From Trichobilharzia regenti (Eukaryota > Platyhelminthes > Trematoda > Strigeidida > Schistosomatidae), in the NCBI GenBank assembly GCA_944472135.2, contig OX235267.1:23047452-23111451 (forward strand): a stretch of 64,000 bases of DNA, written 5' to 3'. The first letter of the stretch is position 1. Every line of letters starts with the position of its first letter. Shown here one piece after another: positions 1-64,000 of the stretch. A program made the position numbers and the translations under genes. The notes under the pieces are model-generated. The model made no database searches and was not told the DNA's origin. It was given only the letters and a program-made list of their open reading frames with translations.

Positions 1-70
1 TTTGGTATTCATGATGACAGCAGCATCGTTTATTGCTTTCTTGATAATGTTCCCAAATCGAACAAAATAA
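1..70 (+). CDS. Partial last exon of a multi-pass membrane protein gene (paralogue of the gene at 33.7-40.6 kb)
   Basis: The window opens inside an exon. From base 2 the frame reads LVFMMTAASFIAFLIMFP and ends at a TAA at 68-70 after NRTK. This matches the last exon of the gene ending at 40,561, which has LTFLMIAVSFVAFLIMFP at the same place before a different short hydrophilic tail. The segment is a hydrophobic helix, so this is the C-terminal membrane segment and a cytosolic or lumenal tail. The match continues well past the stop codon into 3' flanking DNA, which shows that a genomic segment was duplicated. The earlier exons lie outside the window. The family is not recognised. Confidence 0.7.
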   Translation, partial: LVFMMTAASFIAFLIMFPNRTK

Positions 71-3000
71 GAAATGTCTAAATTAGCTTGAAGCCAATGG
101 ATGAATCGCAGAATTCAAGGTTTTCACTCTTTAACGAATATGCCAGTGTATCAGTGTTACAAGCCATCAACAAAGTACTGGTCACTGAGTGGAAAAATAC
201 AACTTTTTATTCAATATCTATATTTTGAATGGATTTTGTGCACGTAATAATATTCGGCAAACATAAAGAATAGCTATCGAAGGGCAATGTACGCACCATC
301 CGCGTCTAAACTGTCACATGCATTTATTCGGCGAGTTCAGGAGAAAGAAGAGAAACGGAGTTAAGCATTCATAATAACGAGAGAAAACTATACAGGAAGT
401 ATCCTGTTAGGTATTTTCCGTACTTCTTCACGAATATGATGTTTTTCACCTGGTTTCACTATCTTGATATGATTTCTCATTTGAAGCTCGCTGATGTGTT
501 CGTTCTCTTGAATCGCTATTCTTTTACTTAACCTACTATTTATTGACGGATGCATGGTAATTGCATAGAGTAATACAGGGTATAATGTCCATCAGCTTGA
601 CATAATTCATGAAAACGTCCAACGAATGTGACGTAATCGTTATTCACTGGAAGTGAAAGTAGTTATATCAAAGTTACTTTCATTCTGAGTTAAAGATAGT
701 GGGAATTAGTAAATTATCAAACGGGGCAGCCGATTACAAATGTGGTAACGCTATTGTTATTAATGCCAAACAACAATCAGAAATGTTGTGAAATGTGAAC
801 CAAATTACTGAAAGATAACTGCAGCTTTCCCTGTGCATTTCACAGAAGCATGAAACTGTGCTATCTAAATATCGAAGATATTTAGATGAAGATGATTTCG
901 TCTTGCACACTTGTTATAAGGTTGGAAAGAAAATTTATCTATAATGCAGCATCAGCTTATCCTACCAGCTCTTATTAGTATGTCTTACACGAGTTAAATG
1001 ACAGCTGATTTCGCTATCTTAAGACGCAGACGACAATTTGGTGGATAAGCTTTCAACACTTAGGCAGAAAATGAGGTGAAGCTTTGCTTACACACAAGTG
1101 TAAATATACGAGAACTTCGAATGAAATAGTACCTAAGTATCCATTTTCCCACATTACATGGAAGGTTCTTCATGATTCAGTAGTTCTTTCAAGAGGAATA
1201 TCTACTTTGTCTGCGTGTTTTGCAAACAGATATTCAGCTATCAAGGGAAAACGAATCACAAATATTGTGATTTAAAGACTTCTGCATGGTTAGGATGATT
1301 TCTCTAATCATTCAGGTTTATTTCAACCTCCTGTAATAAAAATCGATTTCAAATGTAATGACATTCGGCAAACAATCGAAATAGTGCTGTTATAAAATCA
1401 TGAGTGCCAGTTGAATAAGCTGAAATGTGTTCGTTACCTAAAGTGAAGTTCCATGAAGAAAACGCATGAGACAAACAGGAGACAGATAAATGTGTCAGTC
1501 AATTCGAGACTGTTGCATACTTAAGTGCACTTCAATGCGTTTTATTGCTTCAGAAGAATTTGACGTGTGTAATAATATATTCCACGTCCATTCACATCAT
1601 CCTACCCATGTGCGATGGATTGTTTTAAACCGAATGAAAATCAGGAATCGTTGTCAGAATCATGTATCTTAGCTCGACACCAGTATACTAATCAATCCAT
1701 ATGTCACAGCGGGGAATTCGGTCAATATTTTCAAGTTTCTCTGATTATGCAATTTCATGAGTGTAACTTTGAAACAAAAAGTAAAACTATTCTACATAAT
1801 CCCCATCTTAGTTCAAGAAATACATTACAGGAGATTTGAACGTCTCAACAGTATGATTCACTTCCAGTCCAACACGACAGAAGACTCATTTTTACTAACC
1901 TCAAATTGTAAGCTATGCTGCTCCAATATAAAATGTACTATCAGAAATTACTCGAATATAAGACTAACAAGGTCATATGAGACGAAATTACACTGAATGA
2001 TATTCAGACAGGAAGTGTCACGTATGGTGGAGCACAGAGAGTTTAGGTTCTACACGCTAAGCTGAGTTAACATATCTAGAGAACTAAACAGCATGGAAAC
2101 TACGTATTCTTGTGATAACCGAGCTCTTTTTCTGACGATATATGCGATCATCATTTGTCGCTCTACGTAGATACGAGAATGATGAAGTTTTCAATTAGTC
2201 CAATTACTGATAAAAATTCATCAAGCAGTCAGCAGTGTAATGTGGATAAGCAATGTACTAGATGAGCTTTTAGCAAACTCTTAAATCATGGTGTAACTGA
2301 AACGGCATGATAACATCTCTTGAGGAACAGGAATCTGTATTACCAACCATTATGATTGTTCACATAAGTAATGCTCCTGTTTACATTACTGATTTCACTA
2401 CACTCGTTCAACTGATGTCTACAGGAGATGGTATTTGAATCCATCTGAATAAGTGAAATTAGCGTCTTCAGAATAAGCCAGAACAATTACTTTCTTGAAA
2501 CTGTCTACTTTCATCACTACATAACCGCTCACGTGACGAAATCCTTGCATTCTCGTACAAATTATGATATTTTACCGTTTGGAATTTACTCATTTTACAG
2601 TTACGACTCATTGTGTAATCAACTTCAGCGCCACCATCACTCATTGATTCTTCTCAGTTTCCACCTCACAGACGACGTTTTATGCAGTCTCCCGAATGAA
2701 TGTGAATGACCTCATTCTCTCTTTCAGTGAGTCTACCTAATAGTTAATCTTTTGTCACGAAGATATAAAGCTATGCTGTTAATAAACGCGTGGGTGATTG
2801 ATGTATGAACTTCCTGGCCTATATGAAACAGGATTTCGAGGAGATGTTTCAATTAGGATTTAGTTAGACAATCTTAATGTACACATAGATACAAAATAAC
2901 CCACATATATTTCCGATTGTACAGGTAGGAAAACGAATTCGCCGAAAAGTGACTCTTCGCTGAACTACTGATCTTTTCTCTATCAATGATGATTGTTGTT

Positions 3001-3159
3001 GCATTCTTAGTTTTTGGTAGTATGGTTTTGAAATTGATGCCATTCTAATAAATCAAGCGACTTTTACCAAATCGTTCAAAGATGTTACTGCAAAAGACGT
3101 TGCACGTAAACAGTTATCAACTAATACTTGGTTTACATGGTAATAAAGTCATTCAGAAG

Positions 3160-3437
3160 TTTGATTAGTTGGGGGACTTCATCATGGGCTGACATCACTT
3201 AGAGAACCATTGGAAATCCTGAGAGTGCTGGACAGCTGTTTATTCCTGATTTGGAACTGTTAATGGTCTACAATGGTCGCTTTGAGACCAGAAGGCCCTA
3301 GGTTCGAATCCCACCCAGTTGGTGCGTAGTGATGAAGAGTCCCGTACTAGATCGACGAAACAGCCGTCCAGTAGTCCCTAGTGGGTTTCCGATGGTTCTC
3401 TAACTGATATCAGCTCATGTTGAAATCCTACAACCGT
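3160..3437. mobile_element. Fold-back copy of the 400-bp ribozyme element (inactive ribozyme)
   Basis: Bases ~3,172-3,262 are the antisense of the element's 3' half. Bases ~3,263-3,437 are a sense copy from just before the A-box region to the 3' region, so the two lie head to head. The sense arm has a B box (ggttcgaatcc, 3,301-3,311) and a decayed hammerhead at ~3,326-3,385. There the first core C is changed and stem II carries extra bases, so cleavage is unlikely. Copy B of the segmental duplication lacks the insertion near 48,520 and gives an approximate empty site. A short 'ttcagaa' occurs on both sides and may be a target-site duplication. Confidence 0.75.
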
Positions 3438-3795
3438 TCAGAAATTACTAATATGTGATAGGGATAACTAAAATAATTTTGATGATTATTATCACAGATG
3501 AAGTGATGTTTCGCATATTCAGGATAGAAAGAAATTTGAGATCGCATATACTTCATGTAAAACGTTTTCAATCTTCGGTACAAAGTCAACTTGATACGAT
3601 GAAGTTAAACTCTTCAGTTACCTCGACCGTGGATACTTAACATGAAATATTTTATGTGGACTTTGAATGCGGCGAGATCACTCACTAAACATTCAGGAGT
3701 ATTTAATGTGTGAAATTACATTTAATCGTGGATATTCAAAAAAGTAAATAGCACAGAGATCTAACCGACATGAACAATAATATTTGTAGACTAAC

Positions 3796-6349
3796 TCTGA
3801 CGCTCAATAATTATTGTGCGATGTGGTTGTGCAGATCGCATAATTCATAACACCCAACGTCAGTAGAGGACTTGGAAGGAATTTCTGCTCATTCTACAAC
3901 AGCAGTTAGTATTTCATTATTTCAAATGTTGGATGTGGAACGGTGGCAGATAGAGTATCTAGTTAATCGCCCCTCCATGCTTGGCTCGGTGGTGATTAGT
4001 GGTTTTTCAGTGTGATCTGAACATGACTAGGTTTTCCTCAAATCAGCCTGTTTAGGGCAAAATTCGCGTCTCTTATCCACCTCATTCGCCTATGTTAGAT
4101 GGAGCATTGAGGAAACACCAGTAGATTGTAATCAGTAACACAGACAAATCTGCCTTAGAATTAAGACTATAGAAATTAATGAAAGCAGATGAGATTCATC
4201 ATTGCCTCAATCTATGTATTGTGTCTGCATGGAAGAATAGACGTTCTGTTACTCTGATCAAATGCAGTCTCTTTGGGATGAAAATGAGCACTTTCATATG
4301 ATTTATCACTTATGTGTTCTGGAATGTCAATTATCACCACATCTGTTCACCCGAGAAAATGTCAGTTATCTGTATGGGAATTAAAATGTCTTGGTAACAT
4401 TTTCGCCATAGTGAATATGGATTGTGACAAGTGGTTACCATGGTGTATACGAAAGTTCCATATTGTTATGAATCAGATAGAAATAAGGAGTGGTCATCTG
4501 GATAGACTTTGATGTTGTGTCTGGATTGAAATGCGCTTCACCATGCCGTAACCTAAAAATGGCTCATGAGTTCACTCTAATCTGTGTCACTGACGAATTC
4601 CCATGAAACCCTACTTCATGTATTGAACAGATTTCATTTTATACAGATTGCACACGATATTTTACACAGTAGTCGTAATTTTTCTTTGCTAAATCTCAAC
4701 ATAACCAACATCACCATTACTAGTAGATTTTTAACTGATCTGCATGCTATCTGTATTTGCATTCATTCAATTCTCATAGCTATAATGTGCTCACTTTATG
4801 AGTTCCTGTTCGATATGCTCAAAACAGCATATTCTCACTCTCTTCTGTTAAAAGAGAATCATCTTCAAGTATTCTGCATTTCTTGAGGAAATGTGAAATA
4901 TCTAAAAATACACTCATTACAAATTCAAGTTACCTAAAATGCAATTCAAATTATCAATTCGAATTCCTAATTATGAATTCAGCCTGTATGATAGGGACAT
5001 CTTGTTGGAAATAAGGTTCCCATTTTGCTTGGACTAGAACAGTTCATAATTAGTCCAATCAAAATGTATCGGTCACCGACAGTTCTCTTGCTGTTGAATT
5101 GTAGGTGATAAATTGTAGTGAATGAAAAGCCAGGTAATTTCTTCTTCATTCACGTGATTTCCCATCCTCTCCTCTTTAGAGTCTGGGCACAATAAGGGCG
5201 AAGTAGAACAGCTGTAGTGATCAAAGTATCAGGGCACAGAACACATGATCAGATTATTTCCTTCATACTCATTTACTGATGTCAGTCATCATTACCTATG
5301 TGATGTGCAAAAAATTAAGTGTCGTATAACAGTATCTCAACTTGCCACTTCGCTCACTCTCTTATTACATTTCTAGAAATTGTGACGTTGAAATAATTCT
5401 AAACATTGAATACTACCAGTCTATAACTCCAGACATCAAAAAGAGAAACCGTTTCGCTGAAACAACAAAGATGTTTGATCGACGATGTGCAACATACACT
5501 TCGTGCACTAGTCTGTTCATCTTCCTCCTCCACAGCGTGTTTCATAGTTCTAGGCTGTTTGGAGGACTGACTTTAAACGAGATGTTTCTAAGTCATTCAA
5601 AGAATATAGGCTTATGAGCAAACACGTATTCGGACACACTCTTCCCAAAGCATTTGTATATCTTAGAAACATGTCACTTAATTTCATTGATTTGGAGGAA
5701 TAATATAACTGACTGAAACTATGACGAGTGATGTCGCCATACTCAAAGTGTAAACGAAATATCTCGTGACAGGTACTTGCGATGCACTTGACTGAAGCGT
5801 TTGACTTTTTTGTATCAAGTTAACTTTAAACGGAAGGTTGATACACTTTAACACAGAGAGCATGTGACATTCATACAATCGAATGAATGTGTAAGGTCTC
5901 TGAAATTCGGATGCCTTAGTTGTGATAGACAATTGTTTGGTAATTCCTTACCTGACCATCTACTTACAATATGTATATTTATTTAGAAGTTTCAACTGGC
6001 TTCATAATCAGTTTACTCTTTTCTCCTAAACTGTGTACCATTAACTTGAAATTTGCATATCACGTGTTGATTTTGTCCGTTACTGTCCGCCTTCGTCCCT
6101 GTTTGTCCCTTAATTGTAATACTGTTCTCTCTGGTTGTGTTTACATTGGTAATGTGTTTCTCAATGATCAAAGTTTGTTTGAGCGAACGAAAGTCATTCT
6201 GATCTGGCATTGTCTGTAGGATGCCTCGATGTGTGATTCTTGTGAACCAAGCTATTTATCACACTTCGTTGGGAATATTCTCCTCGTATCAAAAATGTAA
6301 CATTCACAGCTGAACTTTAAATAATTCTGTCTCACAGTATTTGTTTTGT
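3796..6349. other. No supported gene; AT-rich non-coding DNA
   Basis: I see no exon with consistent splice sites and no recognisable transposon protein. Open frames are all under about 100 codons and lack family resemblance. A GC-richer patch near 3,940-4,110 looks like an old interspersed repeat, but I cannot assign it. Confidence 0.5.
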
Positions 6350-6361
6350 ATTCGGTAACAT

Positions 6362-6594
6362 GGTGTGTCGGTGGCACAGCGGTTAGGACGCTCGTTGACC
6401 GTGCACATGGTCCGGGGTTCGATCCCCGACCGACGCACTCCTTTGCGTCGCTAAGCCAGAAATAAGGCTGGTGAAAAGGAAAGGTTGGGCGTGAAGTTAA
6501 TAACCCCATCCTGTAAAAATGCACACTGCTACCGAAACCTCAGGACTCTAGCTTGAAGCCCTATGTTCCACTGGGAACGTGAAGGAATGAAAAA
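6362..6594 (+). mobile_element. tRNA-headed SINE with RTE-type 3' tail, flanked by a 12-bp target-site duplication
   Basis: The 5' part is tRNA-like: an A-box-like 'gtggcacagcggttagga' near 6,370 and a B box 'ggttcgatcc' near 6,416-6,425. The body continues to a tail 'gaagccctatgttccact' near 6,554. That tail matches the 3' ends of RTE LINEs in this window (9,755 plus strand; ~30,880 minus strand). The insert is bounded by 'attcggtaacat' at 6,350-6,361 and again at 6,595-6,606, a perfect 12-bp duplication. This fits a SINE moved by the RTE LINE reverse transcriptase. It encodes no protein. Confidence 0.88.
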
Positions 6595-6606
6595 ATTCGG
6601 TAACAT

Positions 6607-7742
6607 ACAACACCTGTGTAGCTGCCTCACCACACTGTTGAGGTAAATTTGACTTTGACGTTTTTATCGTTCAATAGAACCGCTAAAGTGTTTTTCAAGT
6701 CTTCTCAACTTTTCGCGAAAGCACGTGTATCAACGAAACTTTACTGGATATACAGGCAAACACAGAGATCGGTTTCTTACACCCATACCACAAGTGAACA
6801 AATTTTGTTGTTACATTATTTGCAGTTTGTCTTTTCAGCAGTTAGAGGGGTCTCAAAGAAGATGTACGTGCTCGCTGTGCTCAGATGGATGATCAATGAC
6901 TTTTATTCCTTCATCTAACCAATAAATCTTCTTGACAAAACATCCTCATTCAGACAATTCCAATATTTGTATTCAGTTTCATGCTAGTAAAGCTGAGTTA
7001 GTTTCCGCACACATTTCGTCAAGTGGTTTCAGTCGTTATAACTGTCACGTAAAAATAATTTTTAACTTAATTTCTTGATTTACTCGAATCATAGAAATCT
7101 TTACGTCATATGTATTTCTGGTGTTTTACTGACAAACTTTTGTTTCGTTTGGATTGACACAGTGTTTTGTTTGCCAAAGTTCATCTTCACACATGATGAT
7201 GTGGCAGAGAATTAGGCTTGAAGAGAGAAATCACTGATTAAGCTTCCCATAAGGGGCAAATCGTGAATAAACAAAACGACAGGAACGGCTGACTGACACT
7301 TTGTATAGTGTACTTTATGGTTGAGGCGTATATTCATCCCTAATAGAGATGATGAGTTCACAGATATTCGGAACGGTGTTTCTCAGCGTTGTAGTCCAAG
7401 ATGACTTTTGGTTACCTAAAATCAATTTAAAGTGCATCATGATTGCGTGTTGTTACTTACCTTAATGACCACACTACAAATCGGCTAATACAACTCAATC
7501 AGAATCAACGCTAATCACTTAGCATACGAGATTCGTTTCTCTTTGGCGAGTAATTAAATCTTTACAATGTAATATTCCTGAGAAGATGTCGGATATTATA
7601 AGTGGTGTATGTTGTTTATTTTGTGATACGCTTCACAGGATCGCTGGTTCATTCCCCCTCAGATACTTTCAGACAAGTTTTCGGATATCTTAAATGAACT
7701 ATAGTGATCAAGATATCCTGGGAAATTAGGGGTACTTTGGGT
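6607..7742. other. No supported gene
   Basis: AT-rich sequence with short, unsupported open frames. No tRNA-like boxes, LINE protein fragments or convincing exons were seen. Confidence 0.5.
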
Positions 7743-7755
7743 TATATCAATATAT

Positions 7756-8049
7756 ACAATTGGTGAATGGTGGCTAGCAGTGGAATCCAGGATGCGCATT
7801 TCGTCCTATTTGGGACTCGTCAGCTGGATGTACCTGCATTTCTCAGTGAGTGATGATGTTCCCACTGAGGCTCGAACCCAGTACCCATAGTTTCAAACGC
7901 CAAAGCGTTATCCACTAGACCACTTGGGCCACGAGAGCCACCTGTTGTGCAACGGGTCATATTAATTATTGAATTGAATCTTTGTTTTTCCCGTCGATTG
8001 ATTGGACCGGAGTGCTCGGTCTCAGGTTGACATGTCGGCTCCTTGTGCA
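7756..8049 (-). mobile_element. Sm-alpha: Sm-alpha-type hammerhead SINE, full length with a 13-bp target-site duplication
   Basis: Read on the minus strand, the element starts at 8,049. It has an A-box-like 'tggcccaagtggtctag' (+ strand 7,919-7,935), a B-box-like 'ggttcgagcct' and a hammerhead near its 3' end. The flanks carry 'tatatcaatatat' at 7,743-7,755 and at 8,050-8,062. The ribozyme region resembles the published schistosome satellite/SINE Sm-alpha hammerhead as I remember it, including the 'caaata' stem II loop and the 'ctggattccactgc' strand of stem I. This is a different subfamily from the 400-bp array, which shares the ribozyme core and tRNA-like head but not the tail. Confidence 0.88.
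7785..7829 (-). ncRNA. Hammerhead ribozyme, type I (Sm-alpha class)
   Basis: On the minus strand the core reads CTGACGA, then stem II GTCC/GGAC closed by loop CAAATA, then GAAA. A short stem III (ATG/CAT) follows, with the cleavage triplet ATC. Stem I pairs ATCCAG with CTGGAT. All invariant core bases are present, so self-cleavage is expected between 7,791 and 7,790 (minus-strand order). Confidence 0.85.
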
Positions 8050-8609
8050 TATATCAATATATGTCGATAACCGAAGGGAAAATAAACATTCGTCTGATTA
8101 TTATTTTATGCTATTGAAGCTATAATATTCACATCATTTGACTTTCATAATCAGTCAACTTTTATCAAACAATCAAGTTGCTCAGAAGTTATTTCTTCAG
8201 TCGCCATAATTAAGTGTGAAAATCTCATACAAACCAGACAGTCAATCCATATTATCAGCTATCCTGTTGACTTTTGAACTACTTGACGCTACATTTTCAT
8301 GAGCAGCACAAAGTGTAATGGAACAGATACTGGTAAATGTTTTGTATAGTCTGGTTGTGTTACAGCATTTGCTAGTTCAGTAATTTTTAATCTTGAGGGC
8401 TAATTGTTTTAGTTAACGAGAAATCTTTGGATTTCTAATTCACCAAGCCTTTTTATCTTTGTACTGAGAACTACAAAGGTAAACCATGGAGTTTAAACAT
8501 CACATAGATTAAACAATGTAGTCAGATGTGAAAATTGCATACAAAAATTTTTAACCTACGTCACTATCATTAGGATTGCTGTGAATTAATATTATCAGAC
8601 TTTTGATAA

Positions 8610-8835
8610 TTTGGTAGATGGTTACTAGCAGGAATGCAGCATGCTCCTCTCATCTTATCCGAGATTCATTATATGGAAGTGCCTGCATTCTCGGTGAGTG
8701 ATGATGGTATTTCTGAGAGCACAGTCTAGCTTTACGTGCCAAAGTATTATACACTAGATATCCTCGGAAGCGAGAGCCACCTCTTATGCAGTGATTATCA
8801 GCTTTTATATTGATTTTGTATATTCCCTTGGTATG
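8610..8835 (-). mobile_element. Decayed Sm-alpha-type SINE
   Basis: The order of blocks matches the intact copy at 7.76-8.05 kb: 'tggttactagcaggaatg', a ribozyme region, 'gtgagtgatgatggtattt', and 'gcgagagccacctcttatgc'. The ribozyme region has lost recognisable core motifs and the B box is mutated. It is an older copy. Confidence 0.65.
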
Positions 8836-8924
8836 TTATCTTGGAGCAAAATATTCGTTCTTCGTTGATACGTCCACTGCTAGCACGGTGGCTTTGTTCG
8901 ATGTCTCGGATCCAGCATGTTGTC

Positions 8925-9115
8925 ATTTGGTGGATGGTGACCAGCAGCGGCTCACTTAGACCGCGTGACTGCAATCGCCCAGTGCATGACACTGCATATT
9001 GGGTTCGAAACTCAGCGCGAACAGGATCATTCATTGAGAAGGCACGTACATTCAGCTTATGTGTGCCAAACTGAACAAAGTGTGCATCCAGGATTCCACT
9101 GTTACCCATCATCCA
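8925..9115 (+). mobile_element. Decayed Sm-alpha-type SINE, sense strand, with a short inverted arm
   Basis: The right part is sense: a B-box-like 'gggttcgaaactc' near 9,000, a degenerate hammerhead, and the 3' block 'gcatccaggattccact' near 9,085. The first ~25 bases ('ttggtggatggtgaccagc') are the reverse complement of the element's own 3' end, which gives a head-to-head start. The ribozyme core is not intact. Confidence 0.6.
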
Positions 9116-9679
9116 CGAATTGATAACATGTCGATCTTCAGATATTAATAAAGGGTTTCTTACATTTCAGTCCAGCATAATCAATCAACGTGAAATACAA
9201 AATTATACTAAGGACAAATATCGTGTATGCTATAAGTATCCATACCACAAGTGTCACGAATTTCCAGGAATAATTTTAGAGTTGCGTCAGAGTGAATTGT
9301 TATAAAACTACTTGAAACAATCACAAAGAATCTGTAAAATCAAAACAGGATGTTTTTGGACATTTCACTGAGTAAGCCACAGCTTCTTCAGCAGAATAAT
9401 TCGAACAATTTGAAGTTTACTATGATGCAATAAGTGTGAGATAATGACTAATCAATAAGCTTGTGTAGAATGGACAGGAACTAGTGGAAAGACGATAAAG
9501 TGTTTTTATATATAATCTGCATGAAAAAAGCAATGTTATTAATAAACAGTACAAGAGCGGTAATGAAATATGGATGATGGGAATAACAATGATAATAAAA
9601 TATTGGTTGTAATAATAACAATAATAGTAAAATTACATAAAAAGACAGGAAGAAAATTATAGTAAGAACTTTACTGTAA
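9116..9679. other. No supported gene
   Basis: AT-rich sequence. The run of ataata-type triplets at ~9,585-9,640 is low complexity, and the minus-strand open frame there is an artefact of it. Confidence 0.5.
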
Positions 9680-9805
9680 GGAGGAGATGAAAGCATGTGG
9701 AGCAGGGTGAAAAAGTTGTCAGAAAACCGAAGGCAATGGAGGTGCGCAGCTGAAGCCCTATGTTCCTCTAGGAACTAAAGGATACAATAATATAATAATA
9801 TAATT
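9680..9805 (+). mobile_element. RTE-clade LINE, extreme 3' end only
   Basis: Bases 9,682-9,730 ('gaggagatgaaagcatgtgg', 'cagaaaaccgaaggc') match the end of the RTE copy that runs off the right edge of the window (63,940-64,000). They are followed by the tail 'gaagccctatgttcctctag' and an AATAATAT-rich end. This is a severely 5'-truncated insertion. The same tail is used by the SINE at 6.36-6.59 kb. Confidence 0.8.
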
Positions 9806-10937
9806 ACTGTGACCACTATAGGGCGAGGGAATGTATATTAGCTTTTGCAAGCATATGAGGACCATCCACATTTTGTATTGGTAGAAATATCTACCGACAA
9901 CTGATCCCCAAAGGACTTCGCTTTAATTTATGTAATTTTTCACCATATATTTTGGTGGTTATGCAAATCTGAACAACTTTGCTGAAGAAACTCTGGCTTA
10001 CATCACGCAAAATTCAGAAATATCTTGTTTCCGATTTCTCGACACCCTGGCATTATTTTGAATAATTCTGTGTCACGCATCTTATTGACTTCCGGATGAC
10101 TTTGCGTTTATATGAGCAGCTCGAAGTATACTAGTGCCAATGTTTGACATTTTTCTGCTTAACCCTTGAACAATTGAAAGACAGCCATTCGTTTGATGTA
10201 AACCACTAAGAGGTTGTTTCGATGACAACGTGAATTTGGAGTCGGTGTTTCAGACTCCAGGTGAAATAATGACATTTATGAACGATAACGACAAGAATCG
10301 AGTGGCTGACGCATTTATTCATTGCAAATATTTAGGCATGAAGAAAATAGTCATAACAATTATGATTTGCGCATCTACACAAAAAACAATTGTGTTCTTG
10401 AATAGTTCCCATCAAAATAAATAAATGCAGACTGAAGTGTATAATAGATAACAGACGATTATATGTCTTACAATCTGAAATTATACCCCTGTATCATACT
10501 GCATAAATTTCGATTGCCATTTCGAAATACTCAGCTAGTTTATACACAACTACTGGTTCTATCACTAAACAGATGTTTTGCTAATATAATCTAATGGGAA
10601 TATCCCAACATCAGAGAGCCACTTAATAGATAATTCAAACACGAGTTGTCCAATTCCTTACCATTCTACAGAGATCATTCTACGACACATGCTTTTCAAG
10701 TCAAGGACCAGCTCCACGGAAAGAGTAGCTTTCTAAAAGCCTTTCAGAATGGTAAAAACTTTAGATCACAAATATAGGTGTAATAAGCTTATTCTCAGAA
10801 TCTAATAGAAATATGCAGTAGCTGCGATCTATCGGATATTAAGTCGTTGAAACTAAACAAATACTACCTGTGAATAATGATTCCTGACTGAAATCGCGCT
10901 AACTCATCGCATTAGGAAAATCTGCAGCAGCGACTGC
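9806..10937. other. No supported gene; one unassigned dispersed block
   Basis: No exon was recognised. A block at ~10,650-10,790 ('accattctacagagat' and neighbours) resembles ~29,990-30,125 ('accattctacacagatt'). It is therefore probably a dispersed repeat, perhaps part of a PLE because a PLE fragment follows at 10,938. That assignment is inference. Confidence 0.4.
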
Positions 10938-11546
10938 TTGGAAGAGAAGCTCCTATTCCTCAAAAATATCCTGGCTCAAAATGGTTACTCAGCAACTTTT
11001 GTCTACAAGAGCATGAAACCTGAACCAAAAAGAGAAGAATACTATTCAGCGCCAAATAAAACGCTGTATATGAATGTGAATTTCAGGGGAGGCTTGGCAG
11101 CCGATAGCCCGAAGAGGAGAATATTCAGCTCTTTAAAGAAGACCTTCCCTGCAACAACACCAAATCTGACGTTTTCTAGCCTCCCAGTACTTCCAAATAA
11201 TACTAAGAGAAAATTCTCACATATGACAAATTCGATGTGCATATACCAGTTCAACTGCTCGTTCAGAGCTAGGTACGTGAGTCATTGTATGCATGTACTT
11301 TCGAAAGGTAGTAAAGAACACTACCCAGCATGGCTGCAAAGAGGAGACACCGGTTCAATCAGAAGTGCCATTATTGAACATCTGATCAACACCTCCCACA
11401 GCATCTCAACTGATTCACTCAAAGTCACTTACATAGTCGGCAGAAATCGACCAAAAGAAGTATGTTTCCGACCTTTTTGTACTTCAGAAGCCCTCACAAT
11501 ATGCATCGAAAAGCCAGAGCTATGTGTTCAGAAGAAATTAGTATAA
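10938..11546 (+). pseudogene. Penelope-like element, C-terminal part of the RT/GIY-YIG protein (degenerate)
   Basis: An open frame of about 200 codons matches the layout I know for Penelope-like proteins. It begins with the helical linker after the RT domain (EEKLLFLKNILAQNGY, then MKPEPKR). A PNKTLYMNVNF / AADSPKRRI stretch follows, then the zone where GIY-YIG should sit, with the EHYPAWL motif and the IRSAIIEHLINTSHSI block that follow it. The GIY-YIG signature itself is broken: residues ARYVSH stand where YIGRT is expected. The expected first cysteine pair is partly lost. The element is 5' truncated, with no RT catalytic region upstream. It lies 3 kb before the ribozyme array and is followed by AT-rich 3' sequence to ~11,950. 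Confidence 0.8.
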
Positions 11547-13564
11547 CCTCTACAACTACCATGGACCTAGTTCGATATGTTCCCTTAACCTCCGTATTTT
11601 TTCGTTTACTGTGTGTATGCTACTTCTCTCTTTGTCTTCACTCAATTCATCCTATATTTTCAGTCATAAGAACAATTATTTTAAGTTTGTTTCCAAGCTT
11701 TTCCGGCTCACATTTGTAATTCTTTTAAAATAACTATTTTACAGTTACATTCTAATCCTGTGTAATTTTTTGTTTCTAAACCTCTTGTAATCTACATTCA
11801 CACTTCCTAACTTCCATTTAAAGTTGAAAATTATTACTTCAATTTGTTTCCATGCTCATTCTTTACACACCTGTAATTCGTTTTAATCCTGTGTAATTTT
11901 GTTTCTAAGCCTCTCGTAAGCCATATCTAGTTGAAAATAATTTTCACCTTTTATTCGCCTTCGTAATTATGTGGAATCAAATAAGAAAATTGTATCTATT
12001 TAAAATTACGTAGTTAGATAGGATTGTACAGCTTTTGAAAATGAAGTCACCGTGAAGATATCTTTGCTGAACTTTGTGTTTTCTTCTTTCTTATGCCTCC
12101 ACTTACTTCTATCCTACAAATGTTAATCAGGCTTCAACTCAAAATATTCACTGCATAATTAATCTAGAGACTTCAAAATGCTTTCTCACATATCCGTTGG
12201 CCATTTGGTCACTCATACTTTGTAAATGGCGGTTACAAGGTGATTATCAAGATTATTCGCATAAATATTCCTGTTTCGATCTAATAACCCATTTAGTGAT
12301 AGAACACTGGATTGTTAAGAACTAGGTTTTGTCACCCAGTGGCCCCCTGGACAACATTTCGTTGTTGTCAGGGGTCCAATGAAAGGCCGTTTGTCATTCA
12401 CTGTGAAACATTTGGCTGAGGCACCTCAAAACATCGCCTAGTTTATTAGTCGATAGTAAATCTAGAAGAGAAAGAGAAGGGCTAACAGCCTCACCACATT
12501 AAAACAACACCTTCCCTAGTGAAATATCAGGGGTGAAAATTGAAGCCCTTTTTTCTACCTGGTACCCAAAGATGAGGAGCTGTGTACGGAATGAGAATGT
12601 TTTGGTTTTCTCAAAAGGTAAATATGGAATGTTTAGGTTTTCCACATCCTCACCACGAAAAATAAGCATATTTTATTGATACATCGTGTTCTTATTTCCC
12701 GTGGCTTCTCTCTTGATCTCCTATTTAGTGATCTCCTGTTTCAAAACCTACACGAGAATCACATCATCGTTACAATAAGTGTCTACGATCAAATCTGAGA
12801 ACCGTCAGTGCTGAAGAACCATCAACGCCCACATCGCCTGAATGCTCGAACTATGCTATTGTAATTTGTATCAATTACAATAAACCCCAGCCTTGAATAA
12901 CTGAGCACTTCAATAATTTTTCATTCACAACGATTTTAATGCATTCTTTCGATGTATTATATTGTCTCCATTCACTCTAACACTTAGTATTTCAAGTGTA
13001 TCTATAGTTCAGTCCATCACAACAGTGAAGTGAGGATAGATACCTTATGTGATAAATATCCACCGTGCGATTCGCTTACAGTATTTCCAGGGGAAAATTG
13101 AATTCATTGAGTGAGAACTCGATATGATTCTCTTATTTGACATAGATGTGGATTGAATATGAGTTTGTATTTCGGTTTATTTCGTGTGAAGTTTAAAATC
13201 AATACTTCAGCTCACTCAAGCAGATGAGAATGCAGGTCAAACGATTGGTGTCCATTTGTTCGAATTTCCCGTCCATTACAACTACATACGAGCATGTGAT
13301 GTGAATAGACTCGTTAATTCCTCAAAAAATATTAGGCCAAGTGAATCAGTAACAATTCCGTTGAACCAACACGGTGGAAAACTTCAAGTACCAAACCAGA
13401 TAGGGATAGTAAAATGAGTTAAAAAAGCACCATATCTTGTGAAATGTATTGCAAATAGAGTCAAAATACTAAACAGGAGACTCTCCGTGTAATTCTCCAT
13501 CTTTACTAAGAAAGGTTAACTCGTTTTCCTTCCACAGGAGCGACTAAATTTATAGATACACATG
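11547..13564. other. PLE 3' flank, then non-coding DNA
   Basis: To ~11,950 this is probably the untranslated 3' end of the PLE at 10.9 kb. The phrase 'ctgtgtaattttttgtttctaa' type occurs twice (near 11,758 and 11,891), a small internal repeat. From ~11,950 to 13,560 I see no exon, tRNA-like box or transposon protein. Confidence 0.4.
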
Positions 13565-13900
13565 GAAGTGGCACAGCTCGTGAAAGATAGGCTACCTAGC
13601 TGTGCCACTTCCTGTGGAGAAAGCTATATAGGGCGAACAACTAGACAGCTTAACAAATGCATTAATGAGCATCTTCCTTCATGGTTCGGAAAAGTTCAAA
13701 TAAAATCTATATGAAGTTCTATTTTGGCTCATTTGATCGATAGCGATCACCAAGTGAACAAAAATAGTGCCTCTAAAGTTATTATCTATCGCATTACATC
13801 GAGTCTTTCGAACGGAATCAGAACCCGTCTTTTACACATAGCTGAAGCTATGGGAATTAATTCGAGAGAACGATCCTAGTCTTTTATGAATAATACTTTG
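13565..13900 (+). pseudogene. Penelope-like element, GIY-YIG endonuclease fragment with a 14-bp snapback 5' end
   Basis: In one frame the sequence reads CATSCGESYIGRTTRQL, a good GIY-YIG signature with its Cys pair. INEHLPSW and, after a TGA at ~13,712, SSILAHLIDSDHQV and LLHIAEAMGI follow. These are the usual blocks of the nicking domain of Penelope-like retroelements. The in-frame stop and the missing RT show that it is dead. The fragment starts with a perfect 14-bp inverted repeat: gaagtggcacagct at 13,565-13,578 and its complement at 13,598-13,611, loop 19 nt. The fold-back is a copy of its own first coding bases. It ends about 360 bp before the ribozyme array. Confidence 0.82.
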
Positions 13901-14252
13901 AGAAAGCTATTAGCATCAAATAGCGAAACGTCAGTAAAAACAATCTCGTTTTGTTTTTCATTCATTGGGAAATACGAAAACCTCTATTATAATGAATCCT
14001 AGTCGTTGTATACAAAAGAAGTTTGTTCTACCTTTGTCTCTCCCTTGGCCTAGGTGAATTCTATTCAAAACCCTCCCACCATCTCTTATCCTCCACCTCC
14101 TTCGTACTTTTATGATATTTATTTAAACTCTGATTATCGTTCCATTTCACATTTTAAGATTTGACCTAATTTATTTATTTATTGAATTGTCTACATATAC
14201 ACATATATACATATACTATCTTTGTTATTCTTATCACCTGCATAAACCTTAT

Positions 14253-14264
14253 TATCAATATTTT
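14253..14264. repeat. Left target-site duplication of the ribozyme array
   Basis: The sequence tatcaatatttt is repeated exactly at 27,980-27,991, immediately outside the other end of the array. The last four T overlap the tttt that also starts each 400-bp unit on this strand, so at least 8 bases are independent of the unit. Confidence 0.7.
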
Positions 14265-17200
14265 CAAGTATTGGTTTTTGTAGGGATTTTGTTTGATTGC
14301 ATGGAGGATTTAATCATGAGCTGACATCAGTTAGAGAACCACTGGAAAACCTGGGAGTACTGGACAGCCGTTTCGTCCTAGTTTGGGACTCCTCAGCAGT
14401 ACGCACCCACCGGGATTCGAACCCAGGACCTTCTGGTTACAAGGCGAGCTCGTAGACCATTGAGCCACTGGGACCCGATCCAATGGTCCTCGAATTCTAA
14501 CTTCTGCCAGTTCACGACATAGCGCGACCACTTCGCAATGTCTTCTTCGATGAGTTACTGCCTCATATTCGACCTGCTGTACCCTACTGGTCACGGCTTC
14601 CCACTAGAACCCCAGGTTAACTGCCTGAATAGGGCCAGTCACTAGTGAGCATCAGATGAATTTTCAAGTATTGGTTTTTGTAGGGATTTTGTTTGATTGC
14701 ATGGAGGATTTAATCATGAGCTGACATCAGTTAGAGAACCACTGGAAAACCTGGGAGTACTGGACAGCCGTTTCGTCCTAGTTTGGGACTCCTCAGCAGT
14801 ACGCACCCACCGGGATTCGAACCCAGGACCTTCTGGTTACAAGGCGAGCTCGTAGACCATTGAGCCACTGGGACCCGATCCAATGGTCCTCGAATTCTAA
14901 CTTCTGCCAGTTCACGACATAGCGCGACCACTTCGCAATGTCTTCTTCGATGAGTTACTGCCTCATATTCGACCTGCTGTACCCTACTGGTCACGGCTTC
15001 CCACTAGAACCCCAGGTTAACTGCCTGAATAGGGCCAGTCACTAGTGAGCATCAGATGAATTTTCAAGTATTGGTTTTTGTAGGGATTTTGTTTGATTGC
15101 ATGGAGGATTTAATCATGAGCTGACATCAGTTAGAGAACCACTGGAAAACCTGGGAGTACTGGACAGCCGTTTCGTCCTAGTTTGGGACTCCTCAGCAGT
15201 ACGCACCCACCGGGATTCGAACCCAGGACCTTCTGGTTACAAGGCGAGCTCGTAGACCATTGAGCCACTGGGACCCGATCCAATGGTCCTCGAATTCTAA
15301 CTTCTGCCAGTTCACGACATAGCGCGACCACTTCGCAATGTCTTCTTCGATGAGTTACTGCCTCATATTCGACCTGCTGTACCCTACTGGTCACGGCTTC
15401 CCACTAGAACCCCAGGTTAACTGCCTGAATAGGGCCAGTCACTAGTGAGCATCAGATGAATTTTCAAGTATTGGTTTTTGTAGGGATTTTGTTTGATTGC
15501 ATGGAGGATTTAATCATGAGCTGACATCAGTTAGAGAACCACTGGAAAACCTGGGAGTACTGGACAGCCGTTTCGTCCTAGTTTGGGACTCCTCAGCAGT
15601 ACGCACCCACCGGGATTCGAACCCAGGACCTTCTGGTTACAAGGCGAGCTCGTAGACCATTGAGCCACTGGGACCCGATCCAATGGTCCTCGAATTCTAA
15701 CTTCTGCCAGTTCACGACATAGCGCGACCACTTCGCAATGTCTTCTTCGATGAGTTACTGCCTCATATTCGACCTGCTGTACCCTACTGGTCACGGCTTC
15801 CCACTAGAACCCCAGGTTAACTGCCTGAATAGGGCCAGTCACTAGTGAGCATCAGATGAATTTTCAAGTATTGGTTTTTGTAGGGATTTTGTTTGATTGC
15901 ATGGAGGATTTAATCATGAGCTGACATCAGTTAGAGAACCACTGGAAAACCTGGGAGTACTGGACAGCCGTTTCGTCCTAGTTTGGGACTCCTCAGCAGT
16001 ACGCACCCACCGGGATTCGAACCCAGGACCTTCTGGTTACAAGGCGAGCTCGTAGACCATTGAGCCACTGGGACCCGATCCAATGGTCCTCGAATTCTAA
16101 CTTCTGCCAGTTCACGACATAGCGCGACCACTTCGCAATGTCTTCTTCGATGAGTTACTGCCTCATATTCGACCTGCTGTACCCTACTGGTCACGGCTTC
16201 CCACTAGAACCCCAGGTTAACTGCCTGAATAGGGCCAGTCACTAGTGAGCATCAGATGAATTTTCAAGTATTGGTTTTTGTAGGGATTTTGTTTGATTGC
16301 ATGGAGGATTTAATCATGAGCTGACATCAGTTAGAGAACCACTGGAAAACCTGGGAGTACTGGACAGCCGTTTCGTCCTAGTTTGGGACTCCTCAGCAGT
16401 ACGCACCCACCGGGATTCGAACCCAGGACCTTCTGGTTACAAGGCGAGCTCGTAGACCATTGAGCCACTGGGACCCGATCCAATGGTCCTCGAATTCTAA
16501 CTTCTGCCAGTTCACGACATAGCGCGACCACTTCGCAATGTCTTCTTCGATGAGTTACTGCCTCATATTCGACCTGCTGTACCCTACTGGTCACGGCTTC
16601 CCACTAGAACCCCAGGTTAACTGCCTGAATAGGGCCAGTCACTAGTGAGCATCAGATGAATTTTCAAGTATTGGTTTTTGTAGGGATTTTGTTTGATTGC
16701 ATGGAGGATTTAATCATGAGCTGACATCAGTTAGAGAACCACTGGAAAACCTGGGAGTACTGGACAGCCGTTTCGTCCTAGTTTGGGACTCCTCAGCAGT
16801 ACGCACCCACCGGGATTCGAACCCAGGACCTTCTGGTTACAAGGCGAGCTCGTAGACCATTGAGCCACTGGGACCCGATCCAATGGTCCTCGAATTCTAA
16901 CTTCTGCCAGTTCACGACATAGCGCGACCACTTCGCAATGTCTTCTTCGATGAGTTACTGCCTCATATTCGACCTGCTGTACCCTACTGGTCACGGCTTC
17001 CCACTAGAACCCCAGGTTAACTGCCTGAATAGGGCCAGTCACTAGTGAGCATCAGATGAATTTTCAAGTATTGGTTTTTGTAGGGATTTTGTTTGATTGC
17101 ATGGAGGATTTAATCATGAGCTGACATCAGTTAGAGAACCACTGGAAAACCTGGGAGTACTGGACAGCCGTTTCGTCCTAGTTTGGGACTCCTCAGCAGT

Positions 17201-20200
17201 ACGCACCCACCGGGATTCGAACCCAGGACCTTCTGGTTACAAGGCGAGCTCGTAGACCATTGAGCCACTGGGACCCGATCCAATGGTCCTCGAATTCTAA
17301 CTTCTGCCAGTTCACGACATAGCGCGACCACTTCGCAATGTCTTCTTCGATGAGTTACTGCCTCATATTCGACCTGCTGTACCCTACTGGTCACGGCTTC
17401 CCACTAGAACCCCAGGTTAACTGCCTGAATAGGGCCAGTCACTAGTGAGCATCAGATGAATTTTCAAGTATTGGTTTTTGTAGGGATTTTGTTTGATTGC
17501 ATGGAGGATTTAATCATGAGCTGACATCAGTTAGAGAACCACTGGAAAACCTGGGAGTACTGGACAGCCGTTTCGTCCTAGTTTGGGACTCCTCAGCAGT
17601 ACGCACCCACCGGGATTCGAACCCAGGACCTTCTGGTTACAAGGCGAGCTCGTAGACCATTGAGCCACTGGGACCCGATCCAATGGTCCTCGAATTCTAA
17701 CTTCTGCCAGTTCACGACATAGCGCGACCACTTCGCAATGTCTTCTTCGATGAGTTACTGCCTCATATTCGACCTGCTGTACCCTACTGGTCACGGCTTC
17801 CCACTAGAACCCCAGGTTAACTGCCTGAATAGGGCCAGTCACTAGTGAGCATCAGATGAATTTTCAAGTATTGGTTTTTGTAGGGATTTTGTTTGATTGC
17901 ATGGAGGATTTAATCATGAGCTGACATCAGTTAGAGAACCACTGGAAAACCTGGGAGTACTGGACAGCCGTTTCGTCCTAGTTTGGGACTCCTCAGCAGT
18001 ACGCACCCACCGGGATTCGAACCCAGGACCTTCTGGTTACAAGGCGAGCTCGTAGACCATTGAGCCACTGGGACCCGATCCAATGGTCCTCGAATTCTAA
18101 CTTCTGCCAGTTCACGACATAGCGCGACCACTTCGCAATGTCTTCTTCGATGAGTTACTGCCTCATATTCGACCTGCTGTACCCTACTGGTCACGGCTTC
18201 CCACTAGAACCCCAGGTTAACTGCCTGAATAGGGCCAGTCACTAGTGAGCATCAGATGAATTTTCAAGTATTGGTTTTTGTAGGGATTTTGTTTGATTGC
18301 ATGGAGGATTTAATCATGAGCTGACATCAGTTAGAGAACCACTGGAAAACCTGGGAGTACTGGACAGCCGTTTCGTCCTAGTTTGGGACTCCTCAGCAGT
18401 ACGCACCCACCGGGATTCGAACCCAGGACCTTCTGGTTACAAGGCGAGCTCGTAGACCATTGAGCCACTGGGACCCGATCCAATGGTCCTCGAATTCTAA
18501 CTTCTGCCAGTTCACGACATAGCGCGACCACTTCGCAATGTCTTCTTCGATGAGTTACTGCCTCATATTCGACCTGCTGTACCCTACTGGTCACGGCTTC
18601 CCACTAGAACCCCAGGTTAACTGCCTGAATAGGGCCAGTCACTAGTGAGCATCAGATGAATTTTCAAGTATTGGTTTTTGTAGGGATTTTGTTTGATTGC
18701 ATGGAGGATTTAATCATGAGCTGACATCAGTTAGAGAACCACTGGAAAACCTGGGAGTACTGGACAGCCGTTTCGTCCTAGTTTGGGACTCCTCAGCAGT
18801 ACGCACCCACCGGGATTCGAACCCAGGACCTTCTGGTTACAAGGCGAGCTCGTAGACCATTGAGCCACTGGGACCCGATCCAATGGTCCTCGAATTCTAA
18901 CTTCTGCCAGTTCACGACATAGCGCGACCACTTCGCAATGTCTTCTTCGATGAGTTACTGCCTCATATTCGACCTGCTGTACCCTACTGGTCACGGCTTC
19001 CCACTAGAACCCCAGGTTAACTGCCTGAATAGGGCCAGTCACTAGTGAGCATCAGATGAATTTTCAAGTATTGGTTTTTGTAGGGATTTTGTTTGATTGC
19101 ATGGAGGATTTAATCATGAGCTGACATCAGTTAGAGAACCACTGGAAAACCTGGGAGTACTGGACAGCCGTTTCGTCCTAGTTTGGGACTCCTCAGCAGT
19201 ACGCACCCACCGGGATTCGAACCCAGGACCTTCTGGTTACAAGGCGAGCTCGTAGACCATTGAGCCACTGGGACCCGATCCAATGGTCCTCGAATTCTAA
19301 CTTCTGCCAGTTCACGACATAGCGCGACCACTTCGCAATGTCTTCTTCGATGAGTTACTGCCTCATATTCGACCTGCTGTACCCTACTGGTCACGGCTTC
19401 CCACTAGAACCCCAGGTTAACTGCCTGAATAGGGCCAGTCACTAGTGAGCATCAGATGAATTTTCAAGTATTGGTTTTTGTAGGGATTTTGTTTGATTGC
19501 ATGGAGGATTTAATCATGAGCTGACATCAGTTAGAGAACCACTGGAAAACCTGGGAGTACTGGACAGCCGTTTCGTCCTAGTTTGGGACTCCTCAGCAGT
19601 ACGCACCCACCGGGATTCGAACCCAGGACCTTCTGGTTACAAGGCGAGCTCGTAGACCATTGAGCCACTGGGACCCGATCCAATGGTCCTCGAATTCTAA
19701 CTTCTGCCAGTTCACGACATAGCGCGACCACTTCGCAATGTCTTCTTCGATGAGTTACTGCCTCATATTCGACCTGCTGTACCCTACTGGTCACGGCTTC
19801 CCACTAGAACCCCAGGTTAACTGCCTGAATAGGGCCAGTCACTAGTGAGCATCAGATGAATTTTCAAGTATTGGTTTTTGTAGGGATTTTGTTTGATTGC
19901 ATGGAGGATTTAATCATGAGCTGACATCAGTTAGAGAACCACTGGAAAACCTGGGAGTACTGGACAGCCGTTTCGTCCTAGTTTGGGACTCCTCAGCAGT
20001 ACGCACCCACCGGGATTCGAACCCAGGACCTTCTGGTTACAAGGCGAGCTCGTAGACCATTGAGCCACTGGGACCCGATCCAATGGTCCTCGAATTCTAA
20101 CTTCTGCCAGTTCACGACATAGCGCGACCACTTCGCAATGTCTTCTTCGATGAGTTACTGCCTCATATTCGACCTGCTGTACCCTACTGGTCACGGCTTC

Positions 20201-23200
20201 CCACTAGAACCCCAGGTTAACTGCCTGAATAGGGCCAGTCACTAGTGAGCATCAGATGAATTTTCAAGTATTGGTTTTTGTAGGGATTTTGTTTGATTGC
20301 ATGGAGGATTTAATCATGAGCTGACATCAGTTAGAGAACCACTGGAAAACCTGGGAGTACTGGACAGCCGTTTCGTCCTAGTTTGGGACTCCTCAGCAGT
20401 ACGCACCCACCGGGATTCGAACCCAGGACCTTCTGGTTACAAGGCGAGCTCGTAGACCATTGAGCCACTGGGACCCGATCCAATGGTCCTCGAATTCTAA
20501 CTTCTGCCAGTTCACGACATAGCGCGACCACTTCGCAATGTCTTCTTCGATGAGTTACTGCCTCATATTCGACCTGCTGTACCCTACTGGTCACGGCTTC
20601 CCACTAGAACCCCAGGTTAACTGCCTGAATAGGGCCAGTCACTAGTGAGCATCAGATGAATTTTCAAGTATTGGTTTTTGTAGGGATTTTGTTTGATTGC
20701 ATGGAGGATTTAATCATGAGCTGACATCAGTTAGAGAACCACTGGAAAACCTGGGAGTACTGGACAGCCGTTTCGTCCTAGTTTGGGACTCCTCAGCAGT
20801 ACGCACCCACCGGGATTCGAACCCAGGACCTTCTGGTTACAAGGCGAGCTCGTAGACCATTGAGCCACTGGGACCCGATCCAATGGTCCTCGAATTCTAA
20901 CTTCTGCCAGTTCACGACATAGCGCGACCACTTCGCAATGTCTTCTTCGATGAGTTACTGCCTCATATTCGACCTGCTGTACCCTACTGGTCACGGCTTC
21001 CCACTAGAACCCCAGGTTAACTGCCTGAATAGGGCCAGTCACTAGTGAGCATCAGATGAATTTTCAAGTATTGGTTTTTGTAGGGATTTTGTTTGATTGC
21101 ATGGAGGATTTAATCATGAGCTGACATCAGTTAGAGAACCACTGGAAAACCTGGGAGTACTGGACAGCCGTTTCGTCCTAGTTTGGGACTCCTCAGCAGT
21201 ACGCACCCACCGGGATTCGAACCCAGGACCTTCTGGTTACAAGGCGAGCTCGTAGACCATTGAGCCACTGGGACCCGATCCAATGGTCCTCGAATTCTAA
21301 CTTCTGCCAGTTCACGACATAGCGCGACCACTTCGCAATGTCTTCTTCGATGAGTTACTGCCTCATATTCGACCTGCTGTACCCTACTGGTCACGGCTTC
21401 CCACTAGAACCCCAGGTTAACTGCCTGAATAGGGCCAGTCACTAGTGAGCATCAGATGAATTTTCAAGTATTGGTTTTTGTAGGGATTTTGTTTGATTGC
21501 ATGGAGGATTTAATCATGAGCTGACATCAGTTAGAGAACCACTGGAAAACCTGGGAGTACTGGACAGCCGTTTCGTCCTAGTTTGGGACTCCTCAGCAGT
21601 ACGCACCCACCGGGATTCGAACCCAGGACCTTCTGGTTACAAGGCGAGCTCGTAGACCATTGAGCCACTGGGACCCGATCCAATGGTCCTCGAATTCTAA
21701 CTTCTGCCAGTTCACGACATAGCGCGACCACTTCGCAATGTCTTCTTCGATGAGTTACTGCCTCATATTCGACCTGCTGTACCCTACTGGTCACGGCTTC
21801 CCACTAGAACCCCAGGTTAACTGCCTGAATAGGGCCAGTCACTAGTGAGCATCAGATGAATTTTCAAGTATTGGTTTTTGTAGGGATTTTGTTTGATTGC
21901 ATGGAGGATTTAATCATGAGCTGACATCAGTTAGAGAACCACTGGAAAACCTGGGAGTACTGGACAGCCGTTTCGTCCTAGTTTGGGACTCCTCAGCAGT
22001 ACGCACCCACCGGGATTCGAACCCAGGACCTTCTGGTTACAAGGCGAGCTCGTAGACCATTGAGCCACTGGGACCCGATCCAATGGTCCTCGAATTCTAA
22101 CTTCTGCCAGTTCACGACATAGCGCGACCACTTCGCAATGTCTTCTTCGATGAGTTACTGCCTCATATTCGACCTGCTGTACCCTACTGGTCACGGCTTC
22201 CCACTAGAACCCCAGGTTAACTGCCTGAATAGGGCCAGTCACTAGTGAGCATCAGATGAATTTTCAAGTATTGGTTTTTGTAGGGATTTTGTTTGATTGC
22301 ATGGAGGATTTAATCATGAGCTGACATCAGTTAGAGAACCACTGGAAAACCTGGGAGTACTGGACAGCCGTTTCGTCCTAGTTTGGGACTCCTCAGCAGT
22401 ACGCACCCACCGGGATTCGAACCCAGGACCTTCTGGTTACAAGGCGAGCTCGTAGACCATTGAGCCACTGGGACCCGATCCAATGGTCCTCGAATTCTAA
22501 CTTCTGCCAGTTCACGACATAGCGCGACCACTTCGCAATGTCTTCTTCGATGAGTTACTGCCTCATATTCGACCTGCTGTACCCTACTGGTCACGGCTTC
22601 CCACTAGAACCCCAGGTTAACTGCCTGAATAGGGCCAGTCACTAGTGAGCATCAGATGAATTTTCAAGTATTGGTTTTTGTAGGGATTTTGTTTGATTGC
22701 ATGGAGGATTTAATCATGAGCTGACATCAGTTAGAGAACCACTGGAAAACCTGGGAGTACTGGACAGCCGTTTCGTCCTAGTTTGGGACTCCTCAGCAGT
22801 ACGCACCCACCGGGATTCGAACCCAGGACCTTCTGGTTACAAGGCGAGCTCGTAGACCATTGAGCCACTGGGACCCGATCCAATGGTCCTCGAATTCTAA
22901 CTTCTGCCAGTTCACGACATAGCGCGACCACTTCGCAATGTCTTCTTCGATGAGTTACTGCCTCATATTCGACCTGCTGTACCCTACTGGTCACGGCTTC
23001 CCACTAGAACCCCAGGTTAACTGCCTGAATAGGGCCAGTCACTAGTGAGCATCAGATGAATTTTCAAGTATTGGTTTTTGTAGGGATTTTGTTTGATTGC
23101 ATGGAGGATTTAATCATGAGCTGACATCAGTTAGAGAACCACTGGAAAACCTGGGAGTACTGGACAGCCGTTTCGTCCTAGTTTGGGACTCCTCAGCAGT

Positions 23201-23532
23201 ACGCACCCACCGGGATTCGAACCCAGGACCTTCTGGTTACAAGGCGAGCTCGTAGACCATTGAGCCACTGGGACCCGATCCAATGGTCCTCGAATTCTAA
23301 CTTCTGCCAGTTCACGACATAGCGCGACCACTTCGCAATGTCTTCTTCGATGAGTTACTGCCTCATATTCGACCTGCTGTACCCTACTGGTCACGGCTTC
23401 CCACTAGGACCCCAGGTTAACTGCCTGAATAGGGCCAGTCACTAGTGAGCATCAGATGAATTTTCAAGTATTGGTTTTTGTAGGGATTTTGTTTGATTGC
23501 ATGGAGGATTTAATCATGAGCTGACATCAGTT
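14261..23532 (-). repeat. Left arm of the ribozyme palindrome: 23 tandem 400-bp units plus 72 bp, minus strand
   Basis: The block 'ttttcaagtattggtttttg' recurs exactly every 400 bp from 14,261 to 23,461, with no length change. Units are identical in everything I compared, apart from a G for A at 23,408 in the last full unit. Each unit on the minus strand holds, in order: a ~190-bp unique part, an A box (TGGCTCAATGG), a B box (GGTTCGAATCC), a hammerhead ribozyme, and a ~95-bp 3' tail ending CCAATACTTG. The 23rd unit is followed by a 72-bp partial unit that stops at the palindrome centre. The 87-codon open frame in every unit begins with GTG and runs through the tRNA-like part. I read it as non-coding. 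Confidence 0.95.
14357..23202 (-). ncRNA. 23 hammerhead ribozymes, one per unit (first at 14,357-14,402, then every 400 bp)
   Basis: On the minus strand each copy has stem I GTACTG/CAGTAC, core CTGAGGA, stem II GTCC/GGAC with loop CAAACTA, then GAAA, a minimal stem III (ACG/TGT with a GC loop) and the cleavage triplet GTC. All core bases of the hammerhead consensus are present in each copy. Open ends at stem I make it type I, the topology of schistosome SINE ribozymes. In the first unit, cleavage is predicted between 14,363 and 14,362 in minus-strand order. Read-through transcripts of the array would be cut to 400-nt monomers with 5'-OH and 2',3'-cyclic phosphate ends. Confidence 0.92.
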
Positions 23533-23617
23533 CCAGTGGTTCTCTAACTGATGTCAGCTCATGATTAAATCCTCCATGCAATGAAACAAAATCCCTACAA
23601 AAACCAATACTTGAAAA
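23461..23617. repeat. Palindrome centre of the ribozyme array (head-to-head junction)
   Basis: The left arm ends with gacatcagtt at 23,532. A 13-nt spacer (ccagtggttctct, 23,533-23,545) follows, and the right arm starts with aactgatgtc at 23,546. The spacer is simply the next 13 bases of the sense unit, so the two arms are broken at slightly different places in the same part of the tail. The 72-bp inner arms pair perfectly except at 23,583, where G replaces C. Both arms point their 3' tails inward at the junction and outward at the ends. Confidence 0.93.
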
Positions 23618-23810
23618 TTCATCTGATGCTCACTAGTGACTGGCCCTATTCAGGCAGTTAACCTGGGGTTCTAGTGGGAAGCCGTGACCAGTAGGGTACA
23701 GCAGGTCGAATATGAGGCAGTAACTCATCGAAGAAGACATTGCGAAGTGGTCGCGCTATGTCGTGAACTGGCAGAAGTTAGAATTCGAGGACCATTGGAT
23801 CGGGTCCCAG

Positions 23811-23865
23811 TGGCTCAATGGTCTACGAGCTCGCCTTGTAACCAGAAGGTCCTGGGTTCGAATCC
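23811..23865 (+). promoter_or_regulatory. Internal RNA polymerase III promoter (A and B boxes), representative of all 34 units
   Basis: TGGCTCAATGG at 23,811-23,821 fits the A-box consensus and GGTTCGAATCC at 23,855-23,865 is a perfect B box, 33 nt apart, as in tRNA genes. A D-stem-like GCTC/GAGC pairing is visible, but the anticodon stem does not form well, so this is tRNA-derived and not a functional tRNA. The same pair recurs in every unit on both arms. No run of four T lies between the B box and the ribozyme. The first TTTT on the sense strand (23,929-23,932) is 13 nt beyond the cleavage site and could act as a weak Pol III stop. Confidence 0.8.
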
Positions 23866-23875
23866 CGGTGGGTGC

Positions 23876-26800
23876 GTACTGCTGAGGAGTCCCAAACTAG
23901 GACGAAACGGCTGTCCAGTACTCCCAGGTTTTCCAGTGGTTCTCTAACTGATGTCAGCTCATGATTAAATCCTCCATGCAATCAAACAAAATCCCTACAA
24001 AAACCAATACTTGAAAATTCATCTGATGCTCACTAGTGACTGGCCCTATTCAGGCAGTTAACCTGGGGTTCTAGTGGGAAGCCGTGACCAGTAGGGTACA
24101 GCAGGTCGAATATGAGGCAGTAACTCATCGAAGAAGACATTGCGAAGTGGTCGCGCTATGTCGTGAACTGGCAGAAGTTAGAATTCGAGGACCATTGGAT
24201 CGGGTCCCAGTGGCTCAATGGTCTACGAGCTCGCCTTGTAACCAGAAGGTCCTGGGTTCGAATCCCGGTGGGTGCGTACTGCTGAGGAGTCCCAAACTAG
24301 GACGAAACGGCTGTCCAGTACTCCCAGGTTTTCCAGTGGTTCTCTAACTGATGTCAGCTCATGATTAAATCCTCCATGCAATCAAACAAAATCCCTACAA
24401 AAACCAATACTTGAAAATTCATCTGATGCTCACTAGTGACTGGCCCTATTCAGGCAGTTAACCTGGGGTTCTAGTGGGAAGCCGTGACCAGTAGGGTACA
24501 GCAGGTCGAATATGAGGCAGTAACTCATCGAAGAAGACATTGCGAAGTGGTCGCGCTATGTCGTGAACTGGCAGAAGTTAGAATTCGAGGACCATTGGAT
24601 CGGGTCCCAGTGGCTCAATGGTCTACGAGCTCGCCTTGTAACCAGAAGGTCCTGGGTTCGAATCCCGGTGGGTGCGTACTGCTGAGGAGTCCCAAACTAG
24701 GACGAAACGGCTGTCCAGTACTCCCAGGTTTTCCAGTGGTTCTCTAACTGATGTCAGCTCATGATTAAATCCTCCATGCAATCAAACAAAATCCCTACAA
24801 AAACCAATACTTGAAAATTCATCTGATGCTCACTAGTGACTGGCCCTATTCAGGCAGTTAACCTGGGGTTCTAGTGGGAAGCCGTGACCAGTAGGGTACA
24901 GCAGGTCGAATATGAGGCAGTAACTCATCGAAGAAGACATTGCGAAGTGGTCGCGCTATGTCGTGAACTGGCAGAAGTTAGAATTCGAGGACCATTGGAT
25001 CGGGTCCCAGTGGCTCAATGGTCTACGAGCTCGCCTTGTAACCAGAAGGTCCTGGGTTCGAATCCCGGTGGGTGCGTACTGCTGAGGAGTCCCAAACTAG
25101 GACGAAACGGCTGTCCAGTACTCCCAGGTTTTCCAGTGGTTCTCTAACTGATGTCAGCTCATGATTAAATCCTCCATGCAATCAAACAAAATCCCTACAA
25201 AAACCAATACTTGAAAATTCATCTGATGCTCACTAGTGACTGGCCCTATTCAGGCAGTTAACCTGGGGTTCTAGTGGGAAGCCGTGACCAGTAGGGTACA
25301 GCAGGTCGAATATGAGGCAGTAACTCATCGAAGAAGACATTGCGAAGTGGTCGCGCTATGTCGTGAACTGGCAGAAGTTAGAATTCGAGGACCATTGGAT
25401 CGGGTCCCAGTGGCTCAATGGTCTACGAGCTCGCCTTGTAACCAGAAGGTCCTGGGTTCGAATCCCGGTGGGTGCGTACTGCTGAGGAGTCCCAAACTAG
25501 GACGAAACGGCTGTCCAGTACTCCCAGGTTTTCCAGTGGTTCTCTAACTGATGTCAGCTCATGATTAAATCCTCCATGCAATCAAACAAAATCCCTACAA
25601 AAACCAATACTTGAAAATTCATCTGATGCTCACTAGTGACTGGCCCTATTCAGGCAGTTAACCTGGGGTTCTAGTGGGAAGCCGTGACCAGTAGGGTACA
25701 GCAGGTCGAATATGAGGCAGTAACTCATCGAAGAAGACATTGCGAAGTGGTCGCGCTATGTCGTGAACTGGCAGAAGTTAGAATTCGAGGACCATTGGAT
25801 CGGGTCCCAGTGGCTCAATGGTCTACGAGCTCGCCTTGTAACCAGAAGGTCCTGGGTTCGAATCCCGGTGGGTGCGTACTGCTGAGGAGTCCCAAACTAG
25901 GACGAAACGGCTGTCCAGTACTCCCAGGTTTTCCAGTGGTTCTCTAACTGATGTCAGCTCATGATTAAATCCTCCATGCAATCAAACAAAATCCCTACAA
26001 AAACCAATACTTGAAAATTCATCTGATGCTCACTAGTGACTGGCCCTATTCAGGCAGTTAACCTGGGGTTCTAGTGGGAAGCCGTGACCAGTAGGGTACA
26101 GCAGGTCGAATATGAGGCAGTAACTCATCGAAGAAGACATTGCGAAGTGGTCGCGCTATGTCGTGAACTGGCAGAAGTTAGAATTCGAGGACCATTGGAT
26201 CGGGTCCCAGTGGCTCAATGGTCTACGAGCTCGCCTTGTAACCAGAAGGTCCTGGGTTCGAATCCCGGTGGGTGCGTACTGCTGAGGAGTCCCAAACTAG
26301 GACGAAACGGCTGTCCAGTACTCCCAGGTTTTCCAGTGGTTCTCTAACTGATGTCAGCTCATGATTAAATCCTCCATGCAATCAAACAAAATCCCTACAA
26401 AAACCAATACTTGAAAATTCATCTGATGCTCACTAGTGACTGGCCCTATTCAGGCAGTTAACCTGGGGTTCTAGTGGGAAGCCGTGACCAGTAGGGTACA
26501 GCAGGTCGAATATGAGGCAGTAACTCATCGAAGAAGACATTGCGAAGTGGTCGCGCTATGTCGTGAACTGGCAGAAGTTAGAATTCGAGGACCATTGGAT
26601 CGGGTCCCAGTGGCTCAATGGTCTACGAGCTCGCCTTGTAACCAGAAGGTCCTGGGTTCGAATCCCGGTGGGTGCGTACTGCTGAGGAGTCCCAAACTAG
26701 GACGAAACGGCTGTCCAGTACTCCCAGGTTTTCCAGTGGTTCTCTAACTGATGTCAGCTCATGATTAAATCCTCCATGCAATCAAACAAAATCCCTACAA

Positions 26801-27921
26801 AAACCAATACTTGAAAATTCATCTGATGCTCACTAGTGACTGGCCCTATTCAGGCAGTTAACCTGGGGTTCTAGTGGGAAGCCGTGACCAGTAGGGTACA
26901 GCAGGTCGAATATGAGGCAGTAACTCATCGAAGAAGACATTGCGAAGTGGTCGCGCTATGTCGTGAACTGGCAGAAGTTAGAATTCGAGGACCATTGGAT
27001 CGGGTCCCAGTGGCTCAATGGCCTACGAGCTCGCCTTGTAACCAGAAGGTCCTGGGTTCGAATCCCGGTGGGTGCGTACTGCTGAGGAGTCCCAAACTAG
27101 GACGAAACGGCTGTCCAGTACTCCCAGGTTTTCCAGTGGTTCTCTAACTGATGTCAGCTCATGATTAAATCCTCCATGCAATCAAACAAAATCCCTACAA
27201 AAACCAATACTTGAAAATTCATCTGATGCTCACTAGTGACTGGCCCTATTCAGGCAGTTAACCTGGGGTTCTAGTGGGAAGCCGTGACCAGTAGGGTACA
27301 GCAGGTCGAATATGAGGCAGTAACTCATCGAAGAAGACATTGCGAAGTGGTCGCGCTATGTCGTGAACTGGCAGAAGTTAGAATTCGAGGACCATTGGAT
27401 CGGGTCCCAGTGGCTCAATGGTCTACGAGCTCGCCTTGTAACCAGAAGGTCCTGGGTTCGAATCCCGGTGGGTGCGTACTGCTGAGGAGTCCCAAACTAG
27501 GACGAAACGGCTGTCCAGTACTCCCAGGTTTTCCAGTGGTTCTCTAACTGATGTCAGCTCATGATTAAATCCTCCATGCAATCAAACAAAATCCCTACAA
27601 AAACCAATACTTGAAAATTCATCTGATGCTCACTAGTGACTGGCCCTATTCAGGCAGTTAACCTGGGGTTCTAGTGGGAAGCCGTGACCAGTAGGGTACA
27701 GCAGGTCGAATATGAGGCAGTAACTCATCGAAGAAGACATTGCGAAGTGGTCGCGCTATGTCGTGAACTGGCAGAAGTTAGAATTCGAGGACCATTGGAT
27801 CGGGTCCCAGTGGCTCAATGGTCTACGAGCTCGCCTTGTAACCAGAAGGTCCTGGGTTCGAATCCCGGTGGGTGCGTACTGCTGAGGAGTCCCAAACTAG
27901 GACGAAACGGCTGTCCAGTAC
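23876..27921 (+). ncRNA. 11 hammerhead ribozymes, one per unit (first at 23,876-23,921, then every 400 bp)
   Basis: First copy by position: stem I 23,876-23,881 with 23,916-23,921; core CTGAGGA 23,882-23,888; stem II 23,889-23,892 with 23,900-23,903; GAAA 23,904-23,907; cleavage predicted after C23,915. A second short pairing (GTGGG with CCCA(C/T)-type bases at 23,069-type positions upstream, here 23,869-23,872 with 23,923-23,926) can extend stem I beyond an internal loop. Such loops help natural hammerheads cleave at cellular magnesium. Confidence 0.92.
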
Positions 27922-27979
27922 TCCCAGGTTTTCCAGTGGTTCTCTAACTGATGTCAGCTCATGATTAAATCCTCCATGC

Positions 27980-27991
27980 TATCAATATTTT
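27980..27991. repeat. Right target-site duplication of the ribozyme array
   Basis: The sequence tatcaatatttt follows directly after the last truncated unit and matches 14,253-14,264 exactly. Flanking DNA beyond both copies differs, so this is the edge of the inserted block. Confidence 0.7.
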
Positions 27992-28214
27992 GTTATCATT
28001 ATAATCATCGTTATTAATTTCGTTCAAAACATTTACCACATTATTATTATTATTATTATTATTATTTGGTCCACAAAATCACCGTCATTGGTTAAAATAT
28101 TATTGTTCAAGCGAAATAACTTCAAAGAACATTTCAGAAAAAATTTTTATTTTATCACTCAATGAATAAAGATATACCGATAGCTTGCAGTATTGATAAG
28201 ATGGTATTTCCGTT

Positions 28215-28358
28215 TTCACCCACCGTACCGCTGAAGAGTCCCAAACTAGGACGAAACAGCTGTCCAGTACTCTCATGTTTTCCAATGGTTCTCTAACTAA
28301 TGTCAGCTCATGACGAAATCACGAAACCAATCAAATCCCTACAAACCAACACTTGAAT
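28215..28358 (+). mobile_element. Solo, 5'-truncated copy of the 400-bp ribozyme element
   Basis: The copy starts just before the ribozyme ('cacccaccgtaccg') and runs through the tail to 'aacacttgaa'. It has a shorter tail version than the array ('gacgaaatcacgaaaccaatcaaatccc'), so it belongs to an older or sister subfamily, although it lies only 220 bp beyond the array. It lacks the A and B boxes. Confidence 0.85.
28225..28270 (+). ncRNA. Hammerhead ribozyme, core intact, one stem I mismatch
   Basis: Core CTGAAGA, stem II GTCC/GGAC with loop CAAACTA, GAAA and cleavage triplet GTC are all present. Stem I pairs GTACCG with CAGTAC and has one A-C mismatch next to the core-proximal pair, so cleavage may be weaker than in the array. 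Confidence 0.75.
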
Positions 28359-29339
28359 ATATAACCTTCTTGAGTTGCTACGTGAACTTGTAGCCTAAAG
28401 CTGTTTATTAGATTTTTCTATCTTCCTATCCCTGTTCCCTATCTCTTTTTACCGTAAAGGCATATAAACTGAAGGTAACTCAAACTTAAAAATGTAATGC
28501 TCACATTTTGGATGGGCTAGTTTTATAATAATTCGTCTACTACAATTCAAACACTGAGGGCTGTAATTGTCATTCTTTCATAATCATTGTAATTTGAGGT
28601 AGTTTGCAGATGCTGAGGACCTGTGAAATAGAATAACATCATTTCATATGGCAAATTCAGCAACGCTTGTTTTATCAAAATTTTTCAAGGGAACCAAATA
28701 TTTTGTCCCAATAAAGATCAGTTCTCAAGCAGGTTCTAATTCGCTGTTTGGTATTGATCTCCAGTACTCTCCAGTAATCTGTTTTATTATAGGATGTTAA
28801 AACACACTCCAGATGGCAAAGTGTTTCTTACCCTTACACTCACACCTTAAATTACAGGACACTGCTGAGAATCTCGCATTCGGAATCTGAAACCATGCAA
28901 TACAAATTGGTGTTGAAGAATGAACAAGTTTCCCTCACAATGAATCGATAACGTCAATTATTATACACTGTGTGATCTGCGCAATCGCATATACTGTGTA
29001 ATAGGAATGGCCTTTGACCATAAGGGAGAAGTGTTTTTTATCTTTCCTCTCATGGTTTTAACGTCTTCATTTTTGGTGACTTTTTGTTGAAAATGCGCTT
29101 CTTTGAGCAGTGTAGAATGTAATTTCTTAAATGATTTATTCCTTTGATTGTGATTCGTGATTCTCACCAACTCCGTCTTCTTTTTATTCCCTTGAAAAGG
29201 TCTCTTCTCTGCCAGCCACTTCTGCTACCTTGTTGGTTTTCGTCTGCCTGCAAGTCTTCGAGTTTTTGTAATATCATGCATAAATCATGCGTGAAGTTCA
29301 GATATTCTATAGTCTTCACATCCATCTGACACACTCCTC
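28359..29339. other. No supported gene
   Basis: AT-rich sequence without a recognisable exon. The part from ~29,040 may be the extreme 3' portion of the RTE pseudogene that follows on the minus strand, but no motif is clear enough to say so. Confidence 0.4.
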
Positions 29340-29870
29340 TATTCTCGCCTCCTACTCAAGGTGTTTCTCATAATCCACTTCATCACAGTTAGACAACCTC
29401 GTCTTACTCCTGTCTTTACCTCAAAACTTTTGCCAAGTTTTCTGTTGTGGATCACCCGTCACGGAGCATGGTCAAATAGCATCTAAATGAGGCTGAAAGG
29501 ATTTAGTCACTGCACGCCACTTTGTTGAAGTAGTTTCCATATTAATTCATGGTCAACGCTTTCGAATGCTTTTCAAAGTCAATGCAAGTGAGGTTGAGGA
29601 AAAGTTGACTAAAACTCTGTGGTATGTTCGATGATGATGATGATGATGATGAGAATAGGTGCAATTTGATCCACACACGATTTGCCTTTCCTAAATCTGC
29701 CTTGTTCAGGCGGATGGAGTTCTTCAACCAGTGCATCACTTATTCTCTACAGGATGACGCGACTTAGTATTTTACTTGACAAAGATCTCAGGCCATATGC
29801 AGTGCAAATTGAAATTATGACTGTTTTTCGTGTTATATAAATTTTAACTGGCATTTTGCCTTTCCAATCA
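29340..29870 (-). pseudogene. RTE-clade LINE reverse transcriptase fragment (old, degenerate)
   Basis: Read on the minus strand, pieces in shifting frames match RTE reverse transcriptase blocks. These are SKILSRVILYRISDAL, then RFRKGKSCVDQI (the 'FRKGKSCTDQI' block), then ESVDHELIWKLLQQSGVQ, then VIHNRKLGKSFEVKTGVR. The order is right for the fingers-to-palm part of the domain. Frameshifts, stops and a GATGATGAT expansion at ~29,632-29,652 show it is long dead. It is a separate insertion from the better RTE copy at 30.85-33.0 kb. Confidence 0.75.
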
Positions 29871-30845
29871 CTTAAAACACCACTACCAATTATGCTGTCC
29901 ACTATATATTTAAGTAATATTACTCAACAGAAATATGAAAATACCAGACAACTATGCATAATCCCAATTTCAATCACCACTGGTTTATTTCCTCACCATT
30001 CTACACAGATTCTTTAGGTATTCGTGTGTCTTTCAAATCTAGGCACAGCTGCGTAGAAATACCGGCTTTCACTACATCTTTCAAAATAATCACAGCTTCA
30101 GATCAAAAATACAGTCATAATTAGTTAATTATGACTTTTCTTAAAAAGTATGTGATCACTGCTGTCTATCTGACCGTCAGTTATTGAAAATGAATGCATG
30201 AAAAAGAAAAAGCATTCAGCAGACAGTAACTCTTTTCCGTGATATTCTTCTCAGGATGTACATTCATACGTATTTAGGAAGTCTTCATAGAAACAGAGGG
30301 GATTTTGTTTCCAAATATGTGTAAGTGAATTTGCAAATTTGAGAAAACAAATACATAATCCAGATTTTAAGTATCTATCAGTCAGAAGCTAAAATAAAAT
30401 GAGATCAAGAGATTTCATGATGTGATATAATTCAAAGTATTGAGTAGACCTCAATTTAATATCAGTGTCATAAGTAATGCTGGGGGAGGGGAAGAAATTA
30501 ATGCAACTAAAAAACAAATACAATACATGCACATGAAAAATTGGCTATCAAGTGTTGAAAGAAATCAGGTTCTTAGGTAGATTCACTAACTGAAAAAGTG
30601 CGTGATCAGTATTTCCTGACTGTAAATGAGAAAATATGGACAATATTTATTGTATCAAAAATTGTAGGAGTTAAATGAACATCAATATACCTTTGATAAA
30701 GGAATTAACTCTCCTCGGGTTTACTCCGAAAGTATGATCTTAACCTTACCACCTGGTCAGATCTTCCGAAGACATTGTGTTCTCTATTGAATAAAAGCTA
30801 CCTAATTATGCTTCTTCATCACACGCCAGTAAACAAATTCTTCTT
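29871..30845. other. No supported gene
   Basis: AT-rich. The block near 29,990-30,125 resembles ~10,650-10,790, so it is probably a dispersed repeat of unknown type. Nothing else was recognised. Confidence 0.4.
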
Positions 30846-33030
30846 CCAATTATTATTGTTCCCTTGGGTTCCTAGTGAAACATAGGGCTTCAACTACACG
30901 TCTCCGCTTGTTTCTGTCTTCCTTCTGCTGTACTTTTCACCTGCATCCACGTTAGTTCATACTGTTTCAACTCCTCTCCACACGATCTCCTACATGTCAC
31001 CCTTGCACTGACGTCCCACTCACCGCTTCCCTTTTGGGTTCCACTCAAACAACGGCCTGGAGCGCGCGCGATGTCCAATCCATCTCCACTTTCTCCTGCA
31101 TATTTGTTGGGCGGCGATTGGTTCTTGCTTTGTTTGTTCCTTCCCATAGTTTCTTGTTGGTGATTCTTCCCGGTCCGGCCATCTGATCATCAGTATAGGC
31201 CCAGCGAAGACAGTTGTTGATATAGGTCTGCAATAGGCTGTTTGAAATATTCTTTGTGACCAGCCCGCCAAGTTTCTGATCCGCATAGAAGAACTGACTA
31301 ACTTGACGTTGTTTGTATTGAAATCCAACTGAATTTTGTTGTTGATGCTGAGTGACTAAGATTTCCAGATTGATTTCAGTTGGTTGATGAATGTGTTTCT
31401 CGCCTTCCCGATTCTCGTTCGATTTGACATCTTCGTCCGTTCCTACTGCCTGTAGTTGAGACAATGCTCCTTAGATAAGTGAATGAAGTGACCTCTTTCA
31501 AATCCCTCCCGTTGATGGTGATCGGCGCTGGATGTTGCTGCCGTTGTTGTTGTTGGCTGGTTATTTTCATCACCTCCGCCTTGTCTATGTTCACCTGGAG
31601 TCCTGTCTTCGCCGGCTGCTTCTTCGACCAGTTTGTCGGTTTTCGCTTGTAAGTCTTCGATTTTGTGACAGTGACATCAAACATAAATCATCCATGCGCG
31701 AAATGCAGGTCTTCTAGGTTCTTCACGTTGGTCCAAACAGAATATCCCTGTCTTCTCATTTCCCACTCACTGTCTGACGCATAATCCAGTCCACCACAAT
31801 TAGGAATATCATCGTGGGTGATAATAATCACCCTTGTCTGACTCCTGTGTTCACTCCAAACGCCTCGCTGAGTTTTCCGTTGTGGATCACTTGACATGTA
31901 CCATTGTCGTACAGCTGTTGAATAAGGTTGATGAATATTTGGGGCACTGTACGCCGTAGTACTCGAGTAGTTTCCAAATTACTTCGCAGTCAACGCTGTC
32001 GAAGGCCTTCTCTCAAAGTCTATAAAGTTGAGGTAGAGGTTTGATCGCCATTCCATGCTTTGTTCTGTGATGATGGTGCGTAGAGTTGCAATTTGGTCAG
32101 TACATGATTCGCCTTTCCTGAATCCAGAATGTTCTAGTCGGATTTCTGTATCCAGTGCGTCCTTAATTCTCTCCAGGATGATGCGACTCAGGATTTTACT
32201 TGGCGTCGACAGGAGCATGATTCCTCGCCAGTTCTTGCAGAGTTCTAAGTCACCCTTCTTTGGTAGTTTCATGAGGTAACCTTTCCTCCAGTCAGTAGGC
32301 ACATTTCCCTCCTTCCAGACCTTTTGCAATAATGGAGTCAGCATATCTGTTGTCCTTGTGTTTGAACACACTGCCACCAATCACCAAATCATTGAAGGGG
32401 CAGACGTTTGAGAAGAGTTCACCATTGTCGTTCATTTCACCGAGGGCTTCGCGACCCATGGTGAGTTCTCTTCCTGTATTGTCTCCTCCCAGCTTCGCAT
32501 TCATATCGCCTATCAGGATTTCGATATCGCCATTTGGGATGTTGTTCATTACTGTTTTTAGTTATCTGTAAAAATCCTCCTTCTTCTATTGTTCTGAGAT
32601 GTTTGTAGGCGCATAGCATTGAAGGATTATAATCTTCCTTCCTTTCGAGTTGCACCTGGCTGTCATTATCCTGGAGGAGATTGGTTCCCACTGCATGAGC
32701 GCTTTGGCTGCTGTTGGTGACATCATGATGGCCACTCCCTCGATGTGCTCGTGTTTGTCCTCTGGGTGGCCGGAATAGATTATTGTCTTTCCAGTTGGTA
32801 GTTGGCAGCTTCCACATCCGTTCCATCTGCTCTCGCAGATTCCCAACACTTCTATTCTATACCTTCTCATTTCTGCGGCTATCCGGGCAGCCTTTCCAGT
32901 TTCGTACATTGTACGAACATTCCATGTCCCCATCCTTATTTTTGCTTTCATTGAAAGAAGGCACATTGACTGACTGGCTTTCCGAAAACTTTCGCCAGCC
33001 TGAGTCATTTCATTTCCCCGATTCCAGCAA
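30846..33030 (-). mobile_element. RTE-clade non-LTR retrotransposon, full-ended but internally deleted and frameshifted
   Basis: The minus strand starts near 33,010. The apurinic endonuclease domain begins with IRMGTWNVRTMYETGKA, then GICESRWNGCGS, and later GDMNAKLGGDNTGREL near 32,500. After the HKDNRYAD stretch (about 32,350) the sequence jumps to LLQKVWKEGNVPTDWRKG, so the end of the endonuclease and the linker are missing. The RT follows with KNWRGIMLLSTPSKIL and HSGFRKGESCTDQIATL. The palm is then broken by frameshifts, although NLEDLHFAHG stands where the FADD box belongs. A later frame carries INIDKAEVMKI-like sequence and the C-terminal FINSCLR region. The tail 'gaagccctatgtttcact' (minus strand, ~30,880) marks the 3' end. 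The changed catalytic box means it cannot make active enzyme. Confidence 0.88.
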
Positions 33031-33662
33031 AAAATAAGGTTATTGTTTATATTTTTAGAATTTTTAATATATTTTTGTGCGTTGAAGTTTCTGTAGAGAG
33101 CTAGTAATCTAGGCGAGCTAAAACAAGTTATAGTATGTTACAAATATCCTGGAAAAGAAATCAATCAACCCTTGTTCATTTTCGTAGATTCTATACACGA
33201 GAACAAGTTTTTTTTTCAAAAATACAACATGACTCCGTATTTGTTTAGAAATTCACCAGAAACGATAGTAGATACACAAATACATCACAATGATAATTGT
33301 TATTGCAACTAACAATACTGTCCAATGAAGGGTGATCACGAATTATCATGACCAATCAGAGGTCGTTGATTCTAAGCCAGTCACTAGTTCCAATAGTACC
33401 ATACCATTGGCGTTAATTACGAGTGATGTCAGTTTGACTGTTCGTCTATCTAAACCTTAATCAAGGAAACTCAGTTTTCACAACAACTGCTGCTGTGAGA
33501 AACAACGACTGATCGCATTAGTCAAAACCGTTTCCCACAATAAATATGGTATAGACAAACAATTGCACTCATTGTATCAGAGATATTTTCGTATTTAGAG
33601 AGGAGAAAGAAGAGAGTTGTAAGATATTTTTGCAAACTATCATCCCTCATTCACTGATAAAA
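33031..33662. other. Upstream region of the membrane protein gene
   Basis: This is the interval between the 5' end of the minus-strand RTE LINE and the putative start codon at 33,663. If the gene model is right it holds the promoter and 5' UTR. No TATA box at a convincing distance or spliced-leader acceptor could be singled out. Confidence 0.35.
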
Positions 33663-34468
33663 ATGAATGAAAAGGTGAGGTGAATTGAATACTGATACCA
33701 GTTGATTAAACAAAAACAGGGAATTTTCATATTGTGTACAGCTTTGCAATGGATTGTATTCGTTTTAGTTGTTCTTTTGGCTTCAATGTAAGTTTGTTGT
33801 CTAAAGATGAAATATCTGCCCATGAAGTGATAGAATAAAAGATTTTGGTAGCCATAAATGGATTTTTTTATTGCTTAGGGTGAGTCTTAATAAATTCAAT
33901 ATGACACTGAATTTGTAGTCCGGTCTTAGTCGGTGTATGTATTATCTGGACTGTCATTTCACGCTACCGAGTTCCATTAGCAGTGAGTATCATATTTGCA
34001 TTTATTACGGTGAGTTATTCTCGTTTTGTTGTTCTACTCTGTGGGTTTTTATTTTGTCATTCATTTGAATAAAGACTTGAGTTTAGAGTTATTGTTGCAT
34101 AAAATACCTAAAAAGCGACTGAAAATCAAAATGATAACTATCTTACAGTTTAACTCTTCGTCAGGACACTGCGTCTCCAGAAGTTTGATTATCTGGTAAT
34201 GAATGGGAAGAACGTCTAATGATATTTGAGTTCATGTCAAAGCCTATTATTGTTTGTTTTCTTACTTAAGAAACATTGGTGGATAGAGATTTCAGCATTA
34301 TGAACTACATTATTAATCACTGTTAACACTTAAGGAATCCCTCAAGATTTTGTAAGATCCTTTAGCTGGATACTCTAAATAAAATGGTAAATATACCATG
34401 AAACATATATTTGGAGATTTGACTGGTAAGTATCATATCTCATATATATCCAAATATATTTCCTGTAG

Positions 34469-34499
<31 letters not shown>

Positions 34500-35593
34500 G
34501 TACGTAGAGTATTCGTTTGAAAAGTTCTACCGAAATTCGATGAATCTATTATATGCTGCTTACTTAACATCTGTTGCTTGTATATTCATCTCGTCAACTG
34601 CATTTACGTCAAATTCAATGATCTATCGTAAGCTTTTCTCACTTTGATATTTATTAATAGCGAATATATATCAAGAATCGCAAATTGAGTATTAACAATA
34701 ATGTTGAAATAATTTAAGATAATGCTACTGATAACAGATAGTTTTAAATGAATCAAGAATAATAATGAGAGGTAGAATAAAGTGTTAATAATAATAAAAG
34801 TTAACAAGTAAAACGCATAACGTGGTGGATTTAAAGTTGCAACCCTCTTCTTTTGTACACAGTGACATGATTTATAAACTCCAATTGCACAAGCCTCCGT
34901 AATCGCAAGCATCTTCCTGTTTGTTTGTTTGTTTGTTTGTTTGTTTGTCTGTTTATCTGTTGACAACAGTGAATAACCTGACAGAATCGATTTCATGTAC
35001 GCAGTCGACGAGATTCTTTATTATTGAGCTTTTTAGCACTGTGAATTCAGCTGTTTTGAATCAATTCGGCAAATTCTACATCATGCCCATACACAATCAC
35101 CTTACTATGCAACCTTTGTACTTTCTTCCACAAACACCCTCAAACTGATTTACGCAGTTTGAAGTACTCAAGATTGGCGACTGGTCTTCCTCAGATTGTT
35201 TATGCACTCCCCTAGTGATGTTGTGGAAGAAAACTTTCGCTGCATACTAAATTTTCCTGATAGCTTTATCGAGTCTCCGTTTGGCTAGCTCTTGGAAATC
35301 ATCTATCTTGGATGGAAAATTGATATAGACAGATTTATAGGATTTCATCATGAGCTGACATTGGTTAGAGAGCCATTGGAAAACCTGGTTCTCTAAATAA
35401 TGTCAGGTCGTGATGAAATCATGTAAACCAATCAAATCCTTACAAACCAACACTTGAATAGACAGATTTATTCGGAACTGTTTGAACATTTCCGCAGGGG
35501 ATCATTTTTTTAAAGTACTTATTACAGAAAATCAAAAGAAGGGATTCAGCAAAGAGAATCCTTTCAACGAATTTATCATCAAGCTGTACATTC

Positions 35594-35641
<48 letters not shown>

Positions 35642-38600
35642 TTTTTAAGAAGTTATATCCGGTGAAGGAATTGAATTATATGTGTTAATGCATAAAATAA
35701 TAGTAGTATGAAATGCAATTAAAATACTTGTGATTATAGTCATAGTTAAATGTCAAGTAGAAAAACAATTAGTGTCATATATCGAATATTGCATAGAGGA
35801 CATCATCAAACTAAAACCCTACGAAACCAAAACTTGAAAATAATTCATCGGATGCAGAGAACTTAGAAGAGCTGTGCAATTATAGGACTAGTAGACAAAT
35901 CGAATAAAATAAAAACGTTGCGTAATATTGTATAAAATTTTATAACATAGAAGTTGACGTTGCAAAACAAGATTGATTTAGAATGACAAGTGAAACAAGT
36001 GAAATAATACCGGGAACAGTTCAAAGGGAGAATAGTAATTGACGTATTAAAAGAAGAGTATACAAAGTGAATAGACAAAATGAAAAATTCTGCTAGAGCC
36101 AAAATATGATTAGGGATTACTATACTTTAGCATAGAGGGATTAAGACCATGAAAATTCGAGGGTTTTAACAAACTTTTTCTGTAAACAGAGATCTGGCTT
36201 TTCTGTTTCGATAGCCAAAGTTGCAGCAACACCTGATGGTATCCATCCTTGGAAAAAATATCCTTCAGAGCCTGTATTTTATGCTCACTTTTATTGTCAC
36301 TTCCAATGACTTCGTGCTCCATTGAACAGTGTTCTGGTAAAGTTCTTTTTCTACTGGATCAAAAGAGAACTATTGTAATGTATGCAAAATCCTGTCCATG
36401 AAGACTTTCTAAATAGAGCTCTTTTTATTGCGCCATCTGTCCTATTGACTAGAAAAACGTCTAGGAATTTAACAGTACAAATTTCCTCGTGTTCCATTAG
36501 GAGATAAGGATTCGGATGCCATGAGCTGAATTCCATCATTCCATCTACATCAGTTGATCTGCGCTCACCGACACTAAAAATATCTAGACAAATCAATAAA
36601 AAGGCGTAATTTATCTGAATTGTGTAATGTATTTCCGCAACACATTTCGATCTATTTGATCGAACACGGATATGTTATAAAAATATATTTGAAATTAATA
36701 AAGAGTTAAGAGGTGAGAAAATAGAATTAAGTGAAGTTGAAAGGACATATTGAAGGTCAAAAAACAATGAAGATCACTAAACCAAATAGCAAAGGAATGA
36801 GTGCATCTGCTATGGTATCAAAACAAAGTTTACCAAGGAACTTTTGGTATGATGACGAATTGTTTTTAAACGCATAAAAATGGTTTAAGCTTTCTAATTG
36901 CTCGGGCTTCCACAAACTTTAGGATACGCCCCAAACACGTTTTATAGATAGGTTTAAAAGATGTGTTAACGTCAATTTTATGTCCTGTCACTATATTATG
37001 TTTCGCAATAGAGGAGCTAGGTCTCCTTTTCTCTCCACTAACAGGTTCTGAAGATTCAATTTGCTTCTGGAGCCATTTAGGAATATGCTCTGAAGCCCTT
37101 ACGTGCAGAGATCGATGAGTCCTCCATATGAATGTGTGTTCACACGTACATTCAGAATAGTAAATACTTTAGGATGTGACATCATTTTTGTCATGTTCAC
37201 AGTAAGGTAAGGTGAATTTATCATTATTAGTATAGGTCTCAAGGGCCCACCTGGTTTGTGCATTTTAATACACCCGTGTAGTTTCGGGATCTGTTCCTAT
37301 CTTGGTTCTCTATCAATGCATTTCTTTCTGAAAACTTTCCGTAAATGCTGCACAATTTTCCTTTCCGTGGATACTGTTTGATCTTTTACACGACTATTCC
37401 TTCTGAATTTAGATTCATCAGAGACATTTTAAATCATTTTTTCGATATATTCTATCTTATTCATCAGTACGATACTTCGACCTTTTCCAGATTGTAAAAT
37501 GATAACACTGTGTTCTTGGAGTTTGTGTAAAGATCACCAGTGTTCTTTGGTCGGCGTGATTCGAAATTGATGAGCAGTATCAGCCATCTTTGATTTTGAC
37601 CTACTTTCGCCGTCACATGATTCAATTCTTGATATACTTAACTTCTTTCTGTAACGACTGTTTATTTTTCTATGTGATATGATTGAAGCGTGATGCATTT
37701 TATCTTAATCCTAATGTCTCACACTCCCTTCCCATTATCTACGTGAACATAACCTGGAAAACATTCACACATGTTGTTTCGCATGAGCAATTCAATCAAT
37801 CTTATCAATCTTATGTCTCCCGATGTATTTCAAATAGTATGCGTATACATATATATATGTCCCTGTGCGTTGAGTATTCAACCGTAGTTTTCTACTGAAA
37901 TTTGATGAACTCATTGAATTTTTTAATCCATTATCCATTATTGCTTTTTTTTAAGTTGGTAGTATGGCGTTTTTTTATGACACTCTTGTTTTGATTTCAG
38001 AATATTGTGATGTCGACATTTTGTGGCATGGCAACAATGTGTTTTGAAGGGAAATGGTGTTTGATTTCACTTGCATTGGCTACAGTGTTTGCCGCTTTAG
38101 TATTTCTTGCAGCCATATTTTCGAAGTCATTCACACCGCTAAACTATAAATTCTTTTTCATCAGTTTGGCATTACTGGGATTATATTCTATTATGTTTAT
38201 TATTTTCGGAGCGATTCAGTTTCATTTGAAGGTATTTATACTTTTAAAACATGTTTCCTCCCACTTGGAGATTTTCATTATCTAGAAAAAAATATTAATC
38301 GAGGTAATTTGGCACATTACAAGTGTGTAAATCGGGAACAAGTAGAATAAATCAGAAAAGTCAAATCACTATAATTTTCATAGTCTGTGCAAGAGTCATT
38401 TCACCATTTGTCAAACGTCTTCTGATATTCTGCAAGCAGTTCCATTTTAGAATACTGTCAAACAAGTATTTTTATTCCATGTTCATTTTCAGCAGTGAAA
38501 TTCGTATTTGAATTTTACAAAGTGATTATTTGCTGACTGTGTTCTATTCACGCGTCTCTACCTCTAACCAGTTTCTACTTCTTATCTCTTTACAGATAAC

Positions 38601-40561
38601 CACTAAATTGTTGGCTGGATTTGTAATCCCTGCACTGGCGACAGTAAGTTACTGTGACTTAACGTAACCAATGATTCACATTAACTCATCTATAATGTTT
38701 TTAACTCTAATGTAATGGAAAGTCATAACTTATTCATCAATCGGTGAAAACAGCATCGAAATAGAAAAAACATTCATCTTGGAGCTAAATAAGCAAAAAT
38801 ATGTGGGTCTTTGAAACAAATCAATCTTCATTTCTGAATATCCTGTGAGATCTTTAACTGATGCAAACTGGTGACAGTTGAATAAATTGCTGATTGTAGA
38901 CTAAAGATTCCAAAGTAAATAAGAATATTCTAAATTGTGCATTTCCCGGTAATATAAATGAAAGATGCAACTACAAGTGTCATCAATGCATGTTGTCTTG
39001 AATGTTAATTCGAACAAGTTCGCCCTCTAAATAAGTGAGAAAGCAACTGAAGTGAATCAACAGGATTCAGTAATTTGACTTGAACACTAAATCCCGACTA
39101 GATAACTTGCTTGCGGCTTTTCATGATATCACCAGTGGCAGCCAGAGCCCTAGTGTAGTGAGAACCAATTTCATCCAGGATCATTACAGAGACAGTCAAC
39201 TCAAAAGGAAGGAAGAAGACAATGATCTAGTGCCATGAGCAATGCTATAAACAACGCGGAACAAGGGAAGACAGGAGATTTTGACAGACAAAAACAAACA
39301 TGACATAGAAATCCTTATGGACTGCATGACAGCCAGCCACACTGGCAACAGACAATACAGGAAAAGAACTCATCATGGGTCCGTAGGCTCTGTCTAAGAG
39401 AAATGACAGACAGTGGAGAACGTTTTGCAGAATTCTGTGTCTTAAATGATTGAGTCATCGGGTGCTTGTGTACAAAGAGGAGGATATACACAAGAAAACA
39501 CGGACTTAGCCTGACGTGTGCTCGTCAGCACACCAAAAACCAGATAGATTTCACCTCAATCTCAAGGAAGTGGAGACGCAGCTGGTATGCTGGACACGCA
39601 AATCCAGAAGGGGAGAAGATTTAGGCTCAGACCATAAATGAAGGAAACTTCAAGATGAAGCTGAAATCCTTCGGATCAGTTACATATGTCTAGGCATCAC
39701 TGCTACTGTTGACTAACTTGTTTCAGTCATTTTTACAGTGTGATCAATAAACTGTGCAAATTGCATTGACGTCTGATGTTTGGAAGCAGTGCAGTACTGA
39801 CAGGGATATCGCCTTTGTGTCAAACACGGTGCGAGGGGAAATTGAAAATCTGAGTCTTCATTCCCGTTGTGGGTGCGGTTACACTGTATTGACGAATGTG
39901 AACAAACTCGAAAACAACTTCGAGGTCATACTGTTAAATGCCTGCAAATACCTAGAAGACGAAGTAGGTGATATTAGAAAGTCACAAATAATCCAACTTT
40001 ATTAGGCGCTTCACACATAATAATAAATTGAAATGTAATACTGAGTCAATGAAATAGACATAGTGTGCATCATAACTGTTAGTGAATTTTGCCAGTTCCG
40101 GAGAACAGACTTTTAGCAGCTTTATTAGTGGCGTTCTCATTACCAAGACTACCTGCACAACTCGACGAAGGTTTATCCAATCACCAAGACACCTTGCTTG
40201 AGTACTAAACAATATGTATGCATAAAATAAGACATAGAGTAGAGGAACCTAAGGAATTCTATGTAAAGCAATAATGTGAGTTTGCAAGCAGTTTATCTCA
40301 GCTGAATGGCATACTATACTAACTACATGGTTTAGTCATTTTTCCCTATTTAAACGTACATTAATTCCCTGCTTATGTGTTTCAAACTGTTCGGTGTTTC
40401 AGTTAATTTATACATTCGTAAAATTGATATGGGACGCAAAATCAACAACAGGTGGAAGCATTTACTTTGGAAGCTTGACATTCTTGATGATAGCAGTCTC
40501 GTTTGTTGCTTTCTTGATTATGTTCCCTCCCAATGAAAAAAAATGTTATATGTCTGATTAA
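33663..40561 (+). CDS. Small multi-pass membrane protein, six exons, ~193 residues; family not recognised
   Basis: Exons by splice sites and phase: 33,663-33,674 (MNEK, donor gtgagg), 33,720-33,787, 33,919-33,982, 38,001-38,231, 38,596-38,643 and 40,403-40,561 (TAA). All boundaries are GT/AG and the reading frame passes every junction without a stop. Hydrophobic segments lie at about residues 5-42 (one long or two short helices), 67-88, 99-121, 128-151 and 163-182, with a short hydrophilic tail (PPNEKKCYMSD). The region between the first and second segments has cysteines near 56, 62 and 68. This suggests a four- or five-pass membrane protein. Intron sizes rise from 45 bp to ~4 kb along the gene, a pattern known in schistosomes. 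A paralogue's last exon is at 1-70, which supports the last exon. The first exon is the least certain part. Confidence 0.72.
34468..34497. repeat. (TA)n microsatellite
   Basis: An uninterrupted TA run of about 14 repeats within intron 3 of the membrane protein gene. A second, longer TA run lies at ~35,598-35,639. Confidence 0.9.
34604..34917 (-). pseudogene. Penelope-like element, 3' end of the coding region plus tail
   Basis: On the minus strand the frame reads MLAITEACAIGVYKSCHCVQKK, which is the block that closes the GIY-YIG protein of Penelope-like elements (compare LHIAEAMGI at 13.85 kb and EALTICIEKPELCVQKK at 11.5 kb). An AT-rich non-coding tail follows. The 5' side is cut off at a GTTT run (34,918-34,948). 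It sits in intron 3, antisense to the host gene, and may be the far end of the PLE at 36.1-37.6 kb. Confidence 0.6.
34918..34948. repeat. (GTTT)n microsatellite
   Basis: About seven GTTT repeats immediately next to the PLE fragment on its 5' side. Confidence 0.9.
35339..35457. mobile_element. Miniature fold-back copy of the 400-bp ribozyme element with a 14-bp target-site duplication
   Basis: Bases 35,339-35,388 are the antisense of the tail ('catcatgagctgacattgg'). Bases 35,389-35,457 are the sense tail running to 'caacacttga'. The two lie head to head, and no ribozyme or promoter remains. The sequence atagacagatttat stands on both sides, at 35,325-35,338 and 35,458-35,471, without a mismatch. 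The break point lies within about 20 nt of the place where the giant array turns. One outer end stops near 'aaatcct' and the other runs to 'acttga', the same asymmetry as the array. Confidence 0.88.
35598..35639. repeat. (TA)n microsatellite
   Basis: A TA run of about 20 repeats inside intron 3 of the membrane protein gene. Confidence 0.9.
35797..35844 (+). mobile_element. Short 3' tail fragment of the 400-bp ribozyme element
   Basis: The phrases 'catcaaactaaaacccta' and 'cgaaaccaaaacttgaaaa' match the last ~45 bases of the element. It is a heavily 5'-truncated copy. Confidence 0.6.
36110..37600 (-). pseudogene. Penelope-like element reverse transcriptase fragment
   Basis: Minus-strand pieces match Penelope-type RT in the expected order. 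First comes GRSIVLMNKIEYIEKM (~37,460). KLHGCIKMHKPGGPLRPI follows near 37,230, ending at the INSPY block; this is the typical 'GLPKVHKPGxPLRPI' motif. Later comes FLDVFLVNRTDGAIKRALF with RKSSWTGFCIHYNSS, the 'RKPTWTGxYTHFxS' motif near 36,390. The linker QALKDIFSKDGYH near 36,270 follows. Stops and frameshifts interrupt all of it. It is embedded antisense in the 4-kb intron of the membrane protein gene and accounts for much of that intron's length. Confidence 0.82.
39100..39650 (+). pseudogene. RTE-clade LINE endonuclease fragment
   Basis: Broken plus-strand frames carry the RTE endonuclease blocks in order: DIEILMDCMTASHTGN (the GDMNAKVGxDN region), YRKRTHHGSVGS, a degenerate cysteine/phenylalanine block, and SRKWRRSWYAG near 39,565. 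Stops are frequent. It lies in the last intron of the membrane protein gene. Confidence 0.7.
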
Positions 40562-40811
40562 ACCGGAAATTTATGCATAATTTGCAGAATTCAAGCCTTT
40601 TACTCATAACGAACATACCACTTGATCAATGTTACAAGCTATCAACAGACTATTGTTCATTGACTTAAAAAATACAACTTTTTCTTCAGTATTCATATTT
40701 TGGACAGAACTTATACATGTAACAATATTTGACAAAGATACAGAATACCGACTGAAGGGAAACCCATGCAACATTGGCATTCAAACGATCAGTTGCATTA
40801 ATTCAACAAGT

Positions 40812-40890
40812 GTATATAATAATAATAATTTTTCCTTCACGTTCCCAGTAGAGCATAGGGCTTCAAGCTAGTGTGCCACTGACGCACAAT
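40812..40890 (-). mobile_element. ~80-bp truncated SINE/LINE tail with a 13-bp target-site duplication
   Basis: The minus strand reads as the RTE-type tail: 'gaagccctatgctctactgg' and then an A-rich end (+ strand 40,819-40,870). The flanks are aattcaacaagtg (40,799-40,811) and aattcgacaagtg (40,891-40,903), one mismatch in 13. Copy A of the segmental duplication has no insert at the matching place near 330. Confidence 0.75.
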
Positions 40891-42559
40891 TCGACAAGTG
40901 AAGAAGAAAAAACGTAACAGAGTTAGGAATTTATTATAAAAGGAGAAAGTTATAGAGGAAGTATTCTGTGCCAATTTTGAAGGTAGCTGATGTGTCGGTC
41001 TTTCATTTAACCCACTATTTCATGAGAAATTTATGATTATTCTATAGAGTAATATGGGGTCCAGCAGATGGACGTGACTCATGGAAACGTAGAATAAATG
41101 TGACTTAATCATTATTCATTGGAAGTGAAAGTATACATGTGAAAGCGACGCTCATTCTCAGTTGAAGATAATGAAAATTACTAAACTATGAAGAGGGAAA
41201 CCGATTAAATATGGGATAGCACTATTGTCATCAATGTCATCAATGCGAACCAAATTACTGAAGAATAGCTGCAGTCTTCCCTGTGAATTTCACAGAACTT
41301 TGAAATTCAACCCTTAACAAACCAAATTCACCAGCTTTGGCGGATGTCACATCAATTTCTTCACTACATATCCGATTAATTTATGAATATCTGCAGAAAA
41401 TAGAATGTTCACACGTAGTTATGTGAATAAATGTGAATTACTGTCGCCATAGATCGTGTACTTTTTTATTTACGTTGTGCTCTTCATATGAAGTGGGTCT
41501 AGGTTACGGCTGTTAGTCCGCAATCAACCTTCCTTTTTTCACCAGGCTTATGACTGACTAGGTAAATGAGATGTTAATAAATAGAATAGCAGTGGCTGTT
41601 GTCATGGGTGCTTCACTTGGAAATTCTAAGTGTACTCATTGCATGAAGTTGAAATAATGATGTATCTGTCCACGTCGTCGTGTGTGAATAGTCTGTCTAA
41701 ACGAAACAAAAAAATCCGATGACTTGAAAAAATCAATTAGCCATATTGCAAAGTAAGTTTTTGAAGTGGTTATATTCGCTGATCTGGCAGTTTATTTACG
41801 TGGCTTTCATTGTCTAGAGAGAGAACAAATTCAATTCATATTTCTGTCTAAAGTTAAAGAAAGGTCAAACTATCCACATGAGCTACAAATCTTCTGCATT
41901 ACATGTACATTGTGCGATAACATGAAACTTCAAATGGCTGATAATACTTCGCGGAATGCATGTAGAAACTCACTCAGGTTCGTTAACATGTAACTGTATA
42001 CTGTTACTGAAATCATCCGGATATGGATGATTTCGTCTTGTACGCTTATTATAAGGTTGGAAAATAATTTTATCTATGATGTAGCATAAGCTTATCCTAC
42101 CAGCCCTTGTTAGTTTGTTTTACACGAGTTAAATGACATCTGAATTAACTAGATTAAGACGTAGACGACAATTTGATGGATAAGCTTTCAGCAGTCAGGC
42201 ATGAAATGAGGTGAAGCTTTGCTTACACACAAATATGAATAAACGGGAACTGCGAGTGAAGTAGTATTTCAGTATCCATTCCCCCATATGAAACAGACTT
42301 GAATAAGTAGTTTTATCAAGAGAAAAATTAATTAGTATATCCGTGTGATTTGCAAACGATATTCAATTTTCAACTGAAACCAAACAGATCTAGATCTAAA
42401 TATTTCCGCATTGTTGGTGGCATATCGGTTAGACAGGTTGGTTCCTCTGATCATACAGGCTTATTTCAACATCCTGTAATATGAATTGAATTGAAATTTA
42501 ATGACATCTGGCAAACAATAGAAGGAACGCTATTATAAAAGATAATGAGTGTCCCACTG

Positions 42560-45500
42560 AATGTGACCTTGGCGGCCTGATTGACACCTGGGCTACTTTT
42601 CCGTACATATTGCATGTAATACATCATGTTTTCATTCCTAATTTTAATAAAATATGATCACAAATCGCATAAAATACAGTAATTCATTCATTAAACGTTT
42701 TAAACCATATGACTTTCATGCATCTAATAAATCTAAGAGAAAACATCACGCTGGCTGGCAGCGTGCACTTAAACAGACACCTTTATATCGTACAACCATT
42801 CCTGTTATTGTCACTTCAAACTGCCGTTCACTTCCCAACAAAATTATGCATCTCCAGTCTCTCTTATCATCTGATACTTATCACAATACGGCGATTGTTG
42901 CATTACAAGAAACATGGCTCCATGAACTCTATGATGACAATCTGGTTTCCCTAAATGGTTTTACATTGTTTAGACAAGATCGACTATGCTCCAGAAAGAA
43001 AAGAGGTGGAGGTGTTGCAACTTTCATTCATTCTCAATGGTCAACTTCAAATAATGTATGTTTTTCTTACTCTAATGACTTTATTGATTGTATAACGGTC
43101 AAATGCCGCCCGAAACACTTATCCAAGTTTAAATACGTCTTCATCTCTAACATTTATGTTACTCCTGGCTGTTCTGCATCTGATCTATCTGATTTTGCTG
43201 ATGAATTCACTGAATTCGCCGTTACACATCTTGAAAACTCTTTATCAGTTGTCACAGGAGATTTTAACTGCTGTGATTGTTCTTTCCTCGTATCATTAGG
43301 TCATGCCAATATTGTTAAATTCCCTACTCGACTTGATAAAACTCTTGACCTAGTGTTCATTAATGATGAGGAAATATATGAAGTACGCAGACGTGCTCCT
43401 ATCATGAACTCAGATCATTGTATTATTCGGATATTACCTAAGATATACAGCAGATCTCACTTTAATATCTTCTCAAATCTGTCCAAAAAAACACAGCAAA
43501 GGTGTTACTCACAAGAAAATATGCTCAAACTAAGATGTATGCTAAATGACACTAACTGGGAACTTTTCAACGAACACAAACTGGATGATACTATTTCCAA
43601 TTTGACTGACTATCTTAAATTCTGTCTTGATATATGCTGTCCAAAACAGATAATTTTCAAAAGAATGGATCGTTTTTCTTCCCCTCATCTCAAAAAACTT
43701 CGTAGAGAAAAAGAGAAGCTGTACAAGACAAAGAATAAATCTGGTCTTAAGAAGATAAACACCCAAATTAAATCTGAAATCAAGAGACTAAACAACATTT
43801 ATAATCAAACAATACTATCTTGTAAAACCTCAGAAAACATATGGAAGCTTTTTAGAGAAATTACTGGTTGTGGTAAGCATAATAATTTTGCCTCTTCTAT
43901 TGATGTAAATACTCTCAATAGATCTTTCATCCGCCCTCCAAATGTCCTTCTGCCTTCAATTTAACTAATAACACGACCAGTGACTTTCATCGTTTCAATA
44001 CTTCTGATGTTCTTAAATGTTTGAAATCTCTTAAACCTTCCCAGAGTCTAGGCCCTGATGGTATACCTGCCATTGTTTTAAAGAAATGTGCTGATATTTT
44101 AAGTAACCCACTTACAAGCATTTTCAATACTTCTTTTTCTAATAATAATGTACCTTCTCTGTGGAAAGATATTAAAATCATCCCTGTACCCAAGTCTGGT
44201 TCTGGAGATAGTGTTAAGTTTAGACCAATTGCCATTACCTCTCCTTTTTGAAACTGATGGAGAAATTACTGTTACAAAAACTCATTCCCTCCCTAAGCTT
44301 CTCAAACGATCCAAAGCAGTTTGCTTACAAACAGGGTAGAAGTACTTTGGATGCTGCTGCTGTGTTTCATCACAACATTGTATCCTCCTTAGACAAAGGG
44401 GCCAAGTATGTCCGTTGTACTTTCCTTGATTACACATCTGCTTTTGACTCTGTACCTAGAGGCCTTTTGTTAAACAAGCTTAGCCTTACACAAACTGAGT
44501 CCTGGGCTATCAACTGGCTGCACTCTTACTTCTCCAATAGGATGCAGTACACGGTATATAATGGTGTAGCTTCCTCTCCTTTGCTTACTGAAGCTGGTGT
44601 TCCTCAGGGTGCTGTTCTCTCGCCGTTTCTCTTTTCCTTCTTCTTACATGACTTACCTCTCTCAGACGAAATCAACTTCGTCAAATATGCAGATGACCTG
44701 ACTGTTTCGCTTCCCGTTAAGTCTCAGTCAGACTGCTTCAAATTAAATAGCTTCCTGTCGGACATCAGTCAGTGGTCTAAACTAAATGGCCTAACGCTGA
44801 ATCCCTCAAAATGCCAGACTGTCGACTTCTCCTTTAGGCATAAACGAGATCTACAAACACTAGTAAGCACTCATGATGTCTGTAGAATTGAGGGGACTAT
44901 AATTGAAACAAAGTCTAATGCAAAATACCTCGGATTAGTTATATCTTCCGACCTTACTTGGTCATCTCATATCCAAATGATTTCCAAGAAAGTGTTTCGT
45001 CTAACCTACTACATTAAGAAACTCAGACTAACTGGAGTCCCTCAACCTCTGCTTTCACAATTTGTCAACTCTCGTATCCTACCTATTCTACTTTACTGTT
45101 CCCCGTTAGTCTTTCCTGGGTTACTGAAAAAGGATTATACCATCCTGAGAAGGATGTTGAAGGTAGTTAGTAGGACTAGCGGTGTAAAACTCAGTCAGCT
45201 CGTCACAACATTAGTGGATAAGCATCTGAATACATGTGAGAAATGGTCTAAAACCATACTCTCTGACCCCCAACACCCCCTCTATTCCCAACTCTCTCCT
45301 TGCATCTCATCAGGTAGAACCAGAAATCAGTACAAAATAATATATGCTCGTACAACCAAGTATAGGAACTCAACGATACCATATTTGGCCCGTGTTCTAA
45401 GTGACAGAGACAATGTTAGGCGTGAAACCTATGACTTGCTTTGTTGTTAATAACATAATTTTGGCCCTTGTTATTTCCCCCTTATACTCTCTTATTTGTA

Positions 45501-46242
45501 CTCTATAGTGAACAACCTTCTTAAACATACTTAGCTGCTTAAAATTATTATCATTGGCTTACTTTTTTTGTACTTTACTGTATTCCTTCTTTTGTATATC
45601 TACTGGGTCCGACTATATTATCACTATGATTATTACAAAATTGTCCTGTCATTAACCATCATGTAACATTAGTTTTGTGGTTGTTCTTTGTTCGGCACTA
45701 TTTAACTGACAATCTTGTTTGTTATTGCCACTATCACCATCTTAAAAAATTTTGTATTATGCATGATTCCTCACACTACCACTACAAACAACCGCATTAG
45801 TGCTGACAATAAAAAAACATAACCTGAAATGTTTATTTTATGATTGTTCAGTGTTGTTCAATCAAATTAACTGATCATCTTGGCTATAAACATTCTTAAG
45901 AACATCTCATAATTTCTTGTATGATTATAGCTGTTACTGTCCACCACGCATACATATATCATAGCTTCCACTAACCAATACTGAAATATTTTTTCATTAT
46001 TTGTGTTTATCTTCCTTTCTACTTGGCATTTTTATTTGCATTTTTTTCTTTTGTTTTTTTGTTATTTCTGTGTTTCTTTTTCGGTTTCTTTGTTGTGTTT
46101 TTTATATATTTTATTTTTTTTGTAATACTCCTCTTAAATGTACGATGAAATTAGATGCAATATTGTAGATATGTGCTGAAAATTCCACACTGTATCACAA
46201 GTACTTTTTGTGGAATAAAGCGAAATTGTTATGTTATGTTAA
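42560..46242 (+). mobile_element. CR1-like non-LTR retrotransposon, near full length
   Basis: A complete endonuclease-to-RT coding stretch (42,654-45,450) is followed by an ~790-bp AT-rich 3' UTR. It ends at 'tggaataaagcgaaattg' and a short TTATG repeat (46,212-46,240). The insert separates sequence that is continuous in copy A of the segmental duplication near position 1,425. The 3' end 'gtgctgaaaattccacactg' is shared with the minus-strand LINEs at 50.4 and 61.0 kb. No clear target-site duplication was found. Confidence 0.88.
42654..45450 (+). pseudogene. CR1-like LINE polyprotein: endonuclease plus reverse transcriptase, two frameshifts
   Basis: Frame 1 (42,654-43,964) holds an exonuclease-endonuclease-phosphatase-type nicking domain: VIVTSNCRSLPNK, ALQETWL, TGDFN and MNSDHCIIR give the Asn, Glu, Asp/Asn and His residues of that fold. 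A basic linker follows. The frame is lost at ~43,960. A second frame (to ~44,250) holds SLKPSQSLGPDGIPAIVL and FRPIAITSPF, the start of the RT. A third frame (44,248-45,450) carries LDYTSAFDSVPRGLL, GVPQGAVLSPFLFS and YADDLTVSLP, the RT palm with the catalytic YADD, then the thumb and C-terminal region. Only two small indels break it, so the insertion is fairly young. The copy at 50.8 kb shows the same region as one frame. Confidence 0.9.
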
Positions 46243-47190
46243 ATTTTTTCGCTGCCCAAAGTACAATTTCATGTAAACGCATGAAACAAACAGGAGACAG
46301 ATAAAAACATGGTAAATTTGAGACTGCCACACCCTGAAGTGCACTCCAATATTTTTTATCGCCTCAAAATAATGTGACGTGTGTAACAATATTCTGGTGA
46401 GAACTGGCTGTTAGTCAAAATTGGTGGACATTAATTTATGTCAATGTTTATGTCCCCACTATTGGTCCTGAGAAAAATGAGAACAAAGGCTTCGCGTAGG
46501 CGGATACAGTTAACATATAGATGATCTGACATTCAAGAAACGGCCACAAAGAAATGCAAGGTTAACTTTCTGTGAGAAACAACTAATCAGAAAACTGTGT
46601 TTTTTTGCTAACAGTAATCTATAATATGTTCATGAAAATCTATAAATATGTGTTGATTTCCATAATAAACGATCTGTTGCCTGGCCCTTGTCTTCTGTTG
46701 TTACAATATTATACCGCATTCATTCACATTATCTTAATCATATCAATGGACAGTTTCAAACAGGATGAGAATGAGGAAATTTTGTCAAAGGCATGTATCT
46801 GAGGTCGACATCGTGTACTGACAAAACCATAAGTCACATCTGGACAGTTAGGCAATATTTTCAAGTTTCTTCGCTTATACAACTCCATGAGTTTAACTTT
46901 GGAACAAAAAGTAAAATTAGTCTATGTAATCATCATCTTAGTTCAAGACATACATCACACGAGATTTAAACGTCTTGGCTCAATGATACACGTGGATTGA
47001 GAAAGTCAGATTTCGGAAACTTGTAAGCATGCTGAAATGAAACGATTTTCAGATTATCAAAAACATGAGGGATGACAGATGACGCATTTGAATTCATTAA
47101 ACTCTCATCATTTTCAAGGAAAACAACATCAACTTTAAAGTCCAACACGACTGACAACTCATTTTGTCTTACCTCAATATTTCTTTTTGA
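46243..47190. other. Duplicated flank with an unassigned ~300-bp insertion
   Basis: This continues copy B of the duplication. Between ~46,395 and ~46,690 there is sequence missing from copy A ('gtgagaactggctgttag' onward) that could be another small mobile element. It has no tRNA-like boxes or coding motif. Confidence 0.45.
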
Positions 47191-47194
47191 TTAC

Positions 47195-47378
47195 AGCTTG
47201 ATTCCGCACTGTTTTTTCGGTACAAGTATGGAATTTTCAGCGTTTGATATCGGTAGCCCAAATTTTCCAGCCCGACCACAGATATCGGGCGTGCGTCGGC
47301 AGGGGATCGAACCTCGGACCATGTGTATGGTCAGCGAGAGTCTTAACCACAGTGTCACCCACGCTATGTAGCTATGTA
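47195..47378 (-). mobile_element. tRNA-headed SINE with a CR1-type 3' tail
   Basis: On the minus strand an A-box-like 'gtgacactgtggttaaga' (~47,360) and a B box 'ggttcgatcc' (~47,310) form a tRNA-like head related to that of the SINE at 6.36 kb. The tail, 'gctgaaaattccatacttgt' near 47,230, matches the 3' end of the CR1-like LINEs here (61,050-61,065 in reverse). The SINE is absent from the matching place in copy A near 1,915. Confidence 0.8.
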
Positions 47379-48915
47379 GCTCCAATATAGAATATACTAT
47401 CAGGAATTTTTCAAATGGTAAACTCACGAGGTCATATGCGACGAAATTAGGCTGAACGACACTCATACAGGAAGTGTCAGGTACAGCGGAAAACAGAGGG
47501 AGTAGGTTCTAAAGCTAAACTATATTAGCATATTCACTTACCAAATTAACACCGGAAACTATGCATTTTTAGCCGATGACTCGACGGTCTTTCCAAAGAT
47601 ATATGAGGTCTTCATCTTTCGCTGTGCGCAGAGATTAATGATTAATGCGAATGATTAAGTTCACACTGAATCCAATCACTGATACGAATTTTCTTCGTGA
47701 GTGGAGAATCAAAAACAGACTAATCAGGCATCCAGCAGTCGTATGTGATATGGATAAGTAGTGTATTATTTGAGCCGAAAGCAAACCCTTTAACCACAGC
47801 ATAACTGAACAAACTGAGATGATAACATCTCTTGGGGAATAGAAATTCGTATTACCGATCATTATGACGGTTCGGTTAGGTAATGCTCCCGCCTTCATTA
47901 CTGAATTCGCTGTACTAGTTCAACTAGTTTCTAAAGAAGAACTTACATGAATCCATCTCAATAAGTGAAGTTTGATTCTTCAGAATAAATCGAAACAATT
48001 ACTTTCCTGACATTGTCTACTTTCACTGCTGTATAAACGCATATAGGACAAAATTCCTGCATTCTAGTACAAATTATGGTATTTTACCCTTAGGAGTTCG
48101 CAGCTGTCACACTTATGAATCGTTGTGTAATCAACTTCAGTACTTCCATAAATCATTCATTCTACTCAGTTTCCACCTCAAAGGTGATTTGTTATGTAAT
48201 CGCTCGAATGAATCTGAATGACTTCGTTCTGTTTCCTAGTTTGCCCACCTACTAGTTACGCTTTCGTCACATAGATGTAAAGCGATATTGTTAATAAAGG
48301 GCGTGAATAATTGATGTTTAAAACATGCGGCTTATAGGATATAATAACACAAGGAGATGTTTCAATGAGGATTTTAGTTACATTCCTAATTATTTTAGAG
48401 TGGTTTTGAAGTTGATGACATTGTAATAAATCAACCGACTTTTGCTACATCCTTGGAAGATGCCACCGCGAAATTCGTTATCATCCCATACTTGGTTTAC
48501 ATGGTGGTAAAATCATTCAGAATTTAATAATTCCTGTGTTAAGTATAACTAAAATTATTAGATAGAATGGCGATCTTCCTTCTCTATTGTTTCAATCTTT
48601 CATAATGGTGATTATCACAGATGAAGTCACGCTTTGTATATTGAGCGTAGAAAGAAATTTGAGATCGCATGCACTTCATGTAAAATGTTTTTAATCTTCG
48701 GTACAAAGTCAACTTGATACGATTAAGTTAAACTTTTCAGTAAATTCGACTGTGGATACTTAACATGAAATATTTTTTGTGGACTTTGAATGCAGTGAGA
48801 TCACTCACTGAACACTATTTTATGTGTGAAATTACATTAATTCATGGGTATTCAAATAAAGTAAATAACACAGCGATGTAACCAAACTGAACAATCACAT
48901 TTATCGCTCAGCTTC

Positions 48916-49430
48916 GAAGCTGAATAGTCAGTAGTAATTAAGTTTCATTTCAGACTACACATAACGCAAATTGTCAACCAATTCAGTTCGAAAATATTCC
49001 CTCATCATAGACAATTTACTTAAAAATAAAACTAATCTGAAGATTATCATGTGACGTAGTGCTGGTGTATATGAGAAGAAAACATACTGTATAGGTTTCC
49101 TTTATACTTTATTTCAGGAATTGCACAGCGTCAATTTGCGAACAAAAAAATTCCACAGTATCTAATCGAAAAAAAAATGAATAGGCTGGGGAGTTAACGA
49201 AGTGGTCTCTAGAAACAGACACATGATTAAAAGAGAAAGAATTGCCTAGGGACCAGATATTGTGATGGACGAATATTCTAGTGGCCCAGGACACAGGCCA
49301 AGCGCACAGAAAGAGACACGCTATAACAAAGAGAAATAATTAAAAATATAAAAATACAGATATGATAAATCATACAAGATACAGTAAGAATAAAACGGAT
49401 CACACAACCACAGAAAATTTCCATATCACA
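48916..49430. other. No supported gene
   Basis: Sequence between the end of the segmental duplication and the tRNA-Gln repeat. Short frames only, no motif seen. Confidence 0.45.
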
Positions 49431-50423
49431 CAAAATCAATTCAATAAAACACCACACAAACACATCGGAACTGTCTTTCATCTCAATATGTCAGTTGACA
49501 GATTTCAAACAATGCTCCACCCCAAAAATTAATTTCGCCTCCACACTTACAAAAACAGCCATCGAGAAACAACAACGAAAACAGCGATGACAAAGACTAG
49601 TCACACGAATATCTGCACCACCAATATCACACAAACACATTTGCACAACATCCAGTACTACCCCCCTCCCCAAAACACTCCCTCACACACACACACACAC
49701 ACAGACTACTTCTCCCTTTCAATCTCTATCACTCTCTCTCTCTCTCTCCCTCTCACGTCAACCCCCCCCCAAAACAGACAAACACACACACATGTACACA
49801 CACACACACGCACATGCACATGCACAACCATACACATCCAATCCTACAAGCACTGACACAACCACAACCTGAAACACTACTCTTGAACAAATCACTTCTC
49901 GCCATCGCAATGAATGAAACACAATCCAACGTAGACGTGTAAACACTTAGAAGTGTCAGTGAAAGCATTCATCTGACAAGACAGCTTGGACAAGTGTCTG
50001 CTAGACAAAGTTAACGAGTGGTTTCATCCAGCGTGATCATCAAGTGGCTTCAATGACGATTGTCTTGCAGACCTTATGAAGCCAAATCGAGTAGTGATGG
50101 GATATCAGCAGGTGGTGTGTTGTTCCACGTGTGATGATGAATGATGAGGACTTGTAATTGATTACTCAATGAATCTGTTGACTTCGACGTCAACAAGCGA
50201 TTGTCGAGTCAGGAAATATGCAGAGATACTTGGTGGTGGCTGTGATTGTGGCTGTGACGAGTGGATGTCGGTTAGTGGAGTTGGCGACAAAATAGACTGG
50301 TGTTGGAGGGATTTAATGTGTGGTTGTGCGTGAGTTCTCCTATGAGTGTGTGTGTGCGTGCGTTCGCGTGTGTGTGTGTGTGAGCGAATGTGTTTGAGCA
50401 TGAAAAGCAGGTGTGTGAATATG
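49431..50423. repeat. First, partial unit of the ~1.9-kb tRNA-Gln tandem repeat
   Basis: From 'aatcaattcaataaaacac' this stretch matches 54,348-55,323 and 56,238-57,076 closely, including CA-, CT- and GT-rich microsatellites (49,683-49,704, 49,728-49,752, 50,345-50,390). It lacks the part with the tRNA gene. It stops where the CR1-like LINE begins (its 3' end, minus strand). Confidence 0.85.
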
Positions 50424-52938
50424 TAATAATAATAATAATAGCTTCATTCCAATAACAGTACTCATGATACAGCAAGGAATTTTCAGCATTCAGTACAATA
50501 TTGCATCTAATTTACTCAAAAACGACAAAAAAATATTAAAAATACACATTACATAATAGTAATAAAACGATTGTTGTAGCAGCTACGTAGCAAAATACTG
50601 TGTGCCATACGGAGAAAAATATGTATAAAGTACAAAATTGTAGTAATAATAGTAATACCAACTAAAATAAAATAGCAGAGTAACGATTTAAACGATAGAA
50701 AGTGTGACACCATAAAATACAGAAAGATGAACGATAAAAGGGTCGATTCACTGTGCTAATTACATAGTAACTTGTAAGTTTCACGTCTAACAGAGTCTTC
50801 GTCACATAAAGTACGCGCTAAATAGGGTATTGTAGAATTTCTATACTTAGTAGTACGAGCATATATCTTTTTATATTGACTTCTCGTCCTACCTGATGAG
50901 ATACAAGGGGACAGGTGTGAATAAAGGGGGTGCAGAGGGTCTGACATTATAGCCTTTGCCCATTTCGTACAGGAATTTATATGCCTCTCGACTATAGTAT
51001 TAGCGAGCTCATGCAGTGGCAGACCACAAGCTCTACTCACAGCATTTAATACTCTTCGTAATATGATATAATCTTTTTTGAGCAGCCCAGGAAAGATTAA
51101 TGGAGAGCAGTAGAGTACAATAGGTAAAATACAGGAGTTTAAAAATTGCAAAACTAAAGGTTGGTTGATACCTGATTGTCTTAACTTTTTAATGTAGAAG
51201 GTAAGACGAAACATTTTCTTAGAGATAGATAAGATATGGGATGACCATGAAAGGTCAGAGGAAAAAACTAATCCAAGGTATTTAATGCTTGATTTGGTTT
51301 CAATTTCCGTGCCATCTATGCTACAGGGATCATGAGAGTTAACTAGTTCAAGTAAGTCACGTCGATGCTTGAAAGTAAAGTCAAGCGCCTGACATTTGGA
51401 AGGATTTAATATAAGACCATTTGACTTGGACCAGTTGTTGATGTCCAACAGAAAGCTATTAAGTTTGGAGCTGTCAGACTCGGAAGTGATAGGCAGTGAT
51501 ACAGTCAGATCATCTGCATATTTGACAAAGTTAGTTTCGTTTGAATGAGGTAGGTCATGTAGGAAGAAAGAAAAAAGAAAAGGAGAGAGGACAGCACCTT
51601 GTGGAACACCGGATTTTGTAAGCGAGGTAGAAGAAGATTTGCCGTTATATACAGTATACTGCATTCTATCAGAAAAATAGGAATGCAACCAACTCTTAGC
51701 CCAGGATCCTGTTTGTGTCAACGATAGCTTATTTAACAAAAGGCCCCTAGGTACAGAGTCAAAAGCAGATGTGTAGTCTAAGAAAGCACTACGAACATAT
51801 TTAGCACCTTTGTCTAAACAAGAGACAACATTGTGATATAAGACAACCGCAGCATCCAAGGTACTTCTACCATGTTTGTATGCAAATTGTTTAGGATCAT
51901 TAAAAGGTTTCAAAGCGGGTTCAAGACGAAGTAAAAGTAATTTTTCCATCAATTTTAAAAAGGGGGAAGTAATTGCAATAGGCCGAAATTTAATATCAGA
52001 ACCAGAAGATGGTTTTGGTATAGGGATAATTTTAATGTTTTTCCATGCAAAAGGTAGAACGTTACCGGAAAAAGAGGCATTAAAAATGTTAGTAAGAGGA
52101 TAACACAAAATATCAGCACAATTCCTGAGGACAATGGCAGGTATGCCGTCAGGACCAAGGCTTTGAGAAGGCTTAAGAGACCGGAGACATTTAAGCACAT
52201 CAAGGGTATTAAAACCACTAAAGTTATTGTCAATATGATTTGTATCATTTGGAAGGGTATCAACAGAAGAGCGTATGAAAGATTTATTAAGAGTGTCAAC
52301 ATTAAGAGATGGAACAGAAATACATCGCTTACCGTTAGTAATTTCTTTGAAAAGTTTCCATAAATTAGAAGGGGTTTTACATGACAAAAATCTTTGATTA
52401 TATAAAACATTTAGTCTTTTTATTTCCAGTTTTATCAGCATGTTTAACTTTTTTACACCAGGCTTATCATTAGTTTTGAACAACAGTTCTTTATTTCTAC
52501 GTAGCTTTTTGAGATATGGCGAAGATAAGCGATCAAATCGAATGAATAATGTTTCTTTAGGACAACATATTTCGAAACAGAATTTAAGATAATCGGTAGT
52601 GTTTGTGATTGTTTCATCTAATGTTTGTTCTGTAAATAAGTCCCAGTTAGTGTCTTTCAACATGCATCTGAGCTTGTCTAGGTTGTCTTTTGAGTAGCAT
52701 CTCCGTTGAACTTTACTGTAGAGGTGAGAGAGGACACCTTTGTGTGATTTGGAATATATTTTAGGCAGTACACGTATGATGCAGTGGTCAGAATTAAGTA
52801 GAGGAGCACGTTTGCGAGCTTCATATATACCAACATCATTAATGAATACTAGATCCAGTTTTTTACCAAGACGGGTGGCAAAGTTAACAATATTGTCATG
52901 ACCAAGTGATATAAGGAAGGAGCAATCGCTTCCTTCCA
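50424..52938 (-). mobile_element. CR1-like non-LTR retrotransposon, 5'-truncated, intact RT frame
   Basis: The 3' end, an (ATT)n tract with 'tggaatgaagc' (minus strand), lies at ~50,424-50,450. The body runs to 52,938, where it is cut inside the endonuclease domain. It interrupts the tRNA-Gln tandem repeat. The same ~490 bp of repeat unit ('caacgtagacgtgtaaa' onward) occurs on both sides: 49,929-50,423 and 52,939-53,425. Confidence 0.9.
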
Positions 52939-52939
52939 T
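50756..52939 (-). CDS. CR1-like LINE reverse transcriptase, single open frame of 727 codons (endonuclease N-terminus missing)
   Basis: The open frame begins at the truncation point, so its ATG is probably a chance start. The first ~60 residues are the end of the nicking endonuclease (CSFLISLGHDNIVNF, LLNSDHCIIR). A basic linker follows. The RT starts near residue 250 with SLKPSQSLGPDGIPAIVL and FRPIAITSPF. LDYTSAFDSVPRGLL, GVPQGAVLSPFLFSFFLHDL and the catalytic YADDLTVSLP follow, then LNPSKCQALDF and the C-terminal half with YCSPLIFPGLLKKDY. All RT blocks are in order with no internal stop. The protein would lack target nicking and could not complete its own cycle, but the RT could be active if it is expressed. 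Close relatives are the copies at 42.7 and 61.0 kb. Confidence 0.92.
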   Translation of the reverse strand: MEGSDCSFLISLGHDNIVNFATRLGKKLDLVFINDVGIYEARKRAPLLNSDHCIIRVLPKIYSKSHKGVLSHLYSKVQRRCYSKDNLDKLRCMLKDTNWDLFTEQTLDETITNTTDYLKFCFEICCPKETLFIRFDRLSSPYLKKLRRNKELLFKTNDKPGVKKLNMLIKLEIKRLNVLYNQRFLSCKTPSNLWKLFKEITNGKRCISVPSLNVDTLNKSFIRSSVDTLPNDTNHIDNNFSGFNTLDVLKCLRSLKPSQSLGPDGIPAIVLRNCADILCYPLTNIFNASFSGNVLPFAWKNIKIIPIPKPSSGSDIKFRPIAITSPFLKLMEKLLLLRLEPALKPFNDPKQFAYKHGRSTLDAAVVLYHNVVSCLDKGAKYVRSAFLDYTSAFDSVPRGLLLNKLSLTQTGSWAKSWLHSYFSDRMQYTVYNGKSSSTSLTKSGVPQGAVLSPFLFSFFLHDLPHSNETNFVKYADDLTVSLPITSESDSSKLNSFLLDINNWSKSNGLILNPSKCQALDFTFKHRRDLLELVNSHDPCSIDGTEIETKSSIKYLGLVFSSDLSWSSHILSISKKMFRLTFYIKKLRQSGINQPLVLQFLNSCILPIVLYCSPLIFPGLLKKDYIILRRVLNAVSRACGLPLHELANTIVERHINSCTKWAKAIMSDPLHPLYSHLSPCISSGRTRSQYKKIYARTTKYRNSTIPYLARTLCDEDSVRRETYKLLCN

Positions 52940-54035
52940 TCAACGTAGACGTGTAAAGTGTCAGTGAAAGCATTCATCTGACAAGACAGCTTGGACAAGT
53001 GTCTGCTAGACAAAGTTAACGAGTGGTTTCATCCAGCGTGATCATCAAGTGGCTTCAATGACGATTGTCTTGCAGACCTTATGAAGCCAAATCGAGTAGT
53101 GATGGGATATCAGCAGGTGGTGTGTTGTTCCACGTGTGATGATGAATGATGAGGACTTGTAATTGATTACTCAATGAATCTGTTGACTTCGACGTCAACA
53201 AGCGATTGTCGAGTCAGGAAATATGCAGAGATACTTGGTGGTGGCTGTGATTGTGGCTGTGACGAGTGGATGTCGGTTAGTGGAGTTGGCGACAAAATAG
53301 ACTGGTGTTGGAGGGATTTAATGTGTGGTTGTGCGTGAGTTCTCCTATGAGTGTGCGTGAGTGTGTGTGTGTGTGTGTGTGTGAGCGAATGTGTTTGAGC
53401 ATGAAAAGCAGGTGTGTGAATATGTGTCTGTGTTTTCCGAGCATTCGCGTTTATTCATGACTGTGCGTGTGTGAAATGGGTTGGCGCTAATTTCCTCATA
53501 CACGCATAGCATTATATATTAATTAATACAGCTCAACATACACGAGGAGTATAGAGAGATATTTTATGCTGATCTACAGACACGCGTGCATATTGATTGA
53601 GATACCGATGTGCGTCAGTTAATTTTGTAAGCTGTGCTGAAGGTTCTGTGTGAGGTGGAGTGAATGTGCGTCTGTGTCTGTAGATCGACAGACAGGATGC
53701 ACCAACCAAACAACCAGTGAGTCAGATAATCAATCAATCAATCAATCAATCAATTATTCAGTGTGATTGGGTTTGGTGAGTGAAGGCAAGAATTTTGTCT
53801 GATTGTCGGTGGGCGATTGAATGGGCGTAGACGGTGTGGAGAAGAGGCGTGAATTGATCGTCGGAGCGGGCTGACACTTGATGGTTATGCATGTGAATTT
53901 TGTTCGAGCGTGTATCAAGCGGAGTGGGGGACGGTGTCTACTTAACTGTGATCATCTAAGAAGACTGACTGATGACAACCGTCGAAACACAGCGAGTTGA
54001 TGAGTGCAGATCAAAAGGCCCTAGTGGACGGAGTA

Positions 54036-54106
54036 GGCCTCGCCGAGACTCGAACTCGGGTCGCTGGATTCAAAGTCCAGAGTGCTAACCGCTACACCAC
54101 GAGGCC
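54036..54106 (-). tRNA. tRNA-Gln(TTG): tRNA-Gln (anticodon TTG)
   Basis: The minus strand folds as a normal cloverleaf of 71 nt: acceptor GGCCTCG/CGAGGCC, an intact D arm with the A box, anticodon stem CTGGA/TCCAG around loop CTTTGAA, and a T stem CCGAG/CTCGG around TTCGAGT. Anticodon TTG reads the Gln codon CAA, and the body resembles animal tRNA-Gln. No intron. A run of four T on the minus strand (+ 54,013-54,016) lies 19 nt downstream and can end Pol III transcription. Confidence 0.94.
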
Positions 54107-55926
54107 ACCATTCTGACAACGCCACACACACCACTCCCCATGCAAACAATACTAATTCTAACGTCATCAATACTGTCGCGCCACCACACACAACACAACC
54201 AAACGAACACACACACACACAACACAACACAAAGTCAACAGACCAAACACGCACACACTCACCAACGCACGTACACAAGCACCCAACCAACCAACCAATC
54301 AATCAATCGCCCTCTCTCTCGCTCTCGCTCTCTCTCCCTCTCAACCACAATCAATTCAATAAAACACCACACAAACACATCGGAACTGTCTTTCATCTCA
54401 ATATGTCAGCTGACAGATTTCAAACAATGCTCCACCCCAAAAATTAATTTCGCCTCCACACTTACAAAAACAGCCATCGAGAAACAACAACGAAAACAGC
54501 GATGACAAAGACTAGTCACACGAATATCTGCACCACCAATATCACACAAACACATTTGCACAACATCCAGTACTACCCCCCTCCCCAAAACACTCCCTCA
54601 CACACACACACACACACAGACTACTTCTCCCTTTCAATCTCTATCACTCTCTCTCTCTCTCCCTCTCACGTCAACCCCCCCCCAAAACAGACACACACAC
54701 ACACATGTACACACACACACGCACATGCACATGCACAACCATACACATCCAATCCTACAAGCACTGACACAACCACAACCTGAAACACTACTCTTGAACA
54801 AATCACTTCTCGCCATCGCAATGAATGAAACACAATCCAACGTAGACGTGTAAACACTCAGAAGTGTCAGTGAAAGCATTCATCTGACAAGACAGCTTGG
54901 ACAAGTGTCTGCTAGACAAAGTTAACGAGTGGTTTCATCCAGCGTGATCATCAAGTGGCTTCAATGACGATTGTCTTGCAGACCTTATGAAGCCAAATCG
55001 AGTAGTGATGGGATATCAGCAGGTGGTGTGTTGTTCCACGTGTGATGATGAATGATGAGGACTTGTAATTGATTACTCAATGAATCTGTTGACTTCGACG
55101 TCAACAAGCGATTGTCGAGTCAGGAAATATGCAGAGATACTTGGTGGTGGCTGTGATTGTGGCTGTGACGAGTGGATGTCGGTTAGTGGAGTTGGCGACA
55201 AAATAGACTGGTGTTGGAGGGATTTAATGTGTGGTTGTGCGTGAGTTCTCCTATGAGTGTGCGTGAGTGTGTGTGTGTGTGAGCGAATGTGTTTGAGCAT
55301 GAAAAGCAGGTGTGTGAATATGTGTCTGTGTTTTCCGAGCATTCGCGTTTATTCATGACTGTGCGTGTGTGAAATGGGTTGGCGCTAATTTCCTCATACA
55401 CGCATAGCATTATATATTAATTAATACAGCTCAACATACACGAGGAGTATAGAGAGATATTTTATGCTGATCTACAGACACGCGTGCATATTGATTGAGA
55501 TACCGATGTGCGTCAGTTAATTTTGTAAGCTGTGCTGAAGGTTCTGTGTGAGGTGGAGTGAATGTGCGTCTGTGTCTGTAGATCGACAGACAGGATGCAC
55601 CAACCAAACAACCAGTGAGTCAGATAATCAATCAATCAATCAATTATTCAGTGTGATTGGGTTTGGTGAGTGAAGGCAAGAATTTTGTCTGATTGTCGGT
55701 GGGCGATTGAATGGGCGTAGACGGTGTGGAGAAGAGGCGTGAATTGATCGTCGGAAGCGGGCTGACACTTGATGGTTATGCATGTGAATTTTGTTCGAGC
55801 GTGTATCAAGCGGAGTGGGGGACGGTGTCTACTTAACTGTGATCATCTAAGAAGACTGACTGATGACAACCGTCGAAACACAGCGAGTTGATGAGTGCAG
55901 ATCAAAAGGCCCTAGTGGACGGAGTA

Positions 55927-55997
55927 GGCCTCGCCGAGACTCGAACTCGGGTCGCTGGATTCAAAGTCCAGAGTGCTAACCGCTACACCACGAGGCC
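55927..55997 (-). tRNA. tRNA-Gln(TTG): tRNA-Gln (anticodon TTG), second copy
   Basis: Identical to the copy at 54,036-54,106, in the next unit of the 1.9-kb tandem repeat, with the same downstream T run. Tandem amplification of the unit has therefore doubled the gene. Confidence 0.94.
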
Positions 55998-57076
55998 ACC
56001 ATTCTGACAACGCCACACACACCACTCCCCATGCAAACAATACTAATTCTAACGTCATCAATACTGTCGCGCCACCACACACAACACAACCAAACGAACA
56101 CACACACACACAACACAACACAAAGTCAACAGACCAAACACGCACACACTCACCAACGCACGTACACAAGCACCCAACCAACCAACCAATCAATCAATCG
56201 CCCTCTCTCTCGCTCTCGCTCTCTCTCCCTCTCAACCACAATCAATTCAATAAAACACCACACAAACACATCGGAACTGTCTTTCATCTCAATATGTCAG
56301 CTGACAGATTTCAAACAATGCTCCACCCCAAAAATTAATTTCGCCTCCACACTTACAAAAACAGCCATCGAGAAACAACAACGAAAACAGCGATGACAAA
56401 GACTAGTCACACGAATATCTGCACCACCAATATCACACAAACACATTTGCACAACATCCAGTACTACCCCCCTCCCCAAAACACTCCCTCACACACACAC
56501 ACACACACACAGACTACTTCTCCCTTTCAATCTCTATCACTCTCTCTCTCTCCCTCTCACGTCAACCCCCCCCCAAAACAGACACACACACACACGCACA
56601 TGCACATGCACAACCATACACATCCAATCCTACAAGCACTGACACAACCACAACCTGAAACACTACTCTTGAACAAATCACTTCTCGCCATCGCAATGAA
56701 TGAAACACAATCCAACGTAGACGTGTAAACACTCAGAAGTGTCAGTGAAAGCATTCATCTGACAAGACAGCTTGGACAAGTGTCTGCTAGACAAAGTTAA
56801 CGAGTGGTTTCATCCAGCGTGATCATCAAGTGGCTTCAATGACGATTGTCTTGCAGACCTTATGAAGCCAAATCGAGTAGTGATGGGATATCAGCAGGTG
56901 GTGTGTTGTTCCACGTGTGATGATGAATGATGAGGACTTGTAATTGATTACTCAATGAATCTGTTGACTTCGACGTCAACAAGCGATTGTCGAGTCAGGA
57001 AATATGCAGAGATACTTGGTGGTGGCTGTGATTGTGGCTGTGACGAGTGGATGTCGGTTAGTGGAGTTGGCGACAA

Positions 57077-58368
57077 AAAAGTGTTATGATCTATGACGCC
57101 TAAGTTTTTACAACCCTGGATATTAGTTAAATGGCTGTTTTAGATTTTTTGAATTTTAGACTTGTATGATATTATGTATAAATTGAAACAGAACTTTTGT
57201 GTAAGTATAATTTTACAAAAGAAAGACTTACAATCGTCATAATATAATGGAGAAGTGGGACGTTAAGGTGAAAAAATGGAATAAAATACAGAAGATTTAC
57301 AGACACACACACACACACACACAGAAACACATAGACCAACAGAGCAAATCAGCAAATTTTCCATGGGAAGTTAATATATTCATAATCTTTGTTGTACTTA
57401 TCGAAGACAATCGTAGTTTAAACGTATAGATATGTGTATGTAACCCACTTGCAAATCGACCTGGTTAAAAATAAAATAATCATCGTACACGTGAATGAAG
57501 GAAAAATAAATTGACTACAATACAGATGAATGAGTGGAAATATGAAAAGACTTATTTATTATTATTATTATAGGACGACACGAATAAGGTAAAATTCTCT
57601 TCACTTTAATGAATTGACATAAAATAATCTTTAAAGAGATAAAATTGTAAACAAGTAAACAAAGTGAGATAATAGCCAAATATGGTTATTAGTAATAACA
57701 AAAACAAATTGAACATAGAAATTAGTAATCTCATAAAATGACAATAATAATAATGGTAATTAGAATCAGTGCATAGAGGGTATCAAAGAGCTGTAAGATA
57801 TATAATTCAATGAAGAGTAAAAGTCATCAGAAAAGGGGAACAATACAAGAACTCCACAGCCATAGAAATGGTAAAATGACACAAAGGGGTGTATCACCAT
57901 GTCATAAAAAAGGGCAAAATAAACAAACAATCAATTTAGAAAAGAAAAAAGATGTATATGTAGTGAAATAACAAAATTTTTCATATTCATATGTATATAA
58001 TGTAAAAGGATATTTCGAAAGACAAATTAGGTGTACAGTAGTCACAAAGTATGCGAATACTGTACGTGTTTGTTTGTGTGTGTATATACGGTTGTGTAGA
58101 TGTCTGTTATATCTGTTTGTGTGTGTATGTGTATGTAAGTAAGTAGAACGATTAAAAACGACGACAACAGCGACGACGGCGACAATGACAACACTTGAAA
58201 AATACAATTTACACACACACATGCATTTCACTGTATAACACTGATGTTGACAACAGCAACAGCAATAGTAACACAACCGCAACAAGATATACAGTGGTGG
58301 TATACGCTGTTGTTATTTTACTGGATAAAAGAGGTAGAAGTTGATCTAAACTATTATTATTATCATCG
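57077..58368. other. Non-coding; probably includes the 3' UTR of the minus-strand gene
   Basis: AT-rich sequence with (CA)n at 57,303-57,322 and several ATT and CAA-type tracts. The minus-strand open frame at 57,902-58,285 is translation of low-complexity DNA. The last exon of the minus-strand gene ends at 58,369, so its 3' UTR should lie in the right part of this stretch. Confidence 0.45.
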
Positions 58369-61300
58369 TTATCGTGATGCAATTGTCTCTGGGAATTCTT
58401 GAGCAAGAGACGCTTCTAACGCCAATTCAAGAAGGAAAGTATCATTTAGTTGACATTCACTGAACATTGGCACCTTTTGTGATGATGGTGGTGATGATGA
58501 CGACTCAAGATTTGAGTTGTTCTTCAAACTAGAAGGGGGCAATTGAAGAAGAAACAAAACAAAAATAGATAATAATTTTTAATGAAATTACAGATGGAAT
58601 TTTCATTTACCACAGTAGTTTTGTGAATATTTTGGCAAGCGGTGACAATTTTCAAGTAGTAATTTGTAGGGATTTGATTGATTACTGCTTTTATCACGAG
58701 CTAACACACACCAGTCAGATAAAAAATCTTTTAAAACCAGAAAGTACTGCAGGGCTATTTCGTCACAGGTTCTGACTCCTCAGTAGTACACGTCCACCGA
58801 GGTTCGAACCCAGGACAAACGAGTAACAAGGCAAGATCGCACACCATTTAGCCAATGACCCATGAATTCCAACTTCCGTCAATTGGCGATGCATATAGTG
58901 CAACCACTAACCAATGTAACTAGGCAGATCCCGCTGGTCAAAGCTCACTAAAATGCCAGGTAACTTCCTGTAAAGGGCCAGTTTCTAGTGAGTACCACGT
59001 TAATTTTCCCGTATTGGTTTGCAGGGATTCGATTGGGAATATATCTGATCACGAACTGATATCGGTTCTATCGTTAGACGTCTTACACACTAAATTTCGA
59101 TTTTTCTAAAACGATAGAAGACGATGACTTGGTAAAGCAATGTTCATTTGTACTTTGGTATGTACACCTTATCTCCAAGGAACCATTAGTACAGATCTTC
59201 CCTGTTGTGCTACTTCTCGCCTTCCTCCATATTGTGTTTCTAACTATTCCTTACACTTCTCCCATATTTCTGCGTAACGTTGTATCATTTGCTTTCTCTG
59301 ACATCAGATCTATCTTCCTGCTATTTGACACTTTTATGCCGATGAACGTCTCTTCATATACTACTGATAAATCTCATCAGTAGTACTCGTCACATGTCCA
59401 CCATATATGACTTCTACTCACTATAGATTATTATGCATGTTTACAGCTTCAAGATAACTAATCATCCTAATGTTTTATTTCACAATGACGTTGCTTACTG
59501 GAGAAGTGATTCCCTGTCGATGAACAAAATTATGTTAACAATATACTATGACTTGTCTTATAAAGTGTTACAGGTTGTCTGCATCTAAAGGAAAACCGAT
59601 GGCATACAATCGACGCATATTATTCCACGAACTGATGTTTGCTCTTTCTCTATTTTCAGATACCTCTGTATACGGACTCTGAGAGACAGTGGAGAATAAA
59701 AAACATTTATATGTGAATGCGATGTAGGTGAGTGGAGATATTCTCATTGGGTATTATACAAGCACATAACCAGTTAACGAGTCTTAAATAGGTCGAAATG
59801 GTCATCATGAATTCCAATAAGAGTAGATAAGATAAACAAGATTTGTAGCTCGGTGGATGATTTTGATATGGTTTTGTTCGCTGAGCTGGATAATTGATTT
59901 GAGAAGCTTTCATCACCCTACTGGGTGACATCTTCAGCGCATACTTCAATTTCACGAAGCGAGCTTTTAGATTTCTCCACGAGTTTATTAATCATCCCTC
60001 CTGGTGACTTTAGACGTGACTGGTTGTTTTTGTGTGTTTTCATACTTTCTACGTTACTTGTAGTGGATCTGATTGTTTCCTTGACTTGAACTTTGACCCT
60101 TTGTGTGTGAAGTTTCTTTCTTATCGGTTGATAAATTTTGTCTATCTCGATGTATCTATTGATTGATGATTCACTGGAATGCCAAGCTTCTAAAAAACAC
60201 TACAATGGCCAAAGTGGACATCCCCTTCGTCTTCGTATTCACGAACAAAAGTTAGCCGTCAAAAGACATGATATCCACTCCCTCATATCGCGTCACTACA
60301 TACAGACAACCACGGACATCAATTCGACTGGGACAACCAGTGTTCAAATATTAGACAGAGGAAACAACAAGAATGCTGGCCAGAGAATTTTTAGAAGCTT
60401 GCCCGGCATTCCAGTGAATCATCAATCGATAGATACATCGAGATAGACAAAATTTATCAACCGATAAGAAAGAAACTTCACATACAAAGGGTCAAAGTTC
60501 AAGCCAAAGAAACAATCAGTTCCAATACAAGTAACGTAGAAAGTGTGAAAACACACAAAAACAACCAGTCACGTTTAAGTCACCAGGAGGGATGATTAAT
60601 AAACTCGTGGAGAAATCTAAAAGCTCACTTCGTGAAATTGAAGTATGCGCTGAAGATGTCACCCAGTAGGGTGATGAAAGCTTCGCAAATCAACTATCCA
60701 GCTCAGCGAACAAAACCATATGACAATCCACTACGAGTCAATACCCACCAAATATAATACTATCAACGTCCATCCTCGGACATCGTCAAAGCATCTGTGC
60801 TCAAAGCTGACATGACATATCAAAAAAAGTCAACCATTTTAGTACAATCAGTCAACATGAAAAACAAAAATTGACTTTTAAATTGACGAATTCTTAAAAG
60901 CAGCAGAATTCTTGACTAGATCGTTATATAACTAAAGACAATACACAAAGTTAACGAGTCTATGGAGGCGATTTGTTTTAAAGACACCATAGTTTCAGTT
61001 CAGATGATAAATAATAATAACAGCTTTATTCCAAACAGTATTTGTGGTACAGGTATGGAATTTTCAGCGTGCATTACAATATATTGCATCTAATTACCTC
61101 ACAAATTTTATAAGATTTTAAAATCAAAAAGCAACGTCAAAAAAAAGATAAATAGAAAAAAATTAAAACAACAGCGTTGCGGTTACATTTTAAATAATGC
61201 ACCACAGGATATGAAATATAAAATTGGTGTGTAATAGAAGATCAGAACAACAGTGTAATAGTAACGAAGAAAAGAAAACAAAAACTAATGGGACTATTTG

Positions 61301-62425
61301 TTAGAGTGCCGCAGTAAGTTGATCGTGTCATACCTAACGGATTTCTCATAACATAACAACTGTGCCAGCCAGATATGGTATTGTGGAGTTTTTGTACTTG
61401 GTGGTCCTAGCATATAGCCAGCCTCCTATAGCTGCTTCTAGTTCTACCAGATGAAATGCAAGGAGACAGCTGCGTATAGAGAGGATCCTCGGGGTCTGAC
61501 AATATAGTATTCACTAGTTTCTTACATGACATAATATGTCTATCCACAATAGTGTTAACCAGTTGGTTTAACGATATCCCACTTGTCCTACTAACGGCTT
61601 TTAGTGCCCTTCTCAGCAAAGCACAGTCTTTCTAAAGTAGTCCAGGAAAGATGAATGGGGAGCAGTAAAGGGGATGGGTAGAATACAAGAATTGACAAAC
61701 TGAGAAAGCAAAGACTGCTATATGCCAAACTTCCTAAATTTCCTAACGTAGAACGTTAAGCGAAACATCAATGATAGTGGGGCCATGTGAGCTAACTAGT
61801 TGTTGTAGGTCACGTTTACGTCTGAAAGTGAAATTGACTACCTGACATTTAGACGGATTCAGCTTAAGACCGTCTGAAGAGGACCACTGACTAATTTTCG
61901 ACAGAAAGTTATTTAATTTGGAACAATCTGACTGAGAGTTGACAGGCATAGAAACAGAGAGGTCGTCAGCTTACTTAACAAAAGTGGCTACATCACAAAG
62001 GGGGGGGGCAAGTCATGTAAGAAAAAAGAAAACAGAAAAGGAGAAAGAACAGCACCTTGAGGAACACCAGCTAAAGTAAGTGAGGTAGTGGAGGACTGAC
62101 TTTCCATTGTAGACGATGTACTGTTTCCTATCAGAAAAATAAGAATGCAGCCACTTATTTGTCCAGCTCTCAGTAAAAGTAAAGTAAACATCGAACAAAC
62201 ACCCAACGCAAGCACAGTAAATTCAAAATGAAACAGGGATCAGTTTCACGAAAAATAATAAAGAGAGGAAAAGGACAGGACTCACCTTTCTAGAAATGGT
62301 TTAAGCGCAAATATATTGACAAGTTTATCTAAAGCTAGTAGACTGAAACAACCTTGATATAGTGTACGGGTATTATCTGCAGATGTCATATCAATCCCAT
62401 TCGACATGTCAACTTCTTGTAAATT
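58369..62425 (-). CDS. Last two exons of an unrecognised protein-coding gene
   Basis: Exon n-1 is 62,286-62,425 on the minus strand: acceptor catag, 46 codons plus 2 nt, donor AG|GTGAGT. It starts NLQEVDMSNGIDMTSAD and ends DKLVNIFALKPFLE. Exon n is 58,369-58,528: acceptor cttctag, 1 nt completing a Ser codon, then 52 codons starting LKNNSNLESSSS and ending EFPETIASR, stop TAA. The phases agree exactly, neither exon has a stop, and the product is a hydrophilic tail with a serine-rich patch between two short amphipathic stretches. There is no membrane segment or motif that I recognise. The 3.8-kb intron holds a ribozyme-SINE copy, a PLE inverted repeat and a CR1-like LINE fragment. Earlier exons should lie to the right of 62,425 or beyond the window. 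Confidence 0.7.
58650..59074 (-). mobile_element. Diverged 400-bp ribozyme element, slightly more than one unit long
   Basis: On the plus strand the order is tail, ribozyme, B box (reverse of ggttcgaacc at 58,801-58,810), A-box region, the unique part with 'aagggccagtttctagtgag' (58,972), and then the tail again ('tattggtttgcagggatt', 59,013). Tail sequence therefore appears at both ends, as expected for a piece of a head-to-tail multimer. The ribozyme region (58,750-58,795) keeps the TCCTCAG/TTTCGTC skeleton but has a changed stem II, so activity is doubtful. It lies in an intron, on the same strand as the host gene. Confidence 0.82.
59075..59865. other. Intron sequence, nothing recognised
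   Basis: AT-rich DNA within the intron of the minus-strand gene. The plus-strand open frame at 59,129-59,383 shows no family resemblance and no splice context. Confidence 0.45.
60180..60420 (+). pseudogene. GIY-YIG domain C-terminal fragment of a Penelope-like element
   Basis: The plus strand reads HPLRLRIHEQKLAVKRHDIHSL, then VQILDRGNNKNAGQRIF. These match the RxHEHKxAVKRxDxxSL and 'NTKxAREFLEAW' blocks of the GIY-YIG nicking domain of some Penelope-like elements. The expected FLEA block appears in a neighbouring frame, so there is a frameshift near 60,388. The GIY-YIG signature itself and the RT are missing. Confidence 0.72.
60650..60686 (+). ncRNA. Hammerhead-like motif in the PLE arm (probably not cleaving)
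   Basis: CTGAAGA (60,650-60,656), one extra T, a 7-bp stem II GTCACCC/GGGTGAT around AGTA, then GAAA (60,676-60,679) recall a hammerhead core. The base after GAA and the expected NUH triplet do not pair correctly and stem I is unclear. A mirror copy lies in the left arm on the other strand. Penelope-like elements are known to carry hammerheads in their terminal repeats, which is the main reason for listing it. Confidence 0.35.
60723..61009. other. Intron sequence, nothing recognised
   Basis: Short AT-rich stretch between the PLE remnant and the CR1-like LINE fragment. Confidence 0.4.
61010..62200 (-). pseudogene. CR1-like LINE, 5'-truncated and degenerate
   Basis: The 3' end, with an (ATT)n tract and 'tggaataaagctgttatt' (minus strand), lies at 61,010-61,040. 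Upstream on the minus strand are broken frames of the same protein as the copies at 42.7 and 50.8 kb: LRRALKAVSRTSGISLNQLV, SPCISSGRTRS, LNPSKCQVVNFTF, GVPQGAVLSPFLFSFFLHDL and WLHSYFSDRKQYIVYNGK. The catalytic region between 61,950 and 62,000 is disrupted by a G run and a stop. It lies in an intron of the minus-strand gene, in the same orientation. Confidence 0.88.
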
Positions 62426-62830
62426 CTATGCAAAGAGATTGAATAAAAGGATGGAAATATCATTTAGAAAAATCATACCCTTTAAATTGCTGTCTTGATG
62501 ACAATAATAAAACTCTAGCTATCGTAAATTTTATTTTCAAAATAGTATCGTAAACAGTTAAAGGTATTAAAGAAGAATGAAAATATGACCATGACACGTC
62601 CGAATAAAGGTGTTGGAACACCAATTGGACTTTCTTGAGAAAAACTTCACTAATTCGATTTAATGAAAAAGAATGTCTAAACCAGACGTCTCAGAAAGAT
62701 CCCATTGAGCGAATGGAGCTACAATCTGGTTCTATAACGCTCAAATATGGCTTAATAAAGGTATGCATGACCGGAACAAGCTGGTATCAGGAGAAACAAG
62801 TCATGTATTGAGCAAATCTCCACTCTACGG
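62426..62830. other. No supported gene; should contain an intron of the minus-strand gene
   Basis: No further exon with matching phase was found on the minus strand. The right part may already belong to the RTE LINE. Confidence 0.4.
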
Positions 62831-64000
62831 ATCATCATTGAACAAAGCGAATGTCAGTCACCTCTCTATCTCAACTTCATCGGCTTTAAAAAGCCTTCGA
62901 TAGCGCAGCGTCGATCGAGAGGTGATTTGGAAACTACTTCGCTACTACGGGGTGCCAACGATAATTATACATCTCATCCAACAGTCATACGACAGTGCTG
63001 CATGCCAAGTAATCCACAACGGGAAACTTACGGAAGCCTTCGAAGTGAGGACGGGAGTGAGGCAAGGCTGTCTACTATCGCCAATGATCTTCCTGATTGC
63101 AGTAGACGGGATAATGCGACAGACAACCGGCAATGACGAAACAGGCATAAAATGGACTCACACAAAATCAACTTGGAGGATCTGGACTTCGCTGATGACA
63201 TATATATGTCTGATTTCCCACAAACTGGAAGATATGCAAGTGAAAAGCAACAAACTGGCAGAAGAAGCATCAAAGATAGGAAGGACTTCAAGTAAACATA
63301 GAGAAAACAGAAGTGATGAAGATTCCTGACCAACACCAACATGAACAACAACAGACAACAATCAGCCAGCATAAATGGGAGGAACCTGAAAGAAACAACC
63401 TCCTTTACCTACCTACCCACATACCTGGGAAGCATCGTTTCAACCATAGGCCGACGGAACTGATGAGGATATCAAAGCCAGAATCGGAAAAGCAAGACAA
63501 GTTTTCATTAATCGCGTCAAGTCTGTGTGGAAGTCAACAGCACTCAGTATGGAAATGAAAATAAGATCCGGATCTTCAACTCCAATGTGAAGTCAGTCAG
63601 TGCTACTTACTATACGGATCAGAGACTTGGCCAACGCGTCATAAAGAGCATCTCAAACAAACTTCAGACCTTCATCAACAGTTGTCTTCGCTCAATACTC
63701 AAAATCAGATGGCCAGCCAGAAAAGATCACCAACAGAGATCTCTGGTAATGAGCGAACCAACCAGGAAACGATTGTGAAACAAATAGTCAGGAAGAAATG
63801 GAGATGGACTGGCTGGCCATACGCTGAGGAAACCATCAAGTGAGTGACATCACTAGACAAGCCATTGCTCGAGTGGAACCCGAAAGGGAAGCGACGAGTT
63901 GGTCGTTCAAAGGTGACTTGGAGGAGGTCATGTGAGGAGGAGATGAAAGCATGTGGGCAGACTTAGAACGAGGCGAAAAAGTTGGCAGAAAACCGAAGGG
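62831..64000 (+). pseudogene. RTE-clade LINE reverse transcriptase, 5'-truncated, running off the window
   Basis: The plus strand gives RT blocks in several frames. VIWKLLRYYGVPTIIIHLIQQSYD and VIHNGKLTEAFEVRTGVRQGCLLSP come first (62,922-63,100), then LEDLDFADDIYM with the catalytic FADD-type box at ~63,177-63,210. A basic region follows, then YTDQRLGQRVIKSISNKLQTF and INSCLRSILKIRWPARKDHQQ (~63,600-63,740). At least three frameshifts break it. The last bases ('cagaaaaccgaaggg') correspond to 9,719-9,733, about 20 bp before the tail, so the element ends just outside the window. Confidence 0.85.

Follow-up and report, generated by a model that had tools for sequence, protein, structure and literature searches.

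The inverted array at positions 14253–27991 of the window, the 64,000-nucleotide stretch of Trichobilharzia regenti DNA analysed here, probably arose when Penelope-type machinery inserted, in a single event, a non-autonomous hammerhead retroelement: a retrozyme of metazoan type whose head is tRNA-like. An earlier note had described the block as a singular palindromic satellite. As judged from its sequence, it instead entered in a single insertion that left a target-site duplication, and most of the best-matching loci of the family in this genome are head-to-head.

The array and its insertion site

Two tandem tracts with a period of 400 were located by TRF, with 23.2 copies at 14260–23532 and 11.1 copies at 23531–27985. 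The minus arm (14260–23532; 9.27 kb, 9,273 nt) contains 23 hammerhead units; its outer end, which bears the tail, is at unit position 143. The plus arm (23533–27979; 4.45 kb, 4,447 nt) contains 11 units and has its outer end at unit position 104, before the tail; the BLAST match extends to unit 110 through the duplication. At the centre (23531–23545), a TT microhomology that would join two cDNA ends is followed by the 13-nt spacer between the arms, CCAGTGGTTCTCT (23533–23545), which lies within a 37-bp exact stem. All 34 units (23 minus, 11 plus) match Rfam Hammerhead_1 at 52.5 bits each, against a gathering score of 34, and within 14253–27991 the A box, the B box and a 34-nt hammerhead core string each have 23 minus-strand and 11 plus-strand occurrences. 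TRF, Rfam and string counts thus bear out the layout described in the earlier note: 23 minus and 11 plus units of 400 bp facing each other across 13 nt, each with a full hammerhead core and Pol III boxes.

Over 4,440 compared positions the arms show four mismatches, the outermost (19098/27980) lying inside the right duplication, and just three single-copy base differences occur in the two arms together (unit positions 195, 108 and 347). The rare variants 236T and 312G are carried by all 34 units. The GC content of the array is 49.5%. Among the listed open reading frames, none of at least 150 aa lies within 14253–27991; hence the element has no frame with the reverse transcriptase and GIY-YIG domains of an autonomous PLE.

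The array is enclosed by a 12-bp target-site duplication, TATCAATATTTT, at 14253–14264 and 27980–27991. The last five bases of the left copy, ATTTT, also fit the array, as priming microhomology, and the edges proposed earlier, 14253 and 27991, are the outer bases of the duplication. Paralogue comparison places the insertion in the 3' region of an old PLE-like copy on the plus strand, with its left part at 13995–14252 and its right part at 27992–28097. The two parts are unbroken in all six fetched flank paralogues, which read straight across the insertion point, where a TATCAATATTTT-like site is present once, the continuity in one of them (L049) reaching merely 18 nt past the insertion site. 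The duplication around the block, together with this uninterrupted empty site, identifies one single insertion. The target element has also left a GIY-YIG-like peptide relic of 52 aa (13556–13711, plus strand), in which the motif was recognised by eye and which is 93% identical to pieces inside 810-aa open frames elsewhere in the genome. Neither this piece nor the frame at 10881–11546 has a Pfam family match.

Ends, polarity and template across the family

The best matches among 1,027 candidates in the same genome, 38 loci, were compared, and the survey therefore covers young copies only. A minus arm on the left and a plus arm on the right are found at 26 of the 38, and a single arm at the other 12. 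Adjacent arms form 34 minus–plus pairs, nine of which have an arm of 73–92% identity, one minus–minus pair and one plus–minus pair, the latter at L044, where a young copy has landed inside an old one. At L027 the arms are separated by 594 nt. The duplicate of L025, L026, was kept in the set for border matches and dropped from the variant, polarity, unit-variant and end-class counts, while L032, which shares its right flank with L031, was kept for borders, polarity and end classes and left out of some variant comparisons.

The longest string common to the two borders measures 12 nt, the commonest length, in 18 of 39 elements and at least 11 nt in 28 of 39, compared with 7 of 1,560 shifted controls reaching 11 nt or more. 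Borders are weak (5–9 nt) in 11 of the 39: the one-arm loci L014, L015, L018, L019, L023, L028, L031 and L045 and the two-arm loci L024, L035 and L037. Typed duplications (n = 24, leaving out L026 and, for a TA repeat or an offset, L011, L034 and L038) are 82% A+T, and 21 of the 24 contain ATT or AAT.

The outer starts of the arms are clustered. Among 64, 31 fall at unit positions 140–147 and 21 at 102–111, where 1.3 and 1.6 would be expected; these classes were chosen after the data had been inspected, with positions taken over from the locus and arm listings. One end of each class is present in 16 of 26 two-arm elements, and the same class is never present twice (0/26). The other ten are without one of the end classes, the second end falling elsewhere in eight. 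Where the arms meet, their matches overlap by a mean of 2.62 nt against 0.68 expected, with an overlap of at least 2 nt in 17 of 24 joins against an expected fraction of 0.159; overlaps were taken from BLAST coordinates, so scored that gaps count as 0 and a mismatch may be included.

Seventeen rare variants, distributed over 12 of 24 two-arm elements, are present in every scored copy of both arms, while variants fixed in one arm (at least two copies, absent from the other arm) number zero, which argues that both arms were derived from one template sequence. Five bases at each arm end were unscored, and the count took in neither L027 nor L037 nor any one-arm locus. For six of the 17, at L021, L033 (three), L040 and L046, each arm contributes a single copy, and the shared variant at position 14 of L042 is missing from one copy in an unscored arm end. 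The single-copy minus arm of L011 has three differences from its plus arm, indistinguishable from later mutation. Arms extend beyond the hammerhead cleavage site in 47 of 48 cases. In the unit-by-unit variant table, which covers nine elements, partial variants occur in several units of long arrays (L035 position 17, L037 position 40, L039 position 384).

Proposed two-primer insertion and its alternatives

In the proposed mechanism, a unit RNA would be transcribed, cut by its hammerhead and either closed into a circle of 400 nt or left multimeric. An endonuclease–reverse transcriptase, putatively a PLE enzyme, would cut both strands of the target 12 bp apart. Each free 3' end would then prime on the same plus-sense RNA, starting at about 143 or about 107, one start per end, and both enzymes would lap the RNA many times, here about 23 and 11. 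Finally, short microhomology would join the cDNA ends, producing a minus arm on the left, a plus arm on the right and the 12-bp duplication outside. The circle, the enzyme and the order of these steps are inferred.

In another version, which is non-exclusive with the one above, the two primers and the PLE-type insertion are kept and the template is a linear multimer transcribed from an older array; we consider this possible, if doubtful. Partial variants in neighbouring units, as at position 17 of L035 (four adjacent copies), would fit such a template, and an Anolis PLE protein took unprocessed RNA in vitro, hammerhead mutants leaving insertion unchanged (PMC11167929). Against it, arms of 9.3 and 6.6 kb would require RNA with 16–23 active hammerheads to stay uncleaved, and the same two rare variants recur in every unit of the window's array. 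Animal retrozymes also occur as circles beside linear forms, according to parts of one study (PMC7229834).

The attribution to PLEs is based on the structure of the ends. In vitro, a PLE cuts and extends both strands at ATT sites, with two internal starts bounding a 30–40-nt tail (Frangieh 2024, PMC11167929). Start sites 30–40 nt apart, a tail at one end and priming from both strands are this published PLE signature, and PLEs share with the array two internal start sites, an optional tail of that length and AT-rich ATT targets (PMC11167929). In the Anolis PLE, a hammerhead lies immediately upstream of the start sites (PMC11167929), and head-to-head copies with 8–10-bp duplications are described for Adineta PLEs in the relevant passages of Arkhipova 2013 (PMC3846280). 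Unlike the autonomous PLEs, the retrozyme encodes no protein, has a unit of 400 nt and would be copied in up to 23 laps. Passages of a 2020 review state that retrozyme repeats lack a motif from which the mobilising autonomous element could be deduced, and name PLEs as likely candidates (PMC7761336); the end structure is a motif that hints at the carrier, and it points to PLEs.

A resident PLE-like element of similar architecture is found in the genome, 21 of the 150 listed matches lying inside 810-aa open frames. Profile matches in one frame, RVT_1 (E 0.0087) and GIY-YIG (E 0.024), are both under the Pfam cut-offs. At L058 there is a weak Pfam GIY-YIG match (E 0.011), and a protein search with this piece returned 19 relatives, nearly all unnamed fluke proteins, with one from S. 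rodhaini named "GIY-YIG domain-containing"; a search of solved structures returned no GIY-YIG relative. The element forms arrays with a period of 2,850 bp. One of these, C4, runs two minus, three plus, is bordered by a 13-bp duplication, carries a tail at just one of its ends, and is the one head-to-head copy among five examined with a clear duplication. A scripted search found no clear duplication in the C8 array, L057, L055 or the C8 pair, in the last of which TTAATGATT is visible by eye. The 3' ends fall at one site in 10 of 21 cases and about 28 nt further on in four. Neighbours within 10 kb, from 48 rows picked by eye out of the 150 listed matches, are minus–plus in 15 cases, minus–minus in four, plus–plus in four and plus–minus in one. 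L058 was considered as a PLE pair of the opposite orientation, and another inverted element sits between its halves; C4b (L053/L062) proved to be two distinct copies in opposing orientation. A lax-threshold Rfam search of seven fetched loci returned no hammerhead belonging to the PLE-like element; a hammerhead-like stretch before CGCTTATATG, seen by eye only, does not fold as one. The tails of the PLE-like element and the retrozyme have no clear sequence in common.

An ordinary LINE of the genome, acting by L1-type twin priming in place of a PLE, is an unlikely source of the array. In L1 twin priming, two primers from one break give an inverted 5' part joined by microhomology, as in the array. 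In L1, one end is fixed and one free, the second priming site is arbitrary and the inversion is a minority outcome, which the array does not resemble. The polarity and the microhomology joins of the family match L1 5' inversions, and LINE-like reverse transcriptase frames are present in the window at 42651–45450 and 50756–52939. Nevertheless, in the 16 elements noted above each end falls in a cluster and the two ends belong to opposite classes, two arms are the majority outcome (26/38), and the resident PLE-like element has like arrays and end classes and one duplication.

A satellite grown in place by unequal exchange and made palindromic by replication fork switching would explain the perfect period, the near-perfect homogeneity and the small spacer with its 2-nt microhomology. 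It is improbable, given that a clean duplication and an empty site enclose the whole block and that polarity, end classes and border matches recur at many dispersed loci. An assembly or library artefact, whether a fold-back chimera or collapsed or polished repeats, is more improbable still. A palindrome of 34 near-identical units is notoriously hard to assemble, polishing can homogenise units, and the exact unit copy numbers could be off; a random chimera would have neither an empty site nor a 12-bp duplication nor the ends typical of the family, and the form recurs in 34 adjacent pairs, including the nine with an arm of lower identity. Snap-back self-priming, in which one cDNA folds and is copied into the second arm, has been proposed for head-to-head Penelope copies in parts of the Adineta study (PMC3846280) and would suit the 37-bp exact palindrome at the centre, but is least probable of all, as it predicts the same unit position at both ends, never seen in the 26 elements, and the arms are unequal.

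Two-primer insertion by PLE machinery may have a wider reach. We lean towards the view that animal retrozymes spread by two-primer rolling-circle retrotransposition, with PLE enzymes on both cut strands copying the same ribozyme-made RNA circle from two adjacent start sites for many laps each, and that resident PLE-like elements do likewise. If so, a palindrome of as many as 34 tandem units would be written in a single jump, and tandem or inverted PLE arrays and ribozyme satellites would be direct insertion products rather than the outcome of later amplification. Ribozyme satellites and palindromic tandem arrays would thereby be offered a direct origin, in a single insertion.

The ribozyme unit and its relatives

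The likeness that the earlier note drew to the ribozyme SINEs and satellites of schistosomes is supported as one of kind. Ferbeyre in 1998 and Laha in 2000 reportedly described such elements, the Sm-alpha and Sj-alpha ribozyme SINEs and W-elements of schistosomes. By description, schistosome ribozyme repeats are likewise SINE-like, with hammerheads active in vitro (Stitz 2021, PMC8490949). They occur in tandem on the W and on autosomes too; the W36.2/Sm-alpha unit measures 335 bp compared with 400 bp here, and "head-to-head" has zero occurrences in that paper (PMC8490949).

With metazoan non-LTR retrozymes, as portrayed in parts of Cervera & de la Pena 2020 (PMC7229834), the array shares a type I hammerhead, its non-coding nature and tandem copies, which there range from dimers to large multimers. 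The period of 400 fits a short non-coding tandem unit of about 150–450 bp, as used to recognise metazoan retrozymes, and stands at the top of the ~170–400-nt RNA range given in the same parts (PMC7229834). Where metazoan duplications are present, they are there put at more than 4 bp, with which the 12 bp of the array agrees, while plant retrozymes have 4 bp. A circRNA intermediate and tandem cDNA are also proposed there (PMC7229834). GC content is given as below 45% in a figure and below 50% in the text of that paper, compared with the 49.5% found here. Head-to-head arms, two fixed start sites and 12-bp duplications go unmentioned for retrozymes in those parts, and "inverted" occurs zero times in its main text (PMC7229834). 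The tRNA-like Pol III head also sets the array apart, as retrozymes seem to be promoter-free according to passages of the 2020 review (PMC7761336).

In the first plus unit, the type I hammerhead spans 23876–23921 (unit positions 1–46; 34 copies in the array), and the cut after GUC at 23915/23916 that had been predicted agrees in position with the hammerhead match. An A-box-like TGGCTCAATGG at 23811–23821 (unit 336) and a B box, GGTTCGAATCC, at 23855–23865 (unit 380), each with 34 copies by string count, form a tRNA-like Pol III promoter; the tRNA model gives 19.6 bits, short of the 29 set as its gathering score. The putative tail between the two reverse-transcription start sites, given here for one unit, lies at 23982–24018 on the plus strand (unit 107–143), with 29 of 37 bases A or C. 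Each plus unit contains a single TTTT run at unit positions 54–57, which by estimate lies ~130 nt beyond the likely start; to make a full-length RNA, Pol III would have to read through it, or a different polymerase would be required. It is therefore uncertain from the sequence whether Pol III would make 400-nt monomers.

A scar at the hammerhead ligation junction was considered and rejected: in L037, four of 13 copies have T at unit position 40, and this is absent at the other scored loci. A second hammerhead family, at 7785–7829, has no inverted partner of at least 14 nt within 7200–8600. Against shuffled sequences, the isolated hammerhead shows no folding advantage (z −0.85) and the 400-nt circle a modest one (z −2.1, 100 shuffles).

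Array structure and insertion site

The array at 14253–27991 is built as the earlier note described it: 23 minus-strand units on the left face 11 plus-strand units on the right, each exactly 400 bp long, and an A box, a B box and a full hammerhead core are present in all 34. Numbered from the start of the hammerhead, a unit comprises the hammerhead itself (1–46, cleaved between 40 and 41), a body of approximately 290 nt, the A box (336) and the B box (380). Against the tRNA covariance model the unit head scores 19.6 bits, below the gathering score of 29, and it is therefore tRNA-like at most. The arms meet at a 13-nt spacer, CCAGTGGTTCTCT, enclosed in an exact stem of 37 bp. Over the two arms together just three base differences occur, each in a single copy; the copy number is that of the assembly.

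A 12-bp duplication, TATCAATATTTT, lies at both outer edges (14253–14264 and 27980–27991). From 13995 the left flank consists of the 3′ region of a repeat family that is abundant in the same genome, with 4,068 candidates, of which 40 were scored. When the flanks are joined at the duplication, all six fetched paralogues (L049–L054, 88–96% identical) continue through the site, which they contain once, with no large break, the match to L049 extending only 18 nt past the site; thus the inverted block of 13.7 kb either entered an old copy whole or grew, its borders untouched, from a single insertion. The insertion looks recent, with a perfect duplication and three differences over 13.7 kb, an appearance to which evening of the units by polishing may have contributed. 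We consider it quite probable that the array is one insertion, produced by two-primer reverse transcription of a hammerhead RNA by the machinery of a Penelope-like element (PLE).

About 235 bp to the right of the array is a member of its ribozyme family that is old and diverged (28225–28270, plus strand, 49.8 bits). A second hammerhead family is represented at 7785–7829 (minus strand, 69.1 bits) in a single orientation, with a tRNA-like head adjoining it by eye; no inverted partner of at least 14 nt was found within 7200–8600. Two tRNA-Gln (TTG) genes, 54035–54106 and 55926–55997, both on the minus strand and 1.89 kb apart, perhaps sit in a recent tandem duplication.

Two-armed copies and their paired ends

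The units belong to a family of non-autonomous hammerhead retroelements, or retrozymes, of which the best 38 of 1,027 candidates were scored, and all 38 fetched with flanks; being the best matches, these are young copies. Twenty-six of the 38, one of them a duplicate, are two-armed (minus left, plus right), and 12 have one arm. Across 37 family loci, 10 PLE-like loci and the window, adjacent copies form 34 minus–plus pairs, one minus–minus pair and one plus–minus pair, the last being a young element nested inside an older copy (L044). The head-to-head habit is old, since in nine of the 34 minus–plus pairs an arm falls below 93% identity. The window holds two further old head-to-head pairs of this family (3159–3432 and 35339–35458), 77–90% identical to the young unit.

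Among 39 elements, the longest string common to both borders measures 12 nt in 18, at least 11 nt in 28 (including L011, where it lies in a TA microsatellite, L038, where it is offset, and L026, a duplicate) and just 5–9 nt in 11. With the left border shifted outward as a control, at least 11 nt were shared in 7 of 1,560 trials.

The outer arm ends would be the places where cDNA synthesis starts. These ends fall largely into two classes, defined after the ends were seen: 31 of 64 lie at unit positions 140–147 and 21 at 102–111, where chance predicts 1.3 and 1.6. A 140–147 end is found in 24 of the 26 two-arm elements, the window's among them, a 102–111 end in 18 and one of each in 16; none has the same class at both ends. 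The interval between the start sites, 107–143, is A/C-rich (20 A, 9 C, 7 T, 1 G). The commonest insertion form of the retrozyme in the sampled loci is a two-armed palindrome with PLE-like ends, and the array is extreme in its size.

At CpG, 23 of 116 within-locus variant copies fall on 30 of the 400 sites (36 family loci and the window), an excess for which cytosine methylation may be responsible.

The RNA template

Judged by their variants, both arms of an element stem from one template. In 24 two-arm elements, 17 family-rare variants (the majority base in one or two of the 24) are shared by all scored copies of both arms, spread over 12 elements; for six of the 17 each arm contributes a single copy, and the one in L042 is missing from an unscored end copy. 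The array, for instance, carries 236T and 312G in all 23 minus and all 11 plus units. A further 82 positions vary, each in no more than a few copies. No variant was fixed in one arm (at least two copies) and absent from the other in these elements; differences in single-copy arms, such as three in L011, are indistinguishable from later mutation.

Arms longer than one lap number 32 of 48, and identical laps would be accounted for most simply by an RNA circle. The template may instead have been a homogeneous uncut multimer, which partial variants in L035, L037 and L039 would fit, as would later exchange. Loading of independent RNAs from a mixed pool by two enzymes is disfavoured, because arm-specific variants would be expected and none was seen. 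A cleaved linear monomer is an impossible template for 47 of the 48 arms, as these are longer than the 103 nt that separate the farther start site from the cleavage point. Where the arms join, the mean overlap is 2.62, against 0.68 by chance; in the array it is TT.

In L037 (G000:C1:21398000–21407500), which has a plus arm of 12.8 units, position 40, the base immediately 5′ of the cleavage and invariant in all other scored loci, is T in four of 13 non-adjacent copies. An effect at the RNA ligation junction, or later exchange between units, is possible.

Probable Penelope-like machinery

In L1 twin priming one end is fixed and the other free, and the paired ends of the retrozyme fit the PLE signature better. 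As described for the purified Anolis PLE, both strands of AT-rich DNA are cut and extended at ATT, and reverse transcription starts at two adjacent internal sites, which bound the 30–40-nt tail of genomic copies (PMC11167929). Penelope copies in Adineta are described with inverted pLTRs, mostly head-to-head, an optional tail on one, and duplications of 8–10 bp in the cases quoted (PMC3846280). Metazoan retrozymes are presented as tandem repeats moved via circles, their non-LTR carrier being given as not known and PLEs as a strong candidate (PMC7229834); active hammerheads and the Sm-alpha SINE are reported among the W-elements of S. mansoni (PMC8490949). In the open-access literature we found no paper linking retrozymes with a head-to-head form, twin priming with hammerheads, or Trichobilharzia with hammerheads. 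The window itself contains a reverse transcriptase frame (50756–52939), with identities of 96% to a protein of T. regenti and 89% to one of T. szidati.

A 52-aa piece of a flank relic has 22,821 candidate matches in the same genome, and 21 of the best 150, which were scored, sit in open frames that are each exactly 810 aa long. These 150 matches include PLE-like arrays, tandem and head-to-head with a period near 2,850 bp, on three contigs: C4 (101748351–101762602; two minus, three plus), C8 (88215201–88226018; two minus, two plus) and C385 (1615–6261; one minus, two plus), several units lying in 810-aa frames. The PLE-like assignment rests on a partial copy, L057, and on motifs recognised by eye, not on the content of the 810-aa frames; a 282-aa frame of L057 matches RVT_1 (E 0.0087) and then GIY-YIG (E 0.024), both under the Pfam cut-offs and in PLE order.

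The C4 array is flanked by a duplication of 13 bp, AACGTCTAATATC, and carries a tail at its left end only; in the C8 array the left end is short and the right ambiguous. Head-to-head palindromes are seen at L055 and L057, with arms of 460 and 1,246 nt; no clear duplication was found by script at these two loci or at the C8 pair. Of 21 PLE-like 3′ ends, 10 lie at reference positions 100–107, four at 129–135 and six elsewhere (two of them from short matches), the remaining one being the reference. TTGAA is found at the far start site in both the retrozyme (ACTTGAAAAT) and the PLE-like element (GATTTGAAAT, in L079), and slightly beyond it in the Anolis template (ACATTGAACA); this likeness, a post hoc comparison of three sequences, is a lead only. 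A further inverted element, at L058 (560–2160), lies between two PLE-like halves and has a hammerhead-like string on the minus strand to the left (about 1379) and on the plus strand to the right (about 1800).
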